From: Certhia americana
Lineage: Eukaryota; Chordata; Aves; Passeriformes; Certhiidae
DNA length: 64,000 nucleotides
Assembly: GCA_018697195.1 (NCBI GenBank)
Contig: CM031860.1
Coordinates: 60,900,509-60,964,508 of the forward strand
Direction of reading: 5' to 3'
Part shown: positions 1-64,000 of the stretch, in pieces
How positions within the stretch are numbered: the stretch's first letter is position 1
Layout: each line of letters opens with the position of its first letter
Notes under the pieces: generated by a model
The model's database searches: none
What the model was told of the DNA's origin: nothing
Seen by the model: only the letters and a program-made list of their open reading frames with translations
Translations under genes and position numbers: made by a program

Positions 1-3000
1 TATTTCTATTTTGCATAGCAACAATGAAGAAAAAAATAAAATTGTGGTGGCAATTATTTGATTAGGAAAAGCTCCAGAATATAAGCAGGACCTCCAGGAA
101 AGAGCTCTTATTTAAAATCAAAACTTGTATAAATAATTTAGATTGGTAAATATAAGTTTAATACTGGTGACCAGCTCTAAAACTGGGGAGAGAAGGTGGG
201 TAATCATTAAGATTAATTAAGGGATCTCCTTGATTTTGTATGTTCTGGTTTGCCTGTTTTTCCTCCAGACAGTATTTTAGAATAGGCTGTCATTTCTTGA
301 CTGAGGACCTAATGCAAATCAATGAAAACTAGCATTAGTGACATGTTTTATTAGTAATTTAGTTAGTAATTTCTGTTGTAGTGTGACTGGTATGATATTA
401 ATAAAGAAGAAGAAAAAATACTCAGACAACCAGTTACTTCTACAGAGCATCATATAGGAGAAGCCAGGAGACCAGACAGGTTGATTAGAAAGCAGAAGTA
501 ATTTCTTTTTTCTCCCAAACCTTCATACAAGTTTTATTTTACTTAGAGTTAAGGTTACAGGACTATGATTGCTGTTGAACTCCAGCCTAAGTTGCTTATG
601 ACTGAGGTTTATCTTTATGTACTAAGGCCAGCCTGTCTGTATTTAATTAATGTCAAATAATTAGCAGAAGACATTAGCAAGGAGACAAGTCAAAATCATG
701 CAGAGATGAGACAGAGTAACGAGGATTCACCCGTTTTTGATCAGGGCTTAGCAGGAGGTGAATTTAGATTCATTTTCTCTGCTTTCTTACATCCATTTGA
801 CAGAGAAGGAATGGGAAACAAGAGGGAGGTGAGGCACCAGAGCTGGAGAACATGCTGAGTTTTGGATATGTTTGATTTCTCAGTCATTTTGTGGAAAGCT
901 CTGAGGGACTTTTTCATGGGGTAAGAATCTCTTCAGCGTCTCAGTGCCAGTTGTATCAGACATTGCCTGGATGTCTCACAGCATTGCATGGCTGGAGTTC
1001 CTCTGGGGACATGGGAGTCATGCTGCCATGGTCAGTGAACAAAAAAGCAGCCCAAAATCACTGTGTTCTGACAGGTCCATTGTTCTGTTGCACATGGTGT
1101 CTCCTAGTGCTCCACAAGGACATTGCCAAGCAGTGATGCCACATTCCTGAGGATAAGCAGGTAGTGTTGGATCCTTGTGAGGGGTCAGTGCTGGTAACTG
1201 AGGGGTGACACCCAACTGTCTTTGCCACAGCACTGCTGACTCTTCCTGTTCTTAACCCTTGAAAGATTGCATTAAAATTTTCTATTCCACTTTCATAACG
1301 AGGAATCAAAATTTCAATGAAGATTTCAAAATTTAGTTGCAAATTACAAGCGCTGTTTTTTGAACAGAGGGAAAAATATGATGTTGATACCCCACAGCAT
1401 GCAGCTTTTCCTGTTTGAAGCTGTGGTTTATGAGCCCCTTGCTGCCCTCCTTTTCTTTGCAAAGCTGCAGCACTTGAAGGGGTTTGCAGAATGTCAAGTA
1501 CAACAGTCACCCACCAGGTACTCACACTGTTTTTCCACTGTAGCCACGTGTTTCCAATTCAGTGGCCAATACTGCCCACTCTTCTGGGTACTCTCAGTGT
1601 ACACGTCACATCCCTCAAAATCCAGAATGGAAACCACAAACTCTCCTGTAGTCTCACCTTTCCTTGCTGCAGCCCTTTAACTGACCACAGGGTTGAAAAT
1701 CTTCACAATCTCCAGGCTTGTTGGTACCTCAGCTGAAAGTTTGATAGGAGACCTGGATGTGTTAAGAGTTTTCCTTGTAGGAAACTTCCTCTGCTGATGC
1801 TGCAGAGCTCGTTTGTGCAGGCATTCAGTAAATCAGCAATTTATGATGGTATCTTTTGGGGACTGGTGACAATGTACTCTGCCAGTGCCCCAGCTGCAGT
1901 TAACAGTGGACAGGCAGTTCTTCTGCCTCTCAAATATAAATACTAGATTCAGATAGAATTAATACAGATAAATAAATAATAATTCAGATAAATACAGGTT
2001 CAGACTAGAGTTTTAAAAAAGAAAAAGAAAACTAAGATTTTTCTATCTCTATATAGACTTCAGAAAAAGAAAATTTTTCTGCTTGGCTCCAACACACATT
2101 TTTTTTTGTCTGAACTATTCGAGTATGTGAACTGGTTGAGTACGTGAACTGGTCTCGTTATCTCATTTCCAATTCTCACAATCAGGTTTCTGCTGGGTTC
2201 AAGGCACTGTTTGATTGTTGTCCTCTGAGTTCAGCTCGCTTCCAGGATCTCATAGCCTTGGTGCAATCCCCACAGCTGATGTCTTCTGTTGCCACCAATC
2301 CAGAGTCTTGCCATGCCTGGTCTCCTTCTTTGCTGCACACTGACCTTCTTCCCCAAAGACCTTGGGCAGGAAATCTTGTGGGGGCAGGTGGAGATTGGTC
2401 AGGGAGTTTCTGGGTCCACCTGTGTGGTGCAGGAGGACTTTCCCAGAGCAAGGTACTGCTGTTCATCTCTACATCTCTGTTAAAATCTTGGAGGGGGAAC
2501 TTACCACAGCAGGTCGCAGCAAATGGAATGGAGGAAAGGCTCCCATTTCTGTTTTCCACCCCTCCTGCTGGCAGAGCTGTCAGGATGGAGACCCATGGCT
2601 TGCTGGAGACAACTGGCTTCACCCATTTTGTTTGCTGGCTTATAAATCTTATCTGTTCTCAATTTGGCATTTATTTGAAAAAAACCCAACCCCCTCTGCT
2701 GAATTAGACCTGTAAAATGCAACCCCAAGCCACAGTACCCTGATCAAAAGGGACAGGGCAGGAGGGATGGTGGCATCAAAAAGCAGCAGATGGTTTAATG
2801 CTCTCCTGCCATCAACGAAACAAACTAGATTTGGTGTTGTTTCACTTTTAACAGTCTGATCCCCAACCAGAACTGCAAAGAGAAGTGTGTGATTACTGTT
2901 CCCATGCCTGTTCTCCTGCAGGCACCACTGCACTCCCTGTTTGTGAGTGTTGGACTCAGAAGTCAAATGGCAAATCATGTCTACAACAAATTCTGCAAAC

Positions 3001-4754
3001 TTAATTTTTATGCACATCAATTTCTTTGCATTTATGTGTTGTAAATGCAGAACTGCAGAAACGTTTTTATAGAGACTGAAATTTGGAGTAGGTGATTGTG
3101 AAGTGTTGTGTGAAATGAAAACCAGTCCTGAATTGACTATAAAATTTGGGTTAAAACAGGTAATGCCACGGGGACATCCACTCTTTTCCCAGCAGTAAAA
3201 GCAAATTGGATGTCAGCAGGTAGGAAGGAAATTAGATATAAAACAGAGAACACAGCTTTGTCATTGTATGGTCCAAGGGTCCAGTCCATAGCCAAGGCCT
3301 GAATGCTGTGTGTTCATCTCACCCCTCATCTCACAGAGGGGACTCAAAAAAGAGGTAGTAGAGCAAGAAAAGGGTCAGAGCAGGACAAAATATGAAATTA
3401 GAGGTCTGGGGTGGACTTTGTGTGGCAAGCTAAGACTTTTTACCCTGAAAACCCGATTTAAATGGATTTACACTAAAGGTCTCCAGAGCTGGGAGTGGCT
3501 GGCAGGGAGTGGAGAGGGATTGATTTTTCCCTGCCTTTTCCAATACAGAAAGTAAGAGGCAGCAGATGATGATGGGTGAAGCTGAAAGCAAAAGAAATCC
3601 TCCACCCCAGGATGTCCCTGACAAAGGACACTGTGGTTGCAGAGCCTGGACAAATGCTTGGGAGAGAGGTTCATTGTGGGTTACTCAATAGACAGTAACA
3701 GGCTCAGGAAATCTATTTAGTTAAAAATAGACTGAATATTAAGGGAGAGTTTCATATATGATTTTCTTGTCATTATTACTTAGCCATCTGCTCACAGCCA
3801 GTGTTGGAGACAGGATGGTTGTCTGGATGAACTTTTGCTTTGAACCAAACCAGTCATTATTATATTCTTAAATGTGAGATCTCATTACAATGTGTCATTT
3901 TAAGGAAGCCATTTGTTACAAAACTCCACATCCATTTCCTCTGAAACACTATTAATTTTCCAATTATCTCATTTTTTAATGCTGGACACTTTAATCTTCC
4001 TTAGCTGTTCTCCCTGCAGAAGGACATTTATCCCAACAACAGATCCTGTGGTTTTTCACAGAGCATTTATAACTCTTGGAAAAGGGATAATGGCCAGGAA
4101 AGATGTTTGACCCTGGGGAACTTCCTCAGTTTGTGTTCCAGCTTTGGGAAAGCAAGGAATGACCCAGGTTTGGGGACGAGGAGAATTTGCACAGAGGCAG
4201 CTTCCTTCCCCTGGCATCTCCTTGGGCTCCGCACAGTAGATGTGACCCATGTTTTCAATTGTATCAAAATTATCCTGGCTATGGCAGTGATGGGTGTCAG
4301 ATTAAAATGAAAGGACCTGAGGAAAGGCTTCTATTTTAGTTATGGCTGTTCCACCACTGCTCTGACTCACTTCCTCCTTCATCCAGATGACTCGAAACAT
4401 GTATTTTAATAACAAGAATGTCATTTGCAGCTCATTGCTCAGGGCAGGAATATACAATCCCAACCCCTAGGAATATTTTGTGTCATTTTTTAAGTGACTG
4501 ATAGGAAATATCCTAACTTGAATTTTGCATTCAGTGTTGATGTTAAGGCATAATGTTTTGAAGCCTGGTAGCTGGGTACAAGTGCAGCCCAGCACCTCTC
4601 CCTAAGACATCAATCAGAGAGTTTTTCTTGTACTTGTGTTGGATGATTGCACTTGGACTTAACTGTTAAGAATGGCAGCAGTTCTTCCTGTGACCCTGCC
4701 TGTAAGCCAGGAGCCCCCTAGACCTTAGCATCTCATCCCTGGTGTGCCTGAAGA
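1..4754. other. Gene-free AT-rich stretch
   Basis: I see no supportable gene, RNA gene or clear mobile element here. The sequence is AT-rich with many short chance ORFs on both strands, none with a recognisable domain or a consistent splice structure. It lies downstream of the minus-strand CD8B gene. In other birds a CD8A-type gene may lie near CD8B, but no immunoglobulin V exon was seen in this stretch. Confidence 0.6.
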
Positions 4755-5020
4755 GGGGTCAGATATTGATAGGACAGGGGAAAATGGCCTCAGGTTGAGC
4801 CAAGGGAGGTTCAGTTGGATATTAGGAAAAATTTCTTCCCTGAAGGAGTAGCTAAGAATCAGAACAGGCTGCCCAGGGCAGTGGTGGAGTCACCATCAAT
4901 GGGAGTGCTCAAAAAACAAGCAGACATTGCACTTTGGCATTGAGGTATCAGGTCAAAGGTTGGATTTGATGACCCTGGAGGTCATTTCCAACCTAAAGGA
5001 TTCTCTGGTTCTGTGCTATG
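4755..5020 (+). mobile_element. CR1 LINE fragment (3' end)
   Basis: The stretch has the typical 3' portion of an avian CR1 element in sense orientation: the 'ttcagttggatattaggaa' block, the 'caggctgcccagggcagtgg' block, and the terminal part about a gene product becoming 'ttggatttgatgaccctgga' followed by 'tttccaacctaaaggattct'. It is 5' truncated, as nearly all CR1 copies are, and has no coding capacity. Confidence 0.9.
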
Positions 5021-5468
5021 ACGACACTCAGCCGTGGTGCTGCCATGGGCCGTGTCACCATGTGGAAGGGCAGCGTGCCCCCGGCTCCTCTGGGGATGCT
5101 GTGCCTGTCCCCAGAGGCAGCTGCCCAGCAGGATGGTTTTGTGCTGCATTTCTTGCTGCCTGCACAGCCCACAGCCCCAGCTCTCCACGCTGGCAGGGCG
5201 CAGCAGGATGTGTGGTGGGTGAGAACACACGCGCAGCTCGGGGGACAGAGATGTCTCCTAAGCCACAGCCCTCCTCCCTGCCGGGCCCTGCGGGGAGGGA
5301 GGATGGGTGCACACCACATTTTAGTGCCCGACCTCCTAGCTGGATGTTTTAACCACCAGCAGAGGAGAGGAACAGAAACCCCAGCGTGGCTTGCAGCTGG
5401 TGCAGAGGGAGGGTGGGATGGGACAAGGCCGGCCTAGCAGCATGGTGGCACAGGCATGTGGGCTCAGA
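5021..5468. other. GC-rich spacer, no gene recognised
   Basis: This block is much richer in G and C than its surroundings and gives overlapping open frames of 60-140 codons in several frames on both strands. That is expected of GC-rich DNA with few stops. None of the translations shows a known domain. I treat it as non-coding. Confidence 0.5.
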
Positions 5469-5563
5469 ACACAATCACAGAGATGTGTAGGCTGGAGAAG
5501 AACTTTAACATCATCGAGTCCAACCCTTCACCCAACACTGCCAAGGCCTAAAGCATGTCCTCT
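5469..5563 (-). mobile_element. CR1 LINE fragment, antisense
   Basis: A short antisense CR1 3' end. It begins with 'aatcacagagatgtgtaggc', then a 'gagtccaacccttcacccaa' block and 'actgccaaggcc', which is the usual order of the reverse-complemented CR1 tail. Only about 95 bp remain. Confidence 0.75.
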
Positions 5564-5564
5564 G

Positions 5565-6085
5565 TCAGAGTCTGGAATTATGAGGAATATCTCTTTGCAT
5601 GTTTGAGAGATTTTAGAATCTCTGACAGAGTGTTTTTAACCTTTGTTCATGGAAAAAGGGCTTTTAGGCTCTGAAATGAAGCAGAGTTTTTAAGAGTATG
5701 TATTAAATAGTAGAATAGTGTGTAGTTTTATCACAGGGTGAGAATTTTAGATATATGGGGATTTTAGGATGGCAGACAGGTAAGGGCAAGATGGAGGAAG
5801 CACATGGCTTTTGGGTTTCTTCTTCTTCTTCATCTGCCTCCATGTTCTGCAGTGAGGTGGCACTTTATAGTTGGCTTAGAATAGAGTCTAACCTTCTAAC
5901 ATGGATAATAGTTATTGGAGTAGAAGTATAAATACTGATTATGCAGCATGTAGTAAAAATATCCATGCCACCCTGAGGGTGGGAACATTAGGCTTTTAGT
6001 ATTTTGTAGTGAGTAGTTGAGCATTAAGCTTTTTGTATTTTAGCTTTGGTATTTGAAATGATAAGAAAAAATAAACTATGATGAA
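5565..6085 (+). mobile_element. Decayed solo LTR (same family as 44.3 kb)
   Basis: This stretch can be aligned by eye with 44.3-44.9 kb. Shared blocks, in the same order, include a 'gggattttag' segment, a CTT-triplet run followed by 'ctgc...gttctg', 'ggtggcacttt', a 'taacat...gatagt.attgg' segment, 'ccaccctga.gg.ggg' and a terminal 'ataagaaaaaataaac', which could carry the polyadenylation signal. No internal retroviral sequence lies beside it, so it is best read as an old solo LTR. The exact ends were not found. Confidence 0.6.
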
Positions 6086-6261
6086 GACAACAAGAAAGCC
6101 TCACGGGCCCTTTCCTTCAAGATCTCTGGCTGGTGAAAACAAAACTGTATATATTCTTGGGAAAAGAAAACCAGCTGGCTGGCACAGAAAACAAAAAAAA
6201 ATTAAATTTTTTATAAAGCCGAGAGTCCCCAAGTTGCACATCTACATTTCTTCTAAACCCC

Positions 6262-6535
6262 TACAGGGATATGACTCCATCGCTTCCCTGAATGGCCTGT
6301 GCCAGTGCCTGACACTGCTTTGCAAAATTTCTTCCTTTCAGTGAAGAAGTTTTTCCTAATATCTGATCTAAAACTCCACTGGCACAACTTCAGGCCATTT
6401 CTTCTTGTCCTGATTTTTCTTTGAAGGCATCCATTGCTCACAATTCTCTGCAGAGGGAATTCCAGAATTTTTTGGTGTTTCCCAGCAAAGCTCAAGCCCT
6501 TGAAAAAATCAGTATTGTAAAACTTTTCCAAATTT
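6262..6535 (-). mobile_element. CR1 LINE fragment, antisense
   Basis: An antisense CR1 segment. It contains the characteristic 'aagaagtttttcctaatatc' followed by 'tctaaaactccactggcaca' and 'ggccatttcttcttgtcctg'. This is an internal part of the CR1 3' region, so the piece is truncated at both ends. Confidence 0.8.
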
Positions 6536-9500
6536 CTCTGGGATCGAGTTTTTTGCTGCCTGATGCAGAGGCTTAGTCCAGGGCAAGATGAAACTTAGCT
6601 CTGACATTGCTGGGGCCAAAAAAGCCAAGGAGTCAAACTGAGAGGTGCCTGTGTCAACCTGGCTGCCTAACTCCCTCCAATCCAAGGAGCTTTTGGGAGA
6701 GGATGGAGAGGACTTTGCCATCTGAAGATCCTTTCATCCTAACATCCTTTGATTATTGACTTTCAGCTGAGTGATTCATCTTAGGGGTTTGGGGGGTTTA
6801 TATTAAATACAGAACTAAATCTTTCTGTGTGAGATCCCTGTTACAACATCACTTAGATATATTGTACCTGGCAGAGAAAAGGTTCTGAGCTGATGTCTTC
6901 ACTGGGATTTTTTTTTTTTTTGAGAGTTTCATATCTGGTTTTCATTTATTAACTTGATCAGAAAATGTAAATAACAGTAATGATACTCTCCCTCTTAAAA
7001 GTGTGATGCAGCACCCTTTCATGCACATGTGTACCTTAAAGGCTAAAAGAGGAGTTGAACTTCAGTAGAAAAACACAAATGCCTAAAGGAGGAATGTTAA
7101 AGCTCCTGTCATCTTGCAAACATTGAAAGCTTGGGTGAGTTTTGTTTCATGTGGAAGAACCACTGGTGTATGAACTCAAATTAACCTTTCTCATAGCAAG
7201 GCAGTAGAGGAACAAAATACATGCCTTACAGAAATTTATTTTTGGCTTGGTCCAATATGTGTTCCACTTAAATGAATGCTGGAATAACAAATATTTGTTT
7301 ATAATCCCACAAAAGCTGCAGATCTCACCCTGAGTGCACTCATTAGATGTATATTGATATACACAAGTACTTGTTATTTCAGCAAACAATATATACTTTA
7401 ATATCCAGAAATTATATTAAACAATAATTAGAATAATATATAAAAAAAACCAATTTCTTGTTTATATAAACCAGAAATTTAACACGTTGTTATTTTTGGC
7501 TTATTGAAGTCCATAGAAATAGGAGCAAAAAGTACTTATGTTACCTGGAGGTAGTTTTTTTATTCCTAGAGGGATTTTTTGGGATTTCCTTGCAGTTTCT
7601 GGGACACATCTGATTTTATACAGTGACAGAAAAAGACATTTAGAAATTCCCATTTAACAGATCTGACCTGAATGCTTAAAAGTCCTGCTGTGAATCCACT
7701 TCTCCTGCCAGGACAGCATATTAAATAAACAGCTACAGTGCACAGAGCTGTTCTGGGAGAGGATAAATCTGGAGGAATTTAAACAGCAACCATGGATAAC
7801 TTATCTCCTTTCTTTTAGCACAGATTTCAAGTTGAATAATTTAATAGAGGTGTTATGCAGACTTTCTCCATTATTGTGCCTTACTCTGCAGTTTATGACC
7901 GAAAAATTATTTTTTATATATTAGGAGCTTTAAACTCAGAGATAGCTTTACTCTCATGTCAATAATTTGCTCTCAGTTGAATGTTTCAACTGCACCTGAT
8001 TTGATTAACTTTTTTGTATCATAAAATCACAGACCATCCACATAAAAATGACTGAGCATGTTAAAAGAATAAAGAAAAATTGAGCACATCCAATATTAGA
8101 TTAATGACTGAGATATTCTGTAAAGACCAACAATTTTTTAGAAACGCATTTACAGAACTGTAACAAAACCATGAAGACTATTTACTGCAATGCCTGAAGT
8201 ATCTGTGTTTCTGCTCTGTATCTAAGTCCTTTGAATATTTTAATGCTTTCAAGATCTGCACTGTTCATTGAGAGATGAATGGATTATATTTTTATAATAT
8301 AGAATATGTATTATATATATTATTTGTATATAGTCTATAGATTGTATATTCTATATATATATATTCTATAACATGTTCTATATTGAATATATACATATAT
8401 GTAATATATATACTATAAAATATAAAAGAAATAATAGTAATAATAAACCAGACTATTGCAACATGTAATTTTTGATCTCTTTTACAATTCCTTGCCCAAT
8501 GATTTGCGGGGATGAGCACAACATAGGCGAAGTTTTGTTCTTGAACCCATACATCTGCAAAACCCTCCTTGTCCTTTTGTCCTTGTCCAAATTTTGTGGT
8601 GTCTCCCTTTGTCATTTAAGAAGAAATAGTTTATTTACATTTGAAGCAAGGCATTTTGGTTATATATATATAAAATCCAGTTATTTTTTTCTTTTTAGGT
8701 ATGGCTGTTGCTTGCTGCAAGAAGGATGGAGACAGTGGGAGACAGGAGAAGGCTGATCCACCATTGGAAGGAATCAAGGAATAAATTAGGGACCCTCATG
8801 TGCCAGGACATGGTGGCAGAAGTGACACTGTGAGGGACAATTCTGTGATCTGTATCTCTCTCTCTCTCCAGAGATCCAGGGATCATCCTGTTAGCAGAGA
8901 CGCACAGAAACACTTTCCCATTAACTTTTCCAACTTTAAGCTGGAAATGCCATACCACGACAGAACATGGCATCCCTAACCCTTGGCTGGCATCATTATT
9001 GTGCTCTCAGCAAAGAAAATGCAGATATCAGGGAATTGAGATAATTTTCTCAGCATCTTTTCAGAAGTGTTTCTGTTTTGTGCTTATTTATGGTCTGGGG
9101 CAAAAAACAAGTCTAGGAAATGGGAATCTATTTTTATCTACCAGTTCTCACAATTGTGAAACCTACTGCTAAAATCTCTTCCAGTTTTACTGTCTAAAAC
9201 ACTCTATTGATGACTGTAGAAATTACTATTATTTTTTCATAATTTCTACTGGTAAACTGCCCAAACCTGTGTTTCAACAGGCCAGGCCACATCTTTGGCT
9301 GTCACTGCCCTCTCGTATTTTCACTGCACACAGGTGATGTAGAGTCTGTGTGGGTTTTGTTTTTACTTTTAAAATTTTTTCCAAATACAAAGAAAAAGTG
9401 AATACTAATTGGGGAATTCATCCATTGAGCAAATTCTTTGTTCAAATTCTCTGCTGTGGATGAGCAGAGAGCTGAGGGGTAAATCCCTGTCCTTTGTGCT

Positions 9501-10300
9501 CGTGTTATTGTAGTTGGGATAAGTGGCTGAAATCTATCAAGACAAGATGGTGCTGTCCTGGGGAGGGGTTTCAGTGAAGGTCAGACACTGTGAGGATGTC
9601 CTGAGTGTGGAGAAGAAGGAAGAGGAGTGAACTGGGCAGGGTTATCCCTGAGGCTGCTCACTTTCCTGTAGAAAAATAGGATGGGGCTGTGCAGTCTTTG
9701 CTGCCCAGCTGCAGCCCTGGCTGCTTGACCATGGGAGGTCACCTCCTGTGCTGGCTGGGAGCTGGGAGAGCTGAACAAGGTATGGACATTGTGGTCAGGA
9801 CACCTCAAGTGTGAGAAAGTGAGCTAGGATTTCAAAAGCAGATGCAGGCAGAGGGAAAGCATCTGATTTTTAAAGAATAAACTTTTGCACATTGAAAGTT
9901 TCAAAGGGGTTTTCTTACAGCTGTCCTGAAAAATGTACATATCATAAAAACCATCTGCTGCTGGGGCAAGGCTCTGCTCACTACTTGCAGGGTAGGAAAA
10001 TGATGGTTTCAGTTAATGTGATCACAGAGGATAAATTGTGATGTATGGGAATCAGAGATGCTCAGAGTCCCCTCCCTGCTGCACCAGTGGTAGGATGGGG
10101 TCTTGTGCTGGTGTCCCCACTGTCATCAGCTGGGTGGCCTGAGAGCTTGGGTGAGTGTCACAGCCTGGGAAAGCTGGCTCAGCATGATCCACTGCCAGAT
10201 TTATCACTGCATCATTTAGGGGAAGCACCAATGGCTGGGCTTGAGACCAAGCTTCACAGAAAAATCAGTATTAAAGTGGAAAGCAGCAACACCCTGTGGT
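6536..10300. other. Gene-free AT-rich stretch
   Basis: No gene is supportable. The stretch includes an AT-rich microsatellite, listed separately, and otherwise unremarkable single-copy-looking sequence with only short chance ORFs. Confidence 0.6.
8283..8432. repeat. AT-rich low-complexity tract
   Basis: About 150 bp composed almost only of A and T with imperfect TA and ATATTCTA units. It produces a spurious minus-strand ORF rich in Ile and Tyr. No function is suggested. Confidence 0.85.
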
Positions 10301-10302
10301 GG

Positions 10303-10418
10303 GAAGGTTTGGGAAGGTTTGGGAAGGGAAGGTTCAGGGAAGGGAAGATTCAGGGAAGGTTCAGGGAAAGGAAGGGAAGGTTCAGGGAAGGGAAGGGAAG
10401 GCAAGGCAAGGCAAGGCC
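10303..10418 (+). repeat. GGGAAGG-type purine-rich minisatellite
   Basis: A purine-rich tandem array built from GGGAAGG, GGTTCA and AAGGGAA units, ending in repeated AGGCA units. One strand is nearly all purine. Repeated-peptide ORFs on both strands across this array (for example runs of 'EGKGREG') are by-products of the repeat, not genes. Confidence 0.85.
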
Positions 10419-11660
10419 AGAGTGATGCTGCTCTGCCACTGTGAGCTTTGCACACAAGCTCATCCCCAGACTGTGTTAGCCCCAACCCTGGAGACTCTGG
10501 AGCACCTTCCCCTTGCCCTCACTGTAGATGACACAGTGCTGGTGCCTGTGTGAGAGCAGATGTGGGGCTGGGGGTGCATCTGAGAGTGAGTGCTCGCTGC
10601 CTGTGCTCAGCAGAATGCCAAATTTCCAGCCCCAGCTCTGCCTTGGCACCCTGGGCAGCACCTGAGCCTTGTTACCATCCCTGGGGAGACCTTCCCTGCG
10701 TCTGGCATCACTCAATGCTTGGAGCACATGAGCGTGGCTCGTGGCTCAGCATGCAGGGGTGTCACACGGGGTTCAGGGCACGGGTGTCACTTGGGGCTCA
10801 GCACACACAGACATCACTCAGGGCAGTTCCCACTGGCCATGCTGTGCTGCTGGGCTCAGAGCCAGCCCTGGGAGCCTCTGTTTGCTCTCAGAGGTGGTGT
10901 TGACCTTCAGGCTGTGCCAAGTGTTTGGCCTTGTGTGCACAGCTTTGTCTGTTTTTCCTCTCCTACTCCTGGCTGTTTGCAGTCTACCATGGGAGAAAAG
11001 ACTCTCCCAGATCTGATCACCCCTGGAGCTTTTGCTCTACTTTAACTCTTTCTTGGTTGGAGGCCATGGTTCCTTGCTTGCCACACAGCCGTGTCCCTCA
11101 CCGAGCAGGTCCAAAAGACACCAGCCTGCAGAACAAAATAACTGAGTGATATAATCACTTTTGGTATTGAATAAACCTGCACAGGGTCTTTACAAGTTGC
11201 CTCCACCCCACCCCTGCTGGTTGCTCTCAAAGTGTTCATTATCAATTTTTTTTATCAACCAGAATTACCAGCAGCAAAAAAAGCCCCTTTGTGCAGTCCT
11301 ACAGATGAACACAGAGGAGAGTCAGGGAGCTCACAGCTTTCCAGCCCGTCTGAATCCCTTTTTTACACCTGCCCCTTTTCCCCCGTGCAGATCCAGCCGT
11401 GGCATTTGCCCTGCTCAGTGTCCTTTGAGAAGTGCTCAGGATGCTGCAGAATCCAGCTTGGTCCTTTTGCCAGCTGTTGTGTCAAGAAAAATGTTGAAGT
11501 CATGGTCTGTTGCAGGAAAGAAATGTCTCTTTTGTGGTACGAGCCCACGTCTGTCCCCTGCCAGGTCATTCCTGGGTCATGTGCAGGCAGTGCTCAGCCT
11601 TGTGCAGGGGAGGCTCTGTGCCTGCTCCCTGCCTCGGGGGCCAGTGGGATTTACTGGGAT

Positions 11661-11701
11661 TTACTGCCTGTGGATGCGAAGCCACAGCCTCCGCCGCAGA
11701 C
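11661..11701 (-). CDS. CD8B: CD8B exon 5 (cytoplasmic tail and stop)
   Basis: The acceptor 'caatgtctcttcccag' precedes 11701. Phase-1 joining gives a tail of R-L-R-R-R-L-W-L-R-I-H-R-Q and then TAA. The arginine-rich tail of about 13 residues matches the short basic tail of CD8 beta. No clear AATAAA was seen on the minus strand within the next kilobase, so the 3' UTR end is unknown. Confidence 0.85.
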
Positions 11702-14700
11702 CTGGGAAGAGACATTGTCCATCAGTCCTAGGACCCCCTCTCAGCTCACCATCCCACTCCTGGGCTGTCCCAGGGCCTGGGACCCCTCGGGATGCTGGCA
11801 GGATACTCACGGTAGAGGCGGTAGGCAGCGAGGACCAGGCTGAGCAGGAGGAGCAGGACACCAGCAGCCAGTGGGATCCAAATCAGGGAACTGCAGGAAC
11901 CTGGAGAGAAGAGAGGACTCAGCATCTGGCACCACCCTACCCCAGCAACTTTGGGGGATGGAGTGTGGGGTGGGGAAGGGAGAAGGGCTAAAGGGAGAAA
12001 GGCAGGTCCTCAGAGGAGGTGGAGGATGTGACAATCACATCCTTTGAAGATATCCTTTGAAGGATGCACTTCACAGAATCACAGAGTGAGTAAAATAGAA
12101 GAGACCACAGTGGGTCACCTGGTCCAGCCTCCCTGTTCAAGCAGGGTCATCCCAGAGCACGTGGCACAGGACTGTGTCCAGGTGGCTCTGGCATATTTTT
12201 GGTAAGGGAGACTTCACAACTTCTCTGGAAAACCTGTTCTGGTGCTCAGTCCCCCTCACAGTAAAAAAGGGAACACAGTAATTGCAGGGAACTTAGCTCT
12301 GAGGGAAACTAAACTGAAATACTGAAATACCTCCTAAACCTGTGGATATTCCTAATCTAAACTGAAATACATCCTAAACCTGTAGATATCCCAAGCAGAA
12401 TCCCTCCTACAGGCAGAAGTCAGCTCTATCCAGAGCTCTGGACCCAGACACCCACTCCTGCAGGGTGCCATTGGGGTGGCCCCCACTCCAGGACAAACCC
12501 CAGCTGAGTCCTGAGGACCCCAAGAGCTCAGCAAACCCCTTCTTCCAGGCAGCCTGAGCTGAGCCATACCTTTCCTGCTGGCAGCTTTTCTTTTGGTTAC
12601 CCATGGCACAGGCTGTTTGGTCAGCAGTGTCTGTGTGGTCTGTGGAGGCAGAGGCAAAGCATCAGCTGGGGGATAAGGAGAAAAAGAGGATGGTCAGTGA
12701 GGCACTCAGTGCAGCAGAGATCTCCAACAGCAGGCAAGAGGGACTGGAAAGTTTGGGCCTTGGAACAAGCCCCAACCAGTGATGCCTGCAAAGGGCTGTG
12801 TCAGAGGGGTGAGCTTTACCTGAGCCTCTTTGGAGTCACAGAAATTAACAAGAACTTTTAAAAGTGTTAATAAAACAATGTACCAGGTAAAGAAGGGGAG
12901 AAGGCTAATGCAGGGAAAACCTCCAAACCTGCCTGAGTGACATTGGCTGCCAAGCATCATCTCACCAGCATCGCACAAAATCAGGGGTAGCAGATTTCAG
13001 TAGCACTGGAATGTTTTAAGGGATCCCTAGATCTTTTCCTTGTTCACATTGCTCCAATCTTTGCCCAACATTCTATATTTTTTTCTGATAAAATGAGGGC
13101 AGGATTTATTATGGTGTATCTGAATTACAACGGAACACATTCATTTCTGAATAAAGTCGGCCAGGAAAATATGCCAGTAGTGTCATTAAATTGCTGCATG
13201 TCTGACTGCTCAAACTGTTCAAATTTATTCAAAATTTTAGGTGATTGAAAACTAATTTTTCCTGTTTCTTTCCAGGGTGTAAATTTCTACAGAAACTGCC
13301 ATTCTTTTACATGAAAAGATGAGACATCCGGGCTCTGGGATTTATCTGGACAACTTCTCCCTTACATTTAATAGACTTAAGAAAAATAAACTTAAAGACA
13401 ATTTGTTTAATCATGAGAACTAAAAGGAAAAAAAAAGAAAAAAGAAAACATCCAGTAAAGCCTGAGTCCTCCCAGAGCACCTGCTGCTATTTACTTTTTA
13501 ATTGGTGTCCTTGATCAAGCTGCATTTCAAGCCTGTTTTTCATGCTTTGCACAGAGATATGTGCCCAGATGTTAAAAAACAATTCTCCTTTATCTTCAAC
13601 CAACTTTTCTCTGAGCCTGCAAGAATCCAAAGGGGATTTCTCATCCAGTTCAAGGTACAGAGTATATTTGCAAAAAACACCCAGAAAAACTGGGACACTG
13701 GGTCTGCTTTAGAGTCAGAAGCTGTAGCAGCATTTCAGTTAAATAAGTTATTTGTATCTTAGTTAAATAAGTTATTTGTCTCCCTAAAAGTCTGCAAAAA
13801 TAGAGGCTGAATCCCACTTCAAATACATTATTTTTTCTGCATCAACTACTGCTCTGTGGTCAAAAGGAAAATGGTCTGAAAAGAGCTTCTTTATGACCCA
13901 GATATCTGTAAAGCCTCTCTCCTCCTATGACACCTGCAGAAAACTGTTATTTCTCTTTGGATCTCCCCTGGGATAGTGAGTAGTGAGTTTTGAGGAATAA
14001 ATCCTGTTTCAGTACTTTTTGTGAAGTGTGGTTTTGGAAGCTGCCATCATATCCACCCCAGAGATGTGAGGGGTGATGCTCTCTGGCCTTGATAATACTC
14101 TTGTCACTTGGAGTGAGGGTAAGGAAGAATTATGGCATGGAAGGACCTGTGAGCTGAGCAGGGCACTCTTCCAGCCTCTCATCCAAAGTACAGCAGGAAA
14201 TGAGAAAAACACAGGGCATGGCAATATCAGATCTTCCCATAGAAATCCTAAAGCCCTAGGACCATTGCTGTGCTCAAGGCATGCCCACAGCAGAGCAGCT
14301 GCTGATGGCAAAAGGACTATCACAGGAGGTTCACCTAAATTTTAGCTATTTTCTGCTTTATCCAGTCTCATGGATCTCTTCAGAAAAACCTCAGAGTCTC
14401 AACATTGCAACTCAAAACTGGGAAAAATCTACCAAAACTAATCACCCCTTTCCCAGAGGACTTCATCACAGCCTACTGGTGGCACATTTTGGAACCCCAA
14501 GGGTGCTACTTACCCACTCTGAGCCGTGTCCCACTGCCCAGGACGAGCTGGGAGGACTGGGAGATGGAGCAGTAGTAGGTGCCACTGTCTGAAGGATGCA
14601 GGTGGCTGATGTGCAGGCTGTAGGAGCTGGGGGACCTCGCCTCATGGACACTAAACTTCTCCTGGCTCACATTTGTGCCATACGTGGCTCTGCCCAGGGT

Positions 14701-17218
14701 GTTGGAAAACACCAGGAACTGGAAATGTTGCCCTTCCTGGCTCCAGCGGTACCAGTACACCCCGGTATGCTCATTCTTCAGCTCACAGAGGATTTCAGTT
14801 TTATTGTTAGTCTGGGTTAGAATATGCTCTGGAGTTTGGGTTAAAAGTAGAGCTGTATAAAGACCTAAGGAAAAAGAGAAATATGCAGTTATTGTTTTAA
14901 TTGCATTGTTTTTCTTTCATGCAAAATACAGATTTTCTTTTTGGGCTTAATAAAATCAAGCAGACACACAGACCAGGGGGGTCATGCAACTGAGAAACAG
15001 GAGTATTTTTATCAGGATGCTCCCATATTCCCTCAGAAGCCTTTTTGGGTATATCCCCAGCTATTGTTTAGGCCAAGCCAAATTATACAGCTAGATTTTT
15101 CTCTGCAATCATCTAGGGAGGAGGCTCACTGGCAGGAAGAAGGACTGAGGGATGATTTTGTGGGTGTCCTCGGGGCTGTATGTGCAGGGAAGAGCATCCC
15201 TGCCTGTTCCTGTGGATGCCCCTCTCCTGCCCCTCCTTACCTTTCTCATTTTACAGACATTTTACCCCTTTTTCAATGAATTTTTTGTGCCTCTTAACTG
15301 ATTTCCCACGTTTTTCTTCTACCGATGCAACCCCGGTAAACATCTCAGGGGCAGAAAAAAAGACCAAAAAATGTACAAAATATCTCAAAATGAGCCAATT
15401 TGATATTAGTTTTCAGACAATAATATTTTTCAAAGGAATCTTGAGACATTCCTGGAGAAGGAGTGTGAGGGGCAGCGGTGGGGTTCAAAGGTTTGGTTTG
15501 GCATCGCATTGCCCTGTTTGGGCTTTGCAGCTTTTGTGGAAATTATCTAAGTCTTGTTTGTCCCAGGCAGATGTGAGGGATGTCTGTGTGAGTGAGGATG
15601 TGTCCTTGTGGAAAGGATAACAGGTAACTTGTGATCCTTGCTGTTCAGCAAACAGTCCTGCAAAGCTGCAGATACTCTGAGATGGAGTGAAAAACAGCCC
15701 TCTGAAGATAAGGATACCCCTGCTACCCCTGTCTCTATCCCAGGCGTGTTTTAAAACCATTCCATAAGCTCAATGATTAATGTTTCTCATCTCTTTTTAC
15801 TTCAAAATCCTGAAGTTGTTTTCAGCAGTTTTTTCAGCCTCATGCAGCCCTGTTAACCCAATGGTGTGGGGATGAGTTGGCATGACCCAAGAACATCTAA
15901 AACCATGAATGTGGCACAAGGTCCTGATGTCTCCTGTGTTCCCAATGTCACAGGCAGAGGAGAGGGCTCTGGTGACTGAGAGGGGTACAGAGCCTTCCTC
16001 TGTCCCCACACCAGTGACCCCCTTGCTGCCAATGCTGCGAAATGCTAACATTGAAATGCCAAAATTCAAGTGCTGCAGAGCAGCTGCAGCATATTGCCAC
16101 ATCCTCTGGCTCTGTGACTACATTAATGTCTCCTTAGTATTAAAATACATAATTTTAAGATTTTAGAGTGTAATTCTCTCAAATTTTGTCCTGGAAAACA
16201 CCTGTGTGGTTTTTTAGGGGATGAAATGTGTGTGGCCATGGCACATGGGGGCTTCAGGGTCTCCTTGAGTGCCCTGAGGTCTGTCTCTGCTGGGCATGGG
16301 AAGCACAACTCTCCATGAAAAAATTTTCCTTGACCTGTTGGAGACACTGTTATGTAAGTCAGAAAAGCTAAGAAGACATTCTGGAAGATCTCAGCTCAGT
16401 GCCAGTGGTTAAGCCAGGAGTTAGCTGGGATGAAGTCAGAGCAGAAAACTCATCCTCAGTCATACCGTCAACCCCAAAACCTCCCTGCTCCCTTTCCTGG
16501 TGTATATCCAGGGGGACCATGGGGAATCACAATGCTTGACCAGACCAGCCTGCAGCACCTTAAAAATGGGAAAAGCAAACTCTCATTTATGAGGTTTTCT
16601 CAGTTTTCCCACCTCACAGATATATGGGTTATCAAAACCTGTAAGGTAGAATGTTTTTATAACACACCAATTCCAGATGTGGCTCTTGGGAAGTACTCAG
16701 TCTTTGGACGATTTAGAAAATTTGACGGGATGTTTTTCATCTTTGTGTTACACAGGCACATAGAGAAGATCTATTTTAACTTCTCCATTAACAGCTTCCT
16801 ACAGTCTATCTGCACTGAGGGTGCAGTAAAAACTCTGTGGAGTCTATATCGTTACGTATTGAAATATGAATAGAATATAGAATGGAACAGAGTAGAATGG
16901 GATAGAACAGAATAGAATAGACTATTTCAGTTGGAAGGAACCCACAGCAACTCACTGGTCCTGCTTCCTGATCAGTTCAGGGCTGACCAAAACCTAAAGC
17001 ATGTTATTAATAGCTTTATCAAAAATTCCTGGGAATAGGTAATAATATCCTGTAGATCTATACTGTGAGGGTACATTTAATCTTCCATCATCCAGCTGCT
17101 GGACTGTGGTGGGGGAGAGGCTCCAGCATGATTTTAGGTGCCCTCAACCCTAAAGAGACGTGTCCCTCTTACCTGGGATCTGGAGGCAGATGCAGAGATG
17201 GAGCCATGTCCGGGCCAT
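11661..17218 (-). CDS. CD8B: CD8 beta chain, complete five-exon gene
   Basis: T-cell surface co-receptor that pairs with CD8 alpha and binds MHC class I on the cytotoxic T-cell membrane. Five coding exons on the minus strand (46, 351, 96, 90 and 41 nt) join in phase 1 throughout to give 207 residues, close to the usual length of about 210. The order is: signal peptide (about 1-18), one V-type Ig domain (about 19-132; Cys42 and Cys114, Trp56, D-S-G-x-Y-Y-C before Cys114, J-like G-S-G-T near 125-128), a short Pro/Thr/Lys stalk (133-166), a transmembrane helix (about 170-192) and a basic tail of about 15 residues. N-glycosylation sequons lie at Asn36 and Asn80. The identification is firm because SMYD1, named for being opposite CD8b, lies divergently upstream. 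CD8A is the only serious alternative; the short stalk and tail without a CxCP Lck-binding motif argue against it. Confidence 0.93.
11811..11900 (-). CDS. CD8B: CD8B exon 4 (transmembrane)
   Basis: The acceptor 'ctcttctctccag' precedes 11900, and a GTGAGT donor follows 11811. The exon encodes Gly-Ser-Cys, then a Leu/Val/Ala-rich helix of about 23 residues, then Y-R-L-Y. Cys167, just outside the membrane, is the best candidate for the interchain disulfide, since the stalk exon encodes no cysteine. Confidence 0.92.
12072..12275 (-). mobile_element. CR1 fragment in CD8B intron 3
   Basis: An antisense CR1 tail. 'cacagaatcacagag' is followed by 'cctggtccagcctccctgtt', 'caagcagggtcatcccagag' and 'aggactgtgtccaggtggct', the standard order for the reverse-complemented element. 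It lies between CD8B exons 3 and 4, in the same direction as the gene. Confidence 0.85.
12309..12393. repeat. Imperfect tandem duplication in CD8B intron 3
   Basis: A segment of about 50 bp containing 'ctaaactgaaatac', 'tcctaaacctgt' and 'gatat' occurs twice in a row. An extra 8-bp 'tgaaatac' is inserted in the first copy. It is intronic and non-coding. Confidence 0.75.
12570..12665 (-). CDS. CD8B: CD8B exon 3 (stalk)
   Basis: The acceptor is 'ccttatcccccag' ending at 12666, and the donor is GTATGG just below 12570. The 32 codons begin A-D-A-L-P-L-P-P and are rich in Thr, Lys and Arg, as in the CD8 beta stalk. A second AG 26 bases inside the exon was discarded because it would leave phase 2, which does not fit exon 4. 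Confidence 0.85.
13737..13783. repeat. Short tandem duplication in CD8B intron 2
   Basis: The 19-bp string 'agttaaataagttatttgt' occurs twice, about 24 bp apart. The intron otherwise shows no gene or mobile element. Confidence 0.8.
14514..14864 (-). CDS. CD8B: CD8B exon 2 (Ig V domain)
   Basis: A polypyrimidine tract and AG precede base 14864, and a perfect GTAAGT donor follows 14514. The translation contains the V-set hallmarks: Cys42, a Y-W-Y-R-W segment, D-S-G-T-Y-Y-C and a G-x-G-T-R-L J-like end. Length is 351 nt, phase 1 to phase 1. Confidence 0.93.
16866..17030 (-). mobile_element. CR1 fragment with expanded GAATA tail, CD8B intron 1
   Basis: An antisense CR1 end ('tttcagttggaaggaaccca' followed by 'gatcagttcagggctgacca' and 'aaacctaaagcatgtt'). 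It is preceded by an expanded array of degenerate (G)AATAGAATA units at about 16,866-16,920, which represents the CR1 terminal microsatellite. Confidence 0.8.
17173..17218 (-). CDS. CD8B: CD8B exon 1 (signal peptide)
   Basis: The ATG (17216-17218) has an excellent Kozak context, gccaccATGG on the minus strand. It opens a hydrophobic leader beginning M-A-R-T-W-L. The exon ends after one base of codon 16 at a GTAAGA donor. The 5' UTR lies just above 17218. Confidence 0.9.
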
Positions 17219-17465
17219 GGTGGCGGACTCGGTGACAGAGGGGTTTTGTGCCAGCTCCCCCTTTCCACTCACTGTCACCTCTTGGTGCCAGGGCTGGCTT
17301 CACCTCAGGAAGTCCTGGCCCCTCTCTACGCAGTTCTCTCACCAGCAGCTGCCAAAGAGCCTCTGCCACAGCAGCACCTGGATCCTCAGCCCCGCAGCTT
17401 CTCTGCGCTGAGCCCCAAACCCAAAAGTGTATCAGGGCAACAGCCCTATGCTCTTCTCCAGCACT

Positions 17466-17597
17466 TCACAGCGTACCCTTAAATCCCCTTTAGAAAAATA
17501 AAACCAAGAAATCTCACCGTTTTTAAAGTACCTCACAGCGTACCCTTAAATCCCCTTTAGAAAAATAAAACCAAGAAATCTCACTGTTTTTAAAGTA
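17466..17597. repeat. 67-bp tandem duplication upstream of CD8B
   Basis: A 67-bp unit starting 'tcacagcgtacccttaaatc' is present twice head to tail (17466-17532 and 17533-17597). I saw a single mismatch, C versus T, before 'gtttttaaagta'. It lies about 250-380 bp upstream of the CD8B start codon, in likely promoter-proximal DNA. The near identity suggests a recent event. Confidence 0.9.
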
Positions 17598-17599
17598 TG

Positions 17600-20500
17600 A
17601 TTTCTTAGTATTTCACCACCTAGTTATTCTTCCTTCTTTTAATCTACTTCTATCTTATAAAAAAATTACAAATTTAGAACCATGACCTAAAAGACAAAAG
17701 TATAAAAGCATGAATTTTGGCTGTTTTTTACCTGTTGAAATAATAATTAAAAAAAGCATTCAAAACAAGGAAAATATACATTTGATCTGTGGAGTTCTTT
17801 TCTTCAGCAGAATTTATAGCAGGAGGTGTTTTTCTCTGGAAAATGCTGAACACCAAACCAACCCAACATAAAGCAGAGATGTGAGGCATCATAGAAATCT
17901 TTGAAATCAAGAGCAAGAAACCTCAAGCAAATTTGTGGCTGAAAAACCTCAAAAATGAGGAAATTCTGCTGGGGCTCCCCACCTCACAGCATGTTCTGCT
18001 TTGGTAGCTGTGACAGCATGCGGCTCACAGGCAGAAATACTTAAATGATAAAATATCAGAATGACTTTGAAATATCTGTGAGGAAGAGGTTTGAAGCACT
18101 TGGGGTTTAGGATTCAAAGACAAGTACATGAGGTGAAATTATGGAGATGAACTGGTGTCAGCAGACTTCAATACTTTCACGTTTGGGAAAAAAATAGAAG
18201 TTATTTATTATTTTTATTTATTTGCTTCCCTCTTGGCTGCCAAGTGAGATTCAGTTTTCTTTTATTTCCCCCTCATGCAGATACATGGTTCTTACAATGC
18301 CCCAGCACCTCCCCAGAAAAGAGAATCTCACATGAGGGCACTTAGAAACATCCTCCAGGGTTGAGCTGGCAGATGAATAGGAAAAATAATATTGTATCTT
18401 GTACACTGTAAGCTTTTGGTCTGTTTTGTACCAGATTTTTTCATGCTGCTGTAACACATCCTCTCCCCATTGCTGTTTAAATTAATTTCCTGCTCGAAGT
18501 GGGTTGCTAACTGCAAAACCCTTGCCACAAAAGACTCATCTGCTAAACTTTAGGGTGGGCTGAATTGCTCCTTAACTCTTTCCTGGCAGGAGAAGGCAAT
18601 TTCAGTGTTTTTAAACCCATTTCAGTGCTTTTAAGCTCTTGTTTTCAGAGCTGACCCCTTGATGTGGGTTGCAGCAATTCCGCTGTCCTCACCTTCTGCT
18701 CATCTGTCCCCTTTGGTTTCACATCACTCTGAGACTGGGCCCTCCCTAGAATGAGGTGAAACACTTCTTTTTTTAGAGGTGGAAGGGCAGGGAGTGCTTG
18801 TATGAGAAATGCCACTGCAAGTGAATTTTCCCTTCATCCCTGAAGTGAAGTTTGTGAAAAATCCCCAAATCCCCAGCTGCTGCAATGGCTGTGTCCCTCT
18901 TTTCCCTCTGCTGCTGTCACCTGGAGCAACTTCTGGCTTCCTGGCCAGGACAAGAATTTTTCCCAGAGGTGGCTTTTGCCATCATTACAACCTTGAATAA
19001 GGGGGTGTTACACTGGGGTGACTCCCCAGGACATTATAGCAACTTTAGAGAAAGCAAAAGGAAGATATGAAATGTAAAAGCATAGTGTATTATGGAACAT
19101 GGATTAAATGTAATTTATTTAAAATTGCTGTTTATATGCAGTGGAACTGTTTACCAGTGGCCAAGCTGTTCTCAGGACTGGCTGTTGCTCTTACAAAAGA
19201 ACATTTTGGAGGAGGGATGCCTTTGTCTGGCAGCATATCACTGACACAAATCAAAGCACTGTGTGAACGTGCAGGAGACAGCTGCTGTTTATAACAACCC
19301 CACATTGTTTGGGGCTGCTACCCTGGGAAGAAAATGGGAGGAAAAAAGGGTGTAAGTTGGTCTTATCTATTCACAAGCAAGATTTGTTGGTGACCTTGCT
19401 GAGGAATAGCAGCTCCTAATCACCAGTGTTTGGCTCACAGATGGGCCATGCTGGGGGAGAATCGTTGAATTTCAGTGTATTTGTATTATGTAGCTGCACA
19501 ATTTCTTGGGGGAATTTTATTCTTTTTCTGAAATTAAAGACAACCATCCCTGTTCCCAGCCCAGCTAACTCCCTGTGAACCCACCCTAGTGAGAAACAAC
19601 CCCTCTTCTTTCTTCCAGCCTGCATCCTGTCCACCTCACCATACTGAGGTTCATTTCTGGTGTTTTCACAGCTTTTCTGCATTTTTTACTCTTTCTTTCC
19701 TCCCCGTTATGAATTTCCTACCATAAAATGTTTGTTCTGGGGGCCTGGAGCAAAGCATTGGTGTAGAAAAACAGGGTTTAGAGCCAAGAAGCAGGGCTGG
19801 GTGGGATTTCATCTCTGTTAAACTCCCATGCTGCAGAGGAGGTTAATTGCAGCTGGGCTGTAAATGCCAGGCTAAAGAAAACAGCTACCATAAAAATAGA
19901 GAAAAATTAATTTTTTTCTATGTTCTTGAGGCTAAAAGGACTGATTTTGGGTGTCAGGGAAGGCTGCTCAGCCTCCATGCCAGTCCAACACAAGCCAGTA
20001 CTGCAGTGTGTAGGAATAGGGGCTGCCCTGGGGGTAAAGGGGTACAGGATTGAAACTCCCTTGAGCTCCAGAAGCCGAGTGTGAACATTTTTTTCCCTTT
20101 TAAACTTTTAAAAAGTGGTTTTATTCTAGTGGAGGGTTTAGCTTCTGGAGTATTTCATTAGAGGTAAAAGCAGTAAAGGAAATGACAGTATTTTCACTGA
20201 GTGAGACAATTGGTACCCTAAGTGTGATAGCAGGTAAAAAAAAACCCAAAACAAATGGCTCAAATTTTCTAAACTTCTCCAAGCTAAGATGTGGTTTGTA
20301 TGGTGTGGTTGGGGGGGGGTCCATCTGCTTTTGCAGGTGCAGATTTACAGCTGCAATTCAGCTGATGCAATATCACAGTGGAGGCTCCTGACATCTCATG
20401 GGGTAACCCCAAGGTCCACGTCAGTGTATGATGAGCTGGGCTGTGGCACAGAAAAACACTGCTTTTAAAGACCAGATGCTAAAATGGATCTGACTGGTGA

Positions 20501-20707
20501 CTTGTGTGAATTTTTCTGTCATTTCATCCCTCCCTGGCAAACAGATCTGTGCTTGGTTTGTTACAGGTGTCAGGTGTGAGCTTCATGTGTGATCTCCTCA
20601 CAAACCCCAGGTGCTAATGGGGTGTGTAGTAAATGAGGGGGTCATGGGGGGATTTGGAAGGATGGACAATCAGAGAACAGGCTCCAGCTCTCCCTCTTCA
20701 GGACATT
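17600..20707. other. Intergenic spacer between CD8B and the provirus
   Basis: The spacer runs from the CD8B 5' side to the left LTR. I see no gene. Short ORFs are unconvincing. A run of nine or so G residues lies near 20,311. CD8B regulatory DNA may lie here, but nothing can be named. Confidence 0.6.
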
Positions 20708-20933
20708 TGGTGCAAGCAGAAGTTTAGTGTGAGCCATGACTAATCCTGGACCTCCCCAAACAGATAAGGAGCACTGCAGGTGCTGCCTTGTGATCTCAGA
20801 TTCCCTAATCAGTGTTGAGGAGGATAGGGAAAGACAAGGAAAGTGTCCTTGGGGAGGCAGCACATGGAGGAGGAAAAGCCACCAAGGAAGTAAACACAGG
20901 TGTCACCAGCCCCAAACAACAACCTGCCATGGC

Positions 20934-20940
20934 TATAAAA
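20934..20940 (+). promoter_or_regulatory. TATA box of the 5' LTR
   Basis: TATAAAA sits in the U3-like part of the left LTR, about 425 bp upstream of the gag ATG. Transcription would start near 20,960-20,970. The aligned place in the 3' LTR reads 'atggtaaaaga' and has lost the TATA core. Confidence 0.55.
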
Positions 20941-21054
20941 ATCACAGGGCTGAGACTTCGTGACCACCTTCACCTTAAAGGTGCCAGATCTGCTGGACCA
21001 CTGCAGAGACCATCTCCAAGCTCCTGGGACTACCGGAACATTCAGCTGAGGATT

Positions 21055-21060
21055 GGTGAG
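21055..21060 (+). promoter_or_regulatory. Candidate splice donor for env mRNA
   Basis: G|GTGAG: a donor-like site (exon would end at 21055) in the 11-bp block that is exactly conserved between the LTRs. It is the best donor I see upstream of gag to pair with the acceptor at 26,758. Not proven. Confidence 0.35.
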
Positions 21061-21140
21061 ATCTTATTATTGGGGTCCTACTCTGTCTCTCCTTTGCTTC
21101 ACCCGCTCCCACATCCCTTCCCCGTTCCCTCCCCGGGAGC

Positions 21141-21158
21141 TGGTGGCTCGCAGCAGCT
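21141..21158 (+). other. Possible decayed primer-binding site
   Basis: The first ten bases, TGGTGGCTCG, match nine of ten at the start of the tRNA-Pro primer-binding site usual in gammaretroviruses. The following eight do not match. The position fits the end of an LTR of about 430 bp, whose length also agrees with the 3' LTR once its two insertions are removed. Weak evidence on its own. Confidence 0.3.
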
Positions 21159-21358
21159 GCCGGCTCGGCCGCGGCCTCCTGTTCCCACCTTCCCCTTCCC
21201 TTGTGCCCAGGCTCGGTGTCCCCCCGGGGGCTTTTTGGAGGGGCGGGTTGTGGGGTTGCAGCCTTGCTCTGTGGAGGGGTTGAAGGGATTTTCAGTGCTG
21301 GTGTGTTATGGTAGTTTTGCCCTGAGCCGGAGCCGCCTCTGATCTCGTCCCCTTCACT

Positions 21359-23056
21359 ATGATGAGCGACATCGTTAGCAGTTGGAAGCTGGAGCAGTTT
21401 GTACTCCAGAAGTGTCTCCCCCCAGTTTGGTCACCAGGGTCTTTCCAGGGTCCAGATGCGTATCAGCAGCTGTGCCAGCAGTGGGAGAGCTGGTCGGAGG
21501 AGAACAAAAAGCCCAAACCCACTAACAAGTGTAAGAAACGAGCGGCTTTGCAGGGCTTGCTGATGGTAGGCAGGGAGTTGTCCAGATTGCTGAAGGAGGC
21601 TCTTGAGAATGTGCAGACCTTGGAGCAGACCAAGGAGGAGCTCAAAATCCAGGTGGACAACCTGCGGGCAGAGGTGCAGGGTTTGTGTGGGGACTCTCTG
21701 CGGAGCGCAGTGGAGATCACCCGGCTGGAAAACAAACTGGGCTATGAGAAACTGAAAACAGAGGAGCTGAAGAAGGAGGTTGGCAAGTGGATAGGGGAGA
21801 CCCATGATGCACAGAGTGCAGTGCGGGCAGTCCTGCAGGATGTCCAGCGGGACCGGGGCACTGGCCCTGATCACAAGGTTTGCCATGCCAAGATCCAGGA
21901 GCTGGAGGCAGAGCTTGGGGTGTCAAGGGGCATTGTGGCTGCCATTAAAGGCAAGAGGACCCCGATTGGGAATGGTGAGGGGGAGGATTCCCTGGACCTG
22001 CACCCACCCCACTATGATTATGAGGATGATGTGTGGGGTGCTAATGGCCCCACCAGGCCGTCCCCCTATGCTCCTCTGCGGGAGGAGGTGTGCCAGCTGC
22101 AAGTAGGGGAGGTAGAGGCTTCCAAAGATAAAAAGGTCCCCCACGATGAGCCTGTGAGCCATGTCCCACTCCAGCCCATAGACACCAACAGGGCTGTGCT
22201 CTGGTTTACCCCTGAGCAGCTTAAGACTGTGGGGAAGATGCTGGGGCCACTGACAAAGGAGACAGCAATTAACTGGCTGTCCAGGGTCCAGCGTCTGCCC
22301 AAGTGCCAGAGTGGCAACTTTGTGAGTGACCTGATAGACATTGTGAGAAAGTGCATGAAGCCGGATGATTTTGCAGCACTGCCGGGGGATGTGCAGATGG
22401 GCAATGTCCAGGATATTGGGGATGTCCAGCTGGCTGTGCTGAAGGTGTTCTTCCCAGAGGTCAACCCCTTAGTGCTCTTCCACCAGGAGAAGCAGAACCC
22501 TGAGGAGAGGCCTGATGCCTATGTTAACCGTAAAAAGATGCTCTACCAGATGGCTGGGCTGCCTGGCTCAAAGGACTCCCCCCTCAATTTTGACAGGCCT
22601 GAATTCAAGGAGCCACTGGTGGTGGGACTGACACCACCACTGCGGGTGATTGCTGGTGGGGATGCAGCCAAAAAGCCTCTCTCAGAGCTGGAGCAGATCC
22701 TGAACCAGAATTTTGAGCTACAAAAGCAGGCATTCCCGGGGTACATGTTGGGGGGGAAGAAAGGGAAAACCTTAGCCATGTCTTTCCAAAATGCAGGGAT
22801 GAGAAAAATGCAAGGAGACAACCGAAAAGATCCTGATGGCAAGGGGGGGTTGGGGAAGGAGAATCAGCAAGGGCTGAGGTTTCAGAAGTCTAACCCTTGG
22901 CGGGCTGAGCTGAGGAAGCGCTTGATGAAATACGAGAAACAGGAGGATATTGATGGCTTGCCGGATGCAGAGCTCTTCCAAAAACTGGCCCTGCATGAGA
23001 CCAAAAAGCACAGCAGCTCCCACCCGATTGACCCAGGGTCTAAAGCTCAGCAATAG
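21359..23056 (+). CDS. Retroviral Gag polyprotein, open, 565 aa
   Basis: Structural capsid precursor of the provirus. The first of two adjacent ATGs is taken as start (A at -3). About residues 55-150 are rich in Leu, Glu and Lys in heptad-like order and are probably coiled coil. A P-P-H-Y late-domain motif (PPxY, for ESCRT/NEDD4-type budding) is at 216-219, followed by an acidic D-Y-E-D-D. The capsid part is about 275-475, with an MHR-like segment at about 376-391 (Gln376 to Arg391, with P-x-E and A-Y-x-x-R). The C-terminus is Lys/Arg-rich like a nucleocapsid, but the last 100 or so residues have no cysteine, so there is no CCHC zinc knuckle. It ends at TAG 23054-23056, in frame with pol. No stop or frameshift interrupts it. 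Confidence 0.9.
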   Translation: MMSDIVSSWKLEQFVLQKCLPPVWSPGSFQGPDAYQQLCQQWESWSEENKKPKPTNKCKKRAALQGLLMVGRELSRLLKEALENVQTLEQTKEELKIQVDNLRAEVQGLCGDSLRSAVEITRLENKLGYEKLKTEELKKEVGKWIGETHDAQSAVRAVLQDVQRDRGTGPDHKVCHAKIQELEAELGVSRGIVAAIKGKRTPIGNGEGEDSLDLHPPHYDYEDDVWGANGPTRPSPYAPLREEVCQLQVGEVEASKDKKVPHDEPVSHVPLQPIDTNRAVLWFTPEQLKTVGKMLGPLTKETAINWLSRVQRLPKCQSGNFVSDLIDIVRKCMKPDDFAALPGDVQMGNVQDIGDVQLAVLKVFFPEVNPLVLFHQEKQNPEERPDAYVNRKKMLYQMAGLPGSKDSPLNFDRPEFKEPLVVGLTPPLRVIAGGDAAKKPLSELEQILNQNFELQKQAFPGYMLGGKKGKTLAMSFQNAGMRKMQGDNRKDPDGKGGLGKENQQGLRFQKSNPWRAELRKRLMKYEKQEDIDGLPDAELFQKLALHETKKHSSSHPIDPGSKAQQ

Positions 23057-23118
23057 GGCTGCCAGGCACCTGCATCGCCCCTGTTTGTGGCACCGATTAA
23101 GACCGATTTGTGGGGGCG
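23054..23118 (+). promoter_or_regulatory. Amber readthrough site with candidate hairpin
   Basis: CAA TAG GGC separates gag and pol, which share the same frame, and no stop occurs until the end of pol. Gammaretroviruses translate pol by suppressing an amber codon here, with a purine after TAG and a downstream RNA structure. A GC-only six-base pairing is possible between CGCCCC at 23076-23081 and GGGGCG at 23113-23118. The pairing is my suggestion; the in-frame TAG is directly visible. Confidence 0.6.
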
Positions 23119-26100
23119 CCTGATAGTTGATACAACTATTGGAGGAGGGGTGCTTGGACAAGTGATGTTAATTGATACTGGTGCCACTTATTCAATTCTG
23201 AATATGGCCCCTGGCAGAGCTGGGATCTTCCAAACTACTGAAATTATTGAATTGACAGGGCCAAACGGCCAGAAATCCTCAGTGCCCTTCACAGGGCCCA
23301 TACCCTTTGAAATTGGGGCTGCCAAAGGGTCTGAAAAATTTGGGAAAATGGAAATGAAAGGAAAGCCAGGAATTTTAGCCATCTCTGCACTGACAAATAT
23401 GGGGGTGGTGGTGGACCTGGTAAACCAAGCATTGCTACACTGCCCACAAATTGATTTGCCTGTCATCCCGGCAAGCCACAGGGTGATGTCAGTGAAAGCC
23501 CCTGAGATCCTGGTCCACCCTGAGTGGGAGCCCAGGGTGAAACGGGTCACAGAGAAGTTTCCCCAGGTCTGGGCAAGGAGCAAGCTGGACTGTGGGCAGA
23601 TTGATGCTGCTGTGTCAATCAAGGGGCCAGATCCACCTCCTCAGCTTCAGCCCTGGTACCCGGCTGAGGCTGAGGACAGCTTGTGGGACACAGTCAAAGC
23701 CTTGCTGGACCAGGGCGTGCTGGTGGAGCAGCAGAGCACCACCAATGCCCCAGTGTGGCCCCTGAGGAAAGCCGATGGGAAAACATGGAAGCTGACAGTT
23801 GATTTCAGCACCCTGAACCTAGTCACCCCAATGCAGACCTCCACGGTGGTCAAGTATCCCAATATCATGGCAGCCATCTCCCAGGGGTCCGAGTGGTTCT
23901 CGGTGCTCAGCCTGACCAGCCCATCATTTGCCATCCCCTTGCACCCCGAGTCCTGGCACAAGTTTGCCTTCACGATTCGAGGACGGCAATTTGCTTTCAC
24001 CAGAGTCCCTCCTGGTTTCCACAATGCCCCTGCCATCTGCCATACCCGCGTGGTGAGGATGTGGGAGCAGGTCAGCCACAGGGAGAGCGTGCTGTCCTGT
24101 GCTGGTGATATCCTCATCCACACCCAGACAAAGGAGAAGAACCTGGAGGTACTGGCAGAGGTGCTGGGGGCTGTCCAGAAGACAGGCTTCAGGATCAACC
24201 CCACAAAGGCCCAGCTGTGCTGGAAGGAGGTCTCCTTTGTGGGGGTGACCCTGGGGGAGGAAGGGCGCTCACTGGAAAAGCAGAGGGTTGAGCTAATACA
24301 GAAGATGTCAGCACCGTCTGATGTCACCACCCTGAGGTCCTTCCTGTCTCTCCTGAGGTTGTGCCGTGAATTTATTGAGGGCTATGCAGAGAAAACAGCC
24401 CCCCTTTGCCACCTCCTGAAAAAAAACACCCCCTGGGAATGGGGGCCAGAGCAGGATGAGGCAGTGAAGACCTTAAAGGAGAGTGTGGCACGAGCCCCCA
24501 TGCTGGCACATCCTCGGGGGGACAGACCCTATGTTTTGCAACTGGCCAGCACAGGGAGTGGGCTGCAGGCCACCCTGTGCCAGCAACACAGTGCCAACCT
24601 GCTCACTGTTGCCCATGCCTCACGTCTTCTGACGCCAGTCGAGCAACAGTTCAGTGACTATGAGAGGGAGGTTTTAACCTTAACCTGGGCCCTGCAGCAC
24701 TGGGAGTACCTGTTGGGGTCAGCCCCAGTGCTGCTGAAGACCTCCTGCAACCCGGTGAGGTACTTCTTGTTGGGAAAGGGGGATGAGGGTCCCCTGTGCT
24801 GCCCCAGGATGGCCAACTGGGCGTTGGCACTGCCCAATAAGGAGGTCCCCGGGGACCCCTCACCTGGTGCCTACAGGGTGATAATCAGTGCAGAGAGGGA
24901 TGGGGAAAAACCGGGAGTCTCCCTTACTGACCCCAAGCCATGGCGGGCACCCCTCTTTGAGAGCAGCCTCAGCCTGGAGGAGGCCAAGGCGAGAGGCTAC
25001 GTTGTGTGGTTCGTAGATGGGTCCAACTACCATGAGGAAGGGGTGCCCTACACGGGCTATGCCGCTGTCAACCGGGGCACCGGGGAGGTGGTGAAGGGGA
25101 AGTGCCTGCCTCACTCCATCCAGGCTGCCGAGCTGGTGGCCGTGATGGCTGCCCTGGAAAACACGCCATCAGACCAGCCCCTGGCCATATTTTCAGATTC
25201 GGGTTGGGTGGTGCGTGTGGCACTGGAGTGGCTGCCCCTCTGGAAGGAGAGGGACATGCAGTCTGCTGATGGCAAGCCTGTCACCTATGCCAAAAAGCTG
25301 CTGTACCTTGCGAGGCTAGCAGAGCAGAGGGCATGCCCTGCACAGATCATTAAGGTCAAGGCCCACAAGAAGGAAACAGAGGAAGCGAAGTGGAACAAGG
25401 AGGCAGATGCCAAAGCCAAGCAAGGTGCCAAGGAAGGGCTGATGTGGAAGGCCAGCAAGATATCAGAGAGTGGCCCAGTGTCGGTGGCTCCCAGCAGGCA
25501 CTGGGAGAGTGTGGATCTGGTGGGCTTGCAGGCACAGGACCCCAGGCTCCGTGAGTTAGCGCAGGGCAGGGAGTACAAAGGGTGCAAGGTGTGGAAAGAT
25601 GTCTCAGGGCTGGTGCTGGCACGGAGGGAGGGAGCAGATTTCCCAGTCTGGGTGGTGCCTGAACTAGTCCGGACAGAGCTGGTGGCCCTGGCTCATGAGC
25701 AGGGGCATCTGGGGACAGACAAGACCATGGTTAGGCTGCAGGGTGCTGGGTGGTGGCCTGAAATGAGAGAGGATGTGGAGAGGTATGTCAGCAACTGCCT
25801 GACGTGTGCAGCCAACAATCCTGATGCCAAAACAGCCAAAGCCATCCTGGGTCACCAGAGGGTTTCTGGGCCATGGAGCAAGTTGCAGATGGAGTTTATT
25901 GGCCCTCTGTCCCAAACAGCCCAAGGCAATAAGTACTGCCTAGTGGTGAGTGATATCTTCACCAAGTGGGTGGAAGCATTCCCAGCTCGAAACAACTCCG
26001 CCAGTGCAACTGCCAAGATCCTGGTAGAGCACATCTTCTCACAGTGGGGCATCCCAAAGGAGATCCACTCAGATCATGGCCAACGCTTCATTGGGGAAGT

Positions 26101-26722
26101 CACAAAAGGGGTGTGCCAGGCCCTGGGAATCAAGCAAAAGCTTCACATCACAGGGCATTTCCAGAAGCCACTCTCAGCAGAGGGGCCCAACCAGCCACTG
26201 AAAACAGCATTGAGGAAGCTTGTGAGCCAGCAAAGGAAAGACTGGGATCATAAGCTCCCACTGACCTTGCTGGCACTGAGGGGGTCTCTGGCATCTCAGA
26301 CACTTTCTCCCCCAAAATTTCCTCCCGAAAGAGACCCGAAATTTCTGGAACACTGGTGGCAAGGAGGGGAGCCCCCAGATGAAATGCAGCCCCGTGTGCT
26401 AATGGACAGGTGGGTCCAGGACATGCTGAGGACAGTGTCAGCCACCTACCACCAACTTGCCTCAGTGCAGGAGACCAGCATCCCTAAGATGGATAAGCAG
26501 TTGGGAGTGCTACTGCGCCCCATGGAGTGGAACACGGGAGACCTGGTAATATACCGGGGGGTTAGGGAGAAGAACCAGGTGCTGGAACCCCAGTGGATGG
26601 GGCCTGTTAGGGTTGTGAACAAGGCCAGCCCTTCTGTGTACCAGGTAGAAATCAGAAAAGGGGCAAAGAGGCAGGAGAAATGGTTCCATTCTTCACAATT
26701 AAAAGCATGGAAGGGAAACTAA
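23057..26722 (+). CDS. Retroviral Pol, open frame with a disabled RT site
   Basis: Protease, RT, RNase H and integrase in one frame, made by amber readthrough from gag. Residues are counted from codon 23087. Protease: D-T-G-A with Asp30 present. RT (about 190-480): the motif A aspartate position is Ser275, and motif C reads C-A-G-D at 338-341 where Y-x-D-D is usual, so two of three catalytic acids are missing. RNase H: Asp644, Glu682, Asp704 and Asp774 are all present. Integrase: an HHCC-type zinc region ending in C-L-T-C; the first catalytic acid is Glu936 instead of Asp, then Asp996 and Glu1032 with the canonical 35-residue spacing. The C-terminus has an SH3-like W-F-H-S-S-Q-L-K end. The frame is uninterrupted, so this is not random decay. 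Polymerase activity is unlikely; protease and RNase H could still work. Confidence 0.9.
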   Translation, partial: GCQAPASPLFVAPIKTDLWGRLIVDTTIGGGVLGQVMLIDTGATYSILNMAPGRAGIFQTTEIIELTGPNGQKSSVPFTGPIPFEIGAAKGSEKFGKMEMKGKPGILAISALTNMGVVVDLVNQALLHCPQIDLPVIPASHRVMSVKAPEILVHPEWEPRVKRVTEKFPQVWARSKLDCGQIDAAVSIKGPDPPPQLQPWYPAEAEDSLWDTVKALLDQGVLVEQQSTTNAPVWPLRKADGKTWKLTVDFSTLNLVTPMQTSTVVKYPNIMAAISQGSEWFSVLSLTSPSFAIPLHPESWHKFAFTIRGRQFAFTRVPPGFHNAPAICHTRVVRMWEQVSHRESVLSCAGDILIHTQTKEKNLEVLAEVLGAVQKTGFRINPTKAQLCWKEVSFVGVTLGEEGRSLEKQRVELIQKMSAPSDVTTLRSFLSLLRLCREFIEGYAEKTAPLCHLLKKNTPWEWGPEQDEAVKTLKESVARAPMLAHPRGDRPYVLQLASTGSGLQATLCQQHSANLLTVAHASRLLTPVEQQFSDYEREVLTLTWALQHWEYLLGSAPVLLKTSCNPVRYFLLGKGDEGPLCCPRMANWALALPNKEVPGDPSPGAYRVIISAERDGEKPGVSLTDPKPWRAPLFESSLSLEEAKARGYVVWFVDGSNYHEEGVPYTGYAAVNRGTGEVVKGKCLPHSIQAAELVAVMAALENTPSDQPLAIFSDSGWVVRVALEWLPLWKERDMQSADGKPVTYAKKLLYLARLAEQRACPAQIIKVKAHKKETEEAKWNKEADAKAKQGAKEGLMWKASKISESGPVSVAPSRHWESVDLVGLQAQDPRLRELAQGREYKGCKVWKDVSGLVLARREGADFPVWVVPELVRTELVALAHEQGHLGTDKTMVRLQGAGWWPEMREDVERYVSNCLTCAANNPDAKTAKAILGHQRVSGPWSKLQMEFIGPLSQTAQGNKYCLVVSDIFTKWVEAFPARNNSASATAKILVEHIFSQWGIPKEIHSDHGQRFIGEVTKGVCQALGIKQKLHITGHFQKPLSAEGPNQPLKTALRKLVSQQRKDWDHKLPLTLLALRGSLASQTLSPPKFPPERDPKFLEHWWQGGEPPDEMQPRVLMDRWVQDMLRTVSATYHQLASVQETSIPKMDKQLGVLLRPMEWNTGDLVIYRGVREKNQVLEPQWMGPVRVVNKASPSVYQVEIRKGAKRQEKWFHSSQLKAWKGN

Positions 26723-26744
26723 CGGGGCTGGAGAGCCCGCCTTG

Positions 26745-26758
26745 CTTATGTTTTGCAG
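26745..26758 (+). promoter_or_regulatory. Splice acceptor before env
   Basis: A pyrimidine-rich 'cttatgttttgcag' ends at 26758, ten bases before the env ATG at 26769. The placement suits a singly spliced env mRNA in which the leader is joined just ahead of the start codon. Confidence 0.65.
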
Positions 26759-26768
26759 ATAAAGGAAA

Positions 26769-29393
26769 ATGGAAGGCGATTGTGACCAGCGGGAAGGGCG
26801 AACTTCGTGGCATCACCAGCCCTGTTTGTGCTGCGGGGAAATTGCTTTCAAATTTGTGATTGCAGGATTTACTTTGCTTTCTGGTATGTGCATAGTGCTG
26901 AGCACCCAATGTGTCCAACCAACCCATCAGCACCTTGGACAAAATGTCAATTATTCTCACTTAGAATGGCACCTTGACACACAGGCCACAGCCCAGCACA
27001 GGGTTAGGAGGCACACAAAAATTGGGACTGATTGGCCCTGGTCCCAAGCTTACATAAAACATACAGGAATCATGGGATTAAACTCTAACAAAGGCCTAAA
27101 TTTGTCTACAGTGGTTATGCATGGGGCAGAGGTGTACTTGGAAAATGAGTGGGGCTGGGATAGCACAAACAGACTTCCACAGCTGCTGGGGAAGGTGGGA
27201 CAGCAAATAAAAGTGGGGTGCAGGGTAATTAATGGGTCTACCCACCAGCGAGTAACTCAAATCTCTGTCACTGAAGTAAAAACTAAGAAGAATCAGAAAA
27301 AAATCTGTGCTGTGGAGAAATTGGACTGCTGGTACAATTTTACTTTGGTCCAGCCAGTCTTTGTGGTTTGCCTCTGGGCACACAACAGCATGGGGCTGTC
27401 CTTTAAATTTAAGATCAGCACCACAGCACCCTCCTTTGCTGCCATTAAGATCTCAAAGTGCCATTTTTTGGCCTGGCATGCAGCCCCTTATGTTGAGATT
27501 GGCAACCAGGTAAAACTGGAAATTAAATACTCCCAAGAAAGTGTAGCTGACCCAATGCAAATTAATGGCACCACCGTGACTGTCACAGCCCCCAATGGCC
27601 GCAAATGGCTCATTCCATTGACCTGCCTCTGTGAGAGAAAAACACTTGATAGATCTGAACTAGATGCAGAGGCTTCATGGTATAATCAGGATTATGGACG
27701 CTGCCCACACCTTATCATAACCCTGCAGGTGTGGTGTCAAGGAAACCTGAGCGTAGAAATGTCCCCCGAGCTTGGAGGAAAGTGGTGGATAGGAGGCCCC
27801 GAAGGATTCAAAAAAGAATTTGTCATCACTGCTGTCTTGGCCCCTTTTGTTTCCAAAATAGGTCCTTATGTAGTGAAGAAAAATCACATCCAAGAGCTGC
27901 TGACAGGGCCTGTACGATCACTAAAGAAGGTGGTGCTGTCTCTGTCCACTGTTAATATTTCCTCTGTCAGACCACACTGTGCCCCCTTCCTGTCCACTCT
28001 GCACACTGGCTGGCTGGCATGGCTCCACAGCCGCTCCCTCCAGGGCACAAGGGCCAGGAGAGACCTGCTGGCCACAGCACTGGGAGGAGGAGGTGCCGGC
28101 CTGGGAGTCCTCAACAGCATGAATGCTGAGGTCTTGGCAAACAAGCTGGAGACTGTCACCTGGGGCGTGCAGAACCTCCTCAAGCCCCTGAATTCATCCC
28201 TGTCCAGCCTTGGGATGGGGCACTGGCTTGTGTCAGAGGTGCTGCCCACCTGGGAACAAATAAGTGAGAAAGACCATCAGGTGCTGTTGCGAGCGCTGGG
28301 CATCGAACAAAATAACGTCTCTCTTGCTCTTAGCTGCATCCAAGCCCAGATGTGGGTGCAGAGTGTCGTTGCAGGCATCCTGAGAGATGGTGACAATGGC
28401 GTCCTGCCCACTGAGATCCGAAAGATCGTGTGGGACACGGCCACAGAGAAGGAGCGGCAGCTCCAAGCCTGGTGGAGGCTTGTAAACTTCACCCATGACC
28501 AGGCCCTCAACGCAGTCATTGCCCACGTCCTCACTGTGGCAGAGGCTCGCATTGAAAAGGTCTATCCCATCGTGGCCCTGGGGGTGAACACAAATGGGTC
28601 TGTGGTCTACCCCCTGGACCATCGCATGTGGGCCAGGGTGTCTGATGGGAAGTGGGAGACGGTAGATTTGGAAGCCTGCATTTTGGAGAGGGGGCTGGGA
28701 TTCATATGCGAAGATGATGCCCTTAAGGCGAGTGATGTGTGCTTTGACACCAAAGAAGGCGTGTGTCACTTTGAGATCAACCCCCAGAGCAGTAACAAAA
28801 CCGTGTTAGTGTACGTAGGGAAAGGCTGTGTGTGCTTCAGAACAATGTGTAAATACGTGCAAATTAATGAAGCTTATAACCAGACCGTGTTTAGCGACTC
28901 AAATATGTGTGCTTGCAATGTAGCTATTATTAGAGGCTGTGATTTTGTGTATAAACCACCTGTGTTTACTAGCCAGTTGCTGATCAGAAACTATACCTTG
29001 TATCGTAGTATAACCCCGACCCCCATCGGTATGGATTTATCACTTGTAAAAGAAATGTTAGAGCATGTAAATTTGCAGCAGCTGCTAGAAAATGCCAAGG
29101 CCGAAGCTAAAAAGATCTTAATAACAGTCCACCATGATGGCAAAGTTATAAAACAGGTAATGGAACGAATTAAGAGGGCGGGAGAGCACCACTGGTGGGA
29201 AGTATTTTTTGGCTGGTCCCCCACGGCCACTGGCATTTTCAACGCACTGCTGCACCCCATTGTAGTTATACTGCTAATGCAAATCTGTGTGTGCTTTGCC
29301 ATGGTAGCCACTTGTTACCGGATGAGGCAAGTGAAGCTCTGCTTTGATAGCCAGTTGAAAGGAGCAGGGCTGGCCAGGACCCTCCTGAAATAG
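26769..29393 (+). CDS. Retroviral envelope glycoprotein, open, 874 aa
   Basis: Surface and transmembrane envelope precursor. The ATG has a good context (A at -3, G at +4) and lies 47 nt after the pol stop, behind a splice acceptor. A hydrophobic signal segment is at about 27-45. A furin-type R-A-R-R lies at 428-431, giving a SU of about 431 and a TM of about 443 residues. A Gly/Ala/Leu-rich stretch follows at once (about 433-455) and looks like a fusion peptide. About a dozen N-glycosylation sequons are spread over both subunits. The membrane anchor is at about 822-849, with a cytoplasmic tail of about 25 residues. The TM ectodomain is long and has a Cys-rich distal part, but I do not see the CX6CC motif of gamma-type Envs, so its class is unusual. 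No stop or frameshift is present. Fusion ability cannot be judged here. Confidence 0.9.
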   Translation: MEGDCDQREGRTSWHHQPCLCCGEIAFKFVIAGFTLLSGMCIVLSTQCVQPTHQHLGQNVNYSHLEWHLDTQATAQHRVRRHTKIGTDWPWSQAYIKHTGIMGLNSNKGLNLSTVVMHGAEVYLENEWGWDSTNRLPQLLGKVGQQIKVGCRVINGSTHQRVTQISVTEVKTKKNQKKICAVEKLDCWYNFTLVQPVFVVCLWAHNSMGLSFKFKISTTAPSFAAIKISKCHFLAWHAAPYVEIGNQVKLEIKYSQESVADPMQINGTTVTVTAPNGRKWLIPLTCLCERKTLDRSELDAEASWYNQDYGRCPHLIITLQVWCQGNLSVEMSPELGGKWWIGGPEGFKKEFVITAVLAPFVSKIGPYVVKKNHIQELLTGPVRSLKKVVLSLSTVNISSVRPHCAPFLSTLHTGWLAWLHSRSLQGTRARRDLLATALGGGGAGLGVLNSMNAEVLANKLETVTWGVQNLLKPLNSSLSSLGMGHWLVSEVLPTWEQISEKDHQVLLRALGIEQNNVSLALSCIQAQMWVQSVVAGILRDGDNGVLPTEIRKIVWDTATEKERQLQAWWRLVNFTHDQALNAVIAHVLTVAEARIEKVYPIVALGVNTNGSVVYPLDHRMWARVSDGKWETVDLEACILERGLGFICEDDALKASDVCFDTKEGVCHFEINPQSSNKTVLVYVGKGCVCFRTMCKYVQINEAYNQTVFSDSNMCACNVAIIRGCDFVYKPPVFTSQLLIRNYTLYRSITPTPIGMDLSLVKEMLEHVNLQQLLENAKAEAKKILITVHHDGKVIKQVMERIKRAGEHHWWEVFFGWSPTATGIFNALLHPIVVILLMQICVCFAMVATCYRMRQVKLCFDSQLKGAGLARTLLK

Positions 29394-29550
29394 TCAAGGG
29401 CAAGACTGGGTTGGCCTCTGTGTTTGCCACCAAGAAGATCCTTTGGCTCCGCTGTTGGCTGCAACCCAGTAGGCGTTGAGCGGTGGGGACGCACGCCATG
29501 CCAGACCTTGATGAGATGGATGGCCTTCTCCATTACCAGAGGGCCACCCA

Positions 29551-29562
29551 GGAGGGGAGGAC
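29551..29562 (+). other. Candidate polypurine tract
   Basis: GGAGGGGAGGAC, nearly all purine, lies directly before 'tggccaagcag', the point where similarity to the left end of the 5' LTR starts. That is the expected site of the plus-strand primer. Confidence 0.5.
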
Positions 29563-29587
29563 TGGCCAAGCAGCCTGCAGATGGCAT

Positions 29588-29795
29588 GAGTCACAGAATG
29601 GTTGAGGTTGGAAGGGACCTCTTGAGAGGTTTCATTTAGTCTGAGTCCACCTGCTCAAGCAGGGACACCTAGAGCAGATTGCCTAGGACTGTGTTCAGCT
29701 GGGCTTTGACCATCTCCACAGATGGAGACTCCACAACCTCTCCGGGCAAACCTGTTTCATTGTTTGATCACCCTCATAGTGAAGAAGCAAAAGTT
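29588..29795 (-). mobile_element. CR1 fragment inside the 3' LTR
   Basis: A classic antisense CR1 tail: 'cacagaatggttgaggttgg', 'aagggacct', 'ccacctgctcaagcagggac', 'aggactgtgttcagctgggc', 'ccacagatggagactccaca' and 'gatcaccctcatagtgaaga'. It splits the left part of the provirus 3' LTR and so came after the provirus. Confidence 0.85.
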
Positions 29796-29877
29796 AGCAT
29801 AAGTAACTTGTTTTTGAACTTCCCATCCCCAAATACTAATGTTAAGAGGCTGCTCTTATGTGATTTAAGAGTCCTTA

Positions 29878-30314
29878 TGATGCCTGTGAGAGGCTACCTG
29901 GAACAGAGGCTGGACAATGTTAAAGGAATAAAGTAGGTATTTATTGAAAGGCCTTCCAAGGATACACCTTGGGCAGTACAAGAGCCTGGCTGAGGCTACA
30001 CCCAAGATGGACCTCGAGTCATGAGTTTTCACACTTTTGTAAATTTTGGTCCATTTACATGTTGGGGTTAATTGTCCAACTACAGCTCCAGGTCATGAAG
30101 TCCCATCCTCCCAGATTGCTTTCCTCTCACCGTTGTTTGTACTTCTTAAGCCTAAAGCTGCAATGGTGTCCTTGGTTCTGGGGCTGGAAAAGGATTGTTT
30201 TGTGACTGAACTGTGAGGAGAACTTGCCAACACTTTATATGAAGTTCAGAGTTACATACTAATGCAGTATGTATTAGAATCTGGAAAATACGAAAGCTAA
30301 AACTTAAGGCATCA
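29878..30314 (-). mobile_element. Solo LTR, 437 bp, nested in the 3' LTR
   Basis: It is bounded by perfect 7-bp inverted ends, TGATGCC at 29878-29884 and GGCATCA at 30308-30314, and flanked by a 4-bp direct repeat CTTA (29874-29877 and 30315-30318). Its interior, such as 'aggtatttattgaaaggcct' and 'ttgggcagtacaagagcctg', resembles LTRs I recall as abundant in passerines. It is probably in minus orientation, since 'tttattcc' near its left end would carry AATAAA on that strand's sense. The 4-bp duplication fits a gamma-like ERV class. Confidence 0.82.
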
Positions 30315-30648
30315 CTTAAACCAGGGAGATGGGGGTAAGGAAAGCCAAGGACACTGTCTTTGGAAGGAAAGAGAAGGAAATGTAACACCTGAGCTTGGAA
30401 AAGCATCCATTGAAGACAGCAGGGGTGTGAACAGCCTCAAAGACTTGGAAAGATGGTAAAAGATCAGCAGAACAGAAGATGCTGTAATCACCATGGACTT
30501 TAAGGAGCTAAATCCACATGAGCCTTTGCAGCACCACATCCAGGTTCCCAGGACTCCCAGCACGTCTGGCCAACGGATTGGTGAGGTCTTGTTTTTGGAG
30601 CCTGGACATCACTGCTTTGCTGTGCTTTTATTAGTTGTATATGTAGTC

Positions 30649-30654
30649 AATAAA
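30649..30654 (+). terminator. Polyadenylation signal of the 3' LTR
   Basis: AATAAA, followed within about 10 bases by 'tgtgtctgtt', a GT-rich stretch of the downstream-element type. It is about 70 bp past the conserved 'ggattggtgag' block. No AATAAA exists at the same place in the 5' LTR. Confidence 0.55.
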
Positions 30655-30669
30655 TGTGTCTGTTAGAGA

Positions 30670-33600
30670 ATGGGCTGCCTGTTCAATCACTGTCTCTCAT
30701 TCACTACCCAGGCTTGTACCTTTGGCTACACTGGAAAAGTGAAATTCTGGTAAAAAGAAAAAAAAATTGGATTTTTGTCTCTTTTATAAGCCCAGATCTC
30801 CCACTTGCTTTTTGTCTGCAGAATATTCACTCAAACACAAAGATTTCTGCCTTGGGCTGCAGAATGGGGCTCTGAGCTGATGCACAAACTCAGTCCCCTC
30901 TCTCACTCTGCCTCTCCTCACCTGCATCTCTCCCCTGCCTCTGAATATAGAAAGAGCCTCAAAATACACACAGGTGATCTCAATTTTAAAACATGGACAA
31001 TTTCAAATATTAGATTAACCACCTCATTTCCAGCCCATGTTCAATTTCATCTCAGAGGTGCTGCACTCTCTAAGAATGGGCCAGGGGGTGGGGGGGGTTA
31101 CACAGACAAAAAACCCTTTGCAGTTCAGGTTGAAATATAAATAAAGTTCTTTAACCTAGCAGAAACCACATAAAAACTTAGAAATGAATTTAAAACCCAC
31201 TTTTCACAATCACCATGCTGTGAAGTGAAAAGAAATATCATGTTGCCCCAGCACAGGTGTTTTAAAAAAATGCAAAAGTTTCATAAAGACACTTCCCCTT
31301 AAAAATGTACGTTACAACTGAGCTCATGAAAATATAAATAAATAAATCATAGTCTAAACCCACAGAAATCCATTTTTTCCCCACCAAGAACCACAAATAC
31401 ACCCCCTTCACCCTTGGAATGGGAGGTTGAACTCTCCCTTCACCCCTCCTACCTGGCTGGGAAAGGGCCATTACCTGGTCCCATCTACACTTTGCTGTTT
31501 CATTCAGTTTCCCCATCATAAAGCCTCACAGAAAACACTTGATTGTTTTGGTTAAAGCACCTTTCTTACTTGCTAAAACCTCAGATGTTTCATGAGAACA
31601 AATTTCCCAGTGAATAATTACCCTTTCACATAAAGCCTTTACCCCTTAAACCTGTTTTGGGACCATGGAGCAGAAAAAAGAAAATTCCCATTATCCACTC
31701 TTCAATCCCAAACATGTACCGTGAGTGTGGGGCTGCAGGGATTAGCCCTGGGATCGTAGTATAGCCATAGGAAAGGGGTTCCTATACTTACACACAGGTT
31801 TTAGCTGAGCACAGACCCTGCATGTGCATCCTCTGCAGCTGCACCGAGCTGCTCCCTCTGCACAGCTGGCTCCTGTGAGCAAGTGGGTTGGGAAAATTTA
31901 GAAAACTACCAAGGTCCCCCCCCCCCCCCCCCCCCCCACTGTCATTTGTTTATCACCACAAGCCAAGGAGGGCTGTTTTCACAGTGGCAGCACAATTGCT
32001 GTGTCTGTGACACACTTGGGGCTGTAGCCTGGGGGCAGGACTCCAGGATTTGTCTGCTTTTCCAGCAGTTTCAGTAGATCCCAAAAAAGATTCTACCCAA
32101 ACCTCACATGGATCAAATGGGTAACACAACTGGGTTTATTCCCTGGTCATTTTGTCTCTATTCTCTCTGCTTTGGGTCAGAGTGGACTCTCTGCAGCACA
32201 TGTGAGCTGGGTCCTGTGGAAGCCCCCCATCCATCCCCTATGCTCTGGCTTCCCTCAGCTCCAACTAGGCAGATCAGAGGAGGTTTTCAGCTCTAGCACA
32301 GCCTGGCTGCCTCTGTGTCAGGCTGTGAGCAGGTCACTAGCCCCATGGCAGTAATTCAGATTAAATTCTGAAAATTAGGGGTTTAAGTACTACTGAGAAG
32401 AAGTTTTGACTCAACCTGAACAAAGTGATGTAAAAAGAAGCCTTGGTGGAATCCCAGACCTGCTGGGGTCCTCTTAAAAGTCAAAAAAAGACACCCAAGG
32501 GACAGAAATGTACCGAATGTAATTTAAGACAAGGTAAGTGCAGATCTCTGGATATATCTCATGAGACTGCAGAGATACATCTCAGCGTACCTGGCCTGAT
32601 GGACATTTCCTGCTGCAGCAGAGGATGCTGGTGGTTTTGGAAGGTGGCCTGCAGTCACACAGCAGGTCCTCACTCCATTTGAGCAGACATGGAGTCTCCA
32701 TCTTCTCCAAAGCACAGGTGAGTGGCTGTGTGGAGATATCTGATCATGGCTGCTTGAGGCCATCCCCAGAGCCAGCCCTGTGGTAAGGACCTGACAGCTA
32801 CCCTGAACCTAAACATCCCACAGAGGCTCAAATCAAATGCAGACGGAATTTGCTTCTGGGTCTTTCCCTGGCTAGGCTTGTACCTGAACACGTGTCTCAG
32901 AAAAAGCTCAGACGTTGATTTCCCATCCCCAAGCAAATTACAGCATTGTATTTTCAGAAGAATGTTCAACAAAGCATGGAGTTTTTTGGGGGAGGTTCTG
33001 CCTCTGAGGCCCTAAAGATCATCAAGGTTCATTTCATATCTCTTTGGGCAGGGCCAGCTGGGCAGATTTCGCTGTAAGAGCTTCCTCTTAAACCCATCAT
33101 CAGCATTTTAACCACAGTCATTCTCTGGTGTAAACTTTGCTTTTCAGACTTGAGGCTTGGCCATGGCTCTTTTTCTAGTCCTTCCTTCTCTCTCTTCCCT
33201 CTTTCCCACCTCCAGCATTTACTCTTTCCTGCACCAGCTGTTTTCCACCTTCCTTAACATCACTCTTTTGCTTCTCAAATGTGACTGTCACTCCAGTCAT
33301 TGTTCAGGAGTGAGAAAGCCCCAGGGCAGTGATAAAAGTGCATTGATATAACCTGGCTGATCACAATTTTGTTACTTATGGGCATGATGAAAGAAATGAG
33401 CTTAGGCAGAGGAATAAGGAAAAGCAACAAGACTGAGAGGCACAATGAGAGCTAAATGCTGGTTTGAGAGCTAAAATGCTGGGTAGCTCATCTGGGATGT
33501 GGGACATATTATGGTTTGTGTTGATTTTTTTCTCTTTCATAGAGTCTCGGAGAAATTCTGTGATGTGCCAGCACTCAGCATGAAGGGAGACGCTTGATTT

Positions 33601-35604
33601 ATTCCACACAACAGTCTCAGGAAGTGATCAGGTCTACATCAGCCTGGCTGAGTAGGGTCATGAATAACTCAGCAGGGAGTTAGTTTACTCTTAGGAGTGG
33701 TGAAATGACTGAAGATGTATCCTGCAGAGAGGATTCTTGTGGGTTCACTCATCTTCTTAAAAATAAAACACAATTGAAACAAATTCCGATTTTGAGAGAT
33801 GCCTGTCATTAATGTGACTGTTGAATTTGGCATGGCTAACAAAAGACTGTAATTAAGAATTAGGCCTTCTAAAGCATGGGACAATAAAAATGCTCTCTAA
33901 AAAATATTCCTCCAGCTCCTCTCAGCATCTTCACCGGTGGATAGGAGTCACAGGTATCTGGAAAGAGAATAGCAAGACATGAAGTTACTTGACATAGTGC
34001 AGGCTAGAAGACATGGTGGGGGGAAATATATGCCTTAAAAACCCTGGAGTTACGCTTGCTCTCCATGAGCAAATGTTGCAGTAAGGCTAGAAAGATGCCT
34101 GCTTGCCTATGTTTGCCTAAGCAAATGGCATCAGAAAGTCAATAAAAAAATTGCTAAGAAAAGAGAAAGAAACAAAGGTTTGTTTGCTTTAACAGCACAC
34201 TCACCAATGAACAAGAAAGCACCACCACAACAGCAGTGATATATGTGTCCTCACTTCCTTCACACGTCATCAGAAACCTCACTGGTAATCTTCACCCAGT
34301 TAGCTGCCAGAGCAGCAAAATCATAACGAGAGGTGAGGTAGCTGAGAGCTGAGGGCTGGAGAGTGGTCAGGAGAGTGAGGTGGAGATGGACACCACCCCG
34401 AGGGGCTGTCTCAGCCTCCTTCCCTTCACCCTTCAGGTGCTTCTCACTGCTCTGGGCACAGCGTGGGGACATGAAAGGCAGGCTGTGCTCAGGTGTGCAG
34501 AGCTCACAGCTGCAGGGCAGGCAGGGCTGGCTCTGCTGGGGCTGGTGACACAACACCTCCACCACAGACACAGCACCAGCACCCCTGAACGCCTGTGGTC
34601 GGATTTCTTCACTTGTTGAGCTAAGGAAAAAAAAAAAAAAAAGAGACAAAAAGAGCTCTAAACAAACCAGAAGGTAGGCAGTGAACAGTTAGCATCACCT
34701 TCTCCATCTGATTTGAGAGGGATTTTTCTGAAAGCAAAGCCACTTCCATAAAATACCCTCTTTTTAAGGGCAATTCTAAGGAAATGGGTCCATCTCCTTC
34801 TTTAGGCTGTGATACCCCCAGAGAGTGACATGGAATTACTGATCAGGGAAGAGACATGCATCCCAAGAGTTTTCAAAAAATACCACAAAACTGTAAGTGC
34901 TTGAACAGACACAAATGCCAGCAATGCCAGCAGCCGGCCATTCACAGTCCCAAAATGCAGTTTATTTAAATCTGATGGGATCTGATGCTGTTTTGCAGGA
35001 TATAACTCCACTATCATGGTGTTGATTTCACGCCAGCTTCCCAGTTATCCTTCTCCATGCTGAGCATGACAGCATGGAGCAGGGATGGAGCTCACACGTG
35101 AATAAACTGCTGATGCACACTCAAATTTGAACGCTACACACAGTGCAGGTGAAAAAGGTGCCTTCCCAAGGGCCACTGAGGTATCTACATCATGAGCACC
35201 ACTGACATGACCTACTGGGCCCAGGGACCTCTGTGCAAGCACAGATGTTGCTCCTGAAGGCAAGCCCAGGTGCTGCCTGAGAGAAACCCACAAGAGCTGA
35301 GCCCACGGTCCCCTGACCTGCACTTACATGAAACTGCAGCACCAAAACTTCTACTGGCCTCTAAGAAGTGGGCAAAAGAGGCAAATCTTGCAAACTGCTG
35401 AGAACTCTCACATTTCAGTGATCACACAGCCCTTTGCCCAAACTGGGTGACTCATTTGTCCAGACAGAAATGCAGATTCCTGATGCTGCAGCAACATTGG
35501 GGGTGCAAAGCAAGACAGGGAGCATTACTGGGGTGAAGCTGAGCAAGGCAGAGTTATTGTTGCTTTTTTTTTTTAAGCACAGCAGTTGGCTATGCCCCCA
35601 GCTT
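30670..35604. other. Intergenic stretch without recognised genes
   Basis: No coding exon, RNA gene or clear mobile element was recognised. It holds a 22-base C run (listed separately) and an A run at 34,624-34,642. ORFs here are short and lack domains. Confidence 0.55.
31916..31937 (+). repeat. Poly-C tract, 22 bases
   Basis: An uninterrupted run of 22 C, which is poly-G on the other strand and could fold into quadruplex or i-motif structures. The length is likely to vary and to be poorly sequenced. Confidence 0.95.
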
Positions 35605-35765
35605 AAGAAGGACATGGATCTGCTGAAGTGAGTCCAGAGGAGGCCATGAAGTTGCTCAAAGGGCTAGAGCACCTCTGTTATGGAGACAGGATGAGATGGG
35701 GATGTTCAGCTTGGAGAAGGCTCCAGGGAGACCTTCCAGCACTTTCTGTCACCTAAAGAAGGTAC
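35605..35765 (+). mobile_element. CR1 LINE fragment
   Basis: Sense CR1 sequence: 'aagaaggacatggatctgct', 'gtccagaggaggccatgaag', 'agagcacctctgttatggag', 'acaggatgagatggggatgt' and 'tcagcttggagaaggctcca'. Truncated at both ends. Confidence 0.88.
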
Positions 35766-38700
35766 ACACATAGACTAATATAGTGTAGTTTCAAAATAAA
35801 CATTTTGAGGGAAAAAGCTTGCCTAAATGCAAGAGGTATCACAGCCAATATATTTCTCACACATCACGATATTATTGATAACTGTGGTTCAGTTTGTGGA
35901 GCTTGAATTTATAATGCAAACAGTTTGCAAGCATCTAGCACTTAGCTTTGAGGAAAAAAACTTCATTTTAACTGTTTGTTAGTGCACAGAACACTTCTGG
36001 GAACTGTTTCATCCTTAATTCTAAGGAATCCTACTTCACTTTAAACGTGTCTTTTAAATCTCCCCTCTCCCACACAAACAGATTTTCAGTTTTTTCCACA
36101 GCTCTCACAGAGAAAAACCCCACAATGTGCTACTTCTTTCACAATCCCCCCACTGAGAATCTAGCTTTATTTCAAACTTTCATATCTCAAGTACAGAAAC
36201 AGCAAGGACCCAAGTCTATCAATACAGGAGGAAAAAGTCTGTGACCTGAGGATCTGTGGTTTTGCCAGATGTTGTTAAGTATCAATTCTGCAATGAAGCC
36301 CAACTGTGTGACAAGTGGCACCAGCACATTGTGCAAGGTGGGCTCCCACAGGTGTTCAGGACTTGTGGATATTTCTGTCACCTGTGGCAACTTTGATTTA
36401 AGATTTATGCCCACACTCAGCGTTCCACCCTGGAGCAGGAGTGACTGACAGCACATTCCTAGGAGCAAATCTGGGCAGGCAGTTTTCTGCAGCCCTCTGA
36501 AATCAAAGCAGGATTTTCCTAAATTCAATAGGAATCAATGCCTAAATCTTCATTTTGCCAGAACCGCCCCCCCCCCCCAAAATAACCTGGTTGAAATAGC
36601 ATTTCATTGCTTTTAACTGTAAATTGAGCTCTAAAAGGGAGATGAAGAACACTTGGTACTCCTTTTCCAAAGCTGTCCCACAGATTTATGGCACTGTACT
36701 AATTTATAGTTTTCTATTCACTGGGGTTTTTTGTGACTATTTTTGTGACACCTGTTTTAGGGTATAATCAAGAACTCTTACAGCTGGTCAGGGTTAAAAA
36801 GACACCATGCTTGGCTACTCAACCTTGGTCTGAAAACAGAACCAGGATGGGAAACAGATACAGCTGGAGAGACACCAGCACATCTGGCAGGGCTCTGACC
36901 TCCTCCCTCAGGCCATTTCCAGCACTGGATATCCAGAAGAACCAGCAGCTGTAACATGTTGTGGTCAAAAAAGCTGTAGCTGGAAGAGCTCATTTCGCAC
37001 CACATTCATGGTAAAGCTGTAAATCACAGGAGAAGCTTGTGGAAAGAGAACACAAATCACCCTGGTGCTTTCCTCTTGGTGTTTTGGCAGATAAACACAT
37101 CCACCAAGCACACTGCCAGCTTCTGTAGTGTGGGATGGCAGTGCTGGCCAGGAGATCCATGCTGAAAAAAGCCCTTAATTTAATTAAGCTGTAGCAGTTC
37201 TCTGACTTGTTCCAACAACTGTTCTACACTGTGATCTGGTTCTACAGACAAATGGCACATTTGAGACGCAGTGCAGGGCGTTGTATTCAGATGATTTGTA
37301 GTGATTTTGGTTGAATGAATCTTTAAGGAAACATGTTTGGAAAAGTTATCAGGTTAGCTGTGACAAGGACATGGCTCATAAGCCAACAGTGGGGTTAACT
37401 TGGCAGGGGTTGGTGCTCCCTGTGTGCCTCACTGAAACCACAGCCCGAGTTCAGGGCACACAAGGTGATTCAGGGGTTCTCCCTTTCTTTGGTGAGAACC
37501 TTCCACCGTGGAAAGGTCACTTTTTGCTCACTTCACTCTGAGCTGTCCTGTTTCAGTTGTGGACTTTCTCAGGCAGACTGTGAACTAGAATCTTGCCACA
37601 TGTTATTTACATACCACAGCCAGTACAAAACCAATGTATAAAAATCATAAAGGGGAAAACAAACTATAAAATAGTGACACTTCTTTGCAAATTCATAGCA
37701 CCCTTCACAGGCCAATGAGTGTGACAACTGTGTTCAGAGGTGAGTATCTGGGCTCCACTGTGTTCATTGAACAAGCAATTCCACTGCTTGCAGGTGTTTC
37801 CTGCTGTTTTTGCTCCCTCTAGGTGAGAAAGGGTGATCTTATCTCTCTCTAATGTTGGCTGCTCTTTATGGAGAGTTTCAGCAGATCTATTTGTCTGTGA
37901 GGGAGAGCAGCAGACACAAAGACATATGGATGTCCAAGGAATGGCAATCTCCAGAAGGAAGGAGGGAAGTGGCAGCAGCAGTCTGCTTCAGGGGCACAGC
38001 ATGGGCAGGAGAAATCTGCCAGAATTTCTGCACCATTTGTAGCTGAAACAAGAAGTCTTGGAAGATCTACTTAATCCAGGTGACCTGAAACCAGGGACAT
38101 AGCCAAAACTGAAATGCAGGAGTCTTCCATTCAAGCTCAGTTTTAAACAGCACATTTATCCTTTGTTTTGTGCTCTACATGTACACAGTTTTACCTTGTC
38201 CTTTATGTATAGAGCAGGTCTTTCTCGAAGCCAAGCAGCACACAAGTTTTCCAGACTTGGAAAAACTTCCAGACAAGGAACAGATCTAATTTAGTGCTGC
38301 TGGCCCAGCAGAGGGGAATGCTCCTGGACACTCTGGTCTCCAAGGGATCTCCAGGAAGATCTGAAAGATTTTCTGCTCAGATGTGACAAAGATCTGTGGC
38401 TCCATTTGTTTCTCAAATCAGAATTTTAATGCTTTGGTGGCTTTAATGGGAGGAACAGATGGGCAGAATTAGATTTCATTAGTGACATTTGTCTCTAAGA
38501 AGTGAAAAATGTATTAAAGAATAAATAACATCATGGATCTCTGTGCTTTGTACTTAAAACATAAAGAACTACTGGCACAAATGTGAAAGGCCTGGAACAA
38601 GGAGATCAGGAAACACATGAACAATAACCATTATTTATGACCTTAGAAAATTGGTTATTGCTTACCTAAATTAAAGCTACACGTCACTTCTGCTAGGCGA

Positions 38701-40174
38701 GAATCTGCTATGTCTCATTTGCAGCATTTACATCACAGATGCATCATTTTTTAATGGAAATGTGACAAGAACACTTCATTTGGGATCTTATCTTTCATGC
38801 TTGACACCAAGAACCTTAGTTTAGAGCACAGTTTCTGCACCCACTTTCCAGTGGGTGGGTGAGCAGAGTACGGAGTTCATGTACACATTTGGGAATGATC
38901 ACTGAACAAACCAAAACTATTCCCTTGTTCGGCCAAATCATGCCTTTTCAATATTTTCAGAGCCATTAATCCCCTCTTCCTGACTTCCAAAAGTGCAACT
39001 CTTTTTTTCCAAAGCAAGTCAATTTGCACTTATTCCTCTTCGCTTAGTGTGTTCATGGTGTGCAAGTGGAGTACTGCTTCATGGCCTTTCTATCTGCTGG
39101 GGAGTTTTCTAAGTTTTTTTTAGACTGAATTCCTAAGAAAAGAAGGTCTTTGTGATTATATGGAGCAAGGATGCCCTAGAAAAAAATTACACTGGCTAAA
39201 TTTGCACAGTCCTCTGTGACAGAATAGCAGAAAACCAGAGGAAAGATCAGATCTGGGTGAGGAAAGAGAGGCATTGAAGAAAGCAGAAGCATTTTCAGTC
39301 TCAAATAAAGACTAGAAGAGTTTAGAAAAGGGGACTGAAACATGAACCCTATATGCACTTTTAACTTAAACCTGAATCCTTGGGCTGAAGTTCCTGGGAC
39401 TTCTGACCAGTGAATTGTTATTGGCACATACATGTCCCTGCTCAGCTTTGTTTAGCTAAGTTTGTCTGTTAAAGGATGGACTAAACTACTTGACAGCTCA
39501 GGTTCTGACTACCCAGATTTATAATTTAGCAGTAGCAGGAAAAATCTAGAGCCAGATTGCAATCAACCACAAAATACAAATTCAAAGAGAAACCAGAAAG
39601 AAAAAGCAGGCTACGTTGCTTTTCAGGGCTTTTCAACCTTCCTCTTATACTCACAAAACTAAACCTAAGAGAAATCAGACAGAATTCAAGGTTTTGAGGG
39701 CCCTGGTCTCTGCTCTATCCCACAGAACAACAGCCCACAACAGAAAGCTTCAGTTGGGCAGATTTACTGAGCACAGCAGCTCAGCACAGGTGGCTCTTCA
39801 AACAGACTCACCCTGGGGAAAGCACAGTTGGAGTGGTGCAAACCAAAAGTGAGAGGGCTTTCAGGTCCCACATCAAGGCTTACAGAAGCTTTCCTGTGAC
39901 CTGGAGGCAATGAGAGAGACACTAAACAGCCTCTTATGAAATTGCTTTTAAATGATCAGTTTTCAGAACTGATATATAATGTCACACAGGCTTCAGGTCC
40001 TCTGCACAAGCTCTGCTCTGAACACTGCAGGCAGATTGTGCAATTCCCCTCTTCCTCTTGCCTTCCCCTGCCTACCCCAGGCCCTGTAGAAGCTGATGCT
40101 TCCAATGTCTGTGGCTTATTGAAAGTCTCACTCATGAGTCCTGGGAGCAGCATAAAAGCTTGACCATATTATGG
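35766..40174. other. Intergenic stretch without recognised genes
   Basis: No gene is supportable. A 12-base C run lies at 36,567-36,578. The segment 38,371-38,421 is the source or sister of an exact 51-bp copy at 40,230 (listed separately). Confidence 0.55.
38371..38421 (+). repeat. 51-bp sequence, copy 1
   Basis: Exactly identical, base for base, to 40,230-40,280 in the same orientation. Here it is embedded in unique-looking sequence, so this is the more likely donor. Confidence 0.9.
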
Positions 40175-40865
40175 AATTATAAAATCATAGAATAGTTTGG
40201 GTTGGACATTTATAGATCTTCTAGTCCAGTTCTGCTCAGATGTGACAAAGATCTGTGGCTCCATTTGTTTCTCAAATCAGCCCTAGATCAGGTTGCTCAA
40301 AGCCCAAATCCAACCTGTCCTTGAGCACTTCCAGGGATGGGGCATCCATGGCTGCTTTGGGCAGTCTGTGTCAGGACCTCACCCTCTGCACAGGGAACAA
40401 TTTCTTCCTAATATCCAATCTAAACTTGCCTCCTTGTTAAAAAGCCATTCCCTCTTGTCCTGTCACTCCATGCCCTTGTCCAAAGTCCCTCTCCAGCTCT
40501 CTTGTATCCCCTTTAGGCACTGAAAGGTGCTGGAAAGTCTCCTTGAGCTTTCTCTTCTCCAGGTGAACACTCCCAGCTCTCTCAGCCTGTCTCCAGAGCA
40601 GAGGTGCTCCAGCCCTCTGAGCATCTCTGTGGCATCCTCTGGACTTCCTCCAGCACATTCATGTACTTCTTATGCTGGGAACCACAGAGCTGGATGCAGT
40701 ATTTGAGGAGGGGGCTCACCAGAACAGAGCAGAGAAGCAGAATCCCCCCCTCAGCTTGCCCACCCTGCTGGTGACTTAGCCCAGGACAGGTTGGACTTTC
40801 TGGGTTGCCTGTGCACATGGCCAGGTCATGTCTAGCCTCTCATCCACCAGTATCTCCAAGCTCTC
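40175..40865 (-). mobile_element. CR1 LINE copy, longest in the window
   Basis: Antisense CR1 of nearly 700 bp: 'aaaatcatagaatagtttgg', 'ccaacctgtccttgagcact', 'tccagggatggggcatccat', 'ctaatatccaatctaaactt', 'attccctcttgtcctgtcac', 'ctccagcacattcatgtact' and 'aggttggactttctgggttg'. Its first part is interrupted at 40,230-40,280 by a foreign 51-bp segment. It covers the CR1 3' region only, with no RT domain. Confidence 0.93.
40230..40280 (+). repeat. 51-bp sequence, copy 2, inside CR1
   Basis: An exact copy of 38,371-38,421 lying inside the CR1 element. The CR1 sequence expected after 'tctagtccag' is missing and resumes at 'ccctagatcaggttgctcaa'. It therefore looks like a templated insertion with a small deletion. 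Confidence 0.9.
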
Positions 40866-41169
40866 ATTCCTTAAAAATCAGGAATATATGAGGAAAATCT
40901 CCTAGACAATGTGTACATTACAACCATTTCCCTATTTAATGGACTCATTTTCCACTTAGAACTGGTAACCAAAAAAGCAAAGAAAACTGAAACCCCAATA
41001 GCAAATAACATCTGGAATAATTTTGCTATACTGTAGATAGGCCTACAGCAGTTTCCTACACTCCTGTTTTGGGGGGTTATAATTCTGTTCCAAACAAATA
41101 TTTAAAATCACACCAGTTCTACATCAGTCTCTTGTGGTTTTATTATTATTGTGCCTTCACTTAAAATTT

Positions 41170-41238
41170 TTTAATGGCCAGACTTGATGATCTTAGAACT
41201 TAGATCTTTTCCAACCTTAACAATTCTATAAAATATTT
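41170..41238 (+). mobile_element. CR1 3' end fragment
   Basis: A short sense CR1 terminus: 'ccagacttgatgatcttaga', then 'tcttttccaaccttaacaat' and 'tctataaaata'. About 70 bp. Confidence 0.75.
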
Positions 41239-41708
41239 TATCAAAATGCTCAATATACAAGAAAATTTGCTATTTAGCCTAGTTGCACAGCACTTCTAAG
41301 AAGTACGTCTGCAATCACCCCAAAATTCATTCTGCAGTTAACAGTTGGCAGCCCTCTCCTGGGTAAAAGAGAAAGTACAAGAGCTTCCCTCCATCCCATA
41401 AATATCTTATGCCAAATGTGAGATGAATCCTGAAAGCAACACAATTGATACAGACTTGTCACTTTTCAGGATTAAGGTTGCCTTTGACTTGTCAAAGGGA
41501 ATCTCTAAGTTCAGAACACTTCTTTCTAGACTGAGCACTGCAGAGGCTGTGCCAAAATAGGTGCTGCTACCCCCAGAGAGCAAAAAAAAGTGGGAAAACT
41601 GCAAAGGTTGAAGCATCTTCCCTGGGGTTGTCACTGAAGATGTAATTATGAAAAGTCTAGGACTGCATCTCATTTTAAGTAGACACTGCCTCTTAAAACC
41701 ATTAAACC

Positions 41709-41710
<2 letters not shown>

Positions 41711-41747
<37 letters not shown>
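41711..41747 (+). repeat. (CAA)n microsatellite
   Basis: About twelve uninterrupted CAA/AAC triplets. On the other strand they make a poly-Val ORF segment that is not a gene. Confidence 0.95.
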
Positions 41748-41759
41748 AATCCAAAAGCA

Positions 41760-44299
41760 AATAAAGAAAAAAATCCCCACATTCTTATTTCAATCAGTTA
41801 ACAGCAGACAGCAGGGCTCATGAAAAAGTCTGAAAGTGCAAACTACGGAGGAATAGTAACAGAATACTTACTGATTGACTTAATCTGGTGCTTATTTCAT
41901 TCCATGTGAGAATGGAGTTATGGAGTGGACTTACTATGGAAGTAAGTGTGATATTACAGATAGGGCACAAGTAACAACCATCCCCAATTGCTGAAAAAAA
42001 GGAACCTGTAGGTTAGAGACTGCAAAAGAGGAGCAAAACTCAAAGGACACCAGGATCCCATTCCATGAGGGAGTCCTGGCACAATGACATAAACAGCATT
42101 TACAAATAACACAGTGTCTGCTGCAGTTTTACACTAGAATTTATGAATTTTACACTAGTATTTATGAAGGGAGCTGGTAAGGTATCCAGTTGCACTGCAA
42201 CCATGTAACCATGGCTTAAACATTAACAAAGAGTATTTCTGATGTTTGAAGTGATGCAAGATAATTCCAGCAAACTGTCATCAAGTGCTGATGAGAATAA
42301 ACCATTCTGAATAATTAAATACTATTATAGATACTCGACCCAAAGTAATCACCCATAGATATCAATCTAGTCAGACCAGATACAATCAAAATAAGATCAG
42401 TTTAACATTATGTGAGACAGTATCACCCCAGGAGTGCAGCCCCAACAAGGAATGCCAAACTGGGCATCAAAATGCTGCTGATTGGCATGAAGTGACATTT
42501 GTTTTCAATATAGGAATTAATTTTCCAATAAAAACTTTATTTTTTATGACCTACAATGGGCCAGGTGGCTCATCTTTTAGGGATCCTGTGTGCTGTAGTG
42601 TAAGTCATCCAAAAATCTTCAATATTCTACTGTTTCTGATTCATGCAGCTTAACCTTTTCAAGCAGAGGAGTGAAAGATGGACACAATAACTTGATTTAC
42701 ACAAGAAAATCCAATGACTAAGTTTTGACCATTAGATGAAAGCCCTTCTTGCACCCAAAATACATTAATAGCCAGTGTTTGTAGCAGAAAGGGCATTTAC
42801 AGAGGAAAATTACAGTTTGCTCAATTGTACTGAACTGTAAAAACGGCTACCTAGAGAAAGATACATGGAACAATATTCTCTATTAAAAACCTCCCACCCA
42901 ATTAAAAAAAAGCCAATTGCAGCTAGGCACAAGTTTATGAAATGTTACTGTCATGGGCAGTATTCCTTCTATTTCAATTTGCATAACTTCTCACTGGAAA
43001 ACATGCATTTGTTTCAAAGACAGACTTTATATGAATTAAGAACAGAACTTTATGTATATTTTCCTTGAATTAGCAGTGAACTGCAAAGCCTTCTTTCCAG
43101 ATGTAACCCAAACAAGTGCACACTACAAAAAAGCCCTAAAAAACTTTATAATGTAAAATATAAAATGAGGTTTAGTATACCATTTTCTTGCTGACCACTG
43201 CAGTGAAAAGATTGGATTATAGGGAGTAAAAATCTGTCTGGCCAAGTAACATCTATTGTGCCTCCTGGAGCCATCCTGAACCCTGCTGTGTCCTTGTCCT
43301 CATTACAGTAGCTGATGAATTGCATGGAAATATATTCTAGGGACAGCTTCAAATATCACTCTTCTTTGTTATTACAAGATCCATTTTCATTCCTTGACAT
43401 TGTAAAAAGCCTGACAGGACTTAAGATTCTTTCTTTGTAAATTCATCACATCTTAGTTCTCTTTTCATTATTATTGTCTTGTCTCTTGCTCATTAAGTCA
43501 ATTTCCCACCTCTAAATGATGCAGTCCCCTCTGTTTGGGCTCAACCTTTGTCAATATGAAATTATGCTGCTACAGCTGAGTCAGCAGTGATGAATGCAGA
43601 GCTACAATAACCTCTTACCTCAGTCTAACATTTGCAGTCCTGTTAAACCCAACAATTCATTTGCCCTGAGAGAGAAACAGCCTCAAAAATAAAGACCCAG
43701 AATTCATAACATTTTTCTCTGTTTTGGAACCTTAAAGATTCACTCAGCTCAGGCTTTCTGCATGGTCATAGGATGATGATGAACAGATTTGACATGACAC
43801 AGGCAGGGCTCCCAAGCAGGAACTTGGCTGGGGAAGGCAGAGCAGCACCTCGAGCATGGCAATGCCACCTGCCTTGATGCAGCTCCTGGCATATTCCTGC
43901 TGTTCCATTAGCAAATGGCACGGGAGCTCAGCTCCAGCTTTGCCAGTGTCACACGGCCAAGCAGAGCACAGCCTCGCCTGCTTCCCCCAGCCCAAACAAG
44001 GCCAGGACATCCTCATCCACAAACAGGGACAGCAGCTGCTCCTGAGGATGGCTGGAACCACAGCAACTTCAGAAGAGCTTTTAAAAACCCTGATCTGGTA
44101 AATAATTTCAGCTTCAAACCATGTGAAAAAAATGTATGGACACCCAGAGCATATTTTAAAAATTATTTATATTTGTGTAGTTATCAGATTTTTAGGCAAA
44201 TATATGTTTGTATATATATATATATGTACAAATAAATAAATATATGTAATGCTGGGCAGTGTATTTATACGTGGTATTCTGACAAACTGCATGAGGCAA
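41760..44299. other. Intergenic stretch without recognised genes
   Basis: AT-rich sequence with no exon, RNA gene or mobile element I can name. A short (TA)n run lies at about 44,211-44,226. Confidence 0.55.
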
Positions 44300-44945
44300 G
44301 CTCGGGAATAAACTGATGTGCTGTTGGAACCCAGGACATTCCTCTGGCTGTCCTTGATGGTTCAAGACCCTGGCAAGGGGCTGAGAGACCTTGGCATGGA
44401 GTCAAAAACACCTGTGCCTTTGATTTTAGCCCATGGGAAAAATTACCAACTTTGTGTGAGGATTTACAAGCCACAAGAGTTTGAATAGAATTATAGTTAA
44501 TTTGTCAAAGGGTGAAAAAGTAGAATTTTGGGATTTTAGAATGGGGGTTCAAGAGGCAAAATGGACAGGTCTAAGTGTGTCCTGTTCTTCTTCTTCTTCT
44601 TGTCCATCTTCTGCTGTGATGATGGCACTTTCTAATTAGTTTAGAGCAGAGACAGACTGTCTAACATAGGTGATAGGTATTGGAAAATTATTGTAAATAA
44701 AGTACATGTAGTTTTTAGTATAAAAAGTAAACACCACCCTGAAGGCGGGGATTTTGCCTCAAACTGACCTGCTGAATAGACCTCTGCAAGTCAGAGAAAG
44801 AATGTAATAGATAAAATAAAATAAACAACCTTGAAAAGCCAAACTGACAGATCTCAACCTCTTCTTTGGTTGCAGCGCTGGGAGAAAAAGACTTTCTAAT
44901 ATCTCGAGAGACATCAAAATCATCAAAACCTGAAAATGTGTCTCT
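44300..44945 (+). mobile_element. Solo LTR (same family as 5.6 kb)
   Basis: An LTR-like sequence with the same ordered blocks as 5,565-6,085: 'gggattttag', a CTT-triplet run, 'ctgctgtgatgatggcactt', 'aacataggtgataggtattg', 'ccaccctgaaggcgggg' and 'gataaaataaaataaacaac', then a Cys-like tail 'cctcttctttggttgcagcg'. The AATAAA run would be its polyadenylation signal. This copy is better preserved than the one at 5.6 kb. The ends are approximate and no target duplication was confirmed. Confidence 0.68.
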
Positions 44946-47900
44946 CACTTAAATCCCAACCAGGCATCAAGTTGTAAATGGCTTCAGTTTGGTCTGGGAC
45001 CCTGCAGGCTCCTTCCCAAGGCCACCACACACATCCACAGCTGCTAAATGGCACGTCCCTGCTCACTCCCAGAGAGGAGTCACAAACAAGTCTGGCCTTT
45101 CTCCTTCTAACTCTACCTCAAAGCCATTTGTTACACACAAAATTGGCAGAGCATGAGGAGATCTACGCTCTCACTGCCTGTGTGCAACCTGTTCTATAAA
45201 TATTAAGCCAAACTTGAGGTTCTTAGCTTTCAGATTCACAAGGCATCTTTCCTGGCAACTACAAAAACCTTCTTTAAAAGGCTACCTGACAGTTTGTAAC
45301 CATGCCATCAGAAACTTTTGAGAGAGTCAGTCAAAAGCTGTGGTCTTACAGAGCTGCCAGAATGACTATATGACTATAATTGTCATTTATAAGCCTCCAA
45401 AATATTTAAAGGTGCTGGTGGTGTGAATTTGGAGTGGATCAATTTTCTGACATTAAGAAATGGTTCACTGCAGACAGACCAACTACTGATTGTCACAAAG
45501 GTTAATTAATTATCTTTAATAAAAGGATATTGATAAAAATGTTTAAGAAATACGAGATTTTAGTTTTTGTTTTTTATTTTAAATAAAATATACAAGCATT
45601 CTTAATATATGATGAAGTCAACCATAATTTTGAGTGGTGTTTTCCCGTTATTTTTAGTCTAAACAATTCGTTAATTGACAGCCAAACATCGGAAGGGAAA
45701 CCAGATTTCTGGACTGGAGACATGAATCAGCTCATATCTCCTGTTTAGCAGGACTCAATGGCAGTATCTTCTCAGGTAATTCTTAGTAAGTCTTATGGTC
45801 TGTCCTTGCCACAGTTTCCTCAGCTGTGTTTTGGAACTTCTGGCACCTGGCAGTGCCACAGACATGCTGTGAGAGTTCATGGCTTGTGAAATCCACTGAC
45901 ATACTGTAGCTACAGCAAATATTAACAACATTTTAAGTATCCAGAAGGATGCATAAGTGAAGCAACAAACATAAGGAGTTTCTGGAAAACAAATTAAGAA
46001 TTTGATCCTACCGAAATGCTAAGAATAGCTTGGCAAGTGATTTAGCACAAGATATTTAGCCTCAGGTACTCAAAAGATCCCATGAAAAGAATTGCAAAGA
46101 TCCGTCAAAGATTTAATTCCACATTCATGGGAAGTGTGGAGCACTGTAACAGTTCCCTCTGGCTTCAGGGGTGAGAAATCCCACTGAACAGATTGGTACC
46201 TCTGCAGTTATGGCCCTGTTTTGAGTTTCACAACACACCATCTGCCTCACCTGTACCATTTGCTTTGCCTCCTCATCCTTCCCAAACACTACAGAATTAC
46301 GTCTTTTCAGAGGGAACTGGGCTGCAAAAAGTACCTGTCAAAGCTGATTAGACAGAATGGGAAATGAGTGTTCAGGCACCATCCAGGCATAAACGGAAAA
46401 TCCAGCAATAAAACTGGCAACATCTTCTTGTTCTGTCATACTTCACTTGTGCACCCAGAAAGTAAATGTGAAATACAGCCTAGATTTCCATGAATGTACT
46501 ACCTAAAAGCTGTTCTTTAAATAGCAGATATTTGTGCCAAGAGAAACAAAATATTATTGTTGTGGGATTGTCAAGGCCAAAGAAAGCAGACTTCTGGGGA
46601 TTTCTGCTACCCACAGTAACACAACTCTTTTCACTACCAACTCTCAGCAGCCATATAATATTTCTTGTGATTACTTTAGCTCTGATGATGATTCAAAAAC
46701 TTGAAGTCTAGGACAGAGAATCGGTGTCAAAAAGATTTTATCTATCAAAATGCCTGAAAAATGCTAAAAAAGCAAAACAAATGCACACAAAAGGCAATGT
46801 GTATTCCTCCTTGGGTGTAACACTATTCATTTATAGCAGTCATTTGAGATACTTGGGTATTTTAATAAAGGGCTGCTTTAAAATCAGACTTAAATTCCAA
46901 ATGTGCTCCAGAGGCTATGGAGCCCTAACAGAGAAGAAAGACAGAGGTGGGAGGAGGTGAGAAAGAAGGCTGGAAAGTTGTTTATGCCTCTGTGCAGAGA
47001 AAGGGGACAAGACTTGGTCAACACTTTTAATACACATTTTCACATGTAGCTACTTTTGTTTTTTTTAAGTTTGACATCTGGTGTTCACTTCTGTGCATCT
47101 CTGAATCCTGCAAAGGTAGCACAGGAGAAATGAGTTACTGCAAAGGGATGAGATAAAACTTAATTCTTATGAATGTAACTTTGATGGACCTCTCAGAACT
47201 ACCCTAAACAGCAGAACTGGCATAAACAGCATCACTTAAAATGACTGTTTCCAGTTTGGGTATGAACAATCTTTGTTTGAATTCACTGGTTCTATCAGAA
47301 AACAGATGTTTCAAACCAAGTGCTTGACTCCTTTGAGCAAACCCAGACAGTGTATTTGCTGCATCACTGCTTCCTCTGAGTCAACATTCACCTTCAGCCA
47401 CAACTGGAGGTCTGCCTCATAATTTTACTTTTTGTGATACCGTTTAAAAAGCCTGAGATGAGGTTTGTAAGGTAATAATTTGATTCAAAACTAATGTTTT
47501 AGTGAGTTGTTCTCAGTCTTTTGAATTCTCCAGCACAAGACAAGCCATGGATCACTGAATATTTATTAATTACCAAAAACCACACAAACTTTACAAAGAA
47601 TGGTGCATGAAGAGTTTCCTGAACACATCCACTTTTGCTCTCATAAAAATGACTTCTCATTCTTACCTCCAATATGACTTAAAAATGGCATGAATAAATA
47701 GAATGAAACTGTTATTAAAGCAGAATAAATCATAACAGTAATTGCATGCTTGAAACCCAGCATACTATTTATTGGTGTGATTTTCTGACTTGTGCATTCT
47801 GAGAGAAGGCACAACACCTAATACATCAGATGAAGTGAAATTAAGAGCAGTCTGAGATAATAGTGAGTAACAGTGAAGAAAGAGAACAACTTCATTGTTT

Positions 47901-50745
47901 CAATATTCAGATACAGAAATTATGGGCATTGAGAAGGCAATGGGAACTTCAGGCTCTCTTAACAAAAACCCTGAAGCCGTTTAAATAAATTTAAAGAATA
48001 AAAATAACTGAGGTGGACTTTGAAAACCTGAAACCAAACAAGTTGCCAAATAATAATGAATCAGACTCTTACTGTGTGAATTGAAAGATAATAAAGATTT
48101 GTTTACTGTTTCTCTGTCCTCCATTGTGATCTTAGAATCACACCCAGCTTTTTAAAAAGTTTGTTTTCCCCATTGTCACAGCAATTCCATAAAGCCACTA
48201 AAACTCTAATATGAGAACGCTTAAGGACATGTAAACATTATTATACTTGCATATTTTACCACTTGAGAGAAGTTTGAGAATGTCTTTCACACTTTAAATC
48301 TTTGCTGTCTGTTTTCTTACTTTTGACGCATTAATTGTAGAGGAATTTTTGTAGAATTCCATATAGGAAAAGCAAGGAAAAAATCGTTCCCTGGGGGCAA
48401 TATAAACGTGGTAGGAAAAATAGTAACATTAATTAAAATATCACAAACCAGGTAATTTAAAAAAGTCTGGATTTTCTACCACTTGATTAAAAAGGAAATG
48501 CTTCCAGCTTTAGCCTATTATTAACTTTTCTTTCCCAATTCTTCAGGGCAAAGAAGACAGAAAGCAGAATAATGGAGTAAAGAAAATGTCTAGGCTAGAC
48601 AAACCCCTTAAGGCAAAGGCATAAAGTTTCAAGTTCAAGGTACTAAACCCACAAAATGACATGGCCAAATTGTATCTTCAAATGCCAACAGCAAATACAG
48701 ATTTTTAATGAGAAGTAGGTGGATATACATGAATCAGCTACAACAACTGCAGCTCCTCAAGAGCAAATAGTGACTCATTTCCACCTTTTCTCAGCTTATG
48801 AGCCCTTCCACACGGTGTCTCTGAGGCACATCCTCACAAGCCATGGGATTACAAACCTCTCCAGGAGCAGCTGCCAGCCCCACTGTAACCGTGCACGCTC
48901 AAGCCTGTCCCAGCAGCACAGCAGAACAGGTTAATTTGCATCACGTGCACCTCATTAATCCCCATTAATTTGTTTTACTCTGCAAGCAGCAAAGGCAGAT
49001 GCCTGCACACAGTCATTGTCTCAGCTGACTGGCTGCAGCTCTACATGAGGTTAAAACTCTATTGCTGGTAATCAGGCCATCATATTCCTGCTCCATAAAG
49101 GCAGGAAAGATCAACAAAAATTTGGATGCTGAGAGTATCAGGTGTCTCAAACTGCAGGCAAAGAGCAGCACTGAAATCCAGTCCCTTTTGGCTGCAGGGC
49201 AGCAGGAAGCATGGTCAGTGCACAGGAGGAGTCAGGCAGCAAACTTAGAAATACACTCAGATATCCACAGAAATTCAACTTAGAAAGAGCAGGCAAAGGT
49301 AACAGACTTTATATCCCTTATCAAATACACCGGACTGTGGTGTTACAGCATTGTATTCCAAATGAGGAAGGGAGGCTAAACCAGAGAGATTTCTATTTCT
49401 GCAGTTGGGTGAAAGACTTTTCTCCAGGAAACAATATTGTAGTAGCATTAAATTTTCATCTTCTCAGAGAGTTTACTCACTGAATATATTTTGAGTGATT
49501 TTTGTTTTGTTTTCAAAGCTCATGGGACTGTAAAAAAATGGAACAGCAAACTGGTTTCTCCTTGGAAATGAATGCTGTTAATGCTGGCACTGCATGTTTC
49601 CATGAACTAGTTTATCACTCAAAACCTAAGAATTTTCTCTCACTGAATATTGTAACATGTTGTTAAATATTTGTACAATGTTATTTCCCAGCCTAATTTC
49701 AGTGCCCTTTAAGAGGGGTTTGTGGAATACTGGGTGAGAATCATGATCAGATAATGGTACCCAAACTCTCTCTCCTCTCCAGGAAGTGAATAAGGTGTGC
49801 TGAAGAAGGGAGAGGGGAAAATTAGTTATTTATAACATCAGAGAGCAATTTACTGAGTCTTGAAAAAGGATGCATGACTTTAACTACAGATTGACTCCAT
49901 TCCTACAGGTACCAAGGGGTTTTAGCTAGTTACCACTGAGTCAAAAGAAACTCCTTACACTAAAATAAACAAAAACCCCAAAGGGAGCATGTGTGTGCTG
50001 TGTGATAAAATTATGAAGCATTTGGCCTTTGAGTCTTTCCAAAGCTGAAAGTTCCTGCTGATTTTGCATTGAAGAAAAGGATACCCTCTGTTCTCACAGA
50101 CTGTCAGACCAGAAAGGACCCGTTATAAGCAGTTCCACATGTCTGTTTGGCACAGGTATGAACTGACAAACACAACCAACAATCCTCACTGTGTCTGGCT
50201 CATGACAAGACCTGTATGAGATCTGCACTAAAAATAAGGGTGTGACCTACCTCTAAAACCTCTACCACTGAGGATTTAAAAACCACAACCCACAGACTCT
50301 TACAACTCCTTGAAATTTCCAGGAGGTCAAAGTGCTTCTGAAGTTGTTAATGTACCAAAACAGATTTTGGAGCTCAGAAACATGACAATTCAATTTAGGA
50401 AATATGTGTGAAAATTGGAATTTAAACCTAAATATAGCAAGACCATATTGCAACTTTCCCCAAGTATATTCCTTTGAAGAGCCCACATACTTTCCCCCAG
50501 AAAGCTGACTGCTTAAAATAGCTGTCAGCTTTCTAAAGGGAGTGATTAATTCCACTGGAGTTATTTCTGCTTCCAAGAGTACTATTAAATTTAACTGACA
50601 ATGGGGAAAGTTGCTGCTAATGGATGTCTCACATACTTTAAATAAAGCCCACATTTATGCATTGTTAAGTGTGTGGGTTGTTTTTTTTTTTTAACTTGAT
50701 TTTCATTATGCAACCTATCAGTCAATGCTTATAAAGCACTGACCA
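44946..50745. other. Intergenic stretch without recognised genes
   Basis: AT-rich DNA with scattered short ORFs and no recognisable exon, RNA gene or mobile element. Distant regulatory elements of SMYD1 could lie here, but nothing specific can be named from sequence alone. Confidence 0.55.
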
Positions 50746-50754
50746 AAGCCATTC

Positions 50755-51118
50755 AATGACTGCTAGTGACTGCTAGTAAATTAGTAATTGCCTTGTAATT
50801 GCCTCAGAATTAGTAGCACCTGTCTAGTAATTCCCAGTAACTACTAGAGCTAGTAAGACCCTAGTAACTGCTCAGTAACTACAATAAGGACCTCTCAGTA
50901 ACTACTAGGAAAAGCCTAAAAACTTTGCAATAACTGCGTGGTAACTGCTGGTAACACCTTAGTGCCTAACAACTGCTAGTAACGACTTTGTAGCTGTCTA
51001 ATATCTGCCTAACAAATATTAAATTACTAATTAGTGCCTTGTAACTGCCTAGCAAATAATAGTTACTGCCTACTTAATAGCTGCCTAAAAATTGCTAGTA
51101 ACTGCCTGGTTAATACTG
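50755..51118 (+). repeat. Degenerate CTAGTAACTGC minisatellite
   Basis: About 360 bp made of some thirty loosely spaced variants of (C)TAGTAACTGC(C), such as 'gtaattgcc', 'cagtaactactag', 'gtaactgcctag' and 'tagctgcctaa'. Units are separated by 0-10 bases and differ from each other, so the array is old or evolving by slippage. No reading frame is maintained. Confidence 0.8.
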
Positions 51119-51229
51119 GGCCTAGTACCAGCCCTTCCCTTCATGGCCCCATTGACCCATCCATCTTCAGGGTTGAATTCCCCTCAGCCCCCATGGTTCC
51201 CACCCCAAGGAGAATGAGCAGAGTAATTT

Positions 51230-51246
51230 CCCCCCCCCCCCCCCCC
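51230..51246 (+). repeat. Poly-C tract, 17 bases
   Basis: An uninterrupted run of 17 C, about 110 bp after the minisatellite array. Confidence 0.95.
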
Positions 51247-51249
51247 TTT

Positions 51250-53180
51250 TCCCTGCTGCTGCCCCAAAATGGAGCTTTATCCAGAGTACCCTGTGAAGGG
51301 TCACACTGGATGGTTAAAGCTGGATTGCAGTGGTAGGATGAGTCTGCTTGGCAGAGGGATTTTTTTCCTCCTGCTTTTTCCTTTTTTTCTCTCTAATTCA
51401 TGACTTGTCTGAGCTCTGCTCACAACAGTCCAAAGCTGCAGTTATTAAATTTGATAAAATTGTGCTTTGGATAATTTTTAGAGGGCAGCAGAGGGTGCTG
51501 TTAGTTCTCCTGTTGGGAGGGTGGGGCTACTCACCCCTCCAGCCCAGAATCCAGACAGACCCAAAGAACAGAACAATCTCCTGCTCAGGGGTCAGCTTTG
51601 CTCCATGCTCCAAAATTGGTGTTTCTCGCTTTGAAAGTCAGTGTTTTTTCAAGGGGCTCTAAGTAAGTTCACTGCTCTAAATACAGATAGAAAAAAATGA
51701 AAATCCCCCACATCCAGTATCTACTTTGAAAAGGTACATTGCTGTAATCATATTATTTGTTCTGTTATTCTATTCTATTGTGTATTATTTGTTATCTGGG
51801 AACCAGAAACAGTGCTTAGTGTGATTAATGACTGAGTTCAATATAGCCACACTCCAAGCTGTGTGAGTTTGAGAGGAAAAAACAATCAGCACTGATTTTG
51901 AGGTGCTAAAAAGTTTTTTGAGGTGCTAAGGCAGTTTCTAAAAGATGCCTAGAGCCAAGGGAATAACCTCTGAATAACAGATGAGACCAGAGCATTCTGA
52001 TATCACCTATCACACAGGTAGAGCATTGCAGCTAAAATTGTAATTCCTTGTAGGATTTAATTGCCTGCAGTGACTTTTCTAGGCTGCACAGTATGAACTG
52101 GGAGGCTTGTGCTGATGGCTCTGGGACAGCTCTGGCCCTCCTCAGGAGCAGTGGAGGTGTCTGGTTGTTATGGAAATACTGCTCATAACCACATGAACAG
52201 CCAGATCACCCTGGATTATGGAGCTGTGGATTGATTCTGTTTGTGCTTGGCACATACAGGCAGGCTATAAGAGAGGGATTTGTTATGATACCAGGCTTTA
52301 TTTGCAGGCAAGGAACACTTCCAGAGGCTTTTAGCAGTAGCTGCTGAGCAGTTCTGTGTCTTGAAGAGCCCAGTGATACTTCCTACTGCCTTGGAAATGT
52401 AAAGTATTTGTTTTACTGCCACAGGATGCACAGGGTTTATCCTCTTTATTTCTTCATCTCACTTTCTTTGTTAACCTGGCAGATCTTTCTGTGCAACACA
52501 GAGATGTGGGCAGAGGCTTGCAATCATTGTTATCTGCACAGTGCTTAGAGATGGAGGAGGAAACAGCATCAGGTTTCCTTGGTGGAGGGTGAGATTAGCA
52601 GGAACTAGCCCTGTGAAGTGCTATTAAACGATAAAAAAATGCTGAAGGGCAATGTGGGTGGGCTGGGTTCAGTTTTCACAGCAAGGTTCACTCTTACACA
52701 TGAGGGCCTTTCCTTGTGTCTCCCTGAACTTGCACTGGTGCAGAGAGTAAAGCCAAGGCCTTGCTGCTGCTGAGTTTAGTCTTTGTTGGACCCTCTTATT
52801 CCACTCAGATTCTCTTCCACAGCTGAGCACTGGAGCTCTCAGGTGCTAGTTCAAAGAGGTTTAGTGCATCCAAGATGGTGAGAGTATCTAGGATGTCCTG
52901 CTTGCTCCCACCATCTGTGCTGAACTGTTGGTGTCCTTCCAGCTCCTTCCACACTGCTCTGTACACACACTGCCACTGGCATTAGGGAAGTGAATTCCTC
53001 TTTTCTTGGTGGTGACAGGATGCTGAGAATGTCAAGGCACATGTTTCTCTGTTATCCCTGCCTCTAAACATGCTGTCCATCTCTTAGAGGGTAAAAATAA
53101 AGCAGCTTTGTTTGATTTCTAGAAAAAGCCAGACAGTGCAGGGGTCAGAAATAGACATCCCAGCCCTCCCCATCCCACTG
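51250..53180. other. Upstream flank of SMYD1, no gene seen
   Basis: No exon or mobile element was recognised. It is the immediate 5' flank of SMYD1 and may hold enhancer elements. Confidence 0.5.
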
Positions 53181-53183
53181 TCT

Positions 53184-53275
53184 CAGCTGTTGCTTCCTGA
53201 GAGACAGAAGCATGTGGTCTCTAAAAATACCCTGTGAAGAGAATACATTCTCTCTCCAATGGGAGAGTATAAATT
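53184..53275 (+). promoter_or_regulatory. SMYD1: Putative SMYD1 core promoter
   Basis: In order: an E-box CAGCTG at 53184-53189; a MEF2-like CTAAAAATAC at 53221-53230 (nine of ten consensus positions); a CCAAT box at 53256-53260; and a TATA box TATAAAT at 53268-53274. Transcription would start near 53,300, giving a 5' UTR of about 300 nt to the ATG at 53602. E-box and MEF2 sites fit the known control of this striated-muscle gene by MyoD-type factors and MEF2. The sites are seen; their use is inferred. Confidence 0.55.
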
Positions 53276-53601
53276 AAGCCGAGTTGTAATATATACAACT
53301 TCTTGTGGCTGAGAGAAACATTTCCCCACGTCACTTTTGGAGAGGGTTTTCCTAATGAAGCAGAAATCCCAGCGCTGCCCCATCCCTGTGTAGCCTGGTG
53401 ATTTTGTGCAGAGGATCTCTGGCTCCTGCCTCCCCTGCTCCCACCCCCTCGCCCTCCTATGGCAATCCCTGTGCCCAGGGGTGGGGGGAAACCAGCCCTC
53501 CTGCTATAAGTGTGGCCTCACAGCACGCCCAGGTTGATAGGAGTGACGGGAGGTCTGGCTTGCTCCGAGATACCCAACTCCCAAGCCTTGGGGTCCCTGG
53601 G

Positions 53602-53738
53602 ATGACCAAAGGAGGAATGGAGTCAGTGGAAGTGTTCACAGCTGAAGGCAAAGGCAGGGGTTTGAAAGCCCAGAAGGAATTCTTGCCTGGAGATGTCATC
53701 TTTGCAGAGCCAGCCTACGCAGCCGTGGTTTTTGACAG
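53602..53738 (+). CDS. SMYD1: SMYD1 exon 1
   Basis: Starts M-T-K-G-G-M-E and ends in V-V-F-D plus AG, at a GTAAGA donor. The ATG at 53602 is chosen because it matches the family start. The frame stays open upstream, but without a better ATG. An internal Met at codon 6 is the alternative. Confidence 0.93.
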
Positions 53739-56700
53739 GTAAGAGAAAAGCTCTTGCAAAACTCAGACCAAAAGTAATCTCACTGCAGAATTTCATTGGG
53801 CTGGTTGTATAAAAGCTTGAAGGTGTCTGAGTGACATCAGAGAAGGGATCTGAGGGAAGTCAGAAGCACTTCTGGAAAGACACATTCGCAGCTTGTAGTG
53901 AATGTCCTTCCCAGAGCTCAAATCAGCTTTTTCACTTTTAGTATGGTGCAGTTTGTCTCCAGGATGTGACCTTGCAAGGTGCTTGGTGTTGTAACATTTT
54001 AGAAAAGCAGTCAAAGTCGCATGTATTCAGTGCCTCACAAAACCAGCCCCACGCTACACTGCAGAGAACTGCCAGGAGTTAGGGTAAGTCAGGTACAGGA
54101 ATCTCAGACTGACTTTGCTGAAGTCTCTGATGGGTAATACATGATAAAAGTGAGTTCTATTGTGCTCTGCTCACAAGCACCATCCCCAGCTGCACTTGCA
54201 GCTTCATCACCCGCTGCCCTTGAACTAGGAGCTGGTGGGGATCAGTGAGTGACACTGTTTTTGTTAGAGAGATTTAATATTTACAGCTGGCTGAGCTAAC
54301 TGGAGACAAACGTCTGCTTTTGCTGTTTCATGAGACTGGTTTTAAATTTATGTTCACACTGATGTAGCCAGACTCTGAGTTCTGGTGCAAGGATATTTGT
54401 CTTTTCTGCTGCTTCTTTTAATCAGAACATTCACTCAACCTGTGCAGCTGGTAAGGCTGGTAGGTGCCCCCTTCTGTCCTTTGAATCAGTGGAAGATTCA
54501 CTTAAATAACCTGGAAGAGAAAAGATGCAAAGAACAGATTTATATGTTGATCTCTACTGGGCTATATCTTTATTAAAGCCTCTGACACAAATGAAATTTC
54601 TTCAGTCTTATAACATGCTAACTGAGAACAGAATGGGGCCTAAATTTTTAAGCTGAGGACTTAGATAGCAGCTGAATGTTTAATTCTGAGCTTAAGAAAG
54701 TTGTGAGTGTTTTTCAAGGGCATAGTGGTGAGTCCTGAGACTGAATTTTTAGCCCCAAACAGCCAGTGACTTTAGTAAATACCCTGAACTCTAAACAGAG
54801 CTGCGAGCAATTCTGCTTAGCTGAGTTTTGTCTGATTAAATGGGTTTGCTAACAAAGTCTGGGGCGCAAGCAGAGGTTGTGCTGCTGTATTAACCACAGC
54901 TGAAGCTGATCAGTACCACTGTGATCTGGCCGTAGTAGAGAATTGGATATTAAATGGGCAGAGGAAGAAATAAGTTTTTTTGCGTGCCTTTCCTTCATTG
55001 TTTCTTTTTCCTTTAACTGTCAGTGGGTGAACATGACTACAAATCTTTGCCATAGCAGGAATGACCCCTTTAGTTTTTATTTTAATATGTCATTGCAAGA
55101 GCTCACATTAAAAATGTCATTTTTCACTTCAAAATGTTGAGTTCTTGAAGTCTTTAACCTGAGCTCAATTTCTTGAGTTGGTGACAAAATCATTTCTCCT
55201 TGATGTGTCCTTTTAGCTCTTCAGTTAGTACTTCAGTTTAATTTGTGTCACTAGCTGGAATTTTGTGGTGATTTGTTTCAAAAGTGCCTATGGATAATTA
55301 TTTCTCTCATATGCCTTATTAAAAACACTTTTTTTTTTTTTTTTTAAACCACTGCAAACATTTCGACTTTTGATGGTGGGTTAAAAATATTTTTTTTCTA
55401 TGTGAAATGTTGCACCAGGCATAGAGCAGAGCTGCCTGTGTTGAAGAGCTGCAACTTTGCTTCATTTTCAAATGTCACTTGTGTATGGTGAGATAGGGGC
55501 AGAAGCTGTCACTGCATCAGCTCTTAGACTGCAGACTGTCATAGGCTGAGGTTTCCAACAGAAAACCTCAGATAGGGAGAGGTTTCCCCACTTTCATCCC
55601 CTGCTCCCTCCCTTCCTCCCCAGGCTGGGCTTGTTGAGTTCCCAGAGGGCAGGTCCAGAGGTTGAACAGCAAGAAGTCAAGGTAAACACAGCCCTTCTCT
55701 GCAGCTGTTGTGCAATAATAATGGATTCTTACCCTCCTGTGACACATTTCATCTCAAAGCACTGAATAGGAGTCAGTGGTGAAACACCAAAATCTCTGAA
55801 ACAGACTAAATGCTTGTTGATTAGAGCTTGGCAGGGTAATATAGCCTGAGTGTGAGATATAATGCAAACACACATTTTTCTTGTGGAAATTACCCTGATG
55901 CTTTTCTTATACACCCAGAGCTTTGGTTTTAAAGATATCTTCTGTTACTGACCCAGGGTATTCAGTTGCATCAAACTCCATTGCATTGATTGCTGTCAAA
56001 GAAGGGCTGCCTGCATCCTCATATTCTCTATTCCTGCAAGAATAAATCCACAGCTGGCCCTGGTAGCTGGTTTTACCCTGTAAGAACTGCTGCTGCCTCT
56101 GCATGAAGAGCCCAGTGAAGAGGGATGTGCTTTTCCTTCCACACAAACACAGGTGTATGGGTCCTAAAATTGCTGTTGAGTCTACACTATTAAAAAAGGG
56201 CCTCAGCCTGCACAGGGAAACCCAAAATTCAGAGTCCCTCATCCTAACTCAACTCAGTATCTCCCATGCCTTGCTGTAAGCACGGTGTATGTGTACTACA
56301 GAAAAGGAACTCAAACATGAATGAATGCTGGGTTTAACTTTTTGGCTCAGGCCCTATCAAATATACGTGACCAGATTTTCCAAAGATCTCAGCTTTCTTT
56401 GTGCATAAAAACACACACAGATGCACTAGAGTGCAGAGCTGGTCTCTACTTTGCAGCCCTTTGAAGAACTCAGTCGTCTGGGAAGTTTATTCCCAGTCTG
56501 TGGGTATTGAGGCCCTGAAATCCTGCCCCTGATTTTGCTGTTGAAAGGTATATGGAAGGCAGTTGTAGTGCAGAGGCCACACAGCAATCTTCTGTATGGC
56601 TGTATGGGATGTGCAGGCAAAGCACAGGCTTTTCTGAGATTAGCAGGAGCAGCTCTGCAGAGATAAAACACCACTGTGCTCTCTAGAACACAGCTGGAAA

Positions 56701-59700
56701 TGGAAATCACACTGGGATATCAGCCACAATTTACCTGGCCAATAACCAGATGGTCAAGTTTAAAGTCAGTAACAACACGTTACATGTAGGAGCTTTGACA
56801 AGCTGCCAGGCAAATAAATGCCATCCCTGTACTTACCCAGAAAGTCAGGGCTGTTATCACTGCTAGTTCCCTCTTCCACTGCTGGGAGCTGCTTGGAGAG
56901 GCTCTCCCATCAGCCCACTATGGATCCTGTCCAGGGCAACTGGATATCATAGTACAGACTCCAACCTGACTTATAGATGTAGATACATATATATGTGAGG
57001 AGCTGTCAAAGTAATTTGGACCTGATTGATGTCTGTCTTCCAGTAGAAGGCTGAGTTTGAGGAAGTTTGGAGATTTTATTTTGCTAGGAAAAAGGAGAAA
57101 TGCTTTCTTTGACAAAACTCTATCATCAGGTGGATAGCCTAACACTGGACTTCTGTGTCCAGACAAATGAATCCAAGACTACATGCTATAATCAATGGAA
57201 CTCCATATGTGCAGTGAACACAGACATCTGCTTTTCAGTTGGATGGCTCTCCAGACCCCACTGAGTGTGGTGGTGGAACCTCTACTCAGACACAGGGGGT
57301 ACAGATAAGCACATTAAGGTGTCTAAATCTACAGGTGCACCCCACTCTGGAAGCCCCTGAAGGTCACAGGGACCCTAAAAGCCCCCAAAGTCATTAAGGT
57401 TGGTGAGGGCTTGTACTCTTCAGCCCAATGATGGTCATCTGAGTAGCAGTTTCTTACACAGTGCCAGAGACTTTTAATCTAGAAGTACGTAAAACTCAAA
57501 GAAAAATGAGGTTCATATAAACACCAGCCAGCTCACAGTCAGATTTTAAGGCCAGAGTATGACTCACTGTTCATTGCAGGGGGGTTGGACTAGGACTAGA
57601 TGACCTTCAAAGGTCCCTTCCAACCCAAACCATTCTGATTTTATGATTTTACAACTTAGTTGCTTAACACAGTGTATACTTAGTTGACTCCTGTATCAAG
57701 CCTGTTACTTCTACCTGAATTAGAGCAAGCTGCTTAAAGAAATGGTGAATACTGATGGAGAAGGAGTTCAGAATTCTGTGTGATTTCCAGGATAAAGTGC
57801 AGACACAGCCTGATCTCTAATTCAGCCTTGCTGTTATCAGCTGAAATATCACTCAGAAAACACCACTGTTAGGCCTGCCCTGATGTAGAATCAGAAAGCT
57901 GGAAATGCATCTTCTCAAGGGATTCTTAGCCTTTGTTGGGGTGATTTTTTAATTTGCAAAGGCCCTGGGCCTTTTAGAGAAGCTTTCTCTAACCCTTCCT
58001 CCCTCTTTGCTTTCTCCTTGAAGATCCCTGGTCTCCTTTCCTCCATAACCTCCATGATGATGGCATTCCCAGTGCCTGGGCTCAATGTGCTCTATGTGAC
58101 CTTCTCCTCTGACACATCAGGTGGCTCTCAAGCCTGTAAGAGTTTACATTTCCTATAAGCAAGGGGATGCCTCATATGTCTCTGTCAGCCTTTGCCAAAA
58201 GAAGGTTTGCTCTTTAACCAGCAGGATTTGAAAGTCCAGGATTTGAAAGTCAAGGATTTGAGTCAAGGAAAACTATTTCATGTGTTGAAAAGCCAAGATC
58301 ACATAAAGAACTTCTTGATGAGGGGTCTGCAAATTGATAAAAAACTGAGATCATGCAATTTTTGCATGTCGTTTTGATGTATGAAAGAGGCCGAAAACAC
58401 TTTCCAAGGAAATGCAGGGAACTCTGTTATTGTAGTTAGGATGACCTAGAGATATAAGAAACCCCAAATTTTCCATAACAGTATGACTGAAAAGATGGAA
58501 CAAATTCTTTGAAAGGGAACAAATTCTTAGAGCTGACACCAAAAAAAACCTGAGAGCTAATGTGATTGCATTCACATTTTCTAAAATGTTCTGGGGGTTG
58601 ATTTTTTATTACTAGCTCATATGTTAAAAAGCTTAAATAAAACCTGGGAGAAAACCTAGCTTTTTAAAGAAAACCTCACCCACACCTCTAAGAAGAGGCT
58701 GGGAAATCTTGTAATGAAAGACTAGAAGTAAAATAGTCAAAAATTAGTTTAAAATAAATCCTCTTCTCAAATCAGAAAAATTAGGATATATCATCCCTGA
58801 CATTTTAAAGATGAAAGTGCTAATCTCCAACCTCTTTTTAAAGGAACAAACCCATTCTTATGCTAATAATTCATCTTTAGGCAGCTGGTGCATTTTCTTA
58901 GGCTGATGTCTTTCATAAAGTGTTACAGCCTCCTCTTTGAAAACCAAGGAGACTTTGCCTACATCTTAAACCGTTCTTATGCTGTTCACTGGAGCAGCTG
59001 AGGAGAGATGCCCTGCCAAGCAATAATAAGTAGGATTAAGGTGTAAGTTAGGCCATCTGTATCATTTGTGATGTACAGAATAGCATGGACCTATGTCAAA
59101 CAGTTTGTGAGCTCCTCACTTTGTCTATCAGCTTCTCAATGAAATCCTCCTCTGTTCTTTGCACTAAAGCTATCTCACCTGGCTTTTCCAGGCCAGTGAA
59201 TGAGATGTTTTGTGTGCTGGATGGCAGATGTTTGGGTTGTGCATGTCTCAGAGATGAGGTTAATAAATTTCCTGTGACAGTGTTCAGCCCTCTGTGACAA
59301 TGCTCAACCCTGGCAGGTCCAACAGACCTTAATCTGTCTGAATCCAATCCAAGCAGTCACAAGAGTTATTTGTTTCTTGTGCTTTCACTGCAAGCTCTGC
59401 TTGCAGGAGCCATGGCTTAGTGGTCGGTGCTGTGTTACCTCTTGCATTTATTGGCTGGCATGTTGAATCACTGTTTTTGTCACTGTAGCTACATTCAGGA
59501 TTAGTTGTAGTTGTGCATCTCACCTAAGTAACAGTAGAGCACATGAGACCTTCAGAGTTCAGCTTGGTTGATGCTGGGGTGGGAGGCCAAGGAAACCTGA
59601 GTCTCCCCAGAAAGTCATTCAGTGAGGAGTCAGTGGCATCTGCCCTCTAAGTCAGTCCTAAATCCCTGACCTGGCAAGCTTCTGATGGGCTGGAAGCATC

Positions 59701-62700
59701 ACTGTACTAAAGACCCTGCTTTAGGGCAGGGTGAGAACCAGTTCTCACTATGTGTGGAAGAGGGCAGTGATCACCTCAGAGGCTGTGGTGTGCACAGACA
59801 GAGCAGAAATTGGTTGTGTTGTCCCTGTGATGAAGCAAGGGAAGCTGAGCAGTGAGACCTAGAGGTTCAAACCTCCAGGGTTCCTTGCCACAGCAAAAGT
59901 CACCTCCACAGGGTCTTCTCCAGGAACTTTTAGTGCTGTCTGGCCATGCAGTATCCTGACTGCATGGGTATGGACTGCTTTCTGTACTGGAGGGGACAGC
60001 TGAGATAACTGGAACTATTTTGGGTTGTGTTAAACACTTTCTAGTCCTGGCAGAGAAGGTTTTATAGACCAATGATTTCCACAGGCTGAGACACTTAAAT
60101 TTTATCTCAGGCTGCTCCACCCAGAGAACCTTAACATTGCAGAGGGGATGAGAGAGAGGAGACTGTGAACCACTGCAAGCTTTGGTGTCCTGGGTTTTGA
60201 GTGTCTCCAGGACAGGTTATATCAGAACCAAGCCAAGGGACAGCCCCACATTGTCATTCCCTTTTGGGGCATCCAGCTCTGAGCTCCTCTGACACAGCAG
60301 GAGTTTGCACAACTGCCAAGGGGCACCTGGGGGATTTAGGTGCTTGCAGCTGCTTAAGAAATGTTAGTTGAAATTTTGTGGAATAGATCTTAAATACTTG
60401 TGTCTCCTGATTTTTTACTGTGTCAAGAGATGAGCCCAGGCCTCTGGAATCCTGACAACACACAGTATCAATAAATCCAGTCTTCTTTGAAACCATTTTG
60501 GGGCACGGATGATCCCATAATGGCTTTGTAAGAGCTGCAGAATTTCTAACCCTTTCCAGTCAACAGTACATGTGAGTAGTTGCCTCTGCAGTTTCAATAC
60601 CACAAGAGCTGTTCCTTTTCTTTCTCAGAAAGAACTTTTTTGGTGTATTTCTGCATTTCCTCAGAAATGAATGATGTCCAGAGCTGGCGGCAAGTTCTGC
60701 CAGTCAGGTTTACTTTGGAAAATCTGGGCAACCCATGCAATAAACAGCAAAATGCAAAGTCAGCATTTCAATATTTTTTTTATTCTCAGGGAGCAAACTG
60801 AGGGGAGAGAAGCACATGTTAGAGGACTTGGATTTTTCTACACCATGTTCCCTTCCAACCCGTCAGTTCTCTCTACAAGGAAACTTTTTTTTTTTTTTTC
60901 CTTTCTAACTGCCCTTAAAACACCCAGGTGGCAGGAGGGACCCCCATTCCCCATGTGAGATATCTCCCTGTGCTTCCTGGCACGATGTAACCATGTGGGT
61001 TTTATCAGCTCTGTGGCTCTGCTTTGCCTTACAAGGAGTGTAATCTCTCTTGCACCTCCCTGTCCCCCCGACCTGACAGCTGACAGAGCACAGCCTCACA
61101 CTTCCCACCAGCTCTCAGCTCCTCCATTTGACATAGTGGAGCTGGCTGCATCCCCCTTCCCAGACAGCTTCCCCCTGCCCCATCCCAAGTGCTTGCCTTG
61201 CATTGGGGTCCCTCCCCAATCCTCATTTTCCAAACCTCATTTTTGCACATGGTTTTGTCTGATGTGGGTCATCCTGTTTTTAAATCCGTGGCCCTCTTTA
61301 TCCTGCAAGAGCCAAGGCACAGGGTAGATTATGTCAGCAGCTCACATAATATTTTCAGAGAAAAGAAAATGCATTTTAAATGTACTGTGGTATAGATATA
61401 AATATAAATATGTATGTGTGTACCTATGTATAGGTATAGTAGAGAGGAAGGACAATCTTTGGGTTGGATTCTCTGGGGCTGAGTCTGATTCCTGCTTGTG
61501 GCACATTCTCCTTACAGGATCATCAATAATTTTTTTATTTCTCCATGCCTCAGTTTCCCCACTCTGCTCTGTGCACAATTATAAATGTTCCTTTGACCAT
61601 GAAGCCTCTGTGGTCCCTGAGCTTTTTGCAGTAAGGAGAACCTCCCTTCTGGCACCAGCAGTGGCTGAGTGATGGGAATTTAAATTCCCCTGTACTGTCA
61701 AGCCTGGCTGGAGGCCCAGATAAAGTGGGTGGTTGCCTGGAGAAGCAGACAGCTGGAGACACCAAATCAGGCAGTGAAAAGCCTTCTCTAGCAGCAAGGG
61801 GAAAGTCCCAAACTTTTTTGAACAGGAGACCATAGTGTCTCCCCCTCCCTCTGAGTGAATTAAGTTCTAGGAGCAAAAGCTACACACAAAGGGGCATATG
61901 GGGGAGGTTTCCCCTCAGTCTTGGCCCTGGACACTCTTAGACGGAGGATGTGAGGTCAAACTCTTCATCAGTATCCTCCCCCAGCCTTGGTTATAGTAAC
62001 ATGCATACAATTGTAAATGCATGTAATACAAAGGATGCTTCTTGGAAATCCTGTTTTGAATCCCCCAAAGGATGCTTCTTGGAAATCCTGTTTTGAATCC
62101 CCCAAAGATGAAATAGCCCTTTTGAAGGGATCCCAGTTATTCCATCACCATTTAACTTACAGCAACTGCACCAGGCAAGAACACAAGGATTGAGCTGGGT
62201 GGGATGTTTCTCCACGTTCCCAAAAATCCTGAGGGGTTCGCTTTTGTGGCTGCAGGGAGCCCAGGGGTGCAAAACTGGCAGGATCTTCAGTGGGCAGAGC
62301 TGGCCCTCGCTGACCCAAGGTGTCCTTCTGTCCTTCCAGCCTGACACATGTCATCTGTCACACCTGCTTCAAGCGGCAGGAGAGGCTGCACCGCTGTGGG
62401 CAGTGCAAGTTTGCCTATTACTGCGACAGGACCTGCCAGAGAGCAGCCTGGCTCAACCACAAAAATGAGTGCTCTGCCATCAAGAGGCACGGCAAGGCAC
62501 CCACTGAAAACATCAGGTGAGAGCTGGCCCCTGTGATCTGGGAGAGGGCAGAGCATCCCGTGGCAAGGAAGAGCTGGGTGGCCTAATTTGGGCAAGGAGG
62601 AGGTGGGAGAAGGTTTAGGATAAGGCAGGAGAATCCCTGAGATAGGGAAGGTATGTGGAGGAGTATCAGAGTACAAGAGATGTGTTCCTGTTTGTTTTTT

Positions 62701-63360
62701 TTGGTCCTGGGCCCCAAAAACTCTGAATGTGGTGAGGCAAACACAGCCTGGATGGTTTAGGAGGTGTGGGAAACAGGGGAGTATGTGGAAAAGCAAAAGA
62801 GGAGATTGCTTCTTACCCAATTTGCCTATAGGATACATTAGTCTTCACATTCTGGCTCCAACATAAAAAACTGAGAGGAATCCTCAAGGAAATGGGAGCA
62901 GCTGTGGAGGGCTGGGGGTCTGTAGCACCTCTCCAGATGAGAACACAGGTGCTGGGACACACCCCTGCATCTCCCTTTCCTTCAGAAGGCTGGGGACGGT
63001 GACCATCCATCACCCAGCTGATGCTGAGCCTGTCTCAGTCAGTCTGCCTGCACACCATTCATCTCCCCAGGAGATGAATTCTGATGGTCCTTTGTTCTCT
63101 CCTTGTGCTGCTGCTGCTGTAACACCCGTGGCCGTCTCCTGGCCAGGCTGGCTGCCCGCATCCTGTGGAAGATCGAGCGGGAGGGCAGCGGGCTGTCCGA
63201 GGGCTGCCTGGTGTCCATCGACGAGCTGCAGAACCACGTGGAGAGCTTCGGTGAGGAGGAGAAGAAGGAGCTGCGTGCTGACGTGGAGAGTTTCCTGGAG
63301 TTCTGGCCGCCCCACTGCCAGCAGTTCGGGATGCAGTTCATCTCCCACATATTCGGAGTG
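53602..63360 (+). CDS. SMYD1: SMYD1 (SET/MYND methyltransferase), 5' three exons
   Basis: Muscle-specific SET- and MYND-domain lysine methyltransferase needed for sarcomere assembly and heart and skeletal muscle development. It acts in nucleus and sarcomere. Three exons (137, 177 and 214 nt) join in consistent phase to give residues 1-176 of a protein of about 490; the rest lies beyond the window. Residues 1-45 hold the first SET segment with the cofactor-binding G-K-G-R-G-L at 16-21. The MYND zinc finger spans 52-90 with all eight ligands: Cys52, 55, 65, 68, 74, 78, His86 and Cys90. Exon 3 carries the start of the post-MYND SET insertion, ending at I-F-G-V176. The match to the vertebrate family is close throughout. 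The gene is divergent from CD8B, as in other vertebrates. Confidence 0.97.
57575..57652 (+). mobile_element. CR1 3' end in SMYD1 intron 1
   Basis: The sense CR1 terminus 'ggttggactaggactagatg', 'accttcaaaggtcccttcca', 'acccaaaccattctgatttt' followed by 'atgatttt', the short terminal repeat typical of the family. Confidence 0.88.
58222..58267 (+). repeat. 15-bp tandem repeat, three units
   Basis: Three consecutive units of AGGATTTGAAAGTCC-type sequence, the last shortened. They lie in SMYD1 intron 1 and are non-coding. Confidence 0.85.
62030..62103 (+). repeat. 37-bp tandem duplication before the MYND exon
   Basis: A 37-bp unit beginning 'aaaggatgcttcttggaaat' occurs twice head to tail without mismatch (62030-62066 and 62067-62103). 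It lies about 240 bp upstream of SMYD1 exon 2, inside the intron. Confidence 0.93.
62340..62516 (+). CDS. SMYD1: SMYD1 exon 2 (MYND zinc finger)
   Basis: The acceptor 'ttctgtccttccag' precedes 62340, and a GTGAGA donor follows 62516. The exon encodes the whole MYND finger, including C-H-T-C-F-K-R-Q and the C-x3-C, H-x3-C end. Confidence 0.96.
63147..63360 (+). CDS. SMYD1: SMYD1 exon 3
   Basis: The acceptor 'ctcctggccag' ends at 63146. The exon encodes L-A-A-R-I-L-W through S-H-I-F-G-V. The donor is GTGCGT, weaker than the other two, and leaves phase 0. The coding part is GC-rich compared with the surrounding intron. Confidence 0.94.
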
Positions 63361-64000
63361 GTGCGTGGGAGGGGTGGGAATGCAGATGGTTTGTAATGCC
63401 AGCTTTGGGGAGAAACTCTCCAGCTTGATTGATGGCTGACTTCATCCCATTCCCCACCTGCTTCTCCTCTGCACTGACACTGGGAAATTGAGGCATGGCA
63501 AGAGCAAGAGCTGAAACATTTTTTCTGTCTAAATGTGCAGACATCCAGACAGGCATCAGGTTTGCTCAATCATAGGTGCTGCATTTTCATCACAAATCCC
63601 ACTGGGCATCTCTCTGCACCTGGGAGAGCTGAAAAAATATATTTTTAGTAAATACACCTAGGATATATTTGAATATAGCAGATCTGTTTTAGTAGATACA
63701 TTAATGTCTATTAATATTATGTGCATTAGATCTTCTACATTGACATAATATATCTAATAAAATCTGTAAAAAAAAGGGAAATATATTTAATTATATCCAT
63801 TACTATGTTGTTTACTACAAATATTTGTTCTCAGTGTAGCAGAGAGGAAAACTGCAGTTCAGGTTGAGCTGCTCTGCTCCTAGCCCTGGGTATCTTGGCA
63901 CTACCTCCTCAGCTCCCAGCACTGCCAAGAGGAGACACAGATTCTGCTCACCCCTCTGCCAGTGGTTGCTGTGCAAGACAAACTGGCCTTTGCCACTCCC
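63361..64000 (+). other. SMYD1: Start of SMYD1 intron 3
   Basis: AT-rich intronic sequence after exon 3, with no further exon recognised before the window ends. The next SMYD1 exon must lie beyond 64,000. Confidence 0.75.

What the first reader, a model, noticed from the sequence alone, without database searches (positions are those of the whole stretch)
20708..30668. Retrovirus with decayed LTRs but three intact large genes: likely co-opted by the host
The LTRs share ordered blocks but differ at perhaps a third or more of positions by eye, and the 3' LTR carries a CR1 fragment and a nested solo LTR. That marks an old insertion. Over the same time gag (565), pol (about 1,222) and env (874 codons) kept about 2,660 codons free of stops or frameshifts. 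Neutral decay would be expected to hit all parts alike. Open frames between decayed ends are the signature of purifying selection on a domesticated provirus. Most known co-opted elements keep only env or gag; keeping all three is rare.
Basis: partly seen in the sequence, partly recalled or inferred. Interest (0 to 1): 0.93.

Follow-up and report, generated by a model that had tools for sequence, protein, structure and literature searches.

The report
Ovex1, an ancient domesticated bird retrovirus
This is a songbird's copy of Ovex1, an already published old retrovirus that can probably no longer copy itself but whose three genes have stayed open over much of bird history; what it does for the bird is still unknown.

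Summary
Observation and reading are both right, but the locus is already known: it is Ovex1, described in chicken and zebra finch in 2009 between CD8 and SMYD1 and called co-opted in 2016. Gag (565 codons), pol (1221) and env (874) are open. The LTR remnants agree at 150 of 221 aligned bases; a neutral simulation at that divergence gives about 50 stop codons where none is seen. No close second copy was found of gag, PR-RT or the 5' LTR. Additions: orthologous proteins in kiwi (env) and ostrich (pol), so it probably predates crown birds. In 16 of 16 orthologous pol proteins (6 from named birds, 10 from unnamed sources) RT has lost two catalytic aspartates and integrase its first; a turtle relative keeps all three. 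The four RNase H catalytic residues are kept in 16, 16, 15 and 16 of 16. Relative to the turtle yardstick, PR, RNase H and the integrase zinc domain vary about half as much as RT. Function is not shown, and dN/dS was not computed here because no DNA from another bird was available.

The parts
20872..21098 (+). 5' LTR remnant (core of the aligned block; a weaker block starts at 20817); TATA-like TATAAAAA at 20934-20941
21056..21057 (+). probable splice donor (G|GTGAGA), inside the LTR repeat and in its best-kept stretch
   Evidence: the 2009 paper reports a conserved donor region
21359..23056 (+). gag, 565 codons, ending in amber TAG (23054-23056)
23057..26722 (+). pro-pol, 1221 codons, in frame after the gag amber codon
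23138..23416 (+). protease domain (approximate): DTG kept, G-R-D/N-type motif lost
23657..24256 (+). reverse transcriptase domain (approximate): two of three catalytic Asp lost
24992..25441 (+). RNase H domain (approximate): D, E, D, D kept
25604..25846 (+). integrase zinc-binding domain (approximate): H, H, C, C kept
25859..26311 (+). integrase core (approximate): first catalytic Asp replaced by Glu
26757..26758 (+). probable splice acceptor AG, 10 bases before the env ATG
   Evidence: 11 bp in chicken per the paper
26769..29393 (+). env (ORF3), 874 codons; R-x-[RK]-R sites at residues 78-81 and 428-431
29594..29787 (-). CR1-like fragment in the 3' UTR
   Evidence: antisense CR1-Y4 in the 3' UTR of chicken and zebra finch per the paper
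29878..30314 (.). nested solo LTR with 7-base inverted ends; CTTA duplication at 29874-29877 and 30315-30318
30397..30621 (+). 3' LTR remnant; AATAAA at 30649-30654
14509..14916 (-). flank: Ig V-set exon, CD8 beta-like
62314..62517 (+). flank: SMYD1 MYND exon

Best explanation
The locus is the orthologue of Ovex1: a single provirus, probably fixed before the split of living birds, and domesticated as a host gene cluster. Shown here or in print: three open frames; decayed LTRs; loss of catalytic residues of RT and integrase in all orthologues seen, ostrich included; continued protein conservation; and, in chicken, a full-length and a singly spliced RNA in ovarian supporting cells. Inferred: the element can no longer replicate; the LTR-derived promoter drives gag (and some gag-pol by reading the amber codon) and a spliced env RNA; Gag and Gag-Pol act as assembled or nucleic-acid-handling proteins, and Env is a furin-cleaved surface glycoprotein. 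The benefit I think most likely (about 0.35) is restraint of related retroviruses in the gonad, Env by occupying a receptor and Gag by interfering with assembly. The confidence given is for 'Ovex1, domesticated, replication-dead', not for that function.
For: Identity with Ovex1: gag 565 aa, ORF3 873/874 aa, amber between gag and pol, CD8-SMYD1 position, CR1 in the 3' UTR, acceptor just before ORF3, same RT and IN losses. Selection: 0 stops against about 50 expected; 7 gag orthologues at 82-97% identity, 2 of them from named birds and 5 from unnamed sources; kiwi and chicken env both 83%, ostrich pol 81%, where the simulated identity of neutral copies at the LTR distance is 0.45. Published dN/dS 0.08-0.18. 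No close second copy: one gag match in the genome, next PR-RT relative 31% identical, one 5' LTR match (a search too blunt to find the 3' LTR remnant). In-genome comparison: of 54 other env-like rows 42 carry at least one stop and none spans the whole protein (52 of 411 candidates scored, ages of the copies unknown). Targets for restraint: those relatives are numerous in this genome, and long relatives occur in stork, penguin, gull, hawk and others.
Against: No translation, expression or function was measured here. Twelve of the 54 env-like rows are free of stops, so open env frames are not by themselves unusual in this genome. Readthrough of the gag stop has no structural support: the downstream RNA folds no better than shuffles (z 0.26, 112 of 200 at least as well; pseudoknots not tested). 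The protease lost its G-R-D/N-type motif, so processing may be dead too. The 2016 paper reports transcript models in ten adult chicken tissues, which fits a purely gonadal role poorly, and slightly divergent duplicate proteins in three birds, which I did not check. Env differs from its relatives by an extra leader and an extra SU block, which could mean that it no longer binds their receptor. Gag in kiwi or ostrich was not seen.
Confidence: 0.93

Rival explanations
1. Ovex1 serves ovarian development rather than defence: Env or Gag works in adhesion, signalling or nuclear regulation in granulosa-lineage cells.
For: Left-right and sex-specific expression in chicken gonads, and nuclear localisation and leucine-zipper motifs in Gag, all from the 2009 paper; both R-x-[RK]-R sites of Env are conserved.
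Against: Transcript models in ten adult chicken tissues (2016 paper); the 2009 authors note that embryonic ovary differentiation does not seem to involve cell fusion.
Confidence: 0.3
2. Pol is kept for a nuclease: RT and integrase died, but RNase H (and perhaps protease) stayed useful, so Gag-Pol handles RNA-DNA hybrids.
For: RNase H D, E, D, D kept in 16, 16, 15 and 16 of 16 orthologues, and in 6 of 6 from named birds; difference among orthologues divided by difference from the turtle is 0.18 for protease, 0.20 for RNase H, 0.18 for the zinc domain against 0.36 for RT, permutation p 0.0002 each, the floor of 5000 permutations, stable to leaving out each protein; ostrich is 94.0% identical to the window in RNase H and 76.5% in RT.
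Against: Without the turtle yardstick the contrast is weaker: mean pairwise difference is 0.166 (0.141-0.194) for RT, 0.116 (0.088-0.147) for RNase H and 0.122 (0.085-0.161) for protease, with overlapping intervals, so part of the ratio comes from an RT that is better conserved against the turtle. One orthologue has lost the third RNase H Asp. The protease motif loss argues against a whole active Gag-Pol. Conservation may be structural, as the zinc domain is equally conserved beside a broken integrase core.
Confidence: 0.2
3. Only one product is selected and the other two frames survive by chance or linkage.
For: Known co-opted elements usually keep one gene (recalled).
Against: All three proteins are conserved in other birds, and about 50 stops would be expected; published dN/dS is low in all three.
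Confidence: 0.04
4. A young, ordinary provirus.
For: Three open frames.
Against: 32% LTR mismatch, RT and integrase catalytic residues lost, no close second copy found of gag or PR-RT, orthologous proteins in kiwi and ostrich.
Confidence: 0.01

Closest known systems
Ovex1 of chicken and zebra finch (Carre-Eusebe et al. 2009, PMC2717909)
   Same: Position between CD8 and SMYD1, three ORFs of the same or nearly the same lengths, amber between gag and pol, degenerate repeats, CR1 in the 3' UTR, two RT aspartates and the first integrase aspartate lost
   Different: The window species is probably another songbird (gag 97% to Cyanistes; env grouped with three oscines); the LTR match is longer than the 120-122 bp reported in chicken; a solo LTR is nested in the 3' part, which the passages and sections I read do not mention
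Env-bearing bird ERVs (P0039-P0061 and others; 54 rows in the own genome)
   Same: Env 35-55% identical; furin-type site and GLGVLN stretch in most of the 16 relatives aligned
   Different: Multi-copy; PR-RT only 28-31% identical where it lies beside such an env; most lack the Ovex1 leader (1-90) and SU 225-358
Turtle ERV pol, Emydura (P0081)
   Same: Pol 43% identical over 97% of the query
   Different: The RT and integrase catalytic residues compared are intact; not shown to be at the same locus
CrocERV37-39 and tuatara SpeV
   Same: Grouped with Ovex1 in published trees
   Different: Not compared here

Membership tests
Ovex1 orthologue | Lies between CD8 and SMYD1 | tested here: met
   V-set exon with CD8 beta among its PDB matches on one side, SMYD1 exon on the other
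Ovex1 orthologue | Gag 565 aa, amber, in-frame pro-pol, separate ORF3 of 873-874 aa | tested here: met
   published lengths
Ovex1 orthologue | Two of three RT catalytic Asp and the first IN Asp lost | tested here: met
Ovex1 orthologue | Gag-pol in single copy | tested here: met
   gag one match; next PR-RT relative 31%; RNase H-integrase part not searched
Ovex1 orthologue | Protein groups with bird Ovex1 apart from other ERVs | tested here: met
   100/100 branch for the 11 Ovex1 env rows (window and 10 of 27 orthologue-level hits) against 4 relatives
Co-opted host gene | Frames kept beyond neutral expectation across species | tested here: met
Co-opted host gene | dN/dS below 1 | not tested
   Viral contigs gave no DNA relative and the own genome has no relatives held; published values 0.08-0.18
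Co-opted host gene | Loss of the locus harms the host | not testable with these tools
   needs gene removal
Replication-competent ERV | Near-identical LTRs and intact RT and IN catalytic residues | tested here: not met
Retroviral Env | SU-TM cleavage site and homology to ERV Env | tested here: met
   R-x-[RK]-R at residues 428-431 in 14 of 14 aligned rows (window and 13 of 27 orthologue-level hits); ERV env relatives
Retroviral Env | Fold or profile of a known Env class | tested here: inconclusive
   models too poor: mean pLDDT 41.2 and 39.6; no Pfam family in the window's env; six families matched one of 30 members each, best E 0.0029, none an Env family

The most novel reading that the evidence does not exclude
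In Ovex1 birds tamed a whole retroviral Gag-Pol after its copying function died: the RT active site and the integrase core were lost before living birds diverged, and selection then moved to RNase H, the protease fold and the integrase zinc domain, so the locus would supply a host-controlled retroviral RNase H in Gag-made complexes, beside a furin-processed Env.
Probability: 0.2. Interest if true: 0.75.

Novelty: already known. Interest (0 to 1): 0.36.

Why it matters
A provirus with all three genes kept over deep bird splits is rare, and this one was already published. The added facts make its open function more testable: the replication enzymes had lost catalytic residues before ostrich split off while RNase H stayed intact, which says which proteins and which domains to assay first.

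Tried and rejected
Young provirus: rejected. Pigeon P0062 (47% over pol, 53% over part of env) looked at first like a separate element; its alignment shows a gene model with pieces cut out of the Ovex1 orthologue, so it was dropped as a relative. Readthrough hairpin after the gag stop: not better than shuffles. Target-site duplication of the provirus: none found. Env fold: the AlphaFold models of Env and of its TM part were poor, and the Foldseek matches of the first are not interpretable (query TM-score at most 0.13 in the 50 rows shown); the second model was not searched. A spumavirus-like reading of Env (leader, two furin sites) was considered but no fold or profile supports it; Ovex1's own PR-RT matches MLV RT best in the PDB, while the RT beside one env relative, P0047, matches foamy virus best. 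DNA orthologues in viral contigs: none. Homologue searches scored only about 8,000 candidates each, so absence of further relatives means little. In one search the Willisornis row was cut badly and filled only 44% of columns, so its place in that tree is not used. In one search I translated a pol piece in the wrong frame; one search replaces it. The 5' LTR search of the own genome did not find the 3' LTR remnant, so it only speaks against close copies.

Literature: the RNase H co-option search listed two papers, neither on point by title. I saw no report of kiwi or ostrich orthologues, but that rests only on the Ovex1 searches and on the parts read: for the 2009 paper abstract, passages and sections 8, 19 and 21; for the 2016 paper passages; passages of four others; the rest as listings.
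Full report
Observation. The three frames are at the stated places and open: gag 21359-23056 (565 codons), pol 23057-26722 (1221 codons stop to stop), env 26769-29393 (874 codons). Pfam finds RT, RNase H-like, RNase H, integrase zinc and integrase core domains above their cut-offs in pol, and nothing above cut-off in gag or env. The LTR remnants align over 20872-21098 and 30397-30621 with 150 identities and 71 mismatches, far above 200 shuffles (39 against a maximum of 17). A solo LTR with 7-base inverted ends and a CTTA duplication lies at 29878-30314, and a CR1-like piece at 29594-29787. The neighbours are a CD8 beta-like exon and a SMYD1 exon.

It is Ovex1. The 2009 paper (abstract, passages and sections 8, 19 and 21 read) describes an ERV with Gag of 565 aa, an amber codon, pro-pol, and ORF3 of 873 (chicken) or 874 aa (zebra finch), between CD8 and SMYD1 in both birds, with a CR1 piece in the 3' UTR, degenerate 120-122 base repeats, two RT aspartates and the first integrase aspartate lost, and dN/dS of 0.08, 0.18 and 0.16. 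The 2016 paper (passages only) calls it co-opted and reports broad expression. The window matches the features that I could test. The best gag match is from Cyanistes at 97%, and env groups with three oscines (100/99), so the window is probably from a songbird.

Selection. At the LTR distance (JC 0.42), neutral evolution along one lineage would be expected to give about 50 stops in the three frames; there are none. The distance may be too small, because the alignment is local and some LTR sites may be constrained. Seven gag orthologues (2 from named birds, 5 from unnamed sources) are 82-97% identical. Env is 83% identical in kiwi and in chicken, and pol is 81% identical in ostrich over 91% of its length. 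The kiwi and ostrich genes lie on contigs of about 88 Mb, near the 91 Mb contig of the chicken gene; that they sit at the same locus is inferred, not tested, and gag was not seen in either. In the trees (a chosen 15 env rows and 12 pol rows) the 11 Ovex1 env rows form one group apart from four other ERV envs, and ostrich branches first in pol, as vertical descent predicts; many inner forks are unresolved, kiwi's included. In the same genome gag has a single match, the next PR-RT relative is 31% identical, and the 5' LTR has one match in a search that missed the 3' remnant. Env has 54 further rows at 35-55% identity: 42 with at least one stop, 12 without, none spanning the protein (only 52 of 411 candidates were scored).

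What died and what was kept. The turtle relative keeps all the residues compared. In 16 of 16 orthologous pol proteins (6 from named birds, 10 from unnamed sources) the first RT aspartate and the first YxDD aspartate are lost, and the first integrase aspartate is Glu. RNase H D, E, D, D is kept in 16, 16, 15 and 16 of 16; the protease Asp in 13 of 13 with coverage (one of these reads DIG; ostrich is not covered); the zinc ligands in 16 of 16 each. The protease G-R-D/N-type motif is lost in the window and in the 14 orthologues that cover it (the 2009 paper says the same for chicken). Mean pairwise difference among the 17 sequences divided by difference from the turtle is 0.36 for RT and 0.36 for the connection, against 0.18 for protease, 0.20 for RNase H, 0.18 for the zinc domain, 0.25 for the integrase core and 0.29 for its end (protease 0.19 and connection 0.35 in the recount). 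Permuting sites gives p 0.0002 (the floor) for RT against protease, RNase H and zinc, 0.016 against the core, 0.89 against the connection. Leaving out any one protein hardly changes this. Without the turtle yardstick the intervals of RT (0.141-0.194) and of RNase H (0.088-0.147) and protease (0.085-0.161) overlap. Sites are not independent and there is a single outgroup, so I read this as a shift of constraint, not as proof of activity.

Env. Both R-x-[RK]-R sites are conserved: the first in 12 of 12 rows that cover it, the second in 14 of 14 (window and 13 of 27 orthologue-level hits). Most of the 16 relatives aligned have a basic site there and the following GLGVLN stretch, but most lack residues 1-90 and about 225-358. 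Some relatives lie a few kb from PR-RT genes only 28-31% identical to that of Ovex1 (for example contigs 225, 203, 274, 278 and 338). An Env closer than the RT fits the 2009 suggestion that Ovex1 is a recombinant, though decay of the Ovex1 RT would push the same way.

How it works. LTR-derived promoter and donor (TATA-like at 20934, donor at 21056) and an acceptor at 26757-26758 would give the two RNAs reported in chicken. Beyond that, function is inference. I put restraint of related retroviruses first (about 0.35), a developmental role in the ovary next (0.3) and a kept nuclease third (0.2); these are not exclusive.

Verdict. The additions are depth in time, the order of loss, and the pattern of constraint.

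Noticed in passing
own genome G000, contig C27 and small contigs: 29 of the 54 env-like rows other than Ovex1 lie on contig C27, rich in ERVs, which may be the W chromosome (inferred, not tested); 12 of 54 rows have no stop.
   Followed up: partly
29878-30314: Solo LTR with a 4-base duplication nested in the 3' part of Ovex1; whether other copies or other birds share it is unknown because the genome search for it did not complete.
   Followed up: partly
12132-12269 and 57586-57637: Further stretches in the window that resemble the CR1-like repeat of the Ovex1 3' UTR.
   Followed up: no
P0074 (Heliangelus) and P0072 (unnamed source): Single orthologues with a changed protease DTG (DIG) and a changed third RNase H Asp: possible local relaxation or sequence error.
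   Followed up: no
public gene models (P0067, P0074, P0078-P0080, P0062): Ovex1 pol is annotated as 'NYNRIN-like' in five named birds, and in pigeon one model runs through pol and env with pieces cut out; both look like naming or modelling artefacts.
   Followed up: partly
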